From the NCBI RefSeq assembly GCF_004519335.1, contig NZ_SOZD01000002.1, forward strand, positions 1 to 64,000: a stretch of 64,000 nucleotides of DNA. The letters are read 5' to 3'. The notes beneath the pieces were generated by a model. It ran no database searches, was not told the origin of the DNA, and saw nothing but the letters and a program-made list of their open reading frames with translations. The stretch comes from Jiella endophytica. Its GTDB lineage: Bacteria > Pseudomonadota > Alphaproteobacteria > Rhizobiales > Rhizobiaceae. A program made the position numbers and the translations under genes. This document shows positions 1 through 64,000 of the stretch, piece after piece (position 1 is the stretch's first letter; every line of letters starts with the position of its first letter).

Positions 1-1
1 G

Positions 2-121
2 CGGCGCCTCGCCCTCAACGTCGCCAGACTGCATCCCGACAAGACCCCCATGCGACGAAAACTCCTCAAGGCCGGATGGGACGAAAGCTTCTTCTTCGAT
101 CTCATTCGCCATATGCGATAG
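2..121 (+). CDS. C-terminal end of an ISAs1-like transposase (cut by window edge)
   Basis: The open frame enters from the left edge and stops at TAG 119-121, giving 39 visible codons. The tail contains ALNVARLHPD, KLLKAGWDE and a final hydrophobic stretch. This resembles the extreme C-terminus of ISAs1-family DDE transposases, which end with an ALNLLR block followed by a (K/R)xxAGWD block. The catalytic DDE part lies outside the window, so I cannot tell whether the element is intact. No obvious right inverted repeat is seen immediately downstream. The assignment rests on a short tail and is recognised from memory of the family. Confidence 0.55.
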   Translation, partial: RRLALNVARLHPDKTPMRRKLLKAGWDESFFFDLIRHMR

Positions 122-525
122 ACCTGCTCAAGGGGGGAGATCAGGCCAATCGCCACCTCTCCCGCCACGATCCCGACGCCCTCCAACGCAAGGCCCGCGG
201 CGAAATCCTCAACATTCCGAATGACGGGAGCTGAGGGAGTGGCAATCAGCCGATCCCCAAGGGCAATCGCTCGAAGCCCCGCACCGCCGGTGACGCTTCG
301 ATCTCCCCCCTTCCGGGGGAGATGGGTGGCAACCCAGAGGGGGGTATGGCGCCGGCGTCGGGACATGTCGGCGCCCGTCGCGCCCCCTCTGCCTTTTGAA
401 CCTGTTGAAGGGCGACATCTTCCGTCAAGGAGGAGATCAGGCTGCGCGCGGCCCCTCCCGATTGATCTGGCGTGAAACTGCCGCTACCCCTGTCGTCACC
501 GATAAACGCCGCAATGCGACCCGCG
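122..525. other. Intergenic region with degenerate repeat segments
   Basis: No credible gene is seen. The stretch around 300-390 is a palindromic-looking block (CCCCCTTCCGGGGGAGAT followed by GGCAACCCAGAGGGGG) of the kind scattered between rhizobial genes. A related segment, TCAAGG followed by GGAGATCAGGC, occurs twice, near 128-146 and 425-442. The short open frames here have no ribosome site or recognisable domain. The block probably combines the flank of the transposase remnant with intergenic repeat debris. Confidence 0.4.
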
Positions 526-1971
526 ATGACAGAGCGCTATCCCCGCGACCTCCTCGGCTACGGCAGGACGCCGCCCGACCCGAAATGGCCGAACCCTTCG
601 GGCGAAGGTCATGCGAAGATCTGCGTCCAGTTCGTCGTCAATTACGAGGAGGGCGGCGAGAGCTCGATCCTCGACGGCGATCCTGCCTCCGAATCGCTCT
701 TGTCCGAGATCGTTGGCGCTCAGCCCTGGCCCGGGCAGCGCAACCTCAACATGGAGTCGCTCTACGAATATGGCTCCAGGGCCGGCTTCTGGCGGCTGTG
801 GCGGCTGTTCACCGAGCGCGACATGCCGGTCACCGTCTATGGCGTGACGCTGGCGCTGCAGCGCAATCCGGAAGCCGTCCAGGCGATGCTGGAGGCGGAC
901 TGGGAGATCGCCAGCCACGGTCTTCGATGGCTGGAATACAAGGACTTCTCCGAAGAGGAGGAACGCCGGCACATCGAAGAGGCGGTGCGTATCCACACGG
1001 CCGTCACCGGCTCGCGGCCGCTCGGCATCTATCAGGGCAAGCCCTCCGCCAACACCCTGAAGCTCGTGATGGAAGAAGGCGGCTTTGCCTATTCCTCCGA
1101 CAGCTATTCCGACGATCTTCCCTATTGGATCCCGGGCCCGCACGGGCCGCATCTCATCATCCCCTACACCCTCGACACCAACGACATGCGTTTTGCGACG
1201 CCGCAGGGCTTCAATTCGGGCGAGCAGTTCTTCACCTATCTGAAGGACGCCTTCGACACGCTCTACGCCGAGGGCGAGGCAGGCCAGGCGAAGATGCTGA
1301 ATATCGGCCTGCACTGCCGGCTGGTCGGCCGGCCGGGACGAATTGCCGCCCTCGCCCGCTTCCTCGACTATGTGCAATCGAAGCCGGACGTCTGGGTGGC
1401 CCGGCGGATCGACATCGCCCGGCACTGGCGCGAGCATTTCCCCTATACCCCCCGCCTCCAGCCGAGCCGGATGAGCGCCGGCGACTTCATCGCCGCCTTC
1501 GGTTCGGTCTTCGAACATTCGCCCTTCATCGCCGACCGGGCCTTCATGCAGGGGCTCCACGCCGCCAACGATACGCCCCTCGGCCTTGCCGGCGCGATGA
1601 TCGCGGCGTTTCGCGAGGCGAGCGAGGCCGAGCGCCTCGGTATTCTGAAGGCGCATCCCGACCTTGCCGGCAGGCTGGCGCTGGCCGGCGATCTCACCGA
1701 GCAGTCGAAGGCCGAGCAGGCGGGTGCCGGGCTGGATCGGCTCAGCGAGGACGAACTTTCCCGCTTCACCGACCTCAACGACCGCTATGTCGAGCGCTTC
1801 GGCTTTCCTTTCATCGTCGCCGTGAAGGGCCTCGACAAAAGCGCGATCCTCGCCGCCTTCGAGCGCCGCGTCGAGAACGAACGAGCCGAGGAGTTCGCCA
1901 CCGCCTGCCGCGAGGTCGAGAAGATCGCCCGCCTGCGCATCCAGTCCCTCTTCGAAAGCCATCCAGCATGA
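526..1971 (+). CDS. puuE: Bifunctional allantoinase (PuuE) / OHCU decarboxylase (UraD)
   Basis: The protein has 481 residues. The first ~310 are a polysaccharide-deacetylase-like PuuE allantoinase, opening YPRDLLGYGRTPPDPKWP and carrying EIASHGLRW and GIYQGKPS blocks. The remaining ~165 residues are an OHCU decarboxylase (UraD) domain with the AHPDLAGRLA motif around its catalytic His. Together the domains would decarboxylate OHCU to S-allantoin and hydrolyse allantoin to allantoate in the cytosol. ATG 526 is chosen because the PuuE family begins MTERYPRD; an in-frame ATG at 472 would add 18 poorly conserved residues. It is the first gene of the ureide operon and its stop overlaps the allantoicase start. 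The fusion order is known in other bacteria. Confidence 0.93.
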   Translation: MTERYPRDLLGYGRTPPDPKWPNPSGEGHAKICVQFVVNYEEGGESSILDGDPASESLLSEIVGAQPWPGQRNLNMESLYEYGSRAGFWRLWRLFTERDMPVTVYGVTLALQRNPEAVQAMLEADWEIASHGLRWLEYKDFSEEEERRHIEEAVRIHTAVTGSRPLGIYQGKPSANTLKLVMEEGGFAYSSDSYSDDLPYWIPGPHGPHLIIPYTLDTNDMRFATPQGFNSGEQFFTYLKDAFDTLYAEGEAGQAKMLNIGLHCRLVGRPGRIAALARFLDYVQSKPDVWVARRIDIARHWREHFPYTPRLQPSRMSAGDFIAAFGSVFEHSPFIADRAFMQGLHAANDTPLGLAGAMIAAFREASEAERLGILKAHPDLAGRLALAGDLTEQSKAEQAGAGLDRLSEDELSRFTDLNDRYVERFGFPFIVAVKGLDKSAILAAFERRVENERAEEFATACREVEKIARLRIQSLFESHPA

Positions 1972-2987
1972 GTTCCGAACGCTTCCTGACTGCCGCTCCC
2001 CTGCCGGAGGCGGCGGAACTGACGCGCCGTTTCGTCGACCTCGCCCAGCCCCGGCTCGGTACCGGGGTGACCTTCGCGACCGACGACTTCTTTGCCGACA
2101 AGGCCCGGATGATCGACCCGGCGCCGCCGGTCTTCTATCCCGATCGCTTCGACGATCACGGCAAGTGGATGGACGGCTGGGAATCCCGCCGCAAGCGCAC
2201 CGCCGGCCACGACCATGCGATCCTGCGCCTCGGCCAGCGCGGCGCCGTCGCGGCGATCGACGTCGAGACCTCCTTCTTCACCGGCAATTTCCCGCCCGAG
2301 GCGATGATCGAGGCGGCGGATACGGAAGCCGAGCCCGGCGAGGCCGACTGGCGGGTGCTGGTGCCGCGCACCGCGCTTGCCGGCAACGGCCACAACCTCT
2401 TCACCGTCGAGAGCGGCGCGCCGATCCGCTGGCTGAAGCTGCACATTTTGCCCGATGGCGGCGTCGCCCGGCTGCGGGTGTTCGGCACCATCGCCAAGGA
2501 TTGGAGCGGCGTTTCGCCGGACGAGACCGTCGATCTCGGCGCCATGGAGAATGGCGGTACCGCCGTCGCCTGGAACGACGCCCATTACGGCCATCCCGCC
2601 AACATGCTGGCGCCGGGTCGCGCGCCGGTGATGGCGGACGGCTGGGAGACGGCGCGCCGCCGCGTTCCCGGCAATGACTGGTGCGTCCTGAAGCTCGGCA
2701 CCGCCGGGACGGTCGAGCGCGTCCTTGTCGACACCAACCACTTCAAGGGCAACTATCCGGACCGCTTCGCCCTGCGGGGCGGGCGGCTCGGCGGCGAGAC
2801 CACGACCGAGGCGATCGACGCCGCAAGCCGCGGCTGGCCATTGCTGATCGGCGAGACCAGGCTCGAGGCCCATGCCATCGCCGAGTTCGACGTGGAACGC
2901 CTGGCGGAGCCGATCACCCATGTGCGGCTCGACATCTTCCCCGATGGCGGCGTCTCGCGGCTGCGGCTGTTCGGGAAGAAGGCGTGA
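1968..2987 (+). CDS. alc: Allantoicase
   Basis: The 339-residue protein shows the two homologous jelly-roll halves typical of allantoicase. Each contains a DGWE(S/T)xR(R)KR-type segment (around residues 68 and 224) and an [13 protein letters not shown](L/V)FG-type segment (near residue 160 and at the C-terminus). The enzyme hydrolyses allantoate to ureidoglycolate and urea. ATG 1968 overlaps the previous stop (ATGA), so translation is probably coupled. The length matches the family. The much longer in-frame opening upstream from 396 is a shadow running through puuE. Confidence 0.95.
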
Positions 2988-3481
2988 TGGCGGCGCGGAT
3001 CCTCAGGCCGCAGGCGCTGACCAGGGAGGCCTTCGCCCCCTTCGGCGAGGTGATCGAGACGCAAGGTGCCGAAGAGCGGTTGATCAACGCCGGCACGACG
3101 ACGCGCTATCACGATCTTGCCCGGGTGGACGTCGAGGCAGCCGGCGGTCGCCCGCTGATCTCGATCTTTCGCGGCCAGCCCTTCGCCTCACCCGTGACGA
3201 TCGCGATGTTCGAGCGTCATCCGCTCGGCAGCCAGGCCTTCTATCCGCTGTCGGGCCGGCCATGGCTGGCCGTCGTGGCGAAGGACGACGCCGGCCGGCC
3301 GGGCGACGCCTTCGCGTTCCTGGCGACCGCCACGCAGGGCGTGAACTATGCCCGCGGCGTCTGGCATCATCCGCTGCTGTCGCTCGAGGGGGTCTCGGAT
3401 TTTCTCGTCGTCGACCGTGGCGGCGAAGACGCCAATCTCGAGGAACAGTGGCTTGAAAGCCCATATCGGCTCGAGATCTGA
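2987..3481 (+). CDS. allA: Ureidoglycolate lyase
   Basis: The 164-residue AllA-family cupin-like protein contains [14 protein letters not shown] near the start, [14 protein letters not shown] in the middle and the GVWHHPLL block near residue 125. It cleaves ureidoglycolate to glyoxylate and urea, the last step of the allantoin route encoded just upstream. Its ATG shares one base with the allantoicase stop (TGATG), so it is the third gene of a tightly coupled operon. No urate oxidase, HIU hydrolase or urease gene is visible in the window. Confidence 0.94.
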
Positions 3482-3660
3482 GCGGTACCGGCGTGTTGCC
3501 GCCACCCGCTTCAACGCCGGATGGCGGGACGACCCCGCGATCTTTTGGCGGGAACCCGCAGATCAGCGGCGCGCCGCCTTTTTCGCCGGGCAAAACACCC
3601 TAGCTTGGGCCCTATGCGGCCGGCCTGGCTCACGAGATAACCGCGACGGGACATTCCAAA

Positions 3661-5019
3661 ATGCCTAAAAGCATCAACCCTGCGACGGGCGAAATCATCG
3701 AGGATTTCGCCGAGCACGACGATTCCGCGATCGAACGGGCGCTCGAAAATGCCGAACTCGCCTTTCGCGACTGGCGGCGGACGCCGTTCAGCCGGCGGGC
3801 CGACCTCCTGCGACGCACCGCCGACGTCCTCGAAAGCCGCAAGGACGAACTGGCGCGGATCGCGGTGCTCGAAATGGGCAAGCGGCTGAAGGAGGCCGTC
3901 GCCGAGGTGGAGAAGTCGGCGCTCGGCTGCCGCTACTATGCCGAACACGGCGAGGCGATGATCGCCGACGACGTTCGCGACGGACCGGCGGCGAAGAACT
4001 ACGTCGCCTATCTGCCGATCGGGCCCGTCCTTGCGGTGATGCCCTGGAACTTCCCCTACTGGCAGTGCTTCCGCTTCATCGCCCCGGCGCTGATGGCGGG
4101 CAATGTCGGGCTGCTGAAGCATGCCTCCAATGTCAGCCAGTGCGCCCTCGAGATCGAGAAGGTGCTGCTCGAGGCCGATGCGCCGCAGGGCGTCTTCCAG
4201 ACGCTGCTGATCTCCTCCAAGAAGGTCGAGCCGATCCTGCGCGACCGCCGGATCCGGGCCGCGACGCTGACCGGCAGCGAAGCGGCGGGTGCCGCCGTCG
4301 CATCGACGGCCGGCTCGGAGATCAAGACCACCCTTCTCGAACTCGGCGGCTCCGACCCGTTCATCGTCATGCCCTCGGCCGACATCGGCAAGGCCGTCGA
4401 GGTGGGCGTCACCGCCCGCATGCAGAACAACGGCCAGAGCTGCATCGCCGCCAAGCGCTTCATCGTCCACGAAGACGTCTATGACGACTATGCCGCGCGC
4501 TATCGCGACAAGCTGGAATCGATGACCGTCGGCGATCCGATGGATGCTGCGACGGATATCGGCCCGGTCGCGATGAAATCCGGCGTCGACGACCTGACAG
4601 ACCAGATCGACCGCTCGGTGAAGGCCGGCGCAACGCTCACCACCGGCGGCGCCATCGACGGCAAGGGCTTCTACTTCAAGCCGTCGATGCTGGAAAATGT
4701 CGGCCCGGAAGCGCCCGCCTATCGCGACGAGCTGTTCGGCCCCTGCGCCATCTTCTTCAAGGTCAAGTCGATCGACGAGGCGATCGATCTCGCCAACGAT
4801 TCCGACTTCGGGCTCGGCGGCTCGGTCTGGACCAACGAGGCCGGCGAGATCGAGCGCTTCGTCCGCGACCTCGATACCGGCGGCACCCATGTCAACCGGA
4901 TGACCGCCTCCGATCCGCGCCTGCCCTTCGGCGGCGTCAAGCGCTCGGGCTACGGCCGCGAGCTCTCCAAAGAGGGTATTCATGCCTTCATGAACGCCAA
5001 GGCCGTGACCATCGACTGA
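3661..5019 (+). CDS. NAD(P)-dependent succinate-semialdehyde dehydrogenase-type aldehyde dehydrogenase
   Basis: The 452-residue protein is a full-length aldehyde dehydrogenase of the shorter GabD1-like group. Visible motifs are MPWNFPYWQ (cofactor-binding and catalytic Asn region), [17 protein letters not shown] with the general-base Glu, and [11 protein letters not shown] with the catalytic Cys. The usual N-terminal [10 protein letters not shown] opening supports ATG 3661. Succinate semialdehyde is the likely substrate by family resemblance, but other semialdehydes cannot be excluded. It stands alone between the ureide operon and pgi. Confidence 0.85.
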
Positions 5020-5240
5020 CCGAAGGGCCGCTGGCGCGCGCAACTTTCTGAAGCCTTGCCGAATGGCAGCTGCGACAATTGGAGTCGCAAGCTTCCGGTT
5101 ACCAGCCGGCTATTTTCTCGGCACACTTGCCGGGTGCCTATGGGCAAGGCATAACTTCAACGTCGACTTCCGGTCGGCGGGCCCGCGTCTGTGGACGGCC
5201 GGGCCTGCCGATCTTTCGACAAAGCGAACGGACACGGCCA

Positions 5241-6899
5241 ATGAGCACGACCCAATCTCAGGCACCGACCGACGATCCCTCACAGACATCCCTCGCCTCG
5301 CTTGCGCAGACCGCCAGCAAGCGCGGCATCCGCAGCCTGTTCGCCCATGACCCCGGCCGCTTCGAGGCATTCTCCGCCTCGGCGGCCGGCCTCCTCCTCG
5401 ACTATTCCAAGACGGCGATCGATGCCCAGACGCTCGCCAGGCTGTTTGATTTCGCCAGGGCCTGCAGCCTCAGCGAAAAGCGCGATGCGATGTTCTCCGG
5501 CGAGCGCATCAACATCACCGAGAACCGCTCGGTCCTGCATGTCGCGCTGCGCGCCGAGCCCGCCGACGGTTACCGCGCCGACGGCGCCCCGGTGAGCGCC
5601 GAGGTCATGGAGGTTCTGACCGCCATGGCGAACTTCGCCACCAAGGTGCGTAACGGCGAGATCGCCGGCTCCGGCGGCGATCTGATCACCGACGTCGTCA
5701 ATATCGGCATCGGCGGCTCGGATCTCGGCCCGGTGATGGCGACCCTGGCGCTCGCCCCCTATCATGACGGCCCGCGCACCCATTTCGTCTCGAATGTCGA
5801 CGGCGCCCATATGGCCGACACGCTGAAGGGGCTGGATCCGAAAACGACCCTGTTCATCGTCGCGTCGAAGACCTTCACCACCATCGAGACGATGACCAAC
5901 GCCGCGACCGCCCGGCGCTGGATCGTCGCCTCCCTCGGCGAGGCGGCGGTCGGCGATCATTTCGCCGCCGTCTCCACCGCCTTGGACAAGGTCGACGCCT
6001 TCGGCATCGCCAAGGAGCGCACCTTCGGCTTCTGGGAATGGGTCGGCGGGCGCTATTCGATCTGGTCGGCGATCGGCCTGCCGCTGATGCTCGCCATCGG
6101 GCCGGAGAATTTCCGCGCCTTTCTCGCAGGTGCCCGCGAGGTCGACCAGCATTTCAAGTCGGCGCCGCTGGAGGAAAACCTGCCGGTGCTGCTCGGCCTC
6201 GTCGGCTACTGGCACCGGGCGCTGATGCATTATCCGACCCGGGCGATCATCCCCTACGACCAGCGCCTGTCCCGCTTCCCGGCCTATCTCCAGCAGCTCG
6301 ACATGGAATCCAACGGCAAGGGCGTCGGCCTCGACGGCGAGCCCGTCGACATCAGCGGTCCGGTCGTCTGGGGCGAGCCCGGCACCAACGGCCAGCACGC
6401 CTTCTTCCAGCTGATCCACCAGGGCACCGACGTCATCCCGGTCGAGTTCATGGTCGGCGCCAACGCCCATGAGGGCGCCGACATGTCCGACCATCAGGAC
6501 CTGCTCCTCGCCAATTGCCTTGCCCAGAGCGAGGCGCTGATGAAGGGCCGTTCACTGGAGGAGGCACGCCAGCAGCTGCTCGATGCCGGGCGCTCTGCCG
6601 ATGACGCCGACCGCGTCGCGCCGCACCGGGTGTTCACCGGCGACCGGCCGTCGATCACCATCCTCTACTCGACCCTCGATCCCAGAACCCTCGGCGCGCT
6701 GATCGCGCTCTACGAGCACCGGGTCTTCGTCGAGGCGCAGCTGTTCGGGATCAACGCCTTCGACCAGTGGGGCGTCGAGCTCGGCAAGGAGCTTGCCAGC
6801 AACCTCGTCCCGATCGTCACCGGAGAAGACGCGGCGACGGGCCGCGACGCCTCCACGCAAGGCCTCGTTGCCGCCATCCACTCCATGAGGAATGCCTGA
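5241..6899 (+). CDS. pgi: Glucose-6-phosphate isomerase
   Basis: The 552-residue protein is a complete phosphoglucose isomerase, interconverting glucose-6-phosphate and fructose-6-phosphate. It shows the GIGGSDLGP phosphate-binding loop, the [12 protein letters not shown] block, [10 protein letters not shown] and [11 protein letters not shown] with the catalytic His. ATG 5241 gives the expected N-terminus; an in-frame ATG at 5079 would add 54 residues with no family counterpart. The stop overlaps the glgP start by one base, so the two genes are probably co-transcribed, linking the hexose-phosphate pool to glycogen turnover. Confidence 0.96.
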
Positions 6900-9385
6900 T
6901 GTCAGCCAGCCCCGAGATCGAACCCATCGGCGCCACGGTTCCGGAACCGCGCCAGAACGACCCGGACACGCTGGCGCGCCAGATCGTCGAGAAGCTGACC
7001 TATTCCATCGGCAAGCATCCCGAGCAGGCCCGCAAATACGACTGGCTGAGGGCAACCACCCTCGTCGTGCGCGACCGGATCATCGATCACTGGTTCGCCT
7101 CGACCGACCGGATCCGCGCCAGCAAGGACAAGCGGGTCTACTACCTCTCGATGGAGTTCCTGATCGGCCGGCTCTTGCGCGACGCGATCAACAATCTCCA
7201 GCTCACCCAGCCGATCGGCGAGGCCCTCAAGCGCTACAATGTCGATCTCGACATGGTCGAGCTTCTGGAGCCCGACGCCGCCCTGGGCAATGGCGGCCTC
7301 GGCCGCCTCGCCGCCTGCTTCATGGAATCGATGGCGTCCACCGGCGTGCCCGGCGTCGGCTACGGCATCCGCTACGTCCACGGCTTCTTCCGCCAGGAGA
7401 TCGCCGAGGGCGCGCAGGTGGAACTGCCGGAAACCTGGCTCGTCCACGGCAATCCGTGGGAGTTCGAGCGGCGGGAGTCGAGCTACGAGATCGGCTTCGG
7501 CGGCAAGGTGATGACCCAGCAGGAGCCCGGCAAGCCGCCGCGGCAGGTCTGGCGTCCGGCCGAGCGAGTGCTGGCCGTCGCCTTCGATACGCCGATCGTC
7601 GGCTGGCGCGGCGAGCAGGTGAACACCCTGCGCCTGTGGAGCGCCCAGGCGATCGACCCGATCCTGCTCGACGCCTTCAATTCCGGCGATCACATCGGCG
7701 CCCTGGTCGAATCCAACAAGGCGGAGGCGATCACCCGCGTTCTCTATCCGGCCGATTCACACCAGGCCGGCCAGGAGCTGCGGCTCAGGCAGGAATACTT
7801 CTTCTCCGCCGCCTCGCTGCAGGACATCATCCGACGCCATCTTGGCGAGAACGACAGCCTCGACAATCTTGCGGAAAAGGTCGCGATCCAGCTGAACGAC
7901 ACCCATCCGGCGGTGTCGGTGGCCGAGCTGATGCGGCTCCTCGTCGACGTTCACGGCTATGACTGGGCCAAGGCCTGGACGATCACCCGCGCGACCTTCG
8001 GCTACACCAACCACACCCTCCTGCCGGAGGCGCTGGAGCACTGGCCGATCAACCTCTTCGAGCGGCTGCTGCCGCGCCAGATGCAGATCATCTACCAGAT
8101 CAACGCCGACATCATCCGTCAGGCGTCGCAGGACAAGGGCTTCGACGGCGCCCAGATCTCCGCCATCTCGCTGATCGACGAGGGCCATGGCCGCCGCGTC
8201 AGGATGGGCCAGCTCGCCTTCGTCGGCAGCCATGCGGTGAACGGCGTCTCGGCGCTGCACACCGAACTGATGAAGGAGACGGTGTTCCAGAACCTTCACC
8301 AGCTCTATCCGGAGCGCATCCAGAACAAGACCAACGGCGTCACGCCGCGGCGCTGGCTGATGGAGTGCAATCCCGGCCTCACCGGCCTTCTGACCGACGC
8401 GATCGGCCCGCGCTTCCTCGACGATATCGAAAAGCTCGCCGATGCCGACCCGCTGGCCGACGATGCCGCCTTCCGCGAGAAGTTCGCTGCGGTGAAACGG
8501 GCCAACAAGGCGCGCCTCGCCGACGTCATCTCCGACAGGCTCGCCATCACCCTCGACCCGGACGCCATATTCGACATCCAGGTCAAGCGTATCCACGAAT
8601 ACAAGCGGCAGTTCCTCAATATCATCGAGGCGATCGCCCTCTACAACCAGATCCGCGCCCATCCGGAAAAGAGCTGGACCCCGCGGGTCAAGATCTTCGC
8701 CGGCAAGGCCGCGCCGAGCTACGTGCAGGCCAAGGAGATCATCCATCTTGCCAACGACGTCGCCCGGCTGATCAACTCCGATCCGGCGGTGCGCGATCTT
8801 CTGAAGGTGGTGTTCGTCCCGAACTACAATGTCAGCCTCGCCGAGATCATCATGCCGGCAGCGGACCTGTCGGAGCAGATCTCGACGGCTGGCCTCGAGG
8901 CCTCCGGCACCGGCAACATGAAATTCGCGCTCAACGGCGCGCTGACCATCGGCACGCTGGACGGCGCCAATGTCGAGATGCTGGAGCATGTCGGCGAGGA
9001 GAACATCTTCATCTTCGGCCTCAAGGCCGACGAGGTCGCCCAGCGGCGCCGCGAGGCGCATAGCGGCCGCTCGATCATCGAGCGGACGCCGCTCCTGCGC
9101 GAGGCGCTGGATGCGATTTCGACGGGCGTGTTCGCACCGGAGAGCCCGGCCCGCTATCACACTCTCGTCTCCAACCTCTACAACAACGACTGGTGGATGA
9201 TCTGCGCCGATTTCGAGGCCTACTGGAAGACCCAGCGCAGCCTCGACAGCCTGTTCCTCGACCAGAATGCCTGGCAGTCGAAGGCGGTGCACAACACCGC
9301 GCGGATGGGCTGGTTCTCCTCCGACCGCTCGATCCGGGAATATGCCAAGGACATCTGGCAGGCAGGGCCCGGCAAGGTCACCTGA
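6899..9385 (+). CDS. glgP: Glycogen/maltodextrin phosphorylase
   Basis: The 828-residue protein is a full-length GT35 phosphorylase that releases glucose-1-phosphate from alpha-1,4-glucans using pyridoxal phosphate. Evidence includes RVYYLSMEFLIGRLL near residue 80, LGNGGLGRLAACF, the VKRIHEYKRQ block and EASGTGNMKFALNGALTIGT, which carries the PLP-binding Lys. Translation is coupled to pgi through TGATG. It is followed by a clear intrinsic terminator. In several rhizobia glgB follows glgP; here a sulfatase-superfamily gene takes that place. Confidence 0.97.
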   Translation: MSASPEIEPIGATVPEPRQNDPDTLARQIVEKLTYSIGKHPEQARKYDWLRATTLVVRDRIIDHWFASTDRIRASKDKRVYYLSMEFLIGRLLRDAINNLQLTQPIGEALKRYNVDLDMVELLEPDAALGNGGLGRLAACFMESMASTGVPGVGYGIRYVHGFFRQEIAEGAQVELPETWLVHGNPWEFERRESSYEIGFGGKVMTQQEPGKPPRQVWRPAERVLAVAFDTPIVGWRGEQVNTLRLWSAQAIDPILLDAFNSGDHIGALVESNKAEAITRVLYPADSHQAGQELRLRQEYFFSAASLQDIIRRHLGENDSLDNLAEKVAIQLNDTHPAVSVAELMRLLVDVHGYDWAKAWTITRATFGYTNHTLLPEALEHWPINLFERLLPRQMQIIYQINADIIRQASQDKGFDGAQISAISLIDEGHGRRVRMGQLAFVGSHAVNGVSALHTELMKETVFQNLHQLYPERIQNKTNGVTPRRWLMECNPGLTGLLTDAIGPRFLDDIEKLADADPLADDAAFREKFAAVKRANKARLADVISDRLAITLDPDAIFDIQVKRIHEYKRQFLNIIEAIALYNQIRAHPEKSWTPRVKIFAGKAAPSYVQAKEIIHLANDVARLINSDPAVRDLLKVVFVPNYNVSLAEIIMPAADLSEQISTAGLEASGTGNMKFALNGALTIGTLDGANVEMLEHVGEENIFIFGLKADEVAQRRREAHSGRSIIERTPLLREALDAISTGVFAPESPARYHTLVSNLYNNDWWMICADFEAYWKTQRSLDSLFLDQNAWQSKAVHNTARMGWFSSDRSIREYAKDIWQAGPGKVT

Positions 9386-9429
9386 GGCCGACCTTCCAAT
9401 TGCGAACATAACTATCTGCGAGGCTTACG

Positions 9430-9461
9430 GACCGCCTGGGTGACCCCCGGGCGGTCTTTTT
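9430..9461 (+). terminator. Intrinsic terminator after glgP
   Basis: GACCGCC (9430-9436) pairs with GGCGGTC (9450-9456), with additional internal G-C pairing, and is followed directly by a TTTTT run (9457-9461). It lies 44 bases after the glgP stop and should end the pgi-glgP transcript. Confidence 0.88.
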
Positions 9462-9503
9462 CGTATGCGGCGCCCATGGCGCCGATCATTCGGAGTTTTT
9501 CCA

Positions 9504-11006
9504 ATGACCCTGTCCCGGCGTGACTTTCTCCTCACCGCGAGCGCCGCAGGCGCAAGCCTTGCGGTCGCGGACGCCGCGCTCGCCCAGCAGCCGCGCATCA
9601 ACCTCTCTCAGACGGCCAGACGGCCGGACAAGCCCAACGTCATCCTGATCGTGATCGACACGCTGCGGCGCGACCATCTCGGCGTCTACGGCAATGGCTG
9701 GATGAAGACGCCGGCGCTCGACCAGCTCGGCCGGCAGAGCCTGCGCTTCACCCGGGCGACGCCCGAGGCGATGCCGACCATTCCGGCGCGGCGGTCGATC
9801 CATTCGGGCATGCGGACCTTCCCGTTCCGCAATTGGGAGCGCCGCGCCGGCAACGGCTCGTCGGTCTGGGGCTGGCAGCACATCCCCGACGACCAGCCGA
9901 CGCTCGCCGAGCAGCTGGAGAAGGCCGGCTACGAGACGATGCTGGTTACCGACGTGCCGCACGAATTCACCCCGGGCATGAACTTCTCCCGCGGCTTCAA
10001 GCTCGTCGACTGGGTCCGCGGACAGGAGGGCGATCCCTACCGCCCCTACTGGTCGGTCGATCCGTTCGAGCTGCAGAAATTCATGTGGCGCGATGCCGAT
10101 GGTCAGGCGCTGACGACGAAATACGGCAATGCGCCGCTCGCCCGCGAGCTTAGGCAGTATCTCGCCAACACCCAGGACAGGCGGGCCGAGGACGACCGCT
10201 TCGCCGCCCGCGTGTTCCGCTCGGCGGCCCGGGCGCTGGAAGGCATTCCGCGCGACAAGCCGTTCTTCCTGACGGTCGATTCCTTCGATCCGCACGAGCC
10301 CTGGGACGCACCGCGGCGCTACGCCGACGCCTATGACGATCCGGGCTATGACGAACCGGAACCGGTCACCCCGCGCTACGGCTCCAGCGACTATCTGCCG
10401 GAACGCCAGTTGCAGCGGATGCGAGCGCTCTATGCCGGCGAGATCACCATGACCGACACCTGGCTCGCCTTCTTCCTCGACCGGCTGCACCAGATGAGCC
10501 TTCTCGACGATACCGTCATCCTGCTCACCAGCGACCACGGCATGGCCCTCGGCGAGCATGGCGCCCTCGGCAAGCCGGCCTATGCGCTCTGGCCGGAGAT
10601 GACCGACACGCCCTTGTTCATCCGCCATCCGAACGGCACCGCGGCCGGCGAGGCGCGCGACTATTTCGCCTCGACCCACGACATCCTGCCGACGATCCTC
10701 TCCTTTGCCGGGGTCGAACCCAGGAAGGAGACCGATGGCAGCGACCTCTCCCCGCATCTCGACGGCAAGGCGGGCACCGTGCGCGAACATTTCACCTCCG
10801 GCCTCAACGACTATGTCTGGGTGTCCGACAAGCGCTTCGCGATGATCTCCCGCAACGACGGCAGCGAGGCGAAGCTCTACGACATCGCCGCAGATCCGGA
10901 GCAGGCCAAGGATTTGGCTGGGGACAAGCCGCAGGAGGTCAAGCGGCTGTTCGATCTCGTCCTGAAGGACGCCGGCGGCGAGCCGCTGCCGCATTACGAC
11001 CTGTAG
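9504..11006 (+). CDS. Tat-exported sulfatase-superfamily hydrolase with Thr at the catalytic position
   Basis: The 500-residue protein starts with a twin-arginine signal (SRRDFLL, then an AAGASLAVADAALA core), predicting export of a folded enzyme. It has the alkaline-phosphatase/sulfatase fold signatures: NVILIVIDTLRRDHLG (metal-binding Asp residues) and LLTSDHGMALGEHG (metal-binding Asp-His). The sulfatase nucleophile motif CxPxR reads T92-I-P94-A-R96 with G102 in place, so the Cys or Ser that becomes formylglycine is Thr. The product is therefore more likely a phosphodiesterase, phosphonate-type or diverged hydrolase than a classical sulfatase. CGGAG at 9491-9495 supports ATG 9504. Confidence 0.85.
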   Translation: MTLSRRDFLLTASAAGASLAVADAALAQQPRINLSQTARRPDKPNVILIVIDTLRRDHLGVYGNGWMKTPALDQLGRQSLRFTRATPEAMPTIPARRSIHSGMRTFPFRNWERRAGNGSSVWGWQHIPDDQPTLAEQLEKAGYETMLVTDVPHEFTPGMNFSRGFKLVDWVRGQEGDPYRPYWSVDPFELQKFMWRDADGQALTTKYGNAPLARELRQYLANTQDRRAEDDRFAARVFRSAARALEGIPRDKPFFLTVDSFDPHEPWDAPRRYADAYDDPGYDEPEPVTPRYGSSDYLPERQLQRMRALYAGEITMTDTWLAFFLDRLHQMSLLDDTVILLTSDHGMALGEHGALGKPAYALWPEMTDTPLFIRHPNGTAAGEARDYFASTHDILPTILSFAGVEPRKETDGSDLSPHLDGKAGTVREHFTSGLNDYVWVSDKRFAMISRNDGSEAKLYDIAADPEQAKDLAGDKPQEVKRLFDLVLKDAGGEPLPHYDL

Positions 11007-11306
11007 GGCCGAGCGAGCGGGCGGCGGGCGGCGTAACAACACCTCTCCCGCCGCCCTCCTCCCCTCCGGCACGAGAATCGTTGCGCATCGGCCAGGTTTG
11101 ACGATCCGCGGAGCGTTGCCGGTCGAGCTTATCGAGCCGCGGGCCGTGCACGGCCATCGCTGCTTGACTCTCTCCGCCCTATCTTCACTCTTTGCGCTCA
11201 CAAGACGGGTCGTCGCGGCCGCTTTTTCCGAAGCTGCCGGCACGATTCCGCAAATCGCAACGATGCGGCATGAAAGCCCGCACGATCCGCCGGGCAGGGA
11301 GGGACA
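11007..11306 (+). other. Intergenic gap with a GC-rich hairpin and the presumed glg promoter
   Basis: A perfect 10-bp stem, GGGCGGCGGG (11019-11028) with CCCGCCGCCC (11047-11056), follows the sulfatase-like gene. It lacks a T-run, so it is at most a Rho-assisted or mRNA-stabilising structure. The rest should hold the glgC promoter. A TTGACT hexamer occurs at 11164-11169, but no good -10 is spaced from it, so I do not call a promoter. No gene is seen. Confidence 0.4.
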
Positions 11307-12578
11307 ATGCCAGACTCACGACCGTTCGCGCCGCTGGCGCGCGACGCCATGGCTTATGTGCTGGCGGGTGGCCGCGGCAGCCGTCTGCTCGAACTCACCG
11401 ACAATCGGGCAAAGCCCGCCGTCTATTTCGGCGGCAAGACCCGCATCATCGATTTCGCCCTGTCGAACGCCATCAATTCCGGCATCCGCCGCATCGGCGT
11501 CGCCACCCAGTACAAGGCCCACAGCCTGATCCGGCATCTGCAGAACGGCTGGAACTTCCTGCGGCCCGGCCGCAACGAGAGCTTCGACATCCTGCCGGCC
11601 AGCCAGCGCGTGTCGGAAGACCAGTGGTATGCGGGCACGGCCGACGCGGTCTACCAGAACATCGACATCATCGAGGACTACGCGCCGAAATACATCGTCA
11701 TTCTCGCCGGTGATCACATCTACAAGATGGATTACGAGATCATGCTCCAGCAGCATGTCGATTCCGGCGCCAACGTGACGGTCGGCTGTCTGGAAGTGCC
11801 ACGCATGGAGGCCACCGGCTTCGGCGTCATGCATGTCGACGAGAACTTCGTGATCACCGATTTCGTCGAGAAGCCGAAGGATCCGCCCTCCATCCCCGGC
11901 CGGCCGGACGTCGCCCTCGCCTCGATGGGCATCTACGTCTTCGAGACCAACTTCCTGATGGACCAGCTGCGGCGCGACGCATCCGACCCGAATTCCCAGC
12001 GCGACTTCGGCAAGGACATCATCCCCCATATCGTTCGGCACGGAAAGGCGGTCGCCCACCGCTTCAACCGCTCGGTCGTGCGCTCGGCGATGGAGCCCGA
12101 CAGCGAAGCCTACTGGCGCGACGTCGGCACGGTCGACGCCTACTGGCAGGCCAATATCGACCTGACCGACATCGTCCCGCCGCTCGACGTCTACGACCGC
12201 GACTGGCCGATCTGGACCTATGCGGAGATCAATCCGCCGGCGAAGTTCGTCCATGACGAGGACGGACGGCGCGGCATGGCGATCTCCTCCCTGGTCTCGG
12301 GCGACTGCATCATCTCCGGCGGCTCGCTGAACCGCTCGCTGCTGTTCACCGGCGTCAGGGTGCACTCCTATTCCCATCTCGACCATGCCGTCGTCCTGCC
12401 CCGGACGGACATCGGCCGCAGCGCCAGGATCCGCAATGCGGTGATCGACCGCGGCGTGCACATTCCGGACGGACTCGTGATCGGCGAGGATCCGGAACTC
12501 GACGCCAAGCGGTTCCGCCGCACCGAATCCGGCATCTGCCTCGTCACCCGGGCGATGATCGAGCGGCTGAGCTACTGA
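11307..12578 (+). CDS. glgC: Glucose-1-phosphate adenylyltransferase (ADP-glucose pyrophosphorylase)
   Basis: The 423-residue protein makes ADP-glucose from glucose-1-phosphate and ATP, the committed step of bacterial glycogen synthesis. It shows [15 protein letters not shown] (nucleotide-binding loop), the [19 protein letters not shown] block, HIYKMDY and the FVEKP sugar-phosphate segment. A C-terminal left-handed beta-helix repeat region ends at [30 protein letters not shown] just before ATG 11307 is a strong ribosome site. It starts a glgC-glgA-pgm operon with gaps of 7 and 3 bases. Confidence 0.97.
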
Positions 12579-12585
12579 CCTGGCG

Positions 12586-14031
12586 ATGCAGATCCTCTCG
12601 ATTGCCTCGGAAGCCTTTCCGCTGATCAAGACCGGTGGGCTCGCCGATGTCGCCGGCGCGTTGCCCTTCGCGCTGGCCGAACACGCCTGCCGCGTCGTCA
12701 CGCTGCTGCCGGGCTATCCGACCGTCATGCGGGCGATCGAGACCGCCGGCGCCGACGTCGAGGTGCTGCCGCTCGACACCGTGCTCGGCGCGCCCGCCCG
12801 GATCCTCGCCGTCGACCTCGCCGGACTGAAGCTCTTCGTCCTCGACATGCCGACGCTCTACGACCGCCTCGGCGGCCCTTACACCGACGCCGGCGGCCAC
12901 GACTTCGGCGACAACTGGATGCGCTTTGCCGCTCTCTCCAAGGCGGGCGCGATGATCGCGCAAGGGGCAGTGCCGGGCTTTCTCCCCGACATCGTCCATG
13001 TCCACGACTGGCAGGCGGCGCTGACGCCGGTCTATCTCGCCGCCTCCAACCGGCCGCGGCCGAAGACCGTTCTCACCATCCACAACCTCGCCTTCCAGGG
13101 AAACTATCCCTCGGCGATCTTCCCGCAGCTGGAGCTGCCGGCCGCCACCTGGTCCATCGAGGGTGTCGAATATTACGGCAATGTCGGCTATCTGAAGGGC
13201 GGGCTACACGCCTGCGACGTCGTCACCACCGTCAGCCCTACCTATGCCAAGGAGATCGTCACCGAGGGCAGCGGCATGGGCCTCGACGGGCTCCTGCGCG
13301 GCCGCGGCTCGCGCCTCGTCGGCATCGTCAACGGCATCGACACCAGGGTCTGGGATCCGGCCAGCGATCCGGCGCTCGCCGCGAACTATTCGGCGCGGGA
13401 GCTCAAGCCGCGCATCCACAACAAGCGCGCCCTCGAGGGCGAATTCGGCCTCAGGCGGGAGAACGGCCCGATCCTTGCCGTGGTCAGCCGGCTGACCTGG
13501 CAGAAGGGCCTCGACCTCGTCGCGGAGGTCTGCGACGAGCTGGTGGAGCGCGGCGTCCGCCTCGTCGTCGTCGGCTCCGGCGAGGCGATGATCGAAGGCA
13601 CCTTCCAGGCCGCCCATTCGCGCCATCCCGACCGTGTCGGCGTGAGGATCGGCTATGACGAGGAACTGTCGCACCGGGTTCAGGCCGGCGCCGACGCGAT
13701 CCTCATTCCGTCGCGCTTCGAGCCCTGCGGCCTCACCCAGCTCTACGGTCTTCGCTATGGCTGCATCCCGGTGGTCGCCAAGGTCGGCGGCCTGGCCGAC
13801 ACCGTCGTCGACGCGAACTACGCCGCGGTCAGTGCCGAGGCCGCGACCGGTGTCATCTTCACCCCACCCGACCGGGCCTCGCTTCTCGAGGCGGTCGACC
13901 GCACGCTCGGCCTCTACGAAGAGGCCCGCGTCTGGCGAAGAATGCAGGCTGCGGCTATGAAAGCGGATGTTTCTTGGACGAAGAGCGCGAGGCTCTATGC
14001 GGGCCTCTACAGCGATCTGATGAAAGAGTAG
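12586..14031 (+). CDS. glgA: Glycogen synthase (ADP-glucose dependent)
   Basis: The 481-residue GT5 enzyme transfers glucose from ADP-glucose to the growing alpha-1,4-glucan. The N-terminus, LSIASEAFPLIKTGGLADV, carries the KTGGL ADP-glucose-binding motif. HVHDWQAAL, TIHNLAFQG, VSRLTWQKGLDL and the C-terminal PSRFEPCGLTQLYGLRYG block with the catalytic Glu follow. It starts seven bases after the glgC stop, which argues for co-transcription. Confidence 0.97.
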   Translation: MQILSIASEAFPLIKTGGLADVAGALPFALAEHACRVVTLLPGYPTVMRAIETAGADVEVLPLDTVLGAPARILAVDLAGLKLFVLDMPTLYDRLGGPYTDAGGHDFGDNWMRFAALSKAGAMIAQGAVPGFLPDIVHVHDWQAALTPVYLAASNRPRPKTVLTIHNLAFQGNYPSAIFPQLELPAATWSIEGVEYYGNVGYLKGGLHACDVVTTVSPTYAKEIVTEGSGMGLDGLLRGRGSRLVGIVNGIDTRVWDPASDPALAANYSARELKPRIHNKRALEGEFGLRRENGPILAVVSRLTWQKGLDLVAEVCDELVERGVRLVVVGSGEAMIEGTFQAAHSRHPDRVGVRIGYDEELSHRVQAGADAILIPSRFEPCGLTQLYGLRYGCIPVVAKVGGLADTVVDANYAAVSAEAATGVIFTPPDRASLLEAVDRTLGLYEEARVWRRMQAAAMKADVSWTKSARLYAGLYSDLMKE

Positions 14032-15663
<1,632 letters not shown>

Positions 15664-15733
15664 CGAAAGGCTGCGTGGCGACGCGAGATCTTCTCGCGCC
15701 CGGTCGCCTGCCGTCCGCCGATGGCAGGTGACC

Positions 15734-15946
15734 TTACGGAGCGATGACGATCTCGACGCGGCGATTCTGCTGCCTGCCGCCATTTTCGAACATGCGCTGG
15801 TCGAGCGTCGGGTTACCGGAATTGCTGTCGAGCGACGCGATGGCGCGGGTGCTCGCCGGCGATTCGCCGACGACGCTTGCCAGCGCGCCGCCCGCCATGA
15901 AGCAAGTGAGATCGAGCAGAGCGCAGAGTAAGATCTTCTGGGACAT
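15734..15946 (-). CDS. Small secreted protein ending in an OmpA-like NRRVEI motif (possible remnant)
   Basis: The 70-residue open frame begins with a plausible signal peptide (MSQKILLCALLDLTCFMAGGALA) and ends GGRQQNRRVEIVIAP, which matches the final strand of OmpA-like peptidoglycan-binding domains (typically GRxxNRRVEI). The rest of the OmpA fold is absent, so this is either a decayed OmpA-family gene or a novel small protein. AAGGA eight bases before the start supports translation. It overlaps a weaker plus-strand open frame. It lies between pgm and a toxin-antitoxin pair. Confidence 0.4.
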   Translation of the reverse strand: MSQKILLCALLDLTCFMAGGALASVVGESPASTRAIASLDSNSGNPTLDQRMFENGGRQQNRRVEIVIAP

Positions 15947-16178
15947 CGGTGAGATCCTTCATGTTCGCCCGGCCGCCGATGCGGCTCGCCGCTGTCCCTG
16001 AAATTGCGCGTTTCCTCGCCTGACGTCGGTGACCGGCATCACAGGGGTCGGCCCTGAGCCGCTTCCGTGTCCGGTGCGAGCGCGTAACCGCTCGTTGCCG
16101 ACTGCACAGCGGATCGTGCAGTTTGACCGTCGGACGGGCGGACTTTCCAGCGTCCGCGTTCGCGGGCATATTGTTGCC

Positions 16179-16406
16179 ATGACCAAGTTGCTCGACCGCG
16201 CCTTCGATCGCATCCGCGCTTTGCCAGAGGAGGCGCAGGACGTGCTCGCCCACGAACTCCTGCAGATGACCGGCGAGGAGCAACCGGTCCATCGGCTCGC
16301 GCCCGACGAAAAGGCGTCGATGGCCGCCTCCATGGAAGAGGCTGCGCGCGGGCAATTCGCCTCCGACGGGGAAGTACGAGCGGTTTGGGCGAAACACGGC
16401 CTCTGA
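16179..16406 (+). CDS. Antitoxin of a ParDE/RelBE-type pair
   Basis: The 75-residue acidic, mostly helical protein (TKLLDRAFDRIRALPEEAQD near the start) ends 22 bases inside a RelE/ParE-like toxin gene. Size, position immediately upstream of the toxin and overlap all fit an antitoxin. The sequence resembles the short alphaproteobacterial antitoxins that accompany ParE toxins. I do not recognise a ribbon-helix-helix or AbrB motif with certainty. The antitoxin would bind its toxin and probably repress the pair's promoter. Confidence 0.7.
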   Translation: MTKLLDRAFDRIRALPEEAQDVLAHELLQMTGEEQPVHRLAPDEKASMAASMEEAARGQFASDGEVRAVWAKHGL

Positions 16407-16705
16407 CACTGCGCTACACGCCTCGGGCGCTCGTCGAACTCGACGAGATCCTCGAATATATCGGCGAACAGTCGCCGAACGGGGCGGACAAAGTCCGCAA
16501 TCGACTGCGCGGCATCATCGATTTCCTGTGCAGCTATCCGCTGGCCGGTCAGGCCACCGATCTGCCGATGCTGCGACGCATCGTGGCACGCCCATACCCC
16601 TATCTGATCTTCTACCAGGTTCTCGATGGCGAGATCGTCGTCATCGCGGTTCGCCACGCCGCCCGCGATCCACACACCATGCCCGACGAAGCGAGCGAGA
16701 AATGA
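16385..16705 (+). CDS. RelE/ParE family toxin
   Basis: The 106-residue protein has the ParE fold signature: LRYTPRALVELDEILEYI near the N-terminus, a central RNRLRGIIDFLCSYPLAG segment and the C-terminal RRIVARPYPYLIFYQVLDGEIVVIAVRHAAR strands. ParE members poison DNA gyrase and RelE members cleave mRNA; ParE is the closer match. No ATG is available, so TTG 16385, inside the antitoxin gene, is the likely start. The pair sits between pgm and glgX and interrupts the glycogen cluster. Confidence 0.85.
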   Translation: MGETRPLTLRYTPRALVELDEILEYIGEQSPNGADKVRNRLRGIIDFLCSYPLAGQATDLPMLRRIVARPYPYLIFYQVLDGEIVVIAVRHAARDPHTMPDEASEK

Positions 16706-16775
16706 GCCGAACTCGTCCCCGGTCCGCACCGGCCTTCACGCCAACGAAACTCATTCAGGCGCAATCGTCTCACCC

Positions 16776-18842
16776 ATGACCTTCCAGATCACTTCCGAGC
16801 GCGGGCTGCCAAAGCGGCTTGGTGCCATTCCGAGAAAGCGCGGCGTGCTCTTTGCCGTCACCTCGCACAATGCCGACAGGATCGAGCTGTGCCTGTTCGA
16901 CGAGACCGGGACGAAGGAGGTCCAGCGCCTGGCGCTGCCCGGCGAGGCGGACGGTGTGCGTTACGGTTTCGTGCCGGACCTGAAGCCCGGCGCCCGCTAC
17001 GGCCTGCGAGCCCACGGGCCGTTCGACCCGGCAAAGCGGCATCGCTTCGATCCCTCCAAGCTCCTTGTCGACCCCTACGCCGTCCGGCTCGACCGGCCCT
17101 TCGTCTACCACCCCTCGCTGGTCGCGCCGCCTGAACGCAGGCTGGACACCGCCCCCTTCGTGCCGCGTGCGATCGTCACCGATCTCTCGCGCGATGCCGC
17201 GCCGCTGCCTTCGGCACGGCCTGGATTCGTTTACGAGCTGCATGTGCGCGGCTTCTCCCAGCGCCACCCTGCGGTGCCGGATCCGATCCGCGGCACCCTT
17301 GCCGCCCTCGCCGAACCTGTCTGTCTCGACCATATCCGGGCCCTCGGCGTCGACACCATCGAACTGATGCCCGTCGCCGCCTGGGTCGACGAACGGCACC
17401 TCACCGAGCTCGGCCTCACCAATGCCTGGGGCTACAATCCGGTCACCCACATGGCGCTCGATCCGCGGCTGGCGCCCGGCGGCCCCGCCGACATGCGCCG
17501 GCTGGTGGATGCATGCCACGAGCGTGGCATCCGCGTGCTCCTCGACGTCGTCTTCAACCATTCCGGCGAGGGACCGGCGGAAGGGCCGACGCTCTGCTAC
17601 CGCGGCCTCGACAACGCGCTCTACTACCGCCACGGCGAGGACGGCTCGCTCGTTAACGACACCGGCACCGGCAACACCTTCGCCTGCGACCGCCCGGCCG
17701 TCATCCGCCTCGTGGTCGACGCGCTCCGCCACTATGTCGAGACGATGGGGATCGACGGCTTCCGCTACGATCTCGCCCCCGTGCTCGGCCGCAGCGACGA
17801 AGGATATTCCCCTGACGCGCCGCTGCTCGAGGCGATCGCGAAAGATCCGCTGCTGAGGGACCGCATCCATGTCGCCGAATCCTGGGATATCGGTCCCGGC
17901 GGCTATCAGGTCGGCAATTTCCCGCCGCCCTTCTACGAATGGCAGGACCGGTTCCGCGACGACGTCCGAAAGTTCTGGCGCGGCGATGCCGATGCCGTCC
18001 GCGACCTTGCAACCCGCCTCGCCGGCTCCGAGGACATCTTCGGCGGCAATGGCCGCCGCCCCTCCGCCGGGGTGAACATGATCGCGCCGCATGACGGCTT
18101 CGCTCTTGCCGACCTTGCCGCCTACGATCACAAGCACAACCTCGCAAACGGCGAGAAGAACCGCGACGGCCACGGCGAGAACTATAGCTGGAACAACGGC
18201 GTCGAGGGTCCGACCACGGATCTTGCCATCCTCGAGGCCCGCCACCGCGACATCCGGGCACTCTTCTCGACGCTGTTCGTCTCGCGCGGCAGCCTGATGA
18301 TCGTCGCCGGCGACGAGATCGGCCGCAGCCAGGGTGGCAACAACAACGCCTATTGCCAGGACAACGAAACCCTCTGGCTCGACTGGCAGAATGCCGACGG
18401 CGATCTTGCCCGCTTCGTTGCGAGCCTTGCGCGGCTGCGCCGCGAGCACCCGGCGCTGTCGGCCGACCGCTTCCTCACCGGCGGCATCGTCGAGGGCGGC
18501 GAGGTGGAGGACGTCGTCTGGCTGACCGAGGCTGGCAGCCCGATGACCGAGGCCGAGTGGCACGATCCGGCGCGCCGCTTCCTCGGCATGAGCGTCTATG
18601 CGCCGCGAAGGGCCAGTGAGGAGGAGAGCGAACGGGCGCTGGTCTATCTCAATGCCGGACGGGAGCCTGTCGCCGCCACTCTCCCTTCGCCGCGCGCCGG
18701 CCACGCCTTCCAGCTTTTCCTGCGCTCGGACAGGCCCGAGGCGTCGCCTGAACATCCCGATATCGGCGACGTCGTCACCGTCGATGGGCGTTCGGTCGTC
18801 ATTCTGATCGAGCATCGCACAGCGTCCGGTCGGCGGCCTTAA
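16776..18842 (+). CDS. glgX: Glycogen debranching enzyme
   Basis: The 688-residue GH13 isoamylase-type protein has an N-terminal CBM48-like domain (about 15-110) and an (alpha/beta)8 barrel. RVLLDVVFNHSGEG, GIDGFRYDLA (nucleophile Asp332), VAESWD (acid/base Glu368) and NMIAPHDGF (transition-state-stabilising His-Asp) are visible, followed by an NNNAYCQDNE block. It removes alpha-1,6 branches left after phosphorylase action. The first two motifs are standard; VAESWD differs slightly from the commoner IAEPWD. ATG 16776 gives the family-like N-terminus. Confidence 0.93.
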   Translation: MTFQITSERGLPKRLGAIPRKRGVLFAVTSHNADRIELCLFDETGTKEVQRLALPGEADGVRYGFVPDLKPGARYGLRAHGPFDPAKRHRFDPSKLLVDPYAVRLDRPFVYHPSLVAPPERRLDTAPFVPRAIVTDLSRDAAPLPSARPGFVYELHVRGFSQRHPAVPDPIRGTLAALAEPVCLDHIRALGVDTIELMPVAAWVDERHLTELGLTNAWGYNPVTHMALDPRLAPGGPADMRRLVDACHERGIRVLLDVVFNHSGEGPAEGPTLCYRGLDNALYYRHGEDGSLVNDTGTGNTFACDRPAVIRLVVDALRHYVETMGIDGFRYDLAPVLGRSDEGYSPDAPLLEAIAKDPLLRDRIHVAESWDIGPGGYQVGNFPPPFYEWQDRFRDDVRKFWRGDADAVRDLATRLAGSEDIFGGNGRRPSAGVNMIAPHDGFALADLAAYDHKHNLANGEKNRDGHGENYSWNNGVEGPTTDLAILEARHRDIRALFSTLFVSRGSLMIVAGDEIGRSQGGNNNAYCQDNETLWLDWQNADGDLARFVASLARLRREHPALSADRFLTGGIVEGGEVEDVVWLTEAGSPMTEAEWHDPARRFLGMSVYAPRRASEEESERALVYLNAGREPVAATLPSPRAGHAFQLFLRSDRPEASPEHPDIGDVVTVDGRSVVILIEHRTASGRRP

Positions 18843-19023
18843 GACAGCCGCCTCCGCCGATCCCCTGCGGGGCCTTGCTCCGGCCTGCCGCGCCGCGTAG
18901 CAAGAGGCGGTAACCGTTCATCGAAGGGTCCTGATGGCCGGCGGCACTGCCACGTGCCGGCCGTCCGGGCTTTCCTCCCGCTGTCTTCCCGATCTTACCG
19001 GGCGTTGTCGCCCTGCGCCCGTC

Positions 19024-19989
19024 ATGCACACCATTCTCGCCATCATCGTCCCGATCTTCAGCATGATCGCCCTCGGCTATGCCGCGGCGCGTGTCGGCCT
19101 TCTCTCGGAGGCGGTGGGAGACGGGCTTGCGCATTTCGTCTTCGTCATCGCCGTGCCGGTGCTGCTCTTCCGAACGCTGGCGACGATGAGCTTCGGCGAC
19201 GCCAATCCGGTGCTGCTGTGGCTGTCCTATTTTTCCGGCGTCGCCATCACCTGGACGCTCGGCACTTTGGCGATCGGCAAATTCGCCAAGGCCGATCACC
19301 GGACCGGGGTGATCGCCGGCATCTCGTCGAGCTTCGCCAACACGGTCTTCGTCGCCATCCCGACCCTGCAGCGGGCCTTCGGCGATGCCGGCCTCGAGCC
19401 ACTTCTGATCATCATCTCGATCCACCTGCCGGTGATGATGATCGCCTCGACCCTTCTGATCGAGCGCGCCGCCGCCCTCGACGTCGCCGTCGGAGCGGAA
19501 ATTGCCCGTGAGCCGGTGCCGCTGATGCGCACGTTGCAGCGCATGGCGCGGAACCTCCTCACCAATCCGATCGTCGTCGGCATTCTGACCGGCGTCTGCT
19601 GGCACGGGCTCGGGCTGCCGCTCACGGGCGCGCTCGACGAGGTGACGCGGCTCCTCGGTGGGACGGCCGGCGGCCTCGCGCTCTTCTCGCTGGGCATGTC
19701 GCTGACCCGCTACGGCCTTCGCGGCGACATCATCGCGTCGTCGCTGATCGCCCTCCTGTCGCTGATCGTCATGCCGCTCTGCGTCTGGCTGTTTGCGCGG
19801 GAGTTGGGCCTGCCGCCGCTCTGGCTGAAGGGCGCCGTCCTGACGGCGGCGGCCCCGGCCGGCATCAACGCCTATCTTTTCGCCACCTATTTCAAGGCCG
19901 GCGAAAAGCTCGCGGCGACGACGATCCTGATTTCCACCGTCGCCTCGGTGGTGACGCTCAGCCTCTGGCTCAAGATTCTCGGCGTCTGA
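19024..19989 (+). CDS. AEC family transporter (auxin efflux carrier-like permease)
   Basis: The 321-residue integral membrane protein has about ten hydrophobic segments. Blocks such as ILAIIVPIFSMIALGYAAARVGLL and the C-terminal APAGINAYLFATYF are typical of the AEC/BASS-like permease family, which exports or imports small organic anions. The substrate cannot be inferred. ATG 19024 is chosen because it directly precedes the first membrane segment; an upstream in-frame ATG at 18934 adds 30 basic, non-conserved residues. Its end overlaps the convergent GluQRS gene by 20 bases. Confidence 0.88.
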   Translation: MHTILAIIVPIFSMIALGYAAARVGLLSEAVGDGLAHFVFVIAVPVLLFRTLATMSFGDANPVLLWLSYFSGVAITWTLGTLAIGKFAKADHRTGVIAGISSSFANTVFVAIPTLQRAFGDAGLEPLLIIISIHLPVMMIASTLLIERAAALDVAVGAEIAREPVPLMRTLQRMARNLLTNPIVVGILTGVCWHGLGLPLTGALDEVTRLLGGTAGGLALFSLGMSLTRYGLRGDIIASSLIALLSLIVMPLCVWLFARELGLPPLWLKGAVLTAAAPAGINAYLFATYFKAGEKLAATTILISTVASVVTLSLWLKILGV

Positions 19990-20902
19990 GGATGTCGCCC
20001 GCCGGGCCGCCCGGTCGGCCGGAAAGGCCGACCATCCGGCGGATGTCCTCGGCCGTCAGCCCCGCCTTGCGCAGCGAGCGGATCGAGGTATCGCCGGCGC
20101 TTTTAGAAAGCTTGCGGCCGTCGGCATCGAGGATCAGCGGGTGGTGGTGGTAGCGCGGCGGAGTCAGGCCGAGCAGCGCCTGCAGCAGCCGGTGGATGCT
20201 CGTCGCATAGAACAGGTCGCGCCCCCTGACGACGTCGGTAACGCCCTGGATCGCATCGTCGACGACCACCGACAGATGGTAGCTCGTCGGAATGTCCATC
20301 CGCCCGAGAATGACGTCGCCCCATTCCAGCGGCCGCGCCACGATGGCGCCGCTCTCGCCGAGCGGCGAGGCGCCATGCTCGTCCCAGGTCAGCGCCGGCA
20401 CCATCTCGATCGCCCGTTCGACGTCGAGCCTCCAGGCGAAGCGCTCGCCATCGCTCATCCGGCGCTCGCGTTCCCCGGTCGAGGCATGGCGGTCGAGCCC
20501 CGGATAGAGCGGCGCGCCGTCGGGATCGCGCGGCCAGGCCCGCCCCTCCTCCGCCTCGAAGCGCTCGACATGCGCCCTGATCTCGCCGCGCGACATGAAA
20601 GCCGGATAGACCAGGTCTTCAGCCGCCAAGGCCTCGAGCGCGGCGGCATAGTCGTGCATGTGTTCGGATTGCCGGCGCGGCGCCTCGTCCCATTCGATGC
20701 CGAGAAAGGCGAGGTCCTCCTCCACCTGCCGCTCGAATGTCGGCGTGCAGCGGGCGGTATCGATGTCCTCGTGGCGCAGGAGGAATTTTCCGCCGGAGGC
20801 CCGCGCGAGGTCGAAATTGACGAGGGCCGAATAGGCATGGCCGAGATGCAGCTCGCCGTTCGGGCTCGGCGCGAATCGGAACACGGCGTCGATATTGGAC
20901 AT
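19970..20902 (-). CDS. gluQ: Glutamyl-Q tRNA(Asp) synthetase
   Basis: The 310-residue protein is a truncated GluRS-like catalytic domain: FAPSPNGELHLGHAYSAL (HIGH motif) near the start, RHEDIDTAR, RGRDLFYATSIHRLLQALLG and KLSKS (KMSKS motif) near residue 270. It lacks an anticodon-binding domain, as expected for GluQRS, which attaches glutamate to queuosine in tRNA-Asp. The Cys residues of the zinc site in the E. coli enzyme are absent (YPAFMSRGEIRAH). ATG 20902 has GAGGGAA upstream; a TTG at 20911 lies too close to that site. Confidence 0.92.
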   Translation of the reverse strand: MSNIDAVFRFAPSPNGELHLGHAYSALVNFDLARASGGKFLLRHEDIDTARCTPTFERQVEEDLAFLGIEWDEAPRRQSEHMHDYAAALEALAAEDLVYPAFMSRGEIRAHVERFEAEEGRAWPRDPDGAPLYPGLDRHASTGERERRMSDGERFAWRLDVERAIEMVPALTWDEHGASPLGESGAIVARPLEWGDVILGRMDIPTSYHLSVVVDDAIQGVTDVVRGRDLFYATSIHRLLQALLGLTPPRYHHHPLILDADGRKLSKSAGDTSIRSLRKAGLTAEDIRRMVGLSGRPGGPAGDILRRRES

Positions 20903-20976
20903 GATCGGCAATTCCCTCGTTGGCCCGTCCTGCTATGGTTGGAATGCGAGAGGAAAATGACGGAAGACACCAGGCG

Positions 20977-21615
20977 ATGATCCGTTCGGAAGCCGACATT
21001 GCCGAGGCGCTGGATGCGCTGACAAAGGCCGATGCGAGGCTTTCGCAGATCGTCGCGACGGCGGGACCGGTGCCGCTGCGCAGATCCCGCTCCGGCCTCG
21101 AAGGGCTGATTGCCATCGTCGTCGCCCAGCAGGTGTCGAAGGCGAGCGCCGAGGCGATCTTCGGCCGCCTCGCCGGCGCCATCGACCTTTCCGATCCGCT
21201 GGCGATTCTCGCGACCGAAGACGACGTCCTCAAGGCGGTCGGCCTCTCGCGGCCGAAACAGCAGACGCTGCGCGCCATCGCACAGGCGGTCGCCGAAGGC
21301 CGGGTCGATCTTCCCCGCTGCGAAACCGCACCCGCCGATGAAGCCATCGCCGAACTCGTCGCCGTGCGCGGCATCGGCGCCTGGACGGCGGAGTGCTATC
21401 TGCTCTTTTGCGCCGGCCACCGCGACGTCTTTCCTGCCGGCGATCTGGCGCTGCAGGCGGCGGTCGCCCATGCGCTTTCCCACGAAACCCGCCCCAGCGC
21501 AAAACGACTCACCGAGATCGCCGAGGCCTGGCGCCCGCACCGCTCCGTCGCGGCGCGACTGTTCTGGGCCTATTACGCCACTATCCACAGGCGCGAGATG
21601 GTGCCGGCCGCGTGA
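20977..21615 (+). CDS. DNA-3-methyladenine glycosylase II-like (AlkA family)
   Basis: The 212-residue protein is a helix-hairpin-helix base-excision glycosylase. AIVVAQQVSKASAEAIFGRL opens the domain, VRGIGAWTAE forms the HhH turn around residue 130, and DVFPAGDLALQ carries the catalytic Asp near 156. It should excise alkylated purines from DNA. GGAAG about ten bases upstream supports ATG 20977; an in-frame ATG at 20920 adds 19 residues. It is divergent from gluQ with 74 bases between. Confidence 0.9.
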   Translation: MIRSEADIAEALDALTKADARLSQIVATAGPVPLRRSRSGLEGLIAIVVAQQVSKASAEAIFGRLAGAIDLSDPLAILATEDDVLKAVGLSRPKQQTLRAIAQAVAEGRVDLPRCETAPADEAIAELVAVRGIGAWTAECYLLFCAGHRDVFPAGDLALQAAVAHALSHETRPSAKRLTEIAEAWRPHRSVAARLFWAYYATIHRREMVPAA

Positions 21616-21829
21616 AGATATTTCGTATACGCCCCGAGCCGTTGCGCTCTATTGATTCTCGTCACGGGGACCTCAGGCCGCCAGCTATTTCTCGAAATTT
21701 CCCGAAGGGAACTTTCTGCTTGAATTAATTCAGGGTTGTAATATCGTCCCTGCCGACTGCTGCTGACGCGTCGGGTATCCAATATACATTTCAGCTGTAG
21801 TCGCGACGAAACCGTCGGGGAGATTACAA
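21616..21829. promoter_or_regulatory. AT-richer upstream region of the haem peroxidase with two palindromes
   Basis: Base composition drops from the high-GC norm around 21640. Two perfect palindromic elements are visible: TTCCCGAAGGGAA at 21699-21711 and TGAATTAATTCA at 21721-21732. Either could bind a dimeric regulator. GGGGAG about eight bases before ATG 21830 is the ribosome site. A confident -35/-10 pair is not seen. Confidence 0.4.
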
Positions 21830-23422
21830 ATGGCTGATAATAGCGAATCTGCACGTCAGCAAAAATCAAGAGAATATATTAAAACCAATTCGAAAATGCC
21901 GCTCGGCACGCGAATGTCCCTCGAATTGATACATGGTGGTTTTGCCCGCTGCGCCGATCACTCGGGAGAAATGCAAATTTCTCCGGAAATGATGCGAAAC
22001 GCCAAGGATATCGGTGATCATTTTTTCTACCATCTGAAAAACTCACCGTACAAATTCAACGAAAAACTTAATGATCATATCAGTAAAAAACCAGGTGGCC
22101 TCGCATATAGTTCGGGCGATCAGCCCAGCCGGCATATTCCCGCAGCTATGACATTTGTCGGGCAATTCATTGATCACGACTTGACATTGAATGCCGTCAA
22201 TCTGACCGAGGATCAAAGCCAGGGGCCGATTGAAGACCTCGCTTCGCCGTTCATCGATCTGGATAGTGTATTTGGTCCTCGCGTCGATGATACGATGCCG
22301 GCTTCCGGCAGGCGGCGCGAAACGTCATACGACGAGACCTTCGGCCTGTTCACTCTCGTTCCCGTCTGCGACAGTGCCCTCGACGTGCAGGGATACGACG
22401 TTCCGCGCTGCCAAAAAACCGGCATTGCGCGGATTGGTGACAAACGGAACGACGAAAATCAACTCGTCTTGCAGGTGCACATCTTGATGATGCGCCTCAA
22501 CAACGCATTCAGGCGGAAAGGTCTTTCGCCCCGAGACGCCAAACGAGAAACCATCCTGCATTGGCAATCGTTCGTCGCCACGCACTACCTGCCTCTCGTC
22601 GCACTGTCATCGGAGATCACGCTGGTTCGAAAACGGCTTTCGACCGATCCCGACTCCCTTCTCCACCACCCGACGATGGACATGGCCAAGGGCGGAAAAC
22701 GACTCGGTATGCCGCATGAATTTGCCATCGGATTCCGATATGGCCACAGCCAGCTCCGCAGCGGATATCGACTTCGCGATACCGGTACCCCCTTTCCTCT
22801 CTTTGACACAACGCCTGAGGGAGAAAACGATCTGCGCGGCGACAAGCCCCTCACCCCCGAGCGAATCATTGACTGGGCTTTTTTTGCGGGAGCCGGCACG
22901 CCATCCAATCTGATCGATACCAAAGTAAACGACGTCGTGTTCCAGCTCCCGCCATCGACGATTCCGGACGAGATCAAGGACCGATTGAACCTTGTCGAGC
23001 GCAACCTGACGCGAAGTAAGAATATTGGTGTTTGTGCGGGCGAAGACCTCGTCACGGCCTACAACACCCAATATGCAGCCGACGCCACAATCTCGGCTTT
23101 GAGCCCCGAGGAAGTCACCAATGGAAGAGATGAAGAGCCATTCAATGATGAAGATGGCAAGTTCCGGACGCCGCTTTGGTATTACATCCTGAGGGAGGCG
23201 GAACACGACAATCCGCCCGGTTTTAGTGATGAAGGAAAGCTTGGTCATCTCGGCAGCCGGCTTGTCGCCGAGGTGCTACTCGCCGGAATTTACCACGCTG
23301 AGCCGTCTTTTCTCCGAGATAAAGCGTGGGGCGCCAAGATCCCTGTGGCCTCGGGTGACCAAAAATCTGTCTCTTTGACAGATATCGTGAGTTTCGTTGA
23401 GGGCGTCGAAGAATCCGCGTGA
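21830..23422 (+). CDS. Animal-type haem peroxidase (peroxidase-cyclooxygenase superfamily)
   Basis: The 530-residue protein carries the hallmarks of bacterial members of the animal haem peroxidase family. FVGQFIDHDLTL has the distal His at 116, FGPRVDD is the calcium-site-like region, RIGDKRNDENQLVL lies near 201-214, EFAIGFRYGHSQLRSGYRL has the proximal His at 306, and the C-terminal block is LGSRLVAEVLLAGIY. It would oxidise halides or organic substrates with hydrogen peroxide. No signal peptide or type I secretion repeats are seen. The gene is visibly AT-richer, with AAA, AAT and ATA codons unlike its neighbours, which suggests acquisition. It is a single-gene unit with its own terminator. 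Confidence 0.92.
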   Translation: MADNSESARQQKSREYIKTNSKMPLGTRMSLELIHGGFARCADHSGEMQISPEMMRNAKDIGDHFFYHLKNSPYKFNEKLNDHISKKPGGLAYSSGDQPSRHIPAAMTFVGQFIDHDLTLNAVNLTEDQSQGPIEDLASPFIDLDSVFGPRVDDTMPASGRRRETSYDETFGLFTLVPVCDSALDVQGYDVPRCQKTGIARIGDKRNDENQLVLQVHILMMRLNNAFRRKGLSPRDAKRETILHWQSFVATHYLPLVALSSEITLVRKRLSTDPDSLLHHPTMDMAKGGKRLGMPHEFAIGFRYGHSQLRSGYRLRDTGTPFPLFDTTPEGENDLRGDKPLTPERIIDWAFFAGAGTPSNLIDTKVNDVVFQLPPSTIPDEIKDRLNLVERNLTRSKNIGVCAGEDLVTAYNTQYAADATISALSPEEVTNGRDEEPFNDEDGKFRTPLWYYILREAEHDNPPGFSDEGKLGHLGSRLVAEVLLAGIYHAEPSFLRDKAWGAKIPVASGDQKSVSLTDIVSFVEGVEESA

Positions 23423-23479
23423 TTGGAGAGGTGCGATACAGGCAAATCCAAATTGCTTCGTAGCGCCAACATATATTCA

Positions 23480-23512
23480 AAAGGGAGCGGCTAGGCAGTT
23501 GCTCCCTTTATC
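23480..23512 (+). terminator. Intrinsic terminator after the haem peroxidase
   Basis: AAAGGGAGC (23480-23488) pairs perfectly with GCTCCCTTT (23501-23509) across a 12-base loop. The 3' arm ends in TTT followed by ATCGTT. It lies 57 bases past the stop and closes the AT-richer segment. Confidence 0.8.
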
Positions 23513-23708
23513 GTTCCGCCTTCAGACTTTCACCTCCGCCAGCGCAAATACGCAGCGTCTCCACTGATTTGAAATTCGCTGGAAACGCGTCCCGGCCTCA
23601 AGCCCCTGTCATGACTGGCTTCAGGCTTCACAAAGGCGACATGATAGAGCACGATAGTCCGCGCCGACGCAGGCAGCCTTATGACGGCGTCAGCCGAAGG
23701 AGAATGCG

Positions 23709-24269
23709 GTGACGATTGCGGTAAGTCAGGACTTATCCCCAGCCCTCGTCCTCAACGCCGATTTCCGGCCGCTGAGCTACTACCCGCTTTCACTCTGGTC
23801 CTGGCAGGACGCGATCAAGGCAGTCTTCCTCGACCGGGTGACCATCCTCGCCGAATATGACCGGGCGGTGCGAAGTCCGACCTTCTCGATGCGCCTTCCC
23901 TCGGTCGTCTGCCTCAAGACCTACGTCAAGCCCGCCCGCAACCCCGCCTTCACCCGCTTCAACGTCTTCCTCCGCGACAGATTCCAGTGCCAGTACTGCG
24001 GCTCGCCGCACGAGCTCACCTTCGACCACGTCATTCCGCGCTCGAAGGGCGGCCTCACGACCTGGGAGAACGTCGTCGCGGCCTGCTCACCCTGCAATCT
24101 GAAGAAGGGCGGCCTGATGCCGAAGGCCGCCGGCATGATCCCGCATCAGACGCCGTACCAGCCGACGGTGCACGATCTGCACAACAATGGCCGGCTGTTC
24201 CCGCCGAACTTCCTGCATGAGAGCTGGCTCGACTATCTCTACTGGGATTCCGAGCTCGATCCCGAGTGA
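23709..24269 (+). CDS. HNH endonuclease
   Basis: The 186-residue protein contains a zinc-supported HNH nuclease domain: CQYC (94-97), LTFDHVIPRSKGG with the catalytic Asp-His at 106-107, and CSPCN (126-130). The N-terminal ALVLNADFRPLSYYPLSLWSWQDA segment is conserved in a widespread family of short HNH proteins whose cellular role is unclear. The start is GTG 23709, supported by AAGGAG six bases upstream. It is a single-gene unit. Confidence 0.9.
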   Translation: MTIAVSQDLSPALVLNADFRPLSYYPLSLWSWQDAIKAVFLDRVTILAEYDRAVRSPTFSMRLPSVVCLKTYVKPARNPAFTRFNVFLRDRFQCQYCGSPHELTFDHVIPRSKGGLTTWENVVAACSPCNLKKGGLMPKAAGMIPHQTPYQPTVHDLHNNGRLFPPNFLHESWLDYLYWDSELDPE

Positions 24270-24273
24270 TCGC

Positions 24274-24302
24274 TCGCCGCGGCGCTCCTCCTGCGGCGAT
24301 TT
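24274..24302 (+). terminator. Weak terminator-like hairpin after the HNH gene
   Basis: TCGCCGC (24274-24280) pairs with GCGGCGA (24293-24299) and is followed by only three T residues. It lies five bases after the HNH stop. The stem is good but the tail is short. Confidence 0.45.
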
Positions 24303-24926
24303 CCGTATCGCGATGAGCGGCGCAGCGACCTGAGGCCGCAGACGCCAGGCATTCGCGCATCCGGAAGCGTGTGAGTGCGCGAGAAAACGTCTCTGGCTGA
24401 CGACCGATCCGTGCCGGCCGTCACCGGCGTTGCCGACGCCCCGCAAGGTCGCGGAAATCCTGCCTCCACCTGTTTCCCGCGCTCAGCGCCACAGAGACGA
24501 CGCCGCAGCCTCGCACCGTGGGGGAACGGCGCCGGGCAGCCGCACGCTCCAGCAGATCGACGGAATGCCCTGCTGCTTCAAAAAACTTTCAGCGACCAAT
24601 TTTCAGGCAATCTGGCTAGAATAAGCGCTTTACAGCCGCGTTGAACCGGTTCAATCTGCAGATATGAGCGATATCGCCCGTCCAGCCGGAGCTGCATCCG
24701 ACCGCTGCCAAGGGGTTGCGCCGCCAATCGCCGCGCCGCCTTTCACTGGCGCCGTGGTCGGGTGCAGCACATTCCGGACACCGCGCGAGAGCGTTCCACC
24801 TCATTCGCTCGGCGAGCGAGGGCTGCGGGCCACGGACAGCCGAGGCAGGCGGCGCGCGGCCCCGCGAGCGGTCGCGGCAACGCAACGAAACGACGCCGGC
24901 AGGAGATCGGCGGAACGGAGAGGACG
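24303..24926 (+). other. Long non-coding leader region upstream of the first transport arm
   Basis: About 620 bases contain no supported gene. The notable element is the palindrome at 24641-24654, annotated separately. A TAGAAT hexamer at 24617-24622 is a good -10 candidate but has no clear -35; a TTTACA lies at 24629-24634. If transcription starts near 24630, the GATase1-like gene has a ~300-base 5' leader. I see no known riboswitch in it. The open frames inside it lack ribosome sites and domains. Confidence 0.4.
24641..24654. promoter_or_regulatory. LacI-type operator, copy 1
   Basis: TTGAACCGGTTCAA is a perfect 14-bp palindrome with a central CG, the form bound by LacI/GalR-family dimers whose hinge-helix Leu inserts at the central CpG. 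An identical copy lies at 36091-36104. The only LacI-type DNA-binding domain in the window is the fusion protein at 32721-33932, which is the obvious candidate binder. It lies 19 bases past a TAGAAT hexamer, near a likely transcription start. Confidence 0.75.
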
Positions 24927-25691
24927 ATGACGAAGAAGAACGTGCTTCTGGTCGGCGAAAGCTGGGTCAGCTCGGCGACGCACTACAAGGGCTTCGACCA
25001 GTTCGGCTCGGTCACCTTCCATCTCGGCGCCGAACCGCTGGTCGATGCGCTGAAGGACAGCGACTTCTCCCTCACCTATATGCCGGCTCACGAGGCCGTC
25101 GAGAAATTCCCCTTCGAGCGGGCCGGCCTCGACGCATATGACGCGATCATCCTTTCCGACATCGGCGCGAATTCGCTGCTCTTGCCGCCGGAGGTCTGGC
25201 TGCACAGCCGCACGGTGCCGAACCGCCTCAAGCTGATCCGCGACTGGACGAAGGACGGCGGCGGCCTCCTGATGATCGGCGGCTACTTCTCCTTCCAGGG
25301 CATCGACGGCAAGGCGCGCTGGCGCCGCACCGCTGTCGAGGAAGCGCTGCCGGTGACCTGCCTTCCTTATGACGACCGCGTCGAGATCCCCGAGGGCGCG
25401 GCGCTCGAGATCGGCGCTGCGGAGGGCATTCTCTCCGGCCTCGCAGGCACATGGCCGCCGCTCCTCGGCGTCAACGAGGTGGAGGCCAAGCCCGGCTCGG
25501 ACGTTCTCGTCAGCCTGCCGGAAGAGCATGGCGGCCATCCGCTGCTCGTCACCGGCACCTACGGCAAGGGCCGCAGCGCCGCCTGGACATCCGACATCGG
25601 CCCGCACTGGCTGTCGCCCGCCTTCTGCGAGTGGGAGGGCTATGGCCGGCTCTGGAAGAACCTTCTCGGCTGGCTGACCGAGGCAGCCTAA
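24927..25691 (+). CDS. GATase1-like protein (DUF1355/STM3548 family), probably non-catalytic
   Basis: The 254-residue protein resembles the putative glutamine-amidotransferase-like family (PF07090): VLLVGESWVSSATHYKGFDQF at the start, YDAIILSDIGANSLLLP, GGGLLMIGGYFSFQGIDG and a C-terminal GRSAAWTSDIGPHW. In true class I GATases the nucleophile elbow holds Cys; here the GGYFSFQG stretch has none, so glutaminase activity is unlikely. The role is unknown, but the family often sits beside sugar transport genes. GGAGAGGACG directly before ATG 24927 is a good ribosome site. It is the first gene downstream of operator copy 1. Confidence 0.82.
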   Translation: MTKKNVLLVGESWVSSATHYKGFDQFGSVTFHLGAEPLVDALKDSDFSLTYMPAHEAVEKFPFERAGLDAYDAIILSDIGANSLLLPPEVWLHSRTVPNRLKLIRDWTKDGGGLLMIGGYFSFQGIDGKARWRRTAVEEALPVTCLPYDDRVEIPEGAALEIGAAEGILSGLAGTWPPLLGVNEVEAKPGSDVLVSLPEEHGGHPLLVTGTYGKGRSAAWTSDIGPHWLSPAFCEWEGYGRLWKNLLGWLTEAA

Positions 25692-25723
25692 GCGGCCCGA
25701 CGGACGTGAGCGAAGGAGCGCGA

Positions 25724-26494
25724 ATGACACCGCCGCTGATCGAAGCCAGGCAGATCTCCAAGCGCTTCGGCGCCCTCACGGCGCTGAACGCCGTCGACCT
25801 GACGATCCGCTCGGGCGAGGTCCTGGCGCTCCTCGGCGACAACGGCGCCGGCAAGTCGACCTTCATCAAGGTTCTGTCCGGCGCCCATCCGGCGAGCGAC
25901 GGCGAGATCCTCGTCGATGGCCGGCCGGTGCATTTCGCCTCGCCGCAGGATGCCGCCGAAGCCGGGATCGCGACGATATTTCAGGAGCTCGCACTCTCGG
26001 AGAACCTGTCGATCGCCGAGAACGTCTTTCTCGGCCGCGAGATGACCCGCAACGTCCTCGGCGTGCCGTTTCTCAAACGCCGGGCGATGAAGCGTCAGGT
26101 GACCGGCCTCCTCGACGAGCTCGACGCCCATATTTCCGACCCGGAGGCCCCGGTCGGGAGCCTTTCGGGTGGCCAGCGGCAGGCGGTGGCGATCTGCCGG
26201 GCGCTCAATCTCGACGCCCGGCTGGTGATCATGGACGAGCCGACTGCAGCGCTCGCCGTCGCCGAGACACGCAAGGTGCTGCAGCTCGTGCGCCGCCTCG
26301 CCGACAGCGGCCGCGCCGTCATCCTGATCAGCCACAACATGCATGACGTCTTCGAGGTCGCCGACCGCATCGCCGTCTTCCGCCGCGGACGGAAGATCGC
26401 CGAGCGCGAACGCCGTGCGACCGATCCCGAAGAGATCGTCTCCTTCATCACGGGCGCACATCCGGACGTGCGGGCGCTCGAGATGCAGTCCTGA
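25724..26494 (+). CDS. Sugar ABC importer ATP-binding protein (single nucleotide-binding domain)
   Basis: The 256-residue ATPase has Walker A GDNGAGKST, the Q-loop region IFQELALSENLSIAENVFLG, signature LSGGQRQ, Walker B LVIMDEPTAAL and H-loop ISHNMHDV. The ENVFLGRE block is typical of the CUT2 (RbsA/XylG) branch. Classical RbsA has two fused ATPase domains of about 500 residues; this one has a single domain and must work as a homodimer. GAAGGAG lies upstream of ATG 25724. It belongs to the operon with the binding protein and permeases that follow. Confidence 0.93.
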   Translation: MTPPLIEARQISKRFGALTALNAVDLTIRSGEVLALLGDNGAGKSTFIKVLSGAHPASDGEILVDGRPVHFASPQDAAEAGIATIFQELALSENLSIAENVFLGREMTRNVLGVPFLKRRAMKRQVTGLLDELDAHISDPEAPVGSLSGGQRQAVAICRALNLDARLVIMDEPTAALAVAETRKVLQLVRRLADSGRAVILISHNMHDVFEVADRIAVFRRGRKIAERERRATDPEEIVSFITGAHPDVRALEMQS

Positions 26495-26526
26495 CGCTCC
26501 GCACGCAACAACCGAAAGGCCGTCCC

Positions 26527-27513
26527 ATGCTGAAGACCAGAACGCTCCTTCTCGCTGTCGCGGCGGCCCTTGCCGCCTCGACCACCTTCGCCGCAGCGCA
26601 GGACAAGGCCCGTGTCGCCTTCGTCCCGCAGATCGTCGGGATCCCCTATTTCGACGCCATGCAGCAGGGCGGCGAGCAAGCGGCGAAGAAGCTCGGCGTC
26701 GAATTCGTCTATCAGGGCCCCGTCGACACCAATCCAGTCGACCAGCTGCAGATCGTCCAGAACCTGATCAACCAGGGCGTCGAGGCGATCTCGGTGTCGG
26801 TGCTCGATGCATCCAGCCTCGCCCCCGTCGTCGAGGCGGCGAAGGCGAAGGACATCAAGCTGTTCACCTCCGACAGCGACGCGCCCGATTCCGGCCGCGC
26901 CCTCTATGTCGCCCAGGCCAGCGACCAGGGCCTCGGCTACACGATCATCGACGAGATGGTGAAGCGGGCCGGCGAAGACGCCAAGATCGGCATCGTCTCC
27001 GGCGAGGCGACCGCCTCCAATCTCAACGCCTGGATCGGCTACATGCAGGAGCGGGTGAAGGAGAAGTATCCGAACGTCACCCTGCTCGATCCGCAGTTCG
27101 CCGGCGGCAGCGCCGAGCGCGCCGCCCAGATCGCCGGCGACATGATGGCCTCGAACCCCGACCTGAAGGGCATCATCGCCGTCGCCTCGACCACCTGCCC
27201 GGGCGTTGCCCAGGCGATCGAGACCGCCGGCAAGATCGGCGCCGTCGTCGGTACCGGCTATTGCAGCCCGAACACTGCCCGCGCCTATCTGAAGAGCGGC
27301 GCCTTCGGCTATTCGGTGCTCTGGGACCCGTCGGAACTCGGCTACCTGACCGTCTGGGCCGGCAAGCAGCTGATCGACGGCAAGACGATCCCGGCCGAGA
27401 CGACGCCAGAGGGCATGAGCCATCCGGTCACCTATGACGACAAGACCGGCATCCTCCTGCTCGGCGATCCGGCGGTCTTTACTGCCGACAATGTCGACGA
27501 CTTCAACTTCTGA
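26527..27513 (+). CDS. Periplasmic sugar-binding protein, LsrB/RhaS-like
   Basis: The 328-residue protein begins with a Sec signal (LLLAVAAALAASTTFAAAQ) and has the type I periplasmic-binding fold. VAFVPQIVGIPYFDAMQQGGEQAAKKLG, GPVDTNPVDQLQIVQNLINQGVEAI and a late GTGYCSPNTARAYL align with AI-2-binding LsrB and rhamnose-binding RhaS, which share IPxxVGxxYF and G(F/Y)xxPN blocks. The ligand is likely a small sugar or furanose; AI-2 is possible but unproven. It lies 32 bases after the ATPase and is followed by a strong hairpin. Confidence 0.9.
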   Translation: MLKTRTLLLAVAAALAASTTFAAAQDKARVAFVPQIVGIPYFDAMQQGGEQAAKKLGVEFVYQGPVDTNPVDQLQIVQNLINQGVEAISVSVLDASSLAPVVEAAKAKDIKLFTSDSDAPDSGRALYVAQASDQGLGYTIIDEMVKRAGEDAKIGIVSGEATASNLNAWIGYMQERVKEKYPNVTLLDPQFAGGSAERAAQIAGDMMASNPDLKGIIAVASTTCPGVAQAIETAGKIGAVVGTGYCSPNTARAYLKSGAFGYSVLWDPSELGYLTVWAGKQLIDGKTIPAETTPEGMSHPVTYDDKTGILLLGDPAVFTADNVDDFNF

Positions 27514-27522
27514 CCGGGGTTT

Positions 27523-27548
27523 CCGGAGGGCCGAAACCGGCTCTCCGG
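27523..27548 (+). terminator. Intercistronic hairpin after the binding-protein gene
   Basis: An 11-bp stem is formed by 27523-27533 with 27538-27548 (one G-T pair), starting nine bases after the binding-protein stop. There is no T-run, so it more likely protects the upstream mRNA or partly attenuates expression of the permeases. Similar hairpins follow the other binding-protein genes here. Confidence 0.6.
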
Positions 27549-27703
27549 CTAGGCCGTGCCGGCGACGGCCCGGCGCGGCATGACGGCCAGATGCCGGGCC
27601 GTTCCCCTCTGAACCAAGAGACCGGGACCGGGCGGTGAGCGCTCGGCCCCGCGACGATCGACACCTCGCCGCTTGGCGAAACCAAGGGACCAAAGGCTCC
27701 GTA

Positions 27704-28699
27704 ATGGGCGCGATTGTGCGGCAGATCGGCGAACGCGAGCTCCTGCTCGGTGCGGCATGCATCGTGGCATTGCTGCTGTTCTCGCTCATCTCCCCCTACT
27801 TCCTGACGGCGACGAACATCCTGACGGTCCTGAGGAACTGCAACGAGCTGTTCCTGATCGGACTCGGCATGACGGTCGTGCTCGGCATCGGCGGCATCGA
27901 CGTTTCGGTCGGGGTGGTGATGGGGCTTGCGGCGATCGCCGTCGGGCGGCTGCTTCAGGCCGATGCCGGGCCGCTGCTTTCCGGCCTTGCCGGGCCTCTC
28001 GCCGGCGGCGTCATCGGGCTGGTGACGGCGAGCGTCGTCGTCCTCGGCCGCATCCCCGCCATCGTCGCCACACTCGGCCTCTTCGGCGTCTACCGGGCGG
28101 CGGTGTTCCTGGCGCTCGGCGGCGCCTGGCTGTCCGGCCTGCCGACCGACCTCACCAGTGTCCTCGGCGCCCCGGTCCTCGGCATTCCGGTCGCGCTTCC
28201 CGTCGTCGCGATCGCTTATCTCATCGTCTTCGTGGTGATCCGCCACACACCCTTCGGCCTCCACGTGCTCGCCACCGGCAACTCCGAAGTCAAGGCGCGG
28301 CTCTCCGGCGTCAGCGTCCGGCGGGTGCAGTTCACCGCCTATGTGATCAGCGGCATCTGCTGCGGCCTCGCGGCGAGCTTCTACATCGCCACCTATCGCA
28401 ACGTCGCGATGACCATCGGCGGCACGCTGGCGCTGGAAGCGATCGCCGCCGTCATTCTCGGCGGCACCAGCATCCTCGGCGGCAGGATGAGCCTGCTCGG
28501 CACGGCGCTCGGCGTCCTCCTCCTGCGCATCCTGCAGAACGGGCTGCTGCTGGTCGGCGTCCCCTCGCTCTGGCAGCCGGTGGTGACCGGGCTGCTCCTC
28601 ATCCTCGTTCTCGGCACCGAGGCGGGGCGGGGCCGGTTCGACGCCGCCTCCCTCACCCGCCACCTGCGCCGGCCGGGCCGCCAGGGAGCCGCAGGATGA
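27704..28699 (+). CDS. Sugar ABC importer permease 1
   Basis: The 331-residue CUT2-type permease has eight to ten hydrophobic segments. LIGLGMTVVLGIGGIDVSVGVVMGLAA is the conserved early block, and LALEAIAAVILGGTSILGGRMSLLGTALG is the cytoplasmic coupling block that contacts the ATPase. It should form a heterodimer with the next gene's product. ATG 27704 directly precedes the first conserved segment; an upstream in-frame start at 27635 is not conserved. Its end overlaps the next start by four bases. Confidence 0.92.
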   Translation: MGAIVRQIGERELLLGAACIVALLLFSLISPYFLTATNILTVLRNCNELFLIGLGMTVVLGIGGIDVSVGVVMGLAAIAVGRLLQADAGPLLSGLAGPLAGGVIGLVTASVVVLGRIPAIVATLGLFGVYRAAVFLALGGAWLSGLPTDLTSVLGAPVLGIPVALPVVAIAYLIVFVVIRHTPFGLHVLATGNSEVKARLSGVSVRRVQFTAYVISGICCGLAASFYIATYRNVAMTIGGTLALEAIAAVILGGTSILGGRMSLLGTALGVLLLRILQNGLLLVGVPSLWQPVVTGLLLILVLGTEAGRGRFDAASLTRHLRRPGRQGAAG

Positions 28700-29643
28700 G
28701 CAGCCGCACCTCCCTGACCCTGCCGATCCTTGCCGGGCTCTGGATCCTCATCGTCGCCGGTCTCGCGATCCTGCAGCCGAGCGCCATGGCGCTGTCGACG
28801 GTCACCACCGTCCTGCAGTTCTCCACCCTCCTCGCCCTCGTCTCGCTCGGCCAGGCGATGGTGATCCTCGGCGGCGGCGCCGGCATCGACCTTTCTGTCG
28901 GCGGCACCGTCTCCCTCGTCGCGATCATCGCCATGCTGCTCGACACGGCGGGCGTGCCATCCTTCCTGCTGCCGGTGGTCTGCCTCGTCGCGGGAACGCT
29001 GCTCGGCCTCGTCAACGGCATTCTGGTCACCCGGCTGCGCCTCTTGCCGCTGATCGCCACCCTCGGCACCTTCTACGTCTATTCCGGCACCGCCCTTGCG
29101 ATCACCGGCGGCTCGGCGATCGGCGGCGCGCCGGCCTATCTGCTTCCCTGGGGACGCGGCACGCTCGCCGGCTTCCCGCTGCCGTTCGTGACCCTGGTCC
29201 TGCCGCTGTTCGTCCTGGCGGTCCTGCTCCTGCGCTATACCGCCTGGGGCCGCTGGATCTACGCCTTCGGCTTCAACGAGCGCTCGGCCCGCCTCGTCGG
29301 CATCCCGGTCGACCGCGCCCGCTTCATCGCCTACGGCTTCAGCGGCCTGATGGCGGGCCTTGCCGCCCTTGTCAGCCTCGCCTGGCTCGGCAGCGCACGC
29401 CCGAACATCGGTCAGAACCTCGAACTCACCTCGCTGACCGCCGTCATGCTGGGCGGCGTTGCGATCTTCGGCGGACGCGGCGGCCTCGTCGGTGTGCTCG
29501 CCGCCGTCCTCCTCCTCGTCACCCTGCAAACGGGACTGCTTCAGCTCAACGTCAACACGATCTGGCAGGTCGGCATCATCGGTGCACTCCTGATCCTCGT
29601 GCTCCTCGTCGACAACATCCGCATGATCCGGAGAACCGCATGA
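28696..29643 (+). CDS. Sugar ABC importer permease 2
   Basis: The 315-residue CUT2-type permease is paralogous to the preceding gene: SLGQAMVILGGGAGIDLSVGGTVSLVA and ELTSLTAVMLGGVAIFGGRGGLVGVL mark the same two conserved blocks. Two permease genes with one single-domain ATPase gene imply a heterodimeric channel on a homodimeric motor. The start overlaps the upstream stop (ATGA) and the stop overlaps the M20 gene (ATGA), so all three are translationally coupled. Confidence 0.92.
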   Translation: MSSRTSLTLPILAGLWILIVAGLAILQPSAMALSTVTTVLQFSTLLALVSLGQAMVILGGGAGIDLSVGGTVSLVAIIAMLLDTAGVPSFLLPVVCLVAGTLLGLVNGILVTRLRLLPLIATLGTFYVYSGTALAITGGSAIGGAPAYLLPWGRGTLAGFPLPFVTLVLPLFVLAVLLLRYTAWGRWIYAFGFNERSARLVGIPVDRARFIAYGFSGLMAGLAALVSLAWLGSARPNIGQNLELTSLTAVMLGGVAIFGGRGGLVGVLAAVLLLVTLQTGLLQLNVNTIWQVGIIGALLILVLLVDNIRMIRRTA

Positions 29644-30968
29644 ACCCGACCGAACAGAGGATCTCAGAGGCCGTAGAGGCGGCGTCCGACCGCATCGTCG
29701 AGACGCTCTGCGCCCTCGTCTCCTTTCCCTCGATCGTCAAGAGCGACCCGCGCGAGGCGGGCCCCGGCGAACACGACTGCCAGCATTATCTGAAGGGCCG
29801 CCTCGAAGCGCTCGGATTTGCCACCGACCTCTGGGATCCCGACGGGCCGGCGCTGCTGGAAAAATACCGCGGCCGGCCCGGCGCCCATGAGGGCCGCACC
29901 TTCGAGGGCCGGCCCAATCTCGGCGGCACGCTGAAAGGCAGCGGCGGCGGCCGCTCGATCATGCTGAACGGCCATATCGACGTCGTGCCTCCCGGCTCGC
30001 GCGACCACTGGCGGAGCGACCCGTTCCAGCCGGTCGTCGAGGACGGCTTCGTGCGCGGCCGCGGCACGGTCGACATGAAGGGCGGCGTCGCCTCGATGCT
30101 GATGGCGATCGAGATCCTCAAGGAGATCGGCGTCGATCTCGCCGGCGACGTCGTCTTCACCACCGTCGTCGACGAGGAGATCGGCGGCATGGGTTCGCTG
30201 GCGATGGTCGACCGCGGCTTTACGGCCGATGCCGGCATCATGACCGAGCCGACCGCCAACCGCATCGCGCCGCTCTGCCACGGCATCCTGTGGGGCCGCA
30301 TCATCCTCGACGGCATCGGTGGCCATGCCGAGCTGACGCCGAACAGCTGGGACGGCAGCGGCCCGGTCGATGCGGTGCAGCTGGTGCGGCAGATGCTCGA
30401 CGGCATCGACATCCTCAACCGCCGCTGGACCACCGACCCGCGCAAGAACCATCCGCTGATGGAGCTGCCGAACCAGGTGATCGTCACCCAGATCCAGGCC
30501 GGCGAACATCCGTCCTCCACCGCGGGGCGCGGCGAGATCGTCGTCGACATCCAGTATCTGCCGCATGAGAAGGACGAATTCGGCCTCGGCGGCCATGTGA
30601 AGCGGGAGTTCGAGGCGCATGTCGCGGCGGTCTGCCAGGCCGATCCGTATCTGCGCAAGAAGCCGGCCCGGGTCGAGTGGATTCTCGACGCCGATTGCGC
30701 CGAAGTGCCGGCGGACCATCCCTTTGTCGCCGCCTTCCAGTCTGCCGCGGAAGCGGCAGAGCTCAGCCCGGCCCTGTCGGGCTTCGGCGCCCACAGCGAC
30801 ATCGGTCTGCCGACCAGCCTCGGCGGCACGCCGACGGTGAATTTTGGCCCGGGCGATCCCGCCCAGTCGCATCAGCCGAACGAGCAGGTCTCGATCCGCG
30901 ACCTCGTCGACTGCACCAAGGCGATCGCCCTGGCGATCCACCGCTGGTGCGGGCCTGCGAAGGCTTAA
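29640..30968 (+). CDS. M20 family metallohydrolase (ArgE/DapE/ACY1-type deacylase)
   Basis: The 442-residue di-zinc hydrolase shows LNGHIDVVPPGS with the first His-x-Asp, GRGTVDMKGGVASML with the bridging Asp, VVDEEIGGMGS with the catalytic Glu pair, and a C-terminal QSHQPNE His ligand. A dimerisation insert lies between about residues 205 and 325. It would cleave an amide or acyl bond of an imported N-substituted compound in the cytosol. Coupling to the permease by ATGA ties it to the transported substrate. It ends four bases into the convergent kinase gene. Confidence 0.9.
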   Translation: MNPTEQRISEAVEAASDRIVETLCALVSFPSIVKSDPREAGPGEHDCQHYLKGRLEALGFATDLWDPDGPALLEKYRGRPGAHEGRTFEGRPNLGGTLKGSGGGRSIMLNGHIDVVPPGSRDHWRSDPFQPVVEDGFVRGRGTVDMKGGVASMLMAIEILKEIGVDLAGDVVFTTVVDEEIGGMGSLAMVDRGFTADAGIMTEPTANRIAPLCHGILWGRIILDGIGGHAELTPNSWDGSGPVDAVQLVRQMLDGIDILNRRWTTDPRKNHPLMELPNQVIVTQIQAGEHPSSTAGRGEIVVDIQYLPHEKDEFGLGGHVKREFEAHVAAVCQADPYLRKKPARVEWILDADCAEVPADHPFVAAFQSAAEAAELSPALSGFGAHSDIGLPTSLGGTPTVNFGPGDPAQSHQPNEQVSIRDLVDCTKAIALAIHRWCGPAKA

Positions 30969-31858
30969 GAGGCTCGCTGCGCGAGGATCTCGTCGGCGGT
31001 CGGAAAGGACGGCATCGTGCCGGGCCGCGTCACCGAGAGCGACGCGGCTTTCAGCGCGATGCCGAGCGCCTCGGAAAGTGCGAGCCCCTCCGCCAGCATG
31101 GCGGCGAGCGTCCCGACTGCGACGTCGCCGGCACCGGCCGTATCGACCGGGCTGACCTTCGGCGCGGAGAGGGCGACGAGGCCATCGCCGTTACCAAGCC
31201 AGGCGCCTTCCGCCCCGCGGGTCACCACCACCGTCCGGCAGCCGTGCCCAAGCAGCGCCTGAACCGCCTCGGCCGTCGAAAGGCCGGTGATGTGCCGGGC
31301 TTCCGGCCCATTTGCCACCAGCACGTCGGCGAGCGGCAGCAGCGGCCGCATGTCCCAGGCGATCGGTGCGGTATTGAGGATGACACGGGCGCCGCGGTCG
31401 CGCGCAAAGCTCGCCGCAGCCATCGTCGTCTCCGCCGAGAGATTGCCCTGCAGGACGAGGATGTCGCCCTCTTCCATCGCCGAGAGAGCCGCGAGCGCCT
31501 CGGCCGCGGCCAGACCCGTAGCCGAGGCCGCCGAGGAGACGATCATGTTTTCCCCGTCGGCCGAAACCCAGATCGACGAAATGTCGGTCGGCGCCTCGAG
31601 GACGCGCCATTCGACCGATAGCCCCGCCTCGCCGCAGAGCGCATCCCGCAGGAAGGTGGCGTCGGCATCCTTGCCGATCGGCGCGTTCAGCCGGGTCCTG
31701 GCGCCCGCCCGAGCAGCGGCCACGGCCTGGTTGAGCCCCTTGCCGCCGGCGCATCGCTCGAGCCCGGCGGAGAGCAGCGTCTCGCCCGGCGCGGGCAGCC
31801 GCCCGACCCGCTGGACGACATCGACCGTCGCATTGCCGAGCACATGGACGGTCGTCAT
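30965..31858 (-). CDS. PfkB family carbohydrate kinase (ribokinase-like)
   Basis: The 297-residue kinase has the PfkB signatures: VLGNATVDVVQRVGRLPAPGE near the start, CAGGKGLNQAVAAARAGA, and the C-terminal DTAGAGDVAVGTLAA with the catalytic Asp. It would phosphorylate a sugar or nucleoside brought in by the neighbouring importers. ATG 31858 overlaps the BtpA-like stop (ATGA), which sets the start; upstream in-frame residues are shadows. It is the last gene of the minus-strand arm that also contains a second PfkB domain in the LacI fusion. Confidence 0.9.
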   Translation of the reverse strand: MTTVHVLGNATVDVVQRVGRLPAPGETLLSAGLERCAGGKGLNQAVAAARAGARTRLNAPIGKDADATFLRDALCGEAGLSVEWRVLEAPTDISSIWVSADGENMIVSSAASATGLAAAEALAALSAMEEGDILVLQGNLSAETTMAAASFARDRGARVILNTAPIAWDMRPLLPLADVLVANGPEARHITGLSTAEAVQALLGHGCRTVVVTRGAEGAWLGNGDGLVALSAPKVSPVDTAGAGDVAVGTLAAMLAEGLALSEALGIALKAASLSVTRPGTMPSFPTADEILAQRAS

Positions 31859-32703
31859 CCGCGCAGCTTGCCGACGACGGCCATGAAGGCTTCGACCCGG
31901 CGCGGATCGACCTCGTTCCACCAGGAATCGCCGTGTTTCAGGGAGCTCGCGACGATCACCGCATCGGCGTGTTCGAAGATTGCGCCGACATTGTCCTTGG
32001 TGACGCCGCTGCCGACCAGCACCGGCAGGCTGGTCGACCGGCGGATCGCGGCGAGTTCCTCGGGATCGGCGCTGTTGCCGGTCCGCTGACCGGTGACGAT
32101 CACCGCATCGGCGTCGAAGAACTCGGCGTCGCGGGTCAGCTCCGCCAGCGACCGGTCGGCGACGATGGCATGGGCGCCGTGCTTGACGTGGATGTCGGCG
32201 AAGACCCGGATGTCGTTAGCCCGAAGCCATGCGCGGTAGCGGCTGGCGGCCCCGGCCTTGCCCTCCATGAAGCCTTCATTGGCGACATAGGCGTTGGCCC
32301 ACTGGTTCACCCGGACGAAGTCGGCGCTCGACGCCTTGGCGCTGGCGAGCGCGGTGTCGACGGCATTGGCGAGGACGTTGATCCCGACCGGCACCGAGAC
32401 AGCCTGGCGCACCCGATCGGTCATCACCGCCATGACGGCGGCCGTCTCCGGCCCGAGCTCGTTAGGCTTGGCGAAGGGAATGTCGCCATGGTTCTCGACG
32501 ATCAGCCCGTCGATGCCGCCGTCGACATAGCGCTTCGCCTCGGCGACGGCATGGGCATAGACCGTCTCGATCGGTTCGCCGTCATAGTGCGGCGCGCCGG
32601 GCAAGGGCCTCGCATGGATGACGCCGATCGCGACCTTGCGGCGCTTGAACAGCGCCTCGATCGCATTGGTTTTTTCCCGATAAATGGATGCCGGGTGGGA
32701 CAA
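31855..32703 (-). CDS. BtpA/SgcQ family TIM-barrel protein
   Basis: The 282-residue protein has the family opening VAIGVIHARPLPGAPHYDG, followed by GGIDGLIVENHGDIPF, VPVGINVLANAV, VFADIHVKHGAHAI and VLVGSGVTKDNV, a phosphate-binding-like barrel pattern. BtpA was named for a cyanobacterial photosystem I role, but the wider SgcQ group sits in sugar operons and its reaction is unknown. The start is TTG 32703 with GGGAG eight bases upstream; no ATG is available without losing conserved sequence. It follows the LacI-PfkB gene by 17 bases and overlaps the kinase by four. Confidence 0.86.
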   Translation of the reverse strand: MSHPASIYREKTNAIEALFKRRKVAIGVIHARPLPGAPHYDGEPIETVYAHAVAEAKRYVDGGIDGLIVENHGDIPFAKPNELGPETAAVMAVMTDRVRQAVSVPVGINVLANAVDTALASAKASSADFVRVNQWANAYVANEGFMEGKAGAASRYRAWLRANDIRVFADIHVKHGAHAIVADRSLAELTRDAEFFDADAVIVTGQRTGNSADPEELAAIRRSTSLPVLVGSGVTKDNVGAIFEHADAVIVASSLKHGDSWWNEVDPRRVEAFMAVVGKLRG

Positions 32704-32720
32704 GTCTGGTCTCCCGCTGG

Positions 32721-33932
32721 TCAGAGGATCTCGATGGAGGTGTCCGCCAGGCCTTCGCCCGGCAGCGCCGCGGCGAGGTCGGCCGCCGTCGGGCGCACCT
32801 CCTGCCCGCCGAAACGCGTGGTCGCGAGGCTGCCGGCCGCGCAGGCGAAGCGCAGCGCCGAGGCGACGTCGACGCCGTTCAGCCAAAGCGCGACGAAGGT
32901 CGCGGCAAGGGCGTCGCCGGCGCCGGTGCGGTCGCACACGGCGACGTCGAGCGCGTCGGCCCGGTGCGCTGTTCCGCCCCGCTCGACGGCAAACGCGCCC
33001 TTGTCGCCGAGGGTGAGGACGACGACGTCCGGCCAGTCCGGTCCGCCGTCCCTCGCCCGGCCGGTCAGCCATGCCTTTGCCGCCTCGGGCTCGGCCGGAC
33101 AGCCCGGCAAGGCCGCAAGGCTCTCGCGGTGCAGGATGACGACGTCGAAGCTGGCGAACAGGCGCTCGGAATTTTCCGCCAGCCAATGCGGCGGCAGGCC
33201 GGTCGCATGCATCGTGAGCCGATAGGAGCGCCGGCGCGCCAATTCGAGGACGCCGACCTGGCGCGGCAGCTGATAGCCCTCGAAATGCAGGCACCAGGGC
33301 ACGCCGTCCGGCTCGTTGGCGATGACGAAACGCTCGACGTCGAAATCGGCAAGGCTTGACGGCTCGTTGACGATGGTACGCGCGCCGTCGCTTTCGACGA
33401 GGACGATCGCGCGGTCGAGGCGACCCTGCCGGCGCTCGCGCTGTGGGACCACCTCGACGTTGCGGGCGGCGAGTTCGGCCACCGCCCAGTCGCTGTCCTG
33501 ATCGGTGCCGAGCACGGTGATCAGGCTGGCGGCGACCGGCCACGGGCCACCGATGCCGCCGGCGACGGCGGCGACATTCGCCGCGATGCCGCCGATCAGC
33601 TTCATGATCTCGATGGCGGTGAAGCGCTCCTCGCGCTCCGGCAGACGCGTCACCGGCGCGATCAGGTCGACGCTGACATAGCCGACCGCGGTCAGCCGCG
33701 GCCAGGCCCGCGGCCGCCGGTCGACCCACTCCGACAGGCGTTTGCGCGAGGTCAGCGAGCGGGCCGTCTCGGCCGGCTCGTAGTCGAGCTGGCGGATCGC
33801 CTCCTCGACCCGCGATCGCAACGCCTCGGAGACCGCGACCCGGCCGTTGAGAACGTTCGAGACGGTCCCCTTGGAGACGTTGGCGGTGCGCGCGACGTCG
33901 GCGATCGTCGGCCGTTGGTTGTCGACACTCAT
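32721..33932 (-). CDS. LacI-type DNA-binding domain fused to a PfkB sugar kinase
   Basis: The 403-residue protein joins two domains. Residues 9-60 are a LacI/GalR helix-turn-helix with hinge: [22 protein letters not shown], then [10 protein letters not shown], where the Leu would enter the operator centre. Residues ~80-400 are a PfkB kinase: [31 protein letters not shown] (114-126) and [13 protein letters not shown] with catalytic Asp340. The periplasmic-binding-like effector domain of normal LacI proteins is replaced by the kinase, so sugar binding or turnover may directly set DNA binding. Its start overlaps the OppF-like stop (ATGA). TTGAACCGGTTCAA palindromes upstream of both neighbouring arms are its probable targets. 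Activity of the kinase is inferred from motifs only. Confidence 0.92.
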
Positions 33933-35005
33933 GTGGCGCGGCTTTCGGCGCGGGCCCGGCGGAGGAGATCGATGCGCAGGCGATAGGCCGGCGACATCCG
34001 CGCCTCCTCGTCGGAGAGGAGCGTCAGCCGGTCGAATTCCTCCGCCCGGATGCAGGCAGCCTGATGGCTACCACGCGAAAAGGTCGAGAGCGGCGGCTGT
34101 TCCGAACGGCAGGCATCGATCGCCGACGGGCAGCGCGAGGCGAAGCGGCAGCCCGGCGCCCTCTCATAGGGACTGGGCGGCTCGCCCGCGATCGCCTGAC
34201 GCTGCCTGGCATCGCCCGGAACCGGGCTCGGCGAGGCGGCGAGCAGCATGCGCGTATAGGGATGGCGGGGATTGCCGAACACCTCTTTCGCCTCTCCGGT
34301 CTCGACGAGTCGCCCAGCATAGAGCACCCCGACATGGGTCGCGACATGCCGGATGACGGCCATGTCATGGGAGATGAACAGATAGGAGACGCCGAGCCTG
34401 TCGCGCAGATCGGCGAGGAGGTTGATCACCTGCGCCTGGATCGAGAGATCGAGCGCCGAGACCGCCTCGTCGCAGACGATCAGTTCCGGCTCGACGGCGA
34501 GCGCCCGGGCGATGGCGATCCGCTGGCGCTGCCCACCGGAAAATTCGTGCGGAAAGCGGTCGGCCTGGTGGGCGCCGAGGCCGACGAGTTCGAGCAGCTC
34601 GACCACCCTGTCGCGGACGTCCCGCCGAGGGCGCAGCCGGTGCAGCCGGATCGGCGCGGCGATCGCTTCGCCGACCTTGACCCGCGGATCGAGCGAGGCG
34701 AACGGATCCTGGAAGATGATCTGCATCCGCTGGCGCAGGCGCCGCATCTCGGCATCGCTCTTCTCCCCGATCTCCTCGCCGTCGAGAAGCAGGCTACCGC
34801 CGTTCGCCTCGACGAGGCGGAGGACGAGCCGGCCGATCGTCGTCTTGCCGGAGCCGCTCTCGCCGACCAGCCCGAAGGTCGCGCCTTTTTCGATGACGAA
34901 GGAGACGTCGTCGACGACATGCGCCGCCCGCTCGCGGCCGAAGAGGCCGCCGCCGGTGCGATAGGTCTTGGTCAGGTTACGGACTTCGAGGAGCGGCGCA
35001 GTCAT
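33929..35005 (-). CDS. Oligopeptide/dipeptide ABC importer ATP-binding protein (OppF/DppF-like)
   Basis: The 358-residue ATPase has Walker [10 protein letters not shown], the [12 protein letters not shown]-loop block, signature FSGGQRQR, Walker [13 protein letters not shown], the H-loop FISHDM and the C-terminal oligopeptide/dipeptide domain with Cys-rich [14 protein letters not shown]. Walker B has DEAVSALD rather than the usual DEPVSALD. It pairs with the preceding OppD-like ATPase; both stop-start junctions overlap by four bases. It drives the permeases encoded divergently at 36126-37915. Confidence 0.92.
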
Positions 35006-36009
35006 GCGGGGAGCGCTTTCGCGACCGCTTCCTCGAGGGGCGCCCGCCAGCAGGCGACGTCGTGGCCGGGCTCCGCCGGAAGCAGCGGCGGATAGGCCTC
35101 ACGGCAGCAGTCGACGGCGAACGGGCAGCGCGGCGCGAAGCGGCAGCCCTCCGGCATGTCGCCAGGCGAAGGGACCTGACCGTCGATCGATGCGAGCTGC
35201 CGGCCGAAGTCGTTCGCCCGCGGCATCGCGGCAAACAGCGACAGCGTGTAGGGATGCTGCGGGTCGGAGAAGATGGCGTCGCGACTTCCCCGCTCGACGA
35301 CCCGGCCGGCATACATCACCGCGATCTCGTCGGCGATTTCCGCGACGACGGCGAGGCTGTGGGTGATGAACAGCACCGCCGTGCCGAGCTCGCTCCGCAA
35401 CTCGTCGATCAGCGCCAGGATCTGGCTCTCGATGGTCACGTCCAGCGCCGTCGTCGGTTCGTCGGCGATCAAAAGCGCCGGCCGGCAGACGAGCGCGATC
35501 GCGATCATCACCCGCTGGCGCATGCCGCCGGAGAGCTGGTGCGGATAGGCGTCCATCCGCTGGTCCGCCGCCGGGATATGCACCCGCTTGAGCATTTCGA
35601 GCGCCGCCTCGCGGGCCTCGGCCCGAGACAGCGTGCGATGCTGGCGCAGCGCCTCGACGATCTGCTCGCCGACGGTCATCACCGGGTTGAGCGAGGTCAT
35701 CGGTTCCTGGAAAACCATGGCGAGGCGGTCGCCGCGCAGCGCCGCCATCCGCTCCTCGGACAGAGCGAGAATGTCGGTTGCCTGGAACTGCAGGCGTTTC
35801 GCCGTCAGCCGGGCGTTCGGCGGCAGCAGCTTCATCAGCGACAGGGCGGTCAGGCTCTTGCCCGAACCGGACTCGCCGACGAGGCAGAGAATCTTCCCGG
35901 GAGCCAGCGAAAGATCGACGCCGTCGACGATGTCAGGCCCGTCGCCGAAGCCGACCCTCAGACCGGAAATCCGCAGCAACTCCGGGTCGTCGCGGGTCTC
36001 GGAAGTCAT
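35002..36009 (-). CDS. Oligopeptide/dipeptide ABC importer ATP-binding protein (OppD/DppD-like)
   Basis: The 335-residue ATPase contains Walker [27 protein letters not shown], signature LSGGMRQR, Walker [14 protein letters not shown]-loop ITHSLAVV and the C-terminal [14 protein letters not shown] motif. ATG 36009 is preferred over the adjacent ATG 36012 because GGAG lies five rather than two bases away. It is the first gene of the minus-strand arm OppD-OppF-LacI/PfkB-BtpA-kinase and is divergent from the permease gene across the operator region. Confidence 0.92.
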
Positions 36010-36052
36010 CATCTCTCCGTCCGCCTCCGCGAAACTGCCTCCGAAAAAGGCA

Positions 36053-36082
36053 TTGACACATCGCTGTGCATCCAGTGATTAT
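36053..36082 (+). promoter_or_regulatory. Predicted sigma70-type promoter of the Dpp permease arm
   Basis: A perfect TTGACA (-35, 36053-36058) is followed after 18 bases by GATTAT (36077-36082), which matches four of six -10 positions. Transcription would begin near 36089, just before operator copy 2. A repressor bound there would block initiation or early elongation. Confidence 0.65.
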
Positions 36083-36090
36083 CAATCGAG

Positions 36091-36104
36091 TTGAACCGGT
36101 TCAA
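36091..36104. promoter_or_regulatory. LacI-type operator, copy 2
   Basis: This is the same 14-bp palindrome, TTGAACCGGTTCAA, as at 24641-24654. It lies nine bases after the predicted -10 hexamer, about +2 to +15 of the plus-strand promoter, and about 80 bases upstream of the divergent OppD-like start. It could therefore control both directions, including the operon of its presumed own regulator. Confidence 0.8.
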
Positions 36105-36125
36105 GAGAAAATGGAGCAGGCGCCT

Positions 36126-37066
<941 letters not shown>

Positions 37067-37070
<4 letters not shown>

Positions 37071-37915
37071 GCGCCGTCGCTGCCCCGGGAGCCGCCCTCG
37101 CACGCGGGCTGGTCCGCGATCGCCGCGCCGCCTTCGGCTGCGCCCTCGTCGTCGTCGCCTGTCTCGCCGCAATCGCGGCGCCGCTGCTCGCCCCCTACGA
37201 TCCGAACGCGCCGGACTTCGTCGCGGCGCTCTCGCCGCCGTCCTCGGCGCATCTCTTCGGCACCGACGACCTCGGGCGCGACACCTTCTCCCGGGTCATC
37301 TACGGCGCGCGGGTCTCGCTGCTCGTCGGGCTGGTCAGCGTCGTCGGCGCGCTCGTCGTCGGCACGGGACTCGGCGTCGTCGCGGGCTATTTCGGCCGCT
37401 TCGCCGATGCGCTGATCATGCGGGTGATGGACGTCGTCTTCGCCTTTCCGAGCATCCTCCTCGCCCTTGCCATCACCGCCGTCCTCGGGCCGAGCCTTTC
37501 CAACGCCATCCTCGCCATCGCCGTCGTCAACCTGCCGGTCTTCGCGCGCATCGCCCGGGCCCAGACACTGGTGGTCCAGAGGCTCGACTTCGTCGAGGCG
37601 CAAAGGGCGCTCGGCTTCGGCCCCTTCGCCATTCTCGCCAAGACGATCGTGCCGAACATCCTCGCGCCGATCATCGTCCAGGGCTCGCTGCTCTTTGCCG
37701 CGGCGATCATCACCGAATCCTACCTCTCCTTCCTCGGCCTCGGCGCCCAGCCGCCGACGCCGACCTGGGGCAACATGCTGCGCAACGCCATCGGCTTTCT
37801 CGGCCTCGCGCCCTGGCTCGCCTGGTTTCCCGGTGCCGCGATCTTCCTGACGGTGCTCGGCTTCAATCTCTTCGGCGATGCCCTGAGGGACATCTTCGAC
37901 CCCCGCAACACCTGA
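37067..37915 (+). CDS. Dipeptide/oligopeptide ABC importer permease (DppC-like)
   Basis: The 282-residue protein has the DppC layout: a short cytosolic N-terminus, HLFGTDDLGRDTFSRVIYGAR in the loop after the first membrane segment, the coupling block DFVEAQRALGFGPFAILAKTIVPN, and a C-terminal LFGDALRDIFDPRNT. It forms the channel with the preceding DppB-like protein and is powered by the divergently encoded ATPases. The start overlaps the upstream stop (ATGA). Confidence 0.93.
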
Positions 37916-37944
37916 CCCACGCAAGAGCGAAAGGATCGGCTCGA

Positions 37945-39453
37945 ATGTTGAGAAGAACGCTTCTGAAAAGTCTCGCCGCGAGCGCCGCCCTGCCCCTCGT
38001 CCTGCGGCACGGCACGGCCTTCGCGGCGGCCCCGGACGTCCTCGACGTCGCGATCGTCTCCGACCCGGTCACCCTCGATCCGGCGCTGATGGCCTCGTTC
38101 TTCGAGCTCTCGGTGCAGTACAATCTTCATGAGCCGCTGCTGCACGTCACGCCGGACCTTGCGATCGAGCCGGGCCTTGCCGAACTGTCGGCGCCCGACG
38201 ACACCACCTATGTCCTGACGCTCAAGGACGGCCTGACTTTCCACGACGGGACGGCCATCGACGCCGAAGCGGTCAAGGCGAATTTCGACCGCATGCTCGA
38301 TCCGGCCACAGGGTCGCCGCGGCGGAGCGAACTCGGCCCGATCGCGAGCGTCGAGGCCAGCGGACCGCTCGAGGTCACCATCAAGCTCTCGGCGCCCTAC
38401 GCGCCCTTCGCCGGCGTCCTCGCCAACCGCGCCGGCATGATGGTCTCGCCGAAGGCGGTGGCGGATCTCGGCGCCGACTTCGCCACCAAGGCGGTCGGCT
38501 CGGGTCCCTACAAGCTGGTCAGCTGGAACAAGAACTCCGAACTCGTGCTGGAGGCCTTCGACGGTTACTGGCGCGGCAAGCCGGCGATCGGCCGCGTCGT
38601 CTTCCATCCGATTTCGGACGAGACCGTGCGGATGACCAACCTGCGCTCCGGCACCGTGCAGCTGGCCGACGGCGTCGCACCGCAGCTCGTCTCGCAGGTC
38701 GAGCAGGCGAGCGACCTGACGATGAAGCAGCGCCCAGGCCTCGGCTTCAACGCCTTTTCCTTCAACAACACCCGGGCGCCCTTCGACAAGGCCGCCGTCC
38801 GGCAGGCCTTCGTCACCGCCGTCGGGCCTCAGGTCATCCAGCGCGCGGTCTATTTCGGCACCGGATCGGTCTCCAACGGCCCGGTCCCGCCGTCGATCGC
38901 CTGGGCCTATGACGAGACGCTCGATCCCGCCCGCGGCGACGCCGAAAAGGCGAAGTCGATCCTCTCGGAGGCCGGCATCTCCGATCCGGTCGAGGTGTCG
39001 GTGACGGTCACCAATTCGCCGCTGCAGGTGAGGACGGCGGAGATCATCCAGGCGCAGGCAGGACAGGCCGGCTTCAAGGTCTCGATCAACCAGATCGATC
39101 CGACCAGCCTGATCACGGTGCTGCGCCAGAAGGACTTCGATCTCTGCATGTCACCCTGGTCCGGCCGGTCCGACCCGGACGGCAACATGTTCAACTACTT
39201 CACCAAGGACGGGCCGAACAACTTCGCCGGCTACCAGAGCGATGCGGTCGACGGCCTCCTGAAGAAGGCCCGCACGACGCTCGACCAGGACGAGCGGGCG
39301 ACGCTCTACAAGCAGGCGCAGGAGACCATCGCCGAGGACGCGCCGATGCTCTTCCTCACCTTCCCGTCGACCCTGCAGGCATCCGTGGCGAAGCTCGACT
39401 GGATGCAATGGCCGGACGGGGCGCTGCGCCTGCAGTTCGCCAAGTTCAGCTGA
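37945..39453 (+). CDS. Dipeptide/oligopeptide-binding protein (SBP_bac_5 family)
   Basis: The 502-residue protein starts with a signal sequence (LKSLAASAALPLVLRHGTAFAAA) and has the extended type II binding-protein fold of DppA/GsiB/OppA. LKDGLTFHDGTAIDAEAVKANFDRML, VGSGPYKLVSWNKNSELVLEAFDGYW and FSFNNTRAPFDKAAVRQAF are family blocks. It would capture a peptide-like or conjugated solute for the DppBC permeases. It lies 29 bases after the permease and is followed by a hairpin. Confidence 0.92.
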   Translation: MLRRTLLKSLAASAALPLVLRHGTAFAAAPDVLDVAIVSDPVTLDPALMASFFELSVQYNLHEPLLHVTPDLAIEPGLAELSAPDDTTYVLTLKDGLTFHDGTAIDAEAVKANFDRMLDPATGSPRRSELGPIASVEASGPLEVTIKLSAPYAPFAGVLANRAGMMVSPKAVADLGADFATKAVGSGPYKLVSWNKNSELVLEAFDGYWRGKPAIGRVVFHPISDETVRMTNLRSGTVQLADGVAPQLVSQVEQASDLTMKQRPGLGFNAFSFNNTRAPFDKAAVRQAFVTAVGPQVIQRAVYFGTGSVSNGPVPPSIAWAYDETLDPARGDAEKAKSILSEAGISDPVEVSVTVTNSPLQVRTAEIIQAQAGQAGFKVSINQIDPTSLITVLRQKDFDLCMSPWSGRSDPDGNMFNYFTKDGPNNFAGYQSDAVDGLLKKARTTLDQDERATLYKQAQETIAEDAPMLFLTFPSTLQASVAKLDWMQWPDGALRLQFAKFS

Positions 39454-39499
39454 GCGGCGAGGCGGCCTTGCGCCGGCCCGTGCGACAGATCGCAGAAAT

Positions 39500-39525
39500 G
39501 GCGGCCCGGGCCCGCTCGGGCCGCC
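39500..39525 (+). terminator. Intercistronic hairpin after the dipeptide-binding protein
   Basis: GGCGGCCC (39500-39507) pairs with GGGCCGCC (39518-39525), a perfect 8-bp stem without a T-run. It sits between two binding-protein genes and may end or stabilise the upstream transcript. Confidence 0.5.
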
Positions 39526-39576
39526 GGACAATGCCCAAGGCAACCCTTCCCCTGCTACGATCAAAGGAGAACTGAC

Positions 39577-40518
39577 ATGTCCCTCAAGAAGCTATTTGCC
39601 GCCGGCCTTCTCGCCGCATCGATGGTCGGCGCGCTCGGCGTCGCCAGCGCATCGGCCGAGACCTTCGCACTGGTGACGATCAACCAGCAGGCGCTCTTCT
39701 TCAACCAGATCAACGACGGCGCCAAGGCCGCCGCCAAGGAGGCCGGCGCCGATCTGGTGATCTACGACGCCAACAACGTTCCCTCGGCCCAGAACACGGC
39801 GATCGAGAACTACATCACCCAGAAGGTCGACGGCATCATCCTCGTCGCGATCGACGTCAATGGCGTCAAGCCGGCGATCACCGAGGCCAAGAAGGCCGGC
39901 ATTCCCGTCGTCGCCATCGACGCCCAGATCCCCGACGGCGACAACGTCTCCTTCATCGGCGTCGACAACGAGAAGGCCGGCGGAGAGATCGGCAAGTTCT
40001 ACGCCGACTACGTGAAGAAGGAGATGGACGGCAAGGCGGGCGTCGGCATCATCGGCGCGCTCAACTCCTTCATCCAGAACCAGCGTCTCGACGGCTTCAA
40101 GAAGGCGGTCGAGGACAGCGGCGTCGACGTCGAATTCCTCGACACGGTCGACGGCCAGAACGTTCAGGACGTGGCGCTCGGCGCGGCCGAGAACCTGATG
40201 ACCGCCAACCCGACCATGGCCACGCTCTATGCCACCGGCGAGCCGGCGCTGATCGGCGCGGTCTCGGCCGTCGAGAGCCAGGGCCGCCAGAGCGACGTCA
40301 AGGTGTTCGGCTGGGACCTGACGGCGCAGGCGATCAAGGGCATCGACGAGGGCTGGGTGACCGCCGTCGTCCAGCAGGACCCGGCCGCCGAGGGCAAGGC
40401 CGCCGTCGAGGCGCTGATGAAGATCAGCAAGGGCGAGACCGTCGAGCCGACCATCTACATCCCGGTGACGATCGTCACCAAGGAGAATGTCGACCAGTTC
40501 CGCTCGATGTTCAACTGA
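39577..40518 (+). CDS. Sugar-binding protein of a second CUT2-type ABC importer (RbsB-like)
   Basis: The 313-residue protein has a Sec signal (FAAGLLAASMVGALGVASASA) and a Periplasmic_4 fold: FFNQINDGAKAAAKEAGADLVIYDANN, KVDGIILVAIDVNGVKPAI and VFGWDLTAQAIKGID. It resembles ribose/xylose-type binding proteins rather than the LsrB-like one at 26527. CAAAGGAGAACTGAC before ATG 39577 is a very strong ribosome site, as expected for an abundant binding protein. It starts a second sugar importer operon. Confidence 0.92.
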   Translation: MSLKKLFAAGLLAASMVGALGVASASAETFALVTINQQALFFNQINDGAKAAAKEAGADLVIYDANNVPSAQNTAIENYITQKVDGIILVAIDVNGVKPAITEAKKAGIPVVAIDAQIPDGDNVSFIGVDNEKAGGEIGKFYADYVKKEMDGKAGVGIIGALNSFIQNQRLDGFKKAVEDSGVDVEFLDTVDGQNVQDVALGAAENLMTANPTMATLYATGEPALIGAVSAVESQGRQSDVKVFGWDLTAQAIKGIDEGWVTAVVQQDPAAEGKAAVEALMKISKGETVEPTIYIPVTIVTKENVDQFRSMFN

Positions 40519-40531
40519 TCAGAACCCAGGC

Positions 40532-40557
40532 GGGGCGGGCCGGCAGCGGCCCGTCCC
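40532..40557 (+). terminator. Intercistronic hairpin after the second sugar-binding protein
   Basis: A 10-bp stem is formed by GGGGCGGGCC (40532-40541) and GGCCCGTCCC (40548-40557), with one G-T pair and a 6-base loop. A looser inverted repeat, GTTCCA then TGGAAC, spans 40558-40577. Neither has a T-run, so partial attenuation or mRNA protection is likely. Confidence 0.55.
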
Positions 40558-40620
40558 GTTCCAAGCCAAAATGGAACGGCCACCATTCGAGGCGGCCGGA
40601 ACAACGAGTGACGAACGACG

Positions 40621-41421
40621 ATGACCGAGAAGACGACCGACCGGGTCAGGATGACCGGCATCTCCAAGCGATACGGACCGATCCTCAGCCTCTCCGACGT
40701 CTCGCTGCGGATCGCGCCGGGCGAGGTGCTCGGCCTCGTCGGCGACAACGGCGCCGGCAAGTCGACGCTGTCGAAGGTGCTGTCCGGCGCGGTGGTTCCG
40801 GACGCGGGGACGATCGAGATCGACGAGGAGACCGTCCGCTTCGAGACCCCGGCGGACGCGCGGGCCGCGCATGTGGAGATGGTCTATCAGGACCTCTCGC
40901 TCTGCGACACGATCGACGTCGCCGGCAACCTCTTCCTCGGCCGCGAGCCGGTGCGCCGCGTCGCCGGGGTTTCGCTGCTCGACAAGCGGCGGATGCATGA
41001 CGACGCGAAGGCGATGCTCGAGCGCCTCGGCATCGTCATCGCCGACACCCGCCAGAAGGTCGAGAACCTTTCCGGTGGCCAGCGCCAGTCGATCGCCATC
41101 GGCCGCGCCGCCTCCTTCGACCCGAAGGTGCTGATCATGGACGAGCCGACCGCCGCGCTCGCCGTCGCCGAGGTCGAGGCCGTGCTCGAATTGATCCGCA
41201 CCGTCTCGGCGCGCGGCGTCAGCGTCATTCTCATCACCCACCGGCTGCAGGACCTCTTCCTCGTCTGCGACCGCATCCAGGTCATGTATGAGGGCCGCAG
41301 CGTCGCCGAACGGAAGATCTCCGAGACCAGCATCGAGGAGGTCGTCGACCTCATCGTCGGGCGGAAATTCACCGCCCGCTCGGCCGCTCGCGGTGACAGA
41401 CAGGAAGGAGTTTCCGCGTGA
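40621..41421 (+). CDS. Sugar ABC importer ATP-binding protein, second system
   Basis: The 266-residue single-domain ATPase has Walker A GDNGAGKST, VYQDLSLCDTIDVAGNLFLGRE, signature LSGGQRQS, Walker B VLIMDEPTAAL and H-loop ITHRLQD. Like the ATPase at 25724, it has one domain instead of the two fused in RbsA. It lies about 100 bases after the binding-protein gene, with a hairpin between, and overlaps the permease start by four bases. Confidence 0.93.
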   Translation: MTEKTTDRVRMTGISKRYGPILSLSDVSLRIAPGEVLGLVGDNGAGKSTLSKVLSGAVVPDAGTIEIDEETVRFETPADARAAHVEMVYQDLSLCDTIDVAGNLFLGREPVRRVAGVSLLDKRRMHDDAKAMLERLGIVIADTRQKVENLSGGQRQSIAIGRAASFDPKVLIMDEPTAALAVAEVEAVLELIRTVSARGVSVILITHRLQDLFLVCDRIQVMYEGRSVAERKISETSIEEVVDLIVGRKFTARSAARGDRQEGVSA

Positions 41422-42443
41422 GTTCCGGCGGAACCAACGAAGGCGCACTCCACGCGCCGGCAGCCAGCGCCAGGGTGCGCCGCGCGACGCTGCGCGACCG
41501 CTTCATGGAAAACGGCAGCGTCGCCTCGATCGCGATCTTCTTCATCGTCGTCTGCGTCCTCTTCGCCGTCGTCACCTCGAGCTTCCTGACGACGCCGAAC
41601 CTTCTCAACGTCATCCGCCAGTCGGCGCCGCTGCTCATCGTCGCCGCGGCGATGACGCTGGTGATCACCACCGGCGGCATCGACCTTTCGGTCGGATCAG
41701 TCCTCGCCCTCGTCTGCGCGCTGTCGGCGACGCTCCTGCAATGGGGCGTTCCCTGGCCGCTGGTCATCGTGGCGATGCTGCTGCTCGGCGGCCTCGTCGG
41801 CGCGCTGCAGGGCTTCTTCATCGCCTATGAGCGCATTCCCGCCTTCATCGTGACGCTGGCCGGGCTTTCGGTGATCCGCGGCGTCGCGCTGCTGATCACC
41901 GGCGGCTATTCGATCCCGATCGCCACCGACAGCCCCTTCGTCGTCCTCGGCCGCGAGTGGTTTCTCGGCGTGCCGATCCCGGCATGGATCGCCCTTGCGA
42001 CGATCCTTCTCGCCCTCCTCGTCTTCAACCACACCCGCTTCGGCCGCTACGTCACCGGCATCGGCGCCAACAGCGAGGCGGTGCGCCGCGCCGGCGTCGA
42101 CACCCGCCGCACGACGCTGATGGTCTATGTGCTGTCCTCGGCCGCGGCGGCGCTCGCCGGCATCATCCTCGCCGGCCGGCTCGGCTCCGGCTCGTCCAAC
42201 GCCGGACAGGGCTTCGAGCTCGAGGTGATCGCTGCGGTCGTCATCGGCGGCACCAGCCTCTTCGGCGGCCGTGGCACGATGATCGGAACGCTGCTCGGCG
42301 CGCTGACCGTGGCGGTGATCGGCAACGGCCTGATCCTCGCCCACATGTCGCCCTTCCTGACGCCCATCGTCACCGGCACCATCATCCTCGTGGCGATCTG
42401 GCTGAATTTCCGCCTGTTCAAGAACGCATCCCGGAGCCGCTGA
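41418..42443 (+). CDS. Sugar ABC importer permease, second system
   Basis: The 341-residue CUT2-type permease has SAPLLIVAAAMTLVITTGGIDLSVGSVLALV and FELEVIAAVVIGGTSLFGGRGTMIGTLLGAL, the two conserved CUT2 blocks. It is the only permease of this system and would homodimerise. The start is GTG 41418, overlapping the ATPase stop (GTGA) and preceded by GGAAGGAG. The phosphotriesterase-like gene starts one base after its stop. Confidence 0.92.
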   Translation: MSSGGTNEGALHAPAASARVRRATLRDRFMENGSVASIAIFFIVVCVLFAVVTSSFLTTPNLLNVIRQSAPLLIVAAAMTLVITTGGIDLSVGSVLALVCALSATLLQWGVPWPLVIVAMLLLGGLVGALQGFFIAYERIPAFIVTLAGLSVIRGVALLITGGYSIPIATDSPFVVLGREWFLGVPIPAWIALATILLALLVFNHTRFGRYVTGIGANSEAVRRAGVDTRRTTLMVYVLSSAAAALAGIILAGRLGSGSSNAGQGFELEVIAAVVIGGTSLFGGRGTMIGTLLGALTVAVIGNGLILAHMSPFLTPIVTGTIILVAIWLNFRLFKNASRSR

Positions 42444-42444
42444 C

Positions 42445-43524
42445 ATGGCCCTCGAATTTCATTCGCCCGCCGCGAAGGGCGGCGGCATCGGCGTCGGCTC
42501 CGGACAGGTGATGACCGTGCTCGGCCCGATCCCCGTCGCCGAGATGGGCGTGACGCTGATGCACGAGCACATTCTCATCGACGGAGCCAAGTCCTGGAGA
42601 TGCCCCTGCCATCCGGACCGCAAGGCGATCGCCGAGCAGCCGGTGTCGATCGAGATCATCGGCGAATTGCGGATGGACCCGTATATGAACCGGGACAACG
42701 TCTCGCTGACCGACAGCGACCTGGCGCTGTCCGAGCTGAAGATGTTTCAGGCGCTCGGCGGCCACACCGTCGTCGATCCGACCAATATCGGCATCGGCCG
42801 CGATCCGGTGAAGCTCGCCCGGATCGCCCGCATGAGCGGGCTGAAGATCGTCATGGGCTCGGGCTTCTACCTCGAATTCTCCCATCCCGAATGGCTGGAG
42901 GCGATGGATGTCGAGGAGGTGACGGAGCTGCTGGTCAAGGATGTCGGCGGCGGCGAGGAGAAGCCGGAGATCGCCGCCGGCATCCTCGGCGAGATCGGCG
43001 TCTCGAAGGATTTCACCGAAGCGGAGAAGAAGTCCCTGAGGGCCGCGGCGCGCGCCTCCGCCAGGACCGGCGTGCCGCTGTCGATCCATCTTCCGGGCTG
43101 GGAGCGCCTTGCCCATCGTGTGCTCGACCTCGTCGAGGAGGAAGGCGCCGACCTCTCCCACACCGTTCTCTGCCACATGAACCCCAGCCACGCGGACCTG
43201 CCCTACCAGACCAGCCTTGCCCGGCGCGGCGCCTTTCTCGAATACGACATGATCGGCATGGATTTCTATTATGCCGACCAGGACGCCCAGTCGCCGTCGG
43301 ACGAGGAGAATGCGAGGGCGATCCGCACGCTGGTCGATGCCGGCTTTGCCGATCGCGTGCTGCTGTCCCAGGACGTGTTCCTGAAGATCATGCTGACGCG
43401 CTTCGGCGGCTTCGGCTACGCCCACATCCTTCGCCATTTCGTCCCGCGGCTGAAGCGCCATGGTGTCGACGAGGCCACCATCGAGACGATGATGATCGAC
43501 AATCCCCGCGCCGTCTTCGCCTGA
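42445..43524 (+). CDS. Phosphotriesterase-family metallohydrolase
   Basis: The 359-residue amidohydrolase-superfamily protein has the full binuclear metal set: HxH in MHEHILID (His40, His42), LGEIG with Glu183 in the position that bridges the metals in PHP-type members (Lys in true phosphotriesterases), LSIHLPG (His215), VLCHMNPSH (His244) and LLSQD (Asp310). Members act on lactones, phosphorylated sugar lactones or esters. The position one base after a sugar permease points to a sugar-lactone or ester substrate delivered by that importer. Confidence 0.9.
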   Translation: MALEFHSPAAKGGGIGVGSGQVMTVLGPIPVAEMGVTLMHEHILIDGAKSWRCPCHPDRKAIAEQPVSIEIIGELRMDPYMNRDNVSLTDSDLALSELKMFQALGGHTVVDPTNIGIGRDPVKLARIARMSGLKIVMGSGFYLEFSHPEWLEAMDVEEVTELLVKDVGGGEEKPEIAAGILGEIGVSKDFTEAEKKSLRAAARASARTGVPLSIHLPGWERLAHRVLDLVEEEGADLSHTVLCHMNPSHADLPYQTSLARRGAFLEYDMIGMDFYYADQDAQSPSDEENARAIRTLVDAGFADRVLLSQDVFLKIMLTRFGGFGYAHILRHFVPRLKRHGVDEATIETMMIDNPRAVFA

Positions 43525-43600
43525 GACCGGGCCCTGCGCATCCATTGGGCGTCCCGTCGGACAGATGGCGCGCCGAGACGTTCACTCCAACCCAACCGTC

Positions 43601-43631
43601 CGCCTGATCGCCCTCTCCGAGAGGGCAGGCG
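43601..43631 (+). terminator. Two-part hairpin upstream of the gamma-glutamyltransferase
   Basis: GCCCTCT (43610-43616) pairs with AGAGGGC (43620-43626) across CCG, extended by CGCCT (43601-43605) with AGGCG (43627-43631). No T-run follows. The structure ends seven bases before GAGGAGG, the ribosome site of the next gene, and may end the upstream operon or affect translation. Confidence 0.5.
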
Positions 43632-43650
43632 TTGAGACGAGGAGGTCCCG

Positions 43651-45246
43651 ATGCAGGACTATGACCGCGACTTCATGAAGCCCGGCCGTTCGGTCTCGGT
43701 CTCCGACCGGGGCATGGCGGCCACCTCGCATCCGCTGGCCAGCCTGACGGCCGTCGATATTCTGAGGGCCGGCGGCAACGCCATCGACGCCGCGCTCGCC
43801 GCGGTGGCGCTGCAATGCGTCATCGATCCCCACATGACCGGGATCGGCGGCGACTGCTTCGCCATGGTCTCGCCGGGCGGCGGCAGGCCGGTCTCGCTGA
43901 ACGGCTCCGGCCCGGCGCCGGCCGGCATCGGCGCGGTTGAGCTTCAAGCGCTCGGCTGGTCGGCGATCCCCGACGACAGCGTTCACGCCGTCACCGTGCC
44001 GGGTGCCGTCGGGGCCTGGTGCGAGCTGCATGACGAATATGGCCGGCTCGGCATGGACGAAATCCTCGCGCCGGCGATCGCGGCAGCCGAGGAGGGCTTC
44101 TGCATCACACCGCGGGTCGCCCACGATTGGGCGGCATATGGACACCGGCTCGCCGCCCATGCTCCCGCCGCCCGGCAGTTCCTGCCGGGCGGCAAAGCGC
44201 CGGCGATCGGCGATCGCTTCCGCAATCCCGCCCTTGCAGCGACCCTCCGGCGGATCGCCGCCGAGGGTGCTTCGGCATTTTACGAAGGTGCGGTCGCCGC
44301 CGAGATCGTCGAGGTGCTGCAGGCGCTCGGCGGGCCCCATCGGGCCAGCGATTTCGCCGGCTATTCGGCCTTCGCGACCGAGCCGATCTCGGCCTCCTAT
44401 CGCGGCTACGAACTCCTGGAATGTCCGCCGAACGGCCAGGGCCTCGCGGCGCTGATGATCATGCGCATTCTCGACGGTTTCGATCTCGGCGACGCCTCGC
44501 TCGGCGAGGCCGACCGCATCCATCTTCTCGCCGAAGCGACCAAATGCGCCTATGCCCAGCGCGATCTCCTGATCGGCGATCCCGAGCACATGCAGGACGC
44601 CATCGAGGACATCCTGTCAGAACGCAGCATCGCGCGGATCCGCGACAAGATCTCCATGGACACGGCCTCGCAGCCGCAAGTCTGGGACGGCCCGCTCCAT
44701 CGCGACACGGTTTATGTCACCGTCGTCGACGAGGACCGCAACGCCATCTCGCTGATCAACTCTCTATTCAACGCCTTCGGCAGCGGCATCTATGCCCCGA
44801 AGTCGGGCGTCCTCCTGCAGAACCGCGGCTCCGGTTTCTCTCTCGCCGAAGGTCACCCGAACCGGATCGCCGGCGGCAAGCGGCCGTTCCATACGATCAT
44901 CCCGGCCATGCTGATGCGGGACGACAAGGTGGTGATGTCCTTCGGCGTGATGGGCGGCCAGTATCAGGCCGTCGGCCACGCCCAGATCCTCACCGGCATC
45001 ATCGACCGCGGCCTCAACCCGCAGCTCGCCTGCGAGGCGCCGCGCAGCTTCTCCTTCGATGGCACGTTGTCGCTGGAGACGACGATCGCCGAGGAAGTCC
45101 GCCGCGACCTCGAAGCGCGCGGCCATGCCACCGCCTGGGCGAGCGCGCCGCACGGCTCCTGCCAGGCGATCTGGATCGACCACGACAGGGACGTTCTCAT
45201 CGGTGCGACCGACCACCGCAAGGACGGCATCGCCCTCGGTTATTGA
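43651..45246 (+). CDS. Gamma-glutamyltransferase family Ntn-hydrolase, without signal peptide
   Basis: The 531-residue protein follows the GGT plan: GMAATSHPLASLTAVDILRAGGNAIDAALA, DPHMTGIGGDCFAMV, and RDTVYVTVVDEDRNAISLINSLFNAFGSGI, with Thr353 aligned to the autocatalytic nucleophile. No signal peptide is seen, unlike periplasmic E. coli GGT, so it probably acts in the cytosol on imported gamma-glutamyl compounds. The strong GAGGAGG site supports ATG 43651. It is convergent with the Opp operon to its right. The substrate is uncertain; related proteins also act as cephalosporin acylases. Confidence 0.9.
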   Translation: MQDYDRDFMKPGRSVSVSDRGMAATSHPLASLTAVDILRAGGNAIDAALAAVALQCVIDPHMTGIGGDCFAMVSPGGGRPVSLNGSGPAPAGIGAVELQALGWSAIPDDSVHAVTVPGAVGAWCELHDEYGRLGMDEILAPAIAAAEEGFCITPRVAHDWAAYGHRLAAHAPAARQFLPGGKAPAIGDRFRNPALAATLRRIAAEGASAFYEGAVAAEIVEVLQALGGPHRASDFAGYSAFATEPISASYRGYELLECPPNGQGLAALMIMRILDGFDLGDASLGEADRIHLLAEATKCAYAQRDLLIGDPEHMQDAIEDILSERSIARIRDKISMDTASQPQVWDGPLHRDTVYVTVVDEDRNAISLINSLFNAFGSGIYAPKSGVLLQNRGSGFSLAEGHPNRIAGGKRPFHTIIPAMLMRDDKVVMSFGVMGGQYQAVGHAQILTGIIDRGLNPQLACEAPRSFSFDGTLSLETTIAEEVRRDLEARGHATAWASAPHGSCQAIWIDHDRDVLIGATDHRKDGIALGY

Positions 45247-45296
45247 GGCGCGGGGACGGCGACAGGCTCCGTCGCTCGGACCGGCCACGCCTCAAT
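45242..45296. terminator. Inverted repeat spanning two convergent stop codons
   Basis: ATTGAGGCG (45242-45250) and CGCCTCAAT (45288-45296) form a 9-bp stem that includes the stop codons of both the gamma-glutamyltransferase and the OppF-like gene. It has no T-run in either direction but is well placed as a bidirectional terminator. Confidence 0.5.
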
Positions 45297-46296
45297 CGGC
45301 GTCGCTGCCGAGAGGATAGTGGCAGGCGACGCTGCGACCCGGACCGGCCGGCAGCAGCACCGGCCGCTCGGCGTGGCACCGCTCCTGGGCGAAGGGGCAC
45401 CTGGTCGAGAACTTGCAGCCTTTCGGCGGGGCGAGCGGGCTCGGGATCTCGCCCTCGAGCAGGATGCGGTTGCGACGGCCCCGGTTGCGGGCCTGCGGCA
45501 CGGCCGAAAGCAGCGCCTCGGTATAGGGATGGCGGGGCCGCGAATAGAGGCTTTCCGTCTCGCCGATCTCGACCAGAGCGCCGAGATACATCACCGCGAC
45601 GCGCGTCGACACCTGCCGCACCACCGCGAGGTCGTGGGCGATGAAGACATAGGTGAGGTTCAGCCGCTCGCGCAGCTCGGAGAACAGGTTGACGATCTGC
45701 GCCTGCACCGAGACGTCGAGGGCGGAGACCGGCTCGTCGGCGACGATCAGCTCCGGCTCCACGGCGAGCGCCCGCGCAATGCCGATGCGCTGGCGCTGGC
45801 CGCCTGAGAACTCGTGCGGATAGCGGTCGAGATGTTCGGCTCTCAGCCCGACGATGTCCATCAGCTCACGCAGCCAGTCCTCCACCGCCCGGCCCTTGCG
45901 GATGCCATGGACGCGCACGGCATCGCCGACGAGGTCGCGCACCCGCCGGCGCGGATTGAGCGAGGCGGAGGGATCCTGGAAGATCATCTGCATGCGCCGG
46001 CGCACCGGCAGCAGGGCGCGCTCCCCGGCACGGGTGATGTCAGTTCCGTCGAAGGTCAGCGAGCCGGAGGTCGGATCGTAGAGCCGCGTCAGGCACCGGC
46101 CGAGGGTCGACTTGCCGGAGCCGGATTCGCCGACAAGGCCGAGCGTCTCGCCGGCAAAGAGGTCGAGCGAGACATCCTCGACCGCATGGACGGTCCGGCC
46201 GGAGCCGGGTCGCATGGTCTTGCCGACGGTGAAGTGCTTGGTGAGATCGCGGGTCGCGATCAGCGGCGGCCTGGCGGTCTGGGTGGCAGCGGTCAT
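45292..46296 (-). CDS. Oligopeptide ABC importer ATP-binding protein (OppF-like), second system
   Basis: The 334-residue ATPase has Walker [24 protein letters not shown], signature FSGGQRQR, Walker [14 protein letters not shown]-loop IAHDLAVV and the C-terminal [14 protein letters not shown] element. It is the last gene of the long minus-strand operon that begins with the AmiC-like sensor. It overlaps the OppD-like gene by four bases. Confidence 0.93.
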
Positions 46297-47321
46297 GCGG
46301 CGATCTCCTCGCCGAGGACCGAGGCTCGGAGCCGCTCGCGCTCCTCGCCCTCCAGCACGCAGAGCGCGGCGTGGCCGCCGTCCCGGCGCACCGGCGGCCG
46401 TTCAAGGCAGGCGGCCCTGGCGAAGCGGCAGCGCGGCGCGAAGGCGCAGCCCGTCGGGATCGCGCCCGGCACCGGCGGCATACCGGGAATCGAGGGGAGC
46501 CGTGGAAGCCGCGGCCCGTCGATCGGCGGGATCGAGGCCATCAGCCCCCAGGAATAGGGATGCATCGGCCGCTCGAAAACCTCTTCGGTGGTCCCCTTCT
46601 CGACGATCCGGCCGGCATACATGACATGAACGCGGTCGGCGACTTCCGCCACCACGCCCATGTCGTGGGTAATCAGGATGATCGCCGAACCGAACTCGTC
46701 GCGAAGCCGCAAGAGCAGGTCCAGCACCTGCGCCTGCACCGTGACGTCGAGCGCCGTGGTGGGCTCGTCGGCAACGAGGAGCGCCGGGTTGCAGGAGAGC
46801 GCCATGGCGATCACCGCCCGCTGGCGCATGCCGCCCGAAAGCTGGTGCGGATAGCGGTCCTTCGCCTCGTTCGGGTTGGGCAGACCGACCGCCGCAAGGA
46901 GTTCGACGGCGCGCTTCAGAGCGGCCGATTTCGAGACGTTCTCGTGGGTCCGGATCTGTTCGGCGATCTGCCAGCCGATCGTGTAGACCGGCGTCAGCGC
47001 CGTCATCGGATCCTGCGAGATCAGGCCGATCTCCTTGCCGCGCAGGCGCCGCAGCTCGCGGTCCGGCATTTCCAGAAGATGCTTGCGCCGGAACGCCACC
47101 GCGCCCTCGACGAAGGTGGTCTTCGGATCGTTGAGCCCGAGCAGCGACATCAGCGTCACCGACTTGCCGGAGCCTGACTCCCCCACGATCGACAGGATCT
47201 CGCCTTCGGCGACCGAGAAGGAGACGTCGTCGATCGCCTTCACCCGTCCCCGGTCAGAGGAGAAGGAGACGGTCAGGCCCTGGACGTCGAGCAATGGCGA
47301 CTTCATGGGATGCGGTTCCAT
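46293..47321 (-). CDS. Oligopeptide ABC importer ATP-binding protein (OppD-like), second system
   Basis: The 342-residue ATPase has Walker [27 protein letters not shown], signature LSGGMRQR, Walker [14 protein letters not shown]-loop ITHDMGVV and the C-terminal [14 protein letters not shown] motif. ATG 47321 begins two bases after the permease stop, with AGGGG upstream; ATG 47306, five codons in, is an alternative. Longer upstream frames are shadows of the permease. Confidence 0.92.
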
Positions 47322-47323
47322 CG

Positions 47324-48295
<972 letters not shown>

Positions 48296-48306
48296 CTGAC
48301 GTCCTT

Positions 48307-49350
48307 TCAGCGGAGCTTGGTGCGCGGATCGACGGCGTCGCGGACGCTGTCGCCGAGGACGTTGAGCGCGAGCACGGTCAGCACGATCGCGACGCCCGGC
48401 GCCAGCGCCACCATCGGCCGCGTATAGAGCAGCCCCTGACCGTCCTGGATGATCGTGCCCCAGCTGGCATCCGGCGGCTGCACCCCGATCGACAGGAAGG
48501 AGAGTGCCGATTCCGTGACGATGTTCAGCGCCATCATGATCGGGATGTAGACGATCAAGGTCGTGGTAACGTTGGGCAGGATGTCCTTGACGAGGATCCG
48601 CCAGCGCGGGATGCCGAGCCCCCTCGCCGCCAGCACGAATTCGCTCTCGCGCAGGGAAAGGACCCGTCCGCGCACCGGCCGCGCGATATAGGGAACGTAG
48701 ATGATGCCGATGATGACGATCGGCAGGATGAGGCTGCCTGAGCCGATGTGGAACGGGCCGATCCAGATCTCCTGGGTGAGAAGGACGATCGAGAGCGAGA
48801 TGGCGAGGAGGTAGACAGGGAAGGCCCAGAGCACTTCGAGGATCCGCGACAGGATCATGTCGACCCAGCCGCCGAAGAAGCCGGCGATGGTGCCGATGGC
48901 GGCGGCGAGGACGAGACAGATCAGCGTCGCGGCCGAGGCGATGAGCAGCGAATTGCGCCCGCCATAGAGCAGCCTTGCGGCGACGTCGCGGCCCTGGTTG
49001 TCGGCGCCCAGCATGTACTGCCACTCCCATGTCGGCGCGATCGGCGTCGTCCCGAGGCCGAGGCCGGTGGTCGAGGCCTGCATGATCTTCATGCTCTCGC
49101 CGCCGACGGTGATGCTGCCGCTGAGATTGGAGCGGAAGGGATCGGTCTTAGCGAGATAGCCGGCATAGAGCGGCGCCGCGAGGCAAGCCGCGACGATCAG
49201 CACCATCACGACGAAGGCGCAGATCGCGGCCTTGTCGCGCCTGAGAATGCGCCAGGCCCGGCTCCAGGGGCTCTGCCCGGCTTTTGCGGGAGCGCTTGCC
49301 GCGTCGCTGGAGGCTTCTGTGATCGGACGCGTTGCCGCTGCGTCTGACAT
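48307..49350 (-). CDS. Oligopeptide ABC importer permease (OppC-like), second system
   Basis: The 347-residue protein has a 40-residue cytosolic N-terminus, one membrane segment, a large periplasmic loop with MLGADNQGRDVAARLLYGGRNS, the coupling block ESEFVLAARGLGIPRWRILVKDILPN and the ending LGDSVRDAVDPRTKLR. All are features of OppC/DppC. ATG 49350 is preferred; a start at 49371 would add seven residues. The long gap from the binding-protein gene contains an 11-bp perfect hairpin. Confidence 0.92.
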   Translation of the reverse strand: MSDAAATRPITEASSDAASAPAKAGQSPWSRAWRILRRDKAAICAFVVMVLIVAACLAAPLYAGYLAKTDPFRSNLSGSITVGGESMKIMQASTTGLGLGTTPIAPTWEWQYMLGADNQGRDVAARLLYGGRNSLLIASAATLICLVLAAAIGTIAGFFGGWVDMILSRILEVLWAFPVYLLAISLSIVLLTQEIWIGPFHIGSGSLILPIVIIGIIYVPYIARPVRGRVLSLRESEFVLAARGLGIPRWRILVKDILPNVTTTLIVYIPIMMALNIVTESALSFLSIGVQPPDASWGTIIQDGQGLLYTRPMVALAPGVAIVLTVLALNVLGDSVRDAVDPRTKLR

Positions 49351-49485
49351 GGTGACGGGATCCTGTCTCATGGTGCCGTACCGGGCTCGGGGCGAACCAC
49401 ACCCGCCACGGCAAAGATTGCAAAGCCCTGCGGGCGACCCTCTACCCGCACGATCGGCAGGAGGGGCTTGCCGCTTCGGGCCGGT

Positions 49486-49512
49486 CTCGCGGGACGGCAG
49501 GCGTCCCGCGAG
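49486..49512 (-). terminator. Perfect 11-bp intercistronic hairpin between binding-protein and permease genes
   Basis: CTCGCGGGACG (49486-49496) pairs perfectly with CGTCCCGCGAG (49502-49512) across a 5-base loop. No T-run follows in either direction. It lies in the 260-base gap between the binding-protein stop and the OppC-like start, where it would stabilise the binding-protein mRNA or reduce read-through into the membrane genes. Confidence 0.6.
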
Positions 49513-49610
49513 GGCTGCTCAGCCAATGGAGCTTTGGTCTCGACATTGGATGCGGAGCCCACATCGATCGGGACTCAAATGTCGAATGCGCTCCACTCCA
49601 CTTGATCGTC

Positions 49611-51305
49611 TCACTGCACCCAGGACTGGTCGATGACCCAGCGGAACTGGTTGGAGAAGATGAAATTGCCGACCCGCTTCGAGGTGAAGTCGACATTCTT
49701 CGGGGTGAACAGCGGCGCCACCGGCGCCTGTTCCATGAACGCCTTGTCGAGCTTCGCCCACATCTCGTTGGCGGCGTCGGGATCCGTCACGGCCGTCTGC
49801 ATGGCATCTGCCATCTGCTTGTCGAGATCCTTGTTGCAGTAGCCGGCGATGTTGATCGAGGAGTCGCTGCCGGGAGTGAAGGAGGCGCAGGACAGGAGCA
49901 CGTTGAGGAAGTTCGAGGCCTGCGGATAATCCATGAACCACTGCGACACCGAAATCTGCACCTTGTTGTCGGTGTTCTGGATGTAGGTGAACTGGATGTT
50001 CGGCGAGATCGCCTGCATCGTGGCGTTATAGCCGAGCTCCGACAGGACGCTCTGCAGATAGGTGCCGACGGCGCGGGACGTCGCGGTGTCTTCCGCAACG
50101 ACGGTCACCTTCTGGCCGGCGGTGCCGCTTTCCTCGACGAGCTGCTTGGCCTTTTCCATGTCGGGCGCCGACCAGCTGGTGCCGGGGTCCTTCGAATAGA
50201 GGCAGCTGTCGACATGGCCGGGGAAGTCCGGCGGCAGGATCTGGCAGGTCGGCTGGGCGAGCACCGGGCCGCCATAGATGTTGACGAGGGCATTCCTGTC
50301 GATGGCGAAGTTCACCGCCTGGCGCACCTTCACATTGTCGAACGGAGCCAGATTGGTGTTCATCGGCGCATACCAGAAGGCCGCCAGCGGATTGACGTGA
50401 ACCTGGTCGGCATATTGCGTGCCGAGTTCGTTGAGACGGTCGGCCGGCGGCGGATCGAACATCCAGTCGACCTGGCCGTTCTGGATGGCATTGATCGCCG
50501 ATTCTTCCTTCATGCCGAAGCGGTAGACGATCTCGTCGGGAAAGCCCTGGGGCTGGGCCTCGACGCTCCACTCCTCGAAATGCGGATTGCGCTTCAGGAC
50601 CATCTTGTCGTTGGGATCGTAGCTCTCGATCATGTAGGCGCCGGTGCCCGGGATGAAGGAGGTGCCCGCATCCGTCGCCGGGGTGCCGGCCGGCAGGATC
50701 GTCGCATGGGGGACGGCGAGCTTGTCGAAGAATTCGGAGTCCGGCTGCATCAGATGGAAGGAGATCGTGCCGGCATCCTCGTCGGCGACGATGCCGCCGT
50801 CCAGCGTGCAGTTCTCGGCATCGGCAAGGCACTTATCGGCGCCGACGATGTTGTTGTAGAAGCTGCCCGAGGTCGGGCCGTGGATCTTGAAGATCCGCTG
50901 GAAGGAGGCGACGACGTCTTTCGTCGTCACGTCGGAGCCGTCGGCGAACTTGATGCCCTTGCGCAGCTTGAAGACATAGGTCTTGCCGCCATCCTGGGGC
51001 TCCGGAATGGCCTCGGCGAGGTCCGGGACGATCTCGAAGCCCTCGGACCGCGAGGCCTGCTTGAACTTGACCAGACCGTCATAGGTCATCTGGAAGATCT
51101 GCCAGAACTCAGCGGTGTAGTTGACCTGCGGGTCGATCGTTCCGGCGGCGGAGACCGCCGAGAGGATCATCGTTCCGCCGCTGTGCTCTTCGAGCAGCGA
51201 TTTCCGGTCCTGTGCCGAGGCGACCCCCGCAAGCGCGGTCTGGGCGAGAAGCCCGGCGGCGAGGAGGGTCGACGTGATTTTCAGACGCTGAAGCGTTGCG
51301 CTCAT
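49611..51305 (-). CDS. Oligopeptide-binding protein (OppA-like, SBP_bac_5)
   Basis: The 564-residue protein has a Sec signal (STLLAAGLLAQTALAGVASAQ) and the OppA-type fold. GTIDPQVNYTAEFWQIFQMTYDGLVKF, LRKGIKFADGSDVTTKDVVASFQRIF, GTGAYMIESYDPNDKMVLKRNPHF and VRQAVNFAIDRNALV are visible. ATG 51305 with AGGAA upstream is chosen because it gives the signal peptide. It belongs to the ANTAR-controlled operon and supplies the OppBCDF importer. Confidence 0.93.
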   Translation of the reverse strand: MSATLQRLKITSTLLAAGLLAQTALAGVASAQDRKSLLEEHSGGTMILSAVSAAGTIDPQVNYTAEFWQIFQMTYDGLVKFKQASRSEGFEIVPDLAEAIPEPQDGGKTYVFKLRKGIKFADGSDVTTKDVVASFQRIFKIHGPTSGSFYNNIVGADKCLADAENCTLDGGIVADEDAGTISFHLMQPDSEFFDKLAVPHATILPAGTPATDAGTSFIPGTGAYMIESYDPNDKMVLKRNPHFEEWSVEAQPQGFPDEIVYRFGMKEESAINAIQNGQVDWMFDPPPADRLNELGTQYADQVHVNPLAAFWYAPMNTNLAPFDNVKVRQAVNFAIDRNALVNIYGGPVLAQPTCQILPPDFPGHVDSCLYSKDPGTSWSAPDMEKAKQLVEESGTAGQKVTVVAEDTATSRAVGTYLQSVLSELGYNATMQAISPNIQFTYIQNTDNKVQISVSQWFMDYPQASNFLNVLLSCASFTPGSDSSINIAGYCNKDLDKQMADAMQTAVTDPDAANEMWAKLDKAFMEQAPVAPLFTPKNVDFTSKRVGNFIFSNQFRWVIDQSWVQ

Positions 51306-51387
51306 GCTTGCCGTTCCTGTTGGTGGGGTTTCGAAGTGGCGGGCGCGGCGGCGATCGACGCCACACCCGTGGTTTCGGGCGCGGCGT

Positions 51388-52281
51388 TCAACCGGCCTTC
51401 TCGTCGAGAAAGGCCGAGACCGCCGCCATGCAGGCCGCACGCTCCTCCACATGCGGCATGTGCGAGGAGGCGCCAAACACCGTCCAGCGCACGTCGGGGA
51501 TCTCTTCCAGATACGGCGTGACGCAGGCCTGGGTCGCTTCGTCGTGGCGCCCGGAGACGAGATAGACCGGAACGTCGATCGTCCCGAGCCGGCCCACGAT
51601 AGACCAGTCCTTCATCGAGCCGACGACGTGGAATTCGTTCGGACCGTTCATGGTGAAATAGACGGTCGGATCTGAGGCGATCTGGTCGAAGGTGTACTGG
51701 ACCTTTGGCGGCATCGGCACGATGCGGCAGACATGGTTGCGATTGAAGACGTCGGTCGCCGCCTGGTATTCCTCGCTCTCGGTGGTGCCGGCCGTCTCGT
51801 GCTTCAGCAGCGTCTCGTGGACACCGCCGGGAAGCGCCTCGCGCAGCCGGTTCGCCTCGGCGACCCAGGTTTTCATCGCGGCCGGGGAGTTGGCGATGAC
51901 GAGGGCCTTCAGCCCCGCCGGCCGGTCGACGGCGAACTCTGCGCCGAGCATGCCGCCCCAGGACTGGCCGAGCACGCAATAGCTCTGACGAATGCCGAGA
52001 TGATCGATCAGATTGTGCAGTTCGGCCTTGAAGAAGTCGACGGTCCAGAAGTCCGCCCCCTTCTGCGGCAGATGGGTGGATCGGCCGTTGCCGACCTGGT
52101 CGTAGTGGATGACCGCCCGGCCGCTTGTCGCGACGTCCTTGTAGGAATCGACATAATCGTGGGTGCAGCCCGGGCCGCCATGGACGACGACGAGCGGCGG
52201 TTTGCCTGAGTTGAGGTCGCCGGTGATGCGGTACCATGTCCGATACTCGCCATAGGGCGCGAACCCTTCCGTTGCTGACAC
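51388..52281 (-). CDS. Proline iminopeptidase-like alpha/beta hydrolase (S33 family)
   Basis: The 297-residue protein has the S33 signatures: [13 protein letters not shown] (oxyanion hole), [27 protein letters not shown] with the nucleophile Ser, SGRHDEAT with the acid Asp and SSHMPHVEE with the catalytic His. S33 enzymes remove N-terminal proline or hydrolyse amino-acid amides and related amides. It should process the solute imported by the neighbouring Opp system. The start is GTG 52281 with AAGGAG eight bases upstream. Confidence 0.9.
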
Positions 52282-52324
52282 CTGATCGTCTCCTTTTCTG
52301 TCCCTGCGTCCAGGCGCCGACGGC

Positions 52325-52918
52325 TCATGCCCCGCGGCGGCTGGCCGGCGCGTCGTCCCGGCAGATCGTTTCGGCCGCTTCCTCGATCGTCATGCGCCAG
52401 GTCATCGCGATGCTGCGCAGCGTCTTCATCGCGGCAGCCTCGTCGCGCTCGCCGCCCTGCATCAGCCTGAGCACCGCCCCGACCACCGCCGGCCGCTGCT
52501 GCAGCCGATCCTCGAGATGGCGGATGTCGTCGCTCTTGCGGCGCACGACGCCATGGCTGTGGGCCGCGACGAGCAGCGCCGAATAGGCGCCGGAGGACCC
52601 GATCGGCTTCAAAAGATGCGCGGTGGAGCCTTGCGACAGCGCCCATTCGATGCGGCCCGGCGCTTCCGTTCCGACGAGGGCGATCATCGGCATCGGCGCA
52701 AGGCCTGCGGTCCAGGGGAACTGGCCGTCGTGGCCGCTGTCGGCATCGAAGAAGACGACGTCGGCGCCCGCATCGGCCTCGTCGAGCTGCGGCCAGACGA
52801 GCCGGGCATCGATGTGCAGCATGGCGAGCTGGCGCATCAGCGCGTCGACCGATGGATGCGGCCGATGCAGGATCACGGCCTGCCAGCCGGCGAGTTCGAG
52901 GCGCTTGAAACCGCTCAT
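52325..52918 (-). CDS. ANTAR-domain transcription antiterminator (AmiR/NasR-like)
   Basis: The 197-residue protein has an N-terminal pseudo-receiver domain (1-~120: [29 protein letters not shown]) followed by a helix and an ANTAR RNA-binding domain (about 130-190: [50 protein letters not shown]). AmiR-type proteins bind a leader RNA to prevent termination and are held inactive by AmiC. The start overlaps the AmiC-like stop by four bases, so the pair is made together as in the Pseudomonas amidase operon. Confidence 0.9.
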
Positions 52919-54120
52919 TTCACCACCCTCAGACCCCTGGCAAGCGATGCGGGTTGCGCCTGTGCCGCCGATCGCGGCGTCAGTGCGGCGCGCGCCGCGG
53001 CCCCGGCGAGATAGGGATCGGCCGCGACAGGGCCGGTGCCCCTGCCGGCCGTATCCTCCAGAAGATGGAACCGTCCGTCGGCCCCGGCCCGCGCCAGATG
53101 GGGCGTCAGGCCGGCATGGTGGGTTCGTGGATCGACGCTGAGGTCGCCGAGCGGCGTCTCGAACCGGCGCGAGGTGACGATCTCGCGTACCAAGGCCGGG
53201 TCGTCGCCGCCTGCCTCGGCGATGGCGGTGCCGAGCACCAGCACCGCCGAATAGGCGGCGGCGAAACAGGACGAGATCGCCTTGCCGTCTCCCAGCCGCT
53301 CGGCCATCCGGCCCTTGAAGGCCTGGTTCCCGGCCGTGTCGAGCGCATCAAGATAGGTCGAGGTGGTGATATGCCCGTCCGCTGCTCGCCCGAGCACTGT
53401 GAGGTCGCAATCGGTCGCGTTGCAGGAAACGACGGGGCGGTTTTCCGGCCGGAAGGCGTCGTCCTCGAGGCCGAGGGCGTGATAGGCCCGCAGGAACGCG
53501 TGCAGGCTCTCGCCCACGAGATTGGAGAGGATGAAGTCCGGCCTCTCCTGGCGGATTTCGGCGATCAGGTGGCCACAGGCGGTATGGCCGAGAGGCAGAT
53601 AGCGGTCACCGAGCAGCGCGCCACCCTTCGCCTCGACGAGTTCGCGGGCGATCCGGGCGATTTCCCAGCCCCAGATGTAGTTGGAGCCGACGACGAAGGG
53701 CTTCGCCCCGTAGCGGGGAAGCAGATAGTCGAACAGCGGCAGCAGATGCTGGTTCGGACAGGCGCCGAAATAGAGCGCGTGCTCGCTCGCCTCGTAGCCT
53801 TCATAGGGAAAGGCGTACCAGAGCAGCGCGTCATGGCGCTCCACCACCGGGACGATCTCCTTGCGCGCCGAGGAGGTGATCGCACCGACGACGTGGCGGG
53901 AGCCGTCGCGGATGGCGCGCTCGGCGAGTTCCGCATAGCGCCGGTCATGCCCCTTCGGATTGGCAAGGACCGGACGCAGGCGCACGCCGAGATCCGCCCG
54001 TCCGTTGATCTCGGCGATCCCGGCAAGCGCCCCGGCGACGGCTTCCCGGCCGAGATCCGCATAGGGTCCGGCGGCGGAAAACAGCAAGGTGACCGGAATG
54101 GCCGAAACTCTCGAGGACAA
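52915..54120 (-). CDS. AmiC-like ligand sensor (Periplasmic_6-type binding protein, no signal peptide)
   Basis: The 401-residue protein has the AmiC/UrtA type fold without a signal peptide. VTLLFSAAGPYADLGREAVAGALAGIAEIN opens it, then HVVGAITSSARKEIVPVVERHDALLWY, YFGACPNQHLLPLFDYLL and VVGSNYIWGWEIARI. AmiC is a cytosolic amide sensor that sequesters AmiR until ligand binds. TTG 54120 with GGGGA seven bases upstream is preferred, because the in-frame ATG at 54174 lies inside a terminator hairpin. Its stop overlaps the ANTAR gene start. Confidence 0.87.
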   Translation of the reverse strand: MSSRVSAIPVTLLFSAAGPYADLGREAVAGALAGIAEINGRADLGVRLRPVLANPKGHDRRYAELAERAIRDGSRHVVGAITSSARKEIVPVVERHDALLWYAFPYEGYEASEHALYFGACPNQHLLPLFDYLLPRYGAKPFVVGSNYIWGWEIARIARELVEAKGGALLGDRYLPLGHTACGHLIAEIRQERPDFILSNLVGESLHAFLRAYHALGLEDDAFRPENRPVVSCNATDCDLTVLGRAADGHITTSTYLDALDTAGNQAFKGRMAERLGDGKAISSCFAAAYSAVLVLGTAIAEAGGDDPALVREIVTSRRFETPLGDLSVDPRTHHAGLTPHLARAGADGRFHLLEDTAGRGTGPVAADPYLAGAAARAALTPRSAAQAQPASLARGLRVVK

Positions 54121-54142
54121 CGCAAATTCCCCGCCTGAACAC

Positions 54143-54181
54143 AAAAAGCCCCGCGACGTCCAGGAGACGTCCAACGGGGCT
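54143..54181 (-). terminator. Terminator hairpin in the leader of the AmiC/ANTAR operon
   Basis: Read on the minus strand, AGCCCCG (54181-54175) pairs with CGGGGCT (54153-54147). An inner GACGTC-GACGTC stem sits on a 5-base loop, and TTTTT follows (54147-54143). It lies 22 bases before the TTG start of the sensor gene. It is either the terminator of the upstream LysR gene or, more interestingly, the conditional leader terminator of the ANTAR operon. Confidence 0.82.
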
Positions 54182-54231
54182 CACTTGCCGCTCGGCCCGC
54201 TGAGGGCCTCATCTGCCCTCACTTTAGGCAG
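54178..54231 (-). promoter_or_regulatory. Candidate ANTAR-binding leader RNA
   Basis: On the minus strand, a hairpin at 54231-54213 (CTGCC-T, loop AAAGTG, A-GGGCAG with one bulged G) has a six-base loop with A at position 1 and G at position 4, the loop rule for ANTAR targets. A second short stem, GGC-AAGTGA-GCC (54189-54178), overlaps the terminator's 5' arm and so could compete with it. The second loop does not meet the G4 rule and its stem is only three pairs. Both loops contain AAGTGA or AAGTG. The element starts just after the LysR stop. Confidence 0.4.
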
Positions 54232-54234
54232 GGT

Positions 54235-55149
54235 CTAAATAGTAGTCAATGCCTCATGTCGAGCAGCGCGTAGCGCCTCGACCATCAAGGCGAAGGCGGG
54301 CGATTGCTGGCGGCGGCTCGGATAATAGAGGTGATAGCCGGAAAATGGCTCACACCAGTCTTCCAGTACGCGAAGGAGCTGACCACTCTCGAGATATGGC
54401 TCAACCTCGGTTTCCGGAACATAGGCGAGACCGATGCCGTCTAGCGCTGCCCGGACCAGAAGAGCGACACTGTTGAAGACGGCTTGACCATCCACGCGCA
54501 CGCGCATCTCGCGACCGTTCTTGTCGAATTCCCACGCGTAGAGCCCGCCATGCGTCGGCAGGCGGAGATTGATACAGGAATGCGCGGTCAACTCCTCCGG
54601 CACGGTGGGGCGCGCCCTCTCTGCAAAATAACCGGGGCTGCCGACGACCGCCATCCGCATGGGCGGCGCGATGGGTACCGCGATCATGTCCTTGGCCACC
54701 AGTTCGACGTTGCGCACCCCGGCATCGTACCGCCCCGACACGATGTCGGTGAGACCGAAGTCGATGACGATCTCCACCTTGATGTCGGGATATCGCGGAA
54801 GGAAGCGCGCGAGTGCCGGCCAGAGGACCCGGTTGGCGGCATGCTCGTCGGCAGTGATCCGGATCGCACCCGCCGGTCTTTCGCGCAGTTCGTTCAACGC
54901 CGAGAGTTCGGCTTCGATCTCGTCCAGACGCGTTCCGAGGGTTTTCGCGAGGCGCTCGCCAGCTTCCGTGGGAGCGACGCTTCGCGTCGTTCGCGTCAGC
55001 AGGCGCAGACCAAGTCGCGTCTCCAGATTGCGAATCGTCTGGCTGAGCGCCGACTGCGTCACGCCGAGTTTCGCCGCGGCCTTGGTGAAGCTGCGTTCGC
55101 GCGCCACGGCGAGAAAGGCCGCGAGGTCGTTCAGGTTTTCGGCCAACAT
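54235..55149 (-). CDS. LysR family transcriptional regulator
   Basis: The 304-residue protein has an N-terminal winged helix-turn-helix ([50 protein letters not shown]) and a C-terminal co-inducer-binding domain from about residue 90. The sequence resembles the CrgA/PecT-like group common in rhizobia. It is divergent from the cupin-SDR-tautomerase genes. The intergenic region has a T-N11-A palindrome, so it probably controls those genes and itself. Confidence 0.94.
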
Positions 55150-55151
55150 TG

Positions 55152-55166
55152 ATTAGCCCTGCTAAT
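55152..55166. promoter_or_regulatory. LysR-type binding site (T-N11-A palindrome)
   Basis: ATTAGCCCTGCTAAT is a perfect inverted repeat (ATTAGC-N3-GCTAAT) containing the T-N11-A core typical of LysR regulators. It overlaps the LysR start region. A partial repeat (GGGCTAAT) about 20 bases further right could be the second, activation half-site. Confidence 0.65.
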
Positions 55167-55274
55167 GGGTCCAATCAGATTATACGGGCTAATCGTGCCT
55201 GGCGAAACCAACTATCTCCATTGCCGACAGCGCCACCGAACTGGACGCGGCAATCGACGAGATGGAGTTTCTCG

Positions 55275-55670
55275 ATGGATATCAAACGCAACGGCTCGCA
55301 ACCCTCTGGCAAAGCTCCGGACGACTACTTCACGGGCACCGTGCGCATCGACCCTTTGATGAGCCCGCCGGAACCGGCGCGCGTAGCGAGCGCCATGGTC
55401 ACCTTCGAGCCCGGTGCACGCACCGCCTGGCATACCCACCCGCTGGGCCAGACCCTGATCGTCACCTTCGGCTGCGGCCGGATCCAGCGTGAAGGCGGAC
55501 CGATCGAAGACATCCATGCAGGTGACGTCGTCTACTTCGAGCCGGGAGAAAAGCACTGGCACGGTGCCGCCCCGACCACGGCGATGACGCATATCGCCAT
55601 TCAGGAGAAGCTCAACGGCTCGCCGGTGGAATGGATGGAGAAGGTCACTGACGAACAGTATGGCGCATAG
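55275..55670 (+). CDS. Cupin domain protein
   Basis: The 131-residue single-domain cupin shows motif 1 [25 protein letters not shown] and motif 2 [16 protein letters not shown], giving His and Glu ligands for one metal. Small cupins beside SDR genes are common in LysR-controlled clusters, but their reactions are mostly unknown. GGAG seven bases upstream supports ATG 55275. It is the first gene of the divergent unit. Confidence 0.9.
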
Positions 55671-55703
55671 GCGCTGCCACCAGACCATCGGGAATTTGCG
55701 ATC

Positions 55704-56447
55704 ATGATCAAAGACAAAGTGGTGATCATCACCGGAGCGTCCTCGGGCATCGGCGAAGCGGCGGCAAAACGGCTCGCCAAGGAGGGCGCCAAGGTCGTCC
55801 TCGGCGCGCGACGTCGGGACAGACTCGCGAAAATCGCCGGGGCAATCGTTGAGGCTGGCGGCGAGGCCGTCTTTCAGGAAATGGACGTCACGCGACAGTC
55901 CGACAACGACGAAATCGTCAGATTGGCCAAGGAGACGTTCGGGGGCGTCGACGCGATCTTTCTCAATGCCGGCCTGATGCCGAGTTCGCCGGTTTCCGCG
56001 CTGAAGACCGATGAGTGGAACCGGATGGTGGACGTCAACATCAAGGGAGTCCTCAACGGCGTGGCGGCGGTCCTGCCGACTTTCATCGAGCAGAAATCGG
56101 GACAGGTGATCGCGACATCGTCGGTTGCCGGGCTGAAAGCCTACCCGAATGGCGCCGTCTACGGCGGGACGAAATGGTTCGTGCGCGAATTCATGGAAGT
56201 TCTTCGCATGGAGTCAGCCATGGAAGGGACGAACATCCGCACGGCAACGATCTATCCCGCCGCGATCAGGACAGAACTCCTGGACACGATCACCGACGGA
56301 CAGGCTGCCGAGGCGATGCACGGCCTCTACGAAAAATTCGGCATCTCGCCGGAACGGATCGCAGATGTCGTAGCCTTTGCTCTCGATCTGCCGGAAGATA
56401 CGACCGTCAACGAGTTCACGGTCGGGCCGGCGAACCAGCCCTGGTGA
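55704..56447 (+). CDS. Short-chain dehydrogenase/reductase
   Basis: The 247-residue classical SDR has the cofactor loop TGASSGIG near residue 10, the NAG block (FLNAGLMP), the catalytic Ser in ATSSVAG and YGGTK with catalytic Tyr and Lys. GARRRDR after the second strand carries basic residues that favour NADP(H). The substrate is unknown. It lies 33 bases after the cupin gene and 34 before the tautomerase. Confidence 0.93.
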
Positions 56448-56481
56448 AGCCCGGCCACCGCTCTTAAAAAAGGAAAACCAC

Positions 56482-56709
56482 ATGCCGCATGTCGTCGTGA
56501 AACTCTGGCCTGGCAAATCCGAGGATCAAAAGACCGAACTGGCGGAGGCCATCACGCGGCAGGTCACGAGCATCCTGAACTGCGGAGTGGATTCCGTCTC
56601 CGTCGGCTTCGAAGAGGTCCGTTCCGACGACTGGCGCGAGATGGTCTACGAGCCGGACATCATCGGCAAGGATGCCTCGCTCTACAAAAAGCCCGGCTAT
56701 CGAATGTGA
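56482..56709 (+). CDS. 4-oxalocrotonate tautomerase-like protein
   Basis: The 75-residue protein starts [20 protein letters not shown]. Pro after the initiator Met becomes the N-terminal catalytic base of the tautomerase superfamily, and the length is typical of small 4-OT subunits that assemble into hexamers. Its partners in the unit (cupin, SDR) suggest a carbonyl-compound pathway. AAAAAGGAAAACCAC is the ribosome region before ATG 56482. Confidence 0.9.
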
Positions 56710-56849
56710 CGGCAAGAATTTCATGGCACGGTCGGGGAGGAAGCACGAGGCTCCCGCCCGCTCGGAACGCGTTACCGAAGGCCCATGAGGCCGTTCGAAA
56801 AAATCCCTGCGTTTCGACGGCACGGCCCGCCATGCTTGCATTGTGAAAA

Positions 56850-56935
56850 TGGTGCGGGTGGTCGGACTCGAACCGACACTCTGTCACCAGAAACGGATTT
56901 TGAGTCCGTCGCGTCTACCATTCCGCCACACCCGC
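56850..56935 (-). tRNA. tRNA-Leu (CAA)
   Basis: The minus strand folds as a class II tRNA: acceptor GCGGGTG with CACCCGC, D-arm GGCGGAATGGTAGACGC, anticodon stem-loop ACGGA-CTCAAAA-TCCGT with anticodon CAA, a long variable arm, T-arm with GGTTCGAGTCC, and an encoded ACCA end at 56853-56850. The long variable arm and anticodon identify leucine. Confidence 0.95.
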
Positions 56936-57353
56936 AGTTTGCCCGGCAAAGCGCCGGGCGACGTGACGATCGCGCCCGCCTCAATGGCACAAGCGCCGCC
57001 TCGCCGTAAAGACGGCCACGAACGATATCGCGGGCGAGCTTTCGCCCTTGGTCTTTCGGCGCGGTCGCTCGTCTCGTTCCTGCAGCGATGGGATGCTCCG
57101 TCCGGTCCGCGCAATGCAGGTGCTTCGTGCCGTCGTTCCGACGAAGAGTGCTTTCCGCTCCTCTTAAGGCGGACTACATCGCACCGCCTCGCGATGCCGA
57201 CCCTCGCCCGGATCTTTGACGGCTTGCCTCTTCCCGATTGAGTGAACGGCCCTGCCCGGCATGCGGCGCGGGATTGCGCTCGCGCCGACTTCGGCCTAAG
57301 CGCATCCGGCCCGCCTTGCATCGTCCCACCGCCAGAGCCCGGACCGATCATCC
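56936..57353. other. Intergenic gap between tRNA-Leu and the DedA-like gene
   Basis: About 420 bases hold no supported gene. They should contain the tRNA promoter on the minus strand and the promoter of the membrane-protein gene on the plus strand, but I see no clear hexamer pair. Open frames here lack ribosome sites and family resemblance. No integrase or att-like repeat is visible beside the tRNA. Confidence 0.4.
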
Positions 57354-57935
57354 ATGCTGCGCCGCCTCTACGACTGGGTCATGTCGCTTGCCGCCACCCG
57401 CCATGCCGAAACCGCGCTCGGTGCCGTGGCCTTCGTCGAGAGTTCGGTATTTCCGATCCCGCCGGATGCGCTGATCATCCCGATGGTGATCGCCGAGCGG
57501 AGGAAGTGGATCCGCATCGCGCTGATCTCGACCATCGGCTCCGTTCTCGGCGCCTTTCTCGGCTACGCGATCGGCGCGCTGTTCTTCGACGCGGTCGGAC
57601 AGCCGATCCTCAGCTTCTACGGCAAGGCCGAGGCGTTCCAGAAACTGGCGGCGCGCTACAATGCCTGGGGCGGCTGGGCGGTGCTGGTCGCGGCGCTGAC
57701 GCCGTTCCCCTACAAGGTGATCACCATCTTCTCCGGCGTCACCGGGCTGAACCTTCTCGTCTTCACCCTCGTCTCGATCGTCGGCCGCGGCGCGCGCTTC
57801 TTCCTCGTCGCCTTCCTGCTCAATCGCTACGGACCGCCGATCAGGGGCTTCATCGAGAAGAATCTCGGTCTTCTCTTCACCCTCTTCATGATCCTGCTGA
57901 TCGGCGGTTTCGTCGTGATCCGCTACCTGATGTGA
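57354..57935 (+). CDS. DedA/VTT-like inner-membrane protein (YqaA type)
   Basis: The 193-residue protein with about four or five hydrophobic segments has the SNARE-associated/VTT domain pattern: ALGAVAFVESSVFPIPPDALIIPMV and WGGWAVLVAALTPFPYKVITIFSGVTGLN. The paired re-entrant proline-rich motifs (FPIPPD and TPFPYK) are characteristic. DedA-type proteins act in lipid or polyprenyl-phosphate recycling across the membrane; this member's substrate is not determined. It lies 11 bases before dsbB. Confidence 0.88.
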   Translation: MLRRLYDWVMSLAATRHAETALGAVAFVESSVFPIPPDALIIPMVIAERRKWIRIALISTIGSVLGAFLGYAIGALFFDAVGQPILSFYGKAEAFQKLAARYNAWGGWAVLVAALTPFPYKVITIFSGVTGLNLLVFTLVSIVGRGARFFLVAFLLNRYGPPIRGFIEKNLGLLFTLFMILLIGGFVVIRYLM

Positions 57936-57946
57936 GGCACCGGCCA

Positions 57947-58480
57947 ATGGCTGTTTCCGATCTCGTCCGCCGGCCGACCGGCTTTCGCCAGGTGCTCGCC
58001 TCCGGCTTCCTCCTCGCCGGCATGGCGGTCACCGTCGGCTCGGCGCTCTTGTTCCAGTATGTCGGCGGCTACATCCCCTGCGCGTTGTGTCTCACCGAGC
58101 GCATTCCCTATTATGTCGGCGTGCCGATCGCCCTCGTTGCCCTCGTGCTGGCGGCCGGCCGCGCGCCGGCGCCGATCACCCGCGGGCTGATCTTCCTCGT
58201 CGGCCTGATCATGCTGGTGTCGCTGGGGCTGGCCGTCTATCACGCTGGCGTCGAGTGGCACTTCTGGCCGGGGCCGACGGGCTGCGCCCAGGTCGGCGGC
58301 GGCGACCTTTCCTCAGGCGACCTCCTCGCCGACATCGACGCGGTGCATCCGCCCTCCTGCGACGAGGCGGCGGGCCGCTTCCTCGGCCTTTCCTTCGCCG
58401 GCTGGAACGCCATCGCCTCGGCGCTCTTTGCGGCCATCGCCCTTCGCTCGGCCTTCGCCAGGGCCGACCGCTTCGCCTGA
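57947..58480 (+). CDS. dsbB: Disulfide bond formation protein B
   Basis: The 177-residue inner-membrane protein has four hydrophobic segments and the two DsbB cysteine pairs: C45-ALC48 after the first segment, and C113 with C138 in the second periplasmic loop. DsbB reoxidises DsbA and passes electrons to quinone. No dsbA is seen in the window. The start follows the DedA-like stop closely, suggesting co-transcription. Confidence 0.9.
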   Translation: MAVSDLVRRPTGFRQVLASGFLLAGMAVTVGSALLFQYVGGYIPCALCLTERIPYYVGVPIALVALVLAAGRAPAPITRGLIFLVGLIMLVSLGLAVYHAGVEWHFWPGPTGCAQVGGGDLSSGDLLADIDAVHPPSCDEAAGRFLGLSFAGWNAIASALFAAIALRSAFARADRFA

Positions 58481-58507
58481 CGGCAAGGCGCGCACGCCGG
58501 GCAGCCG

Positions 58508-59740
58508 TCAGCCGGCGACCGCTTCCCGCCCGCGCTTCTTCAGCGCCATCGCGGCGGCGGCGGCATAGCCGCCCATCGCGCCGTCGACGAAGTGGACGTG
58601 ATCGGAGCGGCTGGCGGTCGGCACGAAACACGTCATCAGCGCCGCGCTCTGCCGATGCAGCCCGGCATGGACGATGCCGTCTGCTTCGGCGCGCGCCAGC
58701 CGCTCTGCAATCGCGTCGGCGACGGCATCCGAACAGTCGAGGGTCAGCCTCAGCCCGTCGTCGAACTTGCGGAAATCGGTATTGCGCACGAGCTGCGAGC
58801 GGTAGCGCGCCGGCTCGAAGCCGCCGACCCTGAGGCCGAGGACGAAGGTCAGATGGGCCAGCAGCGAGCGGATCGCGACGATTACCGTCGACAGCCATAA
58901 AGCCCTCCCGACGCGCGCTGCGGCCGTGCGCGCCTCGAGCATCAGCCCGGCCGTCGGCCAGCGCTGCTTCGGCCCCTCCTCCGGCACCGGCCTGCCGGCG
59001 TCGGCGGCGGTTGCGGCAAGCGCCAGAATGTCGCCTGCAACGGCGGAAAAGCGCGCCGGGGCGACGGTCTCCGCCGGAAAGGCGATGAGCGAGAGGATCA
59101 CGCCGTGCCGCGCCTCGATCGGCGAGAAGCGGCAGGAAAGGCCCGTGAGATCCGGCCGCGCGGCGTCTCCTGCCGCTGGATCGAGCCGGTACTCGCCGGC
59201 CTTCATCCGGGCTTCGGCAAAGGCGACGCCGCCGCCGGAAAACATCGTGTAGGCGACGTCCGGCGAGGCGGCAAAGCGCGCCACGCTGACCTCGCGACCC
59301 CGCTCGCGGATCGTTTCGACCGACAGGAGCGCGGTGCGCAGGTGAAAGCCGAAGGCATCGCGCGCCCAGCCGGCGACGCCTGTGAGCGCCTCACGGGCGA
59401 CCGCGGCATGGTCCGGCGGCAGCGCGAAGCTCGCCCCGTCGCCGGCAAAGACGAAAGGAAAGTCGCCGCCGCCGATCCGGTTGGCGACGGCCGCGATCAC
59501 CGCCGCGGCGACGGTGTTCACCGCCTTGTAGCGCCCCTCGCCGATCGCCTCGGTGGAGCGCTCGATATCGGCAAGCCCCACCAGCCAGCCTTCCGGCAGC
59601 GGGTGATAGACCGCCGGGTCGGCGAGACGGGCAAAATCGGTCTCGACCGGCAGGCCGTCGAAGAAGGCGAGCGTCTGGTCCTTGCGGCCGTCGTCACGCC
59701 CCGGCCGATGCGTCGCGCCGATGTCGCTGCCGTCGTCCAT
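58508..59740 (-). CDS. DUF3095 family protein (possible nucleotide-cyclase-like fold)
   Basis: The 410-residue protein matches the DUF3095 pattern: DPAVYHPLPEGWLVGLADIERSTEAIGEGRYKAVNTVAAAVIAAV, then GGDFPFVFAGDGASFALP. The ADIERST and GGDFPFVFAGDGA segments resemble the metal-binding strand pair of class III cyclase/GGDEF folds, which is why a cyclase-like role is proposed; no activity is established. A C-terminal half includes a hydrophobic helix around residue 300. ATG 59740 is chosen over 59806 because a purine-rich GGAGGGGAG lies upstream. Confidence 0.8.
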   Translation of the reverse strand: MDDGSDIGATHRPGRDDGRKDQTLAFFDGLPVETDFARLADPAVYHPLPEGWLVGLADIERSTEAIGEGRYKAVNTVAAAVIAAVANRIGGGDFPFVFAGDGASFALPPDHAAVAREALTGVAGWARDAFGFHLRTALLSVETIRERGREVSVARFAASPDVAYTMFSGGGVAFAEARMKAGEYRLDPAAGDAARPDLTGLSCRFSPIEARHGVILSLIAFPAETVAPARFSAVAGDILALAATAADAGRPVPEEGPKQRWPTAGLMLEARTAAARVGRALWLSTVIVAIRSLLAHLTFVLGLRVGGFEPARYRSQLVRNTDFRKFDDGLRLTLDCSDAVADAIAERLARAEADGIVHAGLHRQSAALMTCFVPTASRSDHVHFVDGAMGGYAAAAAMALKKRGREAVAG

Positions 59741-59848
59741 CACCGCCCGCTCCCCTCCCGCTGGCTTGGCCGATATCGAGGATACCTCCAGATACGTCCT
59801 TGCCACGGGATCGCGACGTGACGATTGCGTGAAGGAGGGGCTGCTCTG

Positions 59849-60682
59849 TCACTTCCTCGTTTCGGCGAGCTTCGCCTTGCGGGTCTTCGGCTTCAGCCGG
59901 CGCAGGAAGCCATCGATGCCGGTCAGCGGCTTGACGACCGAGAACAGCCGGTCGACCGAGCGGTTGGTGCCTTCCTGCCTCGCCGCCAGAACCTCGCAGG
60001 CGACCAGCGCGATCTCCTCGCGATCGACGCCCGGAAACCGCGCGGCGATGGCATCGAGCGGCGTGGGCGACGTCGTCCCCGTCGTCTCGATGCGCCCGGA
60101 GCGGGCCATCAGCCGCAAGACGATCTGTTCGAAGGTCCAGTCGTGGTCGTGGAAGAGCTTCCAGCGGTCGGAGCGCTCGGCCGAAAAGCCTGCGAGAACG
60201 ACCCTCGCATCGGGACAGGCCTCAGTGAGCCACAGCGCCAGCGCGAAACCGGTGGTCGGCGCGTAGTCCGGCGGGTAGAAGCCGGCGAAATGCTCCGACA
60301 GGTCGAGATGACCGACCGGCCGGTCGCCGAACTCCGCCGCCTCGCTCAGCCGCTCGGCGGGAATGGCCTTGATGTTCAGGATGCCGTTGAATTTCGGTCC
60401 GGGAAAATGGCTGCAGACCGCCTCGACTTCCCGGCGATGGACGATGTTGGCGCCGGCCGGGCTCGACCGGGCGACCAGAAGGCTGTCGCCGTCGAAGGGC
60501 CCCGACAGAACCTTGTAGACCTTGTTGAAGAAGACGAAGAGCACGCGGTCGGGATAGGCCTTGCGCAATGCCGCGACATCGGCGGCCTCGCTGTTGGCGA
60601 CGAGAAGGATGGTCGCGAAGCGCGAGAAGAAGCCGGCCCAGCCGGCCGCGTCCTCCGGCAGCGCTTTCGTCTCTTGCGGCAT
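59849..60682 (-). CDS. Putative sialyltransferase-like (GT29-type) glycan protein
   Basis: The 277-residue protein contains PTTGFALALWLTEACPDARVVLAGFSAER followed by a HDHDWTFEQIVLRLM segment. This pairing of a PSxG-like loop with a late HDW-E block is seen in rhizobial GT29-related proteins, some annotated as urease-operon accessory or surface-polysaccharide proteins. The N-terminal half (ILLVANSEAADV, VLFVFFNKVYKVL) fits a nucleotide-sugar-binding fold. The function is not established. GAGGA upstream supports ATG 60682. It neighbours other glycosyltransferase-like genes. Confidence 0.6.
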   Translation of the reverse strand: MPQETKALPEDAAGWAGFFSRFATILLVANSEAADVAALRKAYPDRVLFVFFNKVYKVLSGPFDGDSLLVARSSPAGANIVHRREVEAVCSHFPGPKFNGILNIKAIPAERLSEAAEFGDRPVGHLDLSEHFAGFYPPDYAPTTGFALALWLTEACPDARVVLAGFSAERSDRWKLFHDHDWTFEQIVLRLMARSGRIETTGTTSPTPLDAIAARFPGVDREEIALVACEVLAARQEGTNRSVDRLFSVVKPLTGIDGFLRRLKPKTRKAKLAETRK

Positions 60683-60771
60683 GAAAGGTCCTCACATGCG
60701 AAGCCGGCCGCGCGTCACGCGGCCGGCGAGAGGGATCAGGATCTGCGGTGCCGGTCCGCGGCCGGACGCAG

Positions 60772-61461
60772 TCAGGCCCGCTGCTGGACGAACAGCGTGC
60801 GCTCGCGCGCAGCGAACCATTCGTCGGCATAGTCGCAGTCCTTGTAGTCCTCGAAATACGGCCCACCATCGGTGAAATGGACGTTCTTCGCGTTCGGATT
60901 GTAGTCGTATTCGTTGACCAGCCAGTTCCATTCCCTCGGCAGCTCGCCGATCAGATCGTCGTTCTCCAGCCACTTGAACTGGTGGAGCTGCAGCCCGGTG
61001 GCGCTGTTCACATAGTCCTGCGTCAGCGCGCGGCACTTGGCGTTGTTGAACAGGATGACGCTCGACCAGTTCTTCTTCTCGTATTTCGTCTGGGTCTGGC
61101 CGAGGAATTTCGTCTCGATCTTCGGCACGTAGTCGTGCTTGACGCACATCGCGGCGTAGCGGTCGTCGCGCAGCTTCCAAAGTTCGGAAATGTCGGCGCG
61201 CAGCATCATGTCGCAATCCATGAACAGGCTCCAGCCCTCGAAGTTCGAGAGCGCCGGCACCAGGAAGCGCGAGAAGGAAAATTCGGTGGACTGCAGATTG
61301 TTGCGCTCGCGGGTGAAGATCCCCTCCAGGTTCTTTAGAACGATTGGAGAAAACTCCACCGGCATCGAAGAATTTTCCAGAATGCTCTGGGCGAGCACAT
61401 GGTAGGCGACCACCTCCTTGGTGTCGAAGCCGATGAAGACGCGGGCGGTATCGATGGACAT
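60772..61461 (-). CDS. Glycosyltransferase with DxD motif (GT8-like)
   Basis: The 229-residue protein starts VFIGFDTKEVVAYHVLAQSILENSS, resembling short GT8-type transferases, and has SFSRFLVPAL then WSLFMDCDMML with a DCD metal motif at 82-84. LVNEYDYNPNAKNVHFTDGGPYFEDY lies near the C-terminus. It would transfer a sugar from a nucleotide donor in the cytosol. AAGGAAAG six bases upstream favours ATG 61461 over an in-frame ATG at 61488. Confidence 0.85.
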   Translation of the reverse strand: MSIDTARVFIGFDTKEVVAYHVLAQSILENSSMPVEFSPIVLKNLEGIFTRERNNLQSTEFSFSRFLVPALSNFEGWSLFMDCDMMLRADISELWKLRDDRYAAMCVKHDYVPKIETKFLGQTQTKYEKKNWSSVILFNNAKCRALTQDYVNSATGLQLHQFKWLENDDLIGELPREWNWLVNEYDYNPNAKNVHFTDGGPYFEDYKDCDYADEWFAARERTLFVQQRA

Positions 61462-61834
61462 TGCGATCTTTCCTTTCCGTTTGCGCATGCTCTAGCAAGA
61501 AGCGGGCGCCACTTGAAGCCGGACTTAGCAACTGGGCGTCCGTTGAAAGTGGCAGGCTCGCGGCGGCGCGTGACGAATGGTTTCAAGAGCCCGATTTCCG
61601 CCGGGGTCCTTGCGCCAGATCAAGCCGGCCGATGGCGCGCAGTTTTCTTTGATGCTAGGGCGACGGGCGCGCCGCCTCACCGGGTTGCGAGCCGCGCCGC
61701 TGCCCAGGATGCGCCCGGCATCTGTCGGGGGAGAGAGCTGCCGGACGGCAGCCTAAGATGAGCCCAGGCCCGGAATGAGGGCCAGAATCTGCGGGTGTCG
61801 GCGATCGGCCGGCGCGGCCGCTCGGGAGCCGTGA
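61462..61834. other. Intergenic gap between divergent glycosyltransferase-like genes
   Basis: About 370 bases without a supported gene. Genes point away on both sides, so promoters for both must lie here, but no convincing hexamer pair is visible. Open frames across it are unconserved shadows. Confidence 0.4.
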
Positions 61835-62728
61835 ATGGATCTGTCGCCGCCGGTCGTCATCAGGAAGAAGCGTCACTCGCCGCTGATGCGCTGGCGAATC
61901 GAGCGGGCGACCTCCCGGGCCATGGCGAAGGAGACGGCATATCGCCGGGAGTTCGACGCCTTTCGCCAGAGCCTTCAGGGCACTCTTTCATCCACGGATG
62001 GCTCAACGGTTCTGCTCGCCGCCTGCAACGAGCTCTATTATTGGGAATTCGCCCGGACGTTCCTGCGCTCCATCGAGGCGATCGGCTCGCCCGAGCGCTT
62101 CCATCTGCATCTCTGCGAACCCTCGCCGGAGGCCCTCGCCGACATTGAAGCACTGGCATCCTCGCTGTCGACGGTCGAGCTCACCTTCACCTATGACGAT
62201 GGCGCGTTCGCGAAGCTTCCGGCCTATCCGACGATCTATTATGCCGCCGTGCGATTCCTTGTTGCACCGCTGATCCTTTCTGCCACCCGCTCGAGCGTCC
62301 TCTGCCTCGATGTCGACGGCATCGCACGCGCGCCGGTCAGCCCGGCCTTCGAGGCGATTGCCGGCGAGGAGGACGTCCGGCTGATCAAGCGGCCGGGGGA
62401 AAAGTCGGTCCGCCGCGTTCTGGCAAGCGCCCTGGCGATCCGGCCAAGCGAGGCCGGCATTCGCTTTGCCGATCGGCTCGGCCGGGCGATCGCCGCGATC
62501 CTGTCGATGCATCCGCGCTACCATGTCGACCAGATCGCCATCGTGCGCATCGTCGAGGCGATGGAAGCCAAGGGTGAACTGTCGACAGCGCAGATGCCGC
62601 TCTCCTTCGCCGATCACGAATTCGGCGAGGATTCGGCGATCTGGACCGCCAAGAGCTGGCAGCGCAAGAATTCCGAAGCTTTCGTCCATGCCAAGGGTGC
62701 GGTAAACGGCGCCTTCGACAACAGCTAG
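61835..62728 (+). CDS. Putative glycosyltransferase (nucleotide-sugar fold, DVD motif)
   Basis: The 297-residue protein has STVLLAACNELYYWEFARTFLRSIEAIG as a likely first Rossmann-type segment, YYAAVRFLVAPLIL, and SSVLCLDVDGIARAP with a DVD metal-like motif at 159-161. The order copies GT8-like enzymes such as the one at 60772 but the sequence is diverged. The N-terminus is basic and may contact the membrane. No substrate can be named. It is followed seven bases later by the next gene. Confidence 0.6.
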   Translation: MDLSPPVVIRKKRHSPLMRWRIERATSRAMAKETAYRREFDAFRQSLQGTLSSTDGSTVLLAACNELYYWEFARTFLRSIEAIGSPERFHLHLCEPSPEALADIEALASSLSTVELTFTYDDGAFAKLPAYPTIYYAAVRFLVAPLILSATRSSVLCLDVDGIARAPVSPAFEAIAGEEDVRLIKRPGEKSVRRVLASALAIRPSEAGIRFADRLGRAIAAILSMHPRYHVDQIAIVRIVEAMEAKGELSTAQMPLSFADHEFGEDSAIWTAKSWQRKNSEAFVHAKGAVNGAFDNS

Positions 62729-62735
62729 CGTCCCG

Positions 62736-63398
62736 ATGTCAGCACCGCATTTGTCACAGTTCGTCGCCACCCACAGGAAATGGCTGAAGCCCTTGGGCAT
62801 CCTGGAAAAGCCCTGGCTGATCCTCGGCTCCGCGCCGGAGCCGACGGTTCCCGGAGCCATCTTCGACACCCATGCCCGGATCGACATCAACAATGCCGGC
62901 CGCACCGCCCAGGCGATGGGCTACGGCAGGGCCGACCTCACCGTGCGTGCCAAGAAGAAGTCCTGGGAAGAGCATCGCCACACCGACACCCGGCTTCTCC
63001 TGTGGATCCACACCGTTCCGACCCTCGTCCTGCCGCTGCTCCTGATCGGCAAGCCCTACGACCATATCGGCAAGGTCAAGCCCCTGCGCCGGCGCGACCG
63101 CGAACAGGTGGTGCTGGAGGTCAGCGGCGTCTCGCTGGATGCGATCGGCGACCTCGGCAAGGTGACCAACGGCGTCGCCATGGCCTGCTACGGGCTGCTG
63201 CTCGGCGTGCCGGAGATCGTCCTCTCCGGCATTTCGCTTTCCAAGGTCGGGCATTCCTACGACGAGCTCGGCCGCCGGCGCCGGCAGGTCGACGAAGACC
63301 GCGCCGTCCTCACCGCCCTTGCGAGCGACCGAAGGCTTGCGACCAGCGAAGCCGACCTCGCCGCCGAATCGGGCATCCGCCTGTGGAGCGCTCCGTGA
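62736..63398 (+). CDS. Uncharacterised protein of the glycan cluster
   Basis: The 220-residue protein is unrecognised in detail. The early segment PWLILGSAPEPTVP resembles the GSxP nucleotide-binding start of sialyltransferase-like or DUF115-like glycan enzymes, then FDTHARIDINNAGRTAQAMGYGRADLTVRAKK follows. A hydrophobic stretch (TVPTLVLPLLLIG) lies near residue 95. Position between a putative glycosyltransferase and an ELM1-like gene, with a 4-base overlap to the latter, suggests a role in surface glycan assembly. The function is unknown. Confidence 0.6.
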   Translation: MSAPHLSQFVATHRKWLKPLGILEKPWLILGSAPEPTVPGAIFDTHARIDINNAGRTAQAMGYGRADLTVRAKKKSWEEHRHTDTRLLLWIHTVPTLVLPLLLIGKPYDHIGKVKPLRRRDREQVVLEVSGVSLDAIGDLGKVTNGVAMACYGLLLGVPEIVLSGISLSKVGHSYDELGRRRRQVDEDRAVLTALASDRRLATSEADLAAESGIRLWSAP

Positions 63399-64000
63399 CG
63401 CCGCCCGACGCTCAACCGCGGTTCCATGTCTGGACGGTCAGCGAGACCAAGGCCGGCACGCTGACCCAGTGCCTCGGCGTCGCGCGCTTCATCGATCCCG
63501 AGCCGCACGTCATCACCGTGCGCAAGGAATTTCGCTGGCTGAAGCCGACGATCTCGCACTTTCGCGATCTTCTCACCCGCCGCCAGCCCGACGTCATCAT
63601 CTCCTGCGGCGGCAAGGCGCTCAGCCACACGATGCTGATCGCAAGGCTCTGCCGAAAACGGCCGCTCACCGTCCATCTTGCAGGGCCGCAGCCCGCCTAT
63701 GAGGACCGCTACGACCTTGCCTTCGTGTCGCGCCACGACTGGACGCCGGAGCGCGAGAAGAAGCCTCATCTGCATCCGGTGATCGGCGTGCCGCACCGGG
63801 TCGATCCGGAGGAAATGGCCGAGCGCCGCCCCTCGGCCCGCGCCCGCCTTGCACCCGGCAATGCCCGCATCGCCACCATTCTCGTTGGCGGCCCGAACAA
63901 GGCCTATCTCTATGACGAGGCCACCATCGACAGGCTGGTCGCGGCGATCCGCGACCTTGCCGCCGGCGGCTGGACAGTGCTGGTCTCCACGTCGCGCCGT
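63395..64000 (+). CDS. ELM1/DUF1022-like glycan protein (cut by right window edge)
   Basis: The open frame has 202 visible codons and continues past the window. It starts at GTG 63395, overlapping the upstream stop by four bases. It reads FHVWTVSETKAGTLTQCLGVARFI, QPDVIISCGGKALSHTMLIARLC, LTVHLAGPQPAYEDRYDLAFVSRHDW and IATILVGGPNKAYLYDEATIDRL. These blocks match the bacterial relatives of mitochondrial fission protein ELM1, a GT-B-like fold whose bacterial role is probably in glycan synthesis. The C-terminal half is not visible. Confidence 0.8.
   Translation, partial: MTPPDAQPRFHVWTVSETKAGTLTQCLGVARFIDPEPHVITVRKEFRWLKPTISHFRDLLTRRQPDVIISCGGKALSHTMLIARLCRKRPLTVHLAGPQPAYEDRYDLAFVSRHDWTPEREKKPHLHPVIGVPHRVDPEEMAERRPSARARLAPGNARIATILVGGPNKAYLYDEATIDRLVAAIRDLAAGGWTVLVSTSRR

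Follow-up and report, generated by a model that had tools for sequence, protein, structure and literature searches.

The window, i.e. the whole stretch of 64,000 nucleotides of Jiella endophytica DNA analysed here, contains at 32721-33932 a single open frame which lies on the minus strand (the strand was absent from the earlier note), codes for 403 amino acids without an inner stop and unites an enzyme domain and a DNA-binding domain in one protein. The LacI-type helix-turn-helix (HTH) reached 58.5 bits against a Pfam cut-off of 27 (PF00356) and the PfkB domain 110.7 bits against 25.8 (PF00294), and these were the only two domains matched at E <= 0.01, with neither a periplasmic-binding-like domain nor a ROK domain found in the fusion by this search. 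The HTH is followed by an ARxL motif (A57/R58/L60), which, from LacI and PurR, we take to be the hinge motif. The earlier note had described one frame joining a LacI HTH to a full PfkB kinase, the motifs GGIAANVA and DRTGAGD, the lack of a periplasmic-binding domain, a separate PfkB kinase nearby and two palindromes. All of this holds: the coordinates of the frame are right, with Pfam placing the domains at residues 9-53 and 80-382, both motifs are present in the kinase domain as described, the separate kinase is real and so are both palindromes, which are perfect (Table 1).

Table 1. Genes, domains and DNA sites at the fusion locus; positions are those of the window, except in the last line.
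Feature	Position	Strand	Basis or remark
Operator 2, TTGAACCGGTTCAA	24641..24654	.	Precedes the GATase/ABC/ArgE set by 269 nt
GATase1_like protein, downstream of operator 2	24924..25691	+	PF07090, E 5.1e-121
Ribose-type ABC transporter: ATPase, binding protein, two permeases	25721..29643	+	Pfam
ArgE/DapE-like M20 deacylase	29640..30968	+	PF01546, E 1.9e-37
Separate ribokinase-like PfkB kinase	30965..31858	-	PF00294, E 5.8e-46
BtpA/SgcQ family protein, TTG start chosen	31855..32703	-	PF03437, E 2.6e-72; TIGR00259 over cut-off
LacI-HTH/PfkB-kinase fusion, 403 aa	32721..33932	-	Open frame; Pfam; 17 further full-length fusions
PfkB/ribokinase-type kinase domain, residues 80-382	32787..33695	-	PF00294, E 1.1e-31; predicted fold
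DRTGAGD, anion hole and catalytic Asp, residues 334-340	32913..32933	-	D334, T336, G337, A338, G339, D340 invariant in 18/18
GGIAANVA, sugar-side PfkB motif, residues 114-121	33570..33593	-	G114, G115, N119 invariant in 18/18
LacI-type helix-turn-helix, residues 9-53	33774..33908	-	PF00356, E 5.5e-16; whole-genome HTH scan
OppF/DppF-like ABC ATPase	33929..35005	-	NCBIfam, below cut-off
OppD-like ABC ATPase, first gene of the fusion's presumed operon	35002..36012	-	NCBIfam OppD best match, below cut-off
Promoter-like site TTGACA-18-GATTAT	36053..36082	+	Consensus scan, 10/12 matches
Operator 1, TTGAACCGGTTCAA	36091..36104	.	Perfect palindrome in the divergent gap oppD (-)/oppB (+)
OppB-like permease, ATG chosen by eye, first + gene after operator 1	36111..37070	+	NCBIfam
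OppC-like permease	37067..37915	+	NCBIfam
OppA-like solute-binding protein	37945..39453	+	NCBIfam
Roseivivax marinus plasmid fusion, HTH present, hinge lost	L019:8998-10188		No perfect operator in the plasmid record

On the minus strand the genes follow in the order OppD-like, OppF-like, fusion, BtpA/SgcQ and PfkB, and the end of the OppF-like gene overlaps the fusion start by 4 nt. Divergent from OppD run OppB, OppC and OppA, a second ribose-type transporter, a PTE-family protein and a gamma-glutamyltransferase. The OppB-like permease is 77-79% identical to its Bosea neighbours and the ArgE/DapE-like deacylase 77-81% identical to homologues in eight other fusion loci. The PTE-family protein and the gamma-glutamyltransferase are situated at 42445-45246, downstream of the opp/ABC genes. 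Each of the loci L019, L020 and L074 also has a homologue of at least one of the two, a hint that the substrate could be a gamma-glutamyl, lactone or amide-linked sugar compound. BtpA offered no clue to the substrate, with a single weak match (E 0.0021) among solved structures. Judged by eye, a second peptide-type ABC transporter set occupies 45292-51476 on the minus strand, and a 530-aa frame resembling an animal-type haem peroxidase lies at 21830-23422.

Each of the two gene sets of the window (GATase/ABC/ArgE and BtpA-PfkB/opp) is preceded by one of the two perfect copies of TTGAACCGGTTCAA, so that candidate operators, recognised from sequence only, adjoin linked transport and catabolic genes. 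When the window was scanned with up to three mismatches, six matches were found, two of them perfect, against a mean of 1.09 and a largest value of 5 in shuffled sequence. These two are also the only perfect copies in the 5.25-Mb genome and the only ones there with no mismatch or one; allowing two mismatches gives eight sites (six of them with two mismatches), the reversed control giving four. The promoter-like site matches the consensus at 10 of 12 positions (mean of shuffles 0.0) and operator 1 starts 9 nt downstream of its end; near operator 2 no promoter-like site was found. The same 14 bases are present in both Bosea loci, in the gap from which oppB and the fusion gene diverge. In Bosea sp. 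CRIB-10 a second perfect TTGAACCGGTTCAA (L007:2127-2140) lies 5.7 kb away from the one at the fusion, with another PfkB kinase gene on one side and, on the other, a divergent amidase-like gene, whose name and start were judged by eye. Second copies of the palindrome were also seen in genome G383 (L028:1501-1514), upstream of what by eye is an apparently ordinary LacI-type regulator gene with the recognition stretch SQGTASN, and in the Bosea BK604 genome (G812, L026:1501-1514), far from the fusion and between genes that by eye are sulfatase-like and for a sugar-binding protein. Going by the second copies in G383 and Bosea BK604, other LacI regulators can also use this palindrome.

In total, 18 full-length fusions were compared: that of the window, two from Bosea, two from Rhizobium, one from Roseivivax and 12 from other genomes, the 17 others being 36-57% identical to the window protein, and both domains exceeded the Pfam cut-offs in all five of these 17 that were scanned. 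A search of contigs, whose reach was close relatives only, returned four kinase-only matches besides two fusions from Bosea (57 and 56% identity). Among plasmid records, those of Rhizobium sp. WYJ-E13, R. etli 8C-3 and Roseivivax marinus carry full-length fusions and those of Rhizobium T1473 and T1470 cut copies. Full-length matches were found in 1 of 61 genomes of near relatives and 1 of 385 genomes of the class (in both cases the own genome), in 11 of 394 of the family, 4 of 397 of the order and, in two samples of the phylum, 2 of 299 and 2 of 339, the second sample recovering only two fusions already known. These counts come from overlapping samples and from searches with differing profiles and limits, of which the alignment-based ones score only the best few candidates per genome. 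Genomes that matched only from model position 46 onward, i.e. without the HTH, were excluded from the count (52 of 63 in the family search and 28 of 30 in the phylum search). The fusion gene is patchily distributed, because none of nine congeners among the near relatives has a match at E <= 1e-20; the one genome of Actinomycetota searched with the fusion profile also contained no fusion. In the tree all 18 fusion kinase domains fall on one side of a branch with support of 99/99, present in 100% of 200 bootstrap trees; the outsiders were 44 kinase domains without a LacI head, for which the program flagged long branches. This fits one fusion event in the sample without proving it, and as far as the proteins can be read, a sugar kinase has taken the place of the LacI sensor domain on at least one occasion. 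The Rhizobium sp. T1473 plasmid carries a cut fusion (L020:6932-7576; T1470 has the same cut match) in which homology to R. etli stops after about 156 residues. The palindrome upstream of it, TTGGAGCGCTTCAA, differs by one base from that of R. etli, and a LacI regulator with a ligand domain is encoded at L020:4506-5507. This cut copy is possibly a natural loss experiment.

The active site of the kinase is retained throughout. D89, G114, G115, N119, D334, T336 and the GAGD loop at 337-340 are invariant in all 18 fusions, so that within DRTGAGD residues D334, T336, G337, A338, G339 and D340 are kept everywhere and the catalytic Asp, the GAGD loop and the sugar-site Asp and Asn are unchanged, these roles being ones which we assign from ribokinase; E218 is Glu in 17 of 18 and Asp in Roseivivax. 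A structure model of the fusion (the run with 11 sequences was used, and a three-sequence run with pLDDT 56.1 was set aside) had a mean pLDDT of 84.6, with residues 55-70 of low confidence. Foldseek matched the predicted fold to sulfofructose kinase YihV, ribokinase and ketohexokinase, with 7ag6_B as the best match (E 2.0e-20, TM-score by target 0.85) and TM-scores by target of 0.74-0.85 among the best 20 matches listed; in the model, the kinase domain thus has a ribokinase fold. The best-matching stretch never spans HTH and kinase together in any of the sequences of solved structures listed, the best 60 of 75. Neither resource gives the substrate: the fusion lies below the curated cut-off of every NCBIfam family listed (25 of 35), with ribokinase (79.8 bits, cut-off 299.65), IolC and others all far below, and the Foldseek matches are a mixture of sulfofructose kinase, ribokinase and ketohexokinase. 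Because of these sub-threshold and mixed matches no sugar is named for the fusion.

Within the recognition stretch of the HTH, SKGTVSN in the window, S20, G22, T23, S25 and N26 are invariant in all 18 fusions, and the hinge residues R58 and L60 are kept in 17, the exception being Roseivivax, in which A57, R58 and L60 are replaced by V, P and D. Across the 18 fusions conservation is 0.74 for the HTH and 0.67 for the kinase, but only 0.31 for the linker. In all eight close pairs dN/dS of the kinase is 0.01-0.21, and in the six of eight in which it could be computed for the HTH it is 0-0.21; in the linker it rises to 1.54, in one pair with 8 codons only. Both halves of the fusion, together with the operator, look to be under selection. 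A coupling between HTH and kinase is not visible in these data, because the linker is modelled with low confidence and poorly conserved, with dN/dS up to 1.54. In the own genome, which is 97% complete, five LacI-type HTHs were found, and that of the fusion is the sole one within the window.

The association of palindrome and fusion gene extends across the sample. The pattern TTGAANCGNTTCAA, an even palindrome with a central CG situated at fusion genes and their operons, was fixed from the window and the first loci before nine further loci were fetched, and is present in 17 of the 18 fusion loci. Each of the nine later loci has exactly one copy in 18-19.5 kb, near the fusion start, and the 10 records of the first loci have it 0-2 times each, 8 of 10 containing it and the Roseivivax plasmid and the T1473 plasmid with the cut fusion lacking it. 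Measured to the codon of HTH residue 9, the end of the pattern lies 29-34 nt upstream in 14 of 18 loci and 152 nt upstream in both Bosea loci. The chance expectation per 400 nt is 5.6e-6 to 4.6e-5, and as background 38 sites were counted in 29 of 100 genomes of other relatives. The Roseivivax locus, in which the hinge is also lost, has only a site with three mismatches, TCGAGCCGGTTCGA, which precedes opp at a distance of 7 kb from the fusion. With this distribution the fusion HTH very probably binds these palindromes. Residue 21 of the HTH is Lys in the window and in both Bosea fusions, where the five sites read TTGAACC in both halves, and Val, Ile or Leu in the other 15; at the 14 sites of fusions without Lys, with 28 half-sites in all, the corresponding half-site position is G 19 times, C five times and A four times. 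This is suggestive of residue 21 tracking the operator base, and no more than suggestive because the fusions with Lys form one group in the tree, so that the covariation counts as one event.

Gene content around the fusions falls into related arrangements. GATase, ABC and ArgE genes lie downstream of the fusion in L017, L018, L023 and L073-L076, and ABC and ArgE genes in L021, so that homologues of the ribose-type ABC transporter follow the fusion in all of these loci; in R. etli 8C-3 the GATase1_like homologue comes directly after it. In L022 and L077-L081, ABC genes and another PfkB are downstream. The Bosea loci have the fusion followed by BtpA-PfkB, with divergent oppBC, the Roseivivax locus (L019) contains BtpA, PfkB, gamma-glutamyltransferase and opp genes, and L074 has an additional BtpA-PfkB pair; BtpA/SgcQ and a PfkB kinase occur together in the window, L006, L007, L019, L020 and L074. 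The presence of two operators in the window would be explained by its joining of both gene sets. Another PfkB frame was found in 11 of the 18 loci, the window included, and was absent from the 18.5-19.9 kb stretches covered in the other seven (L017, L018, L021, L023, L073, L075 and L076). The earlier note had argued that the separate PfkB kinase frees the fused copy for regulation, and with 11 loci having such a kinase and seven lacking it, this was rejected as a general rule. In these seven loci the fusion may itself be the kinase of the pathway, and the fused kinase probably phosphorylates the sugar too, above all in loci without a second PfkB.

The near-universal operator beside the fusion genes is our strongest evidence, and it leads us to think that sensing of the nutrient, and with it the induction of its own genes, probably falls to the enzyme itself. 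The most likely reading of the sequences is a trigger enzyme, in which a repressor-kinase regulates itself and its kinase domain is the sensor for the sugar of the pathway. The proposal of the earlier note that the kinase domain acts in place of the usual sugar-binding domain is strongly supported by the palindromes in 17 of 18 loci, the active site kept in all 18 and the low dN/dS values, and has to do without its argument from the separate PfkB. DNA targeting by the fusion is well supported by the recurring sites, while sensing, catalysis and repression would follow a scheme such as this one. Two chains would pair via their kinase domains and so put both HTH heads on the palindrome, and binding at operator 1 would block transcription because this palindrome is just downstream of the promoter-like site. 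Incoming sugar, with or without ATP, would close the lid of the kinase cleft, the closure would disturb the geometry of HTH and hinge, and release from DNA would turn on the uptake genes (Opp and the ribose-type ABC transporter), the breakdown genes (BtpA, PfkB, GATase1_like and the ArgE-type deacylase) and the fusion gene as well. The dependence of DNA binding on substrate, ATP or turnover, as proposed in the earlier note, is at this stage a prediction. It should be noted that the position of a site alone cannot separate repression from activation. A bolder version, which we put forward tentatively and hold to be possible rather than likely, is a LacI-type repressor that reads the catalytic state and not mere ligand, with sugar plus ATP in the kinase cleft, or turnover to sugar phosphate there, setting the affinity for the operator. 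If this were true, the switch would report flux and energy charge jointly, and the protein induced would also feed the pathway.

Several other explanations could account for parts of these results. The kinase domain could be a pure ligand sensor which, by binding sugar and perhaps ATP, controls the HTH without turnover and leaves the chemistry to the separate PfkB. ROK repressors and yeast Gal3 are precedents for such sensors, and the other PfkB frame in 11 of 18 loci, the window among them, agrees with it. However, D340, the GAGD loop and T336 are invariant in all 18 fusions, though a pure sensor could lose them, and seven loci have no other PfkB in the stretches covered, so that we consider this unlikely. 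Alternatively, the protein could be an ordinary catabolic kinase which uses its HTH only for feedback repression of its own operon at high protein level, with no ligand signal passing between the domains. The site 29-34 nt before HTH codon 9 in 14 loci is an autoregulatory position and the poorly conserved linker points the same way, but catabolic clusters normally need an inducer, operator 2 precedes transport and catabolic genes and not the fusion gene, and the second site of Bosea CRIB-10 lies between the amidase-like gene and another PfkB gene (starts by eye); such a kinase is, in our opinion, quite improbable.

It is also conceivable that a different LacI-type regulator serves the palindromes and that the fused HTH is idle, as could be read from the palindrome upstream of the LacI-like gene in G383 and from the low rate of the pattern in genomes at large (29 of 100). 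Against this stand the site in 17 of 18 loci, its near-fixed distance to the fusion in 14, the strong constraint on the HTH seen in dN/dS and the absence of any further LacI HTH within the window, which together make it very unlikely. That two genes were joined by an assembly error or a frameshift has practically no probability left: no point in favour of such an artefact was found, it is strongly disfavoured by the presence of the fused frame in 17 other loci (36-57% identity), and with the fusion kinase domains forming a single group in the tree it was ruled out.

Going by titles and the opening of abstracts, we found no paper on a LacI-PfkB fusion in a literature search made mostly without subscription journals, and earlier notice is possible. 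Present annotation conceals the architecture, the R. etli and Roseivivax fusions being called “PfkB family carbohydrate kinase”. With one protein and two perfect 14-bp operators genome-wide, the system is small and well bounded, and it would allow a direct test of an enzyme's catalytic cycle wired to a repressor head.

Among known systems, the ROK-family repressors (NagC, Mlc, XylR) also link a kinase-like domain to an HTH and control sugar genes, but the ROK kinase fold differs from the PfkB fold and the fusion has, by Pfam, PfkB and LacI domains only. With the PfkB/ribokinase family (ribokinase, YihV, ketohexokinase) it shares the full domain, the GG..AN and DxTGAGD motifs and the predicted fold, and differs from it in the added N-terminal LacI HTH. 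It resembles trigger enzymes, as defined and listed for E. coli (PutA, NadR, BirA, PepA, PyrH; PMC8249747), in being an enzyme that also bears DNA-binding regulation. It differs from them in using another enzyme and another HTH, and its bifunctionality is a prediction. LacI-family factors are the textbook sugar switches, made of an HTH and a periplasmic-binding-like domain. The fusion is similar to them (RbsR, GntR, CcpA, PurR, LacI) in its N-terminal HTH with hinge motif, in the even palindrome with central CG and in the local control, here predicted, of sugar uptake and breakdown genes; even palindromes are reported for 1251 of 1303 LacI-family factors, with a central CG in the consensus of 1173 of these (PMC4052901). 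Where these proteins have the periplasmic-binding-like ligand domain, the fusion has a PfkB kinase, and because this ligand domain is absent it is not a full member of the LacI family, with a head and an operator that are nevertheless of LacI type.
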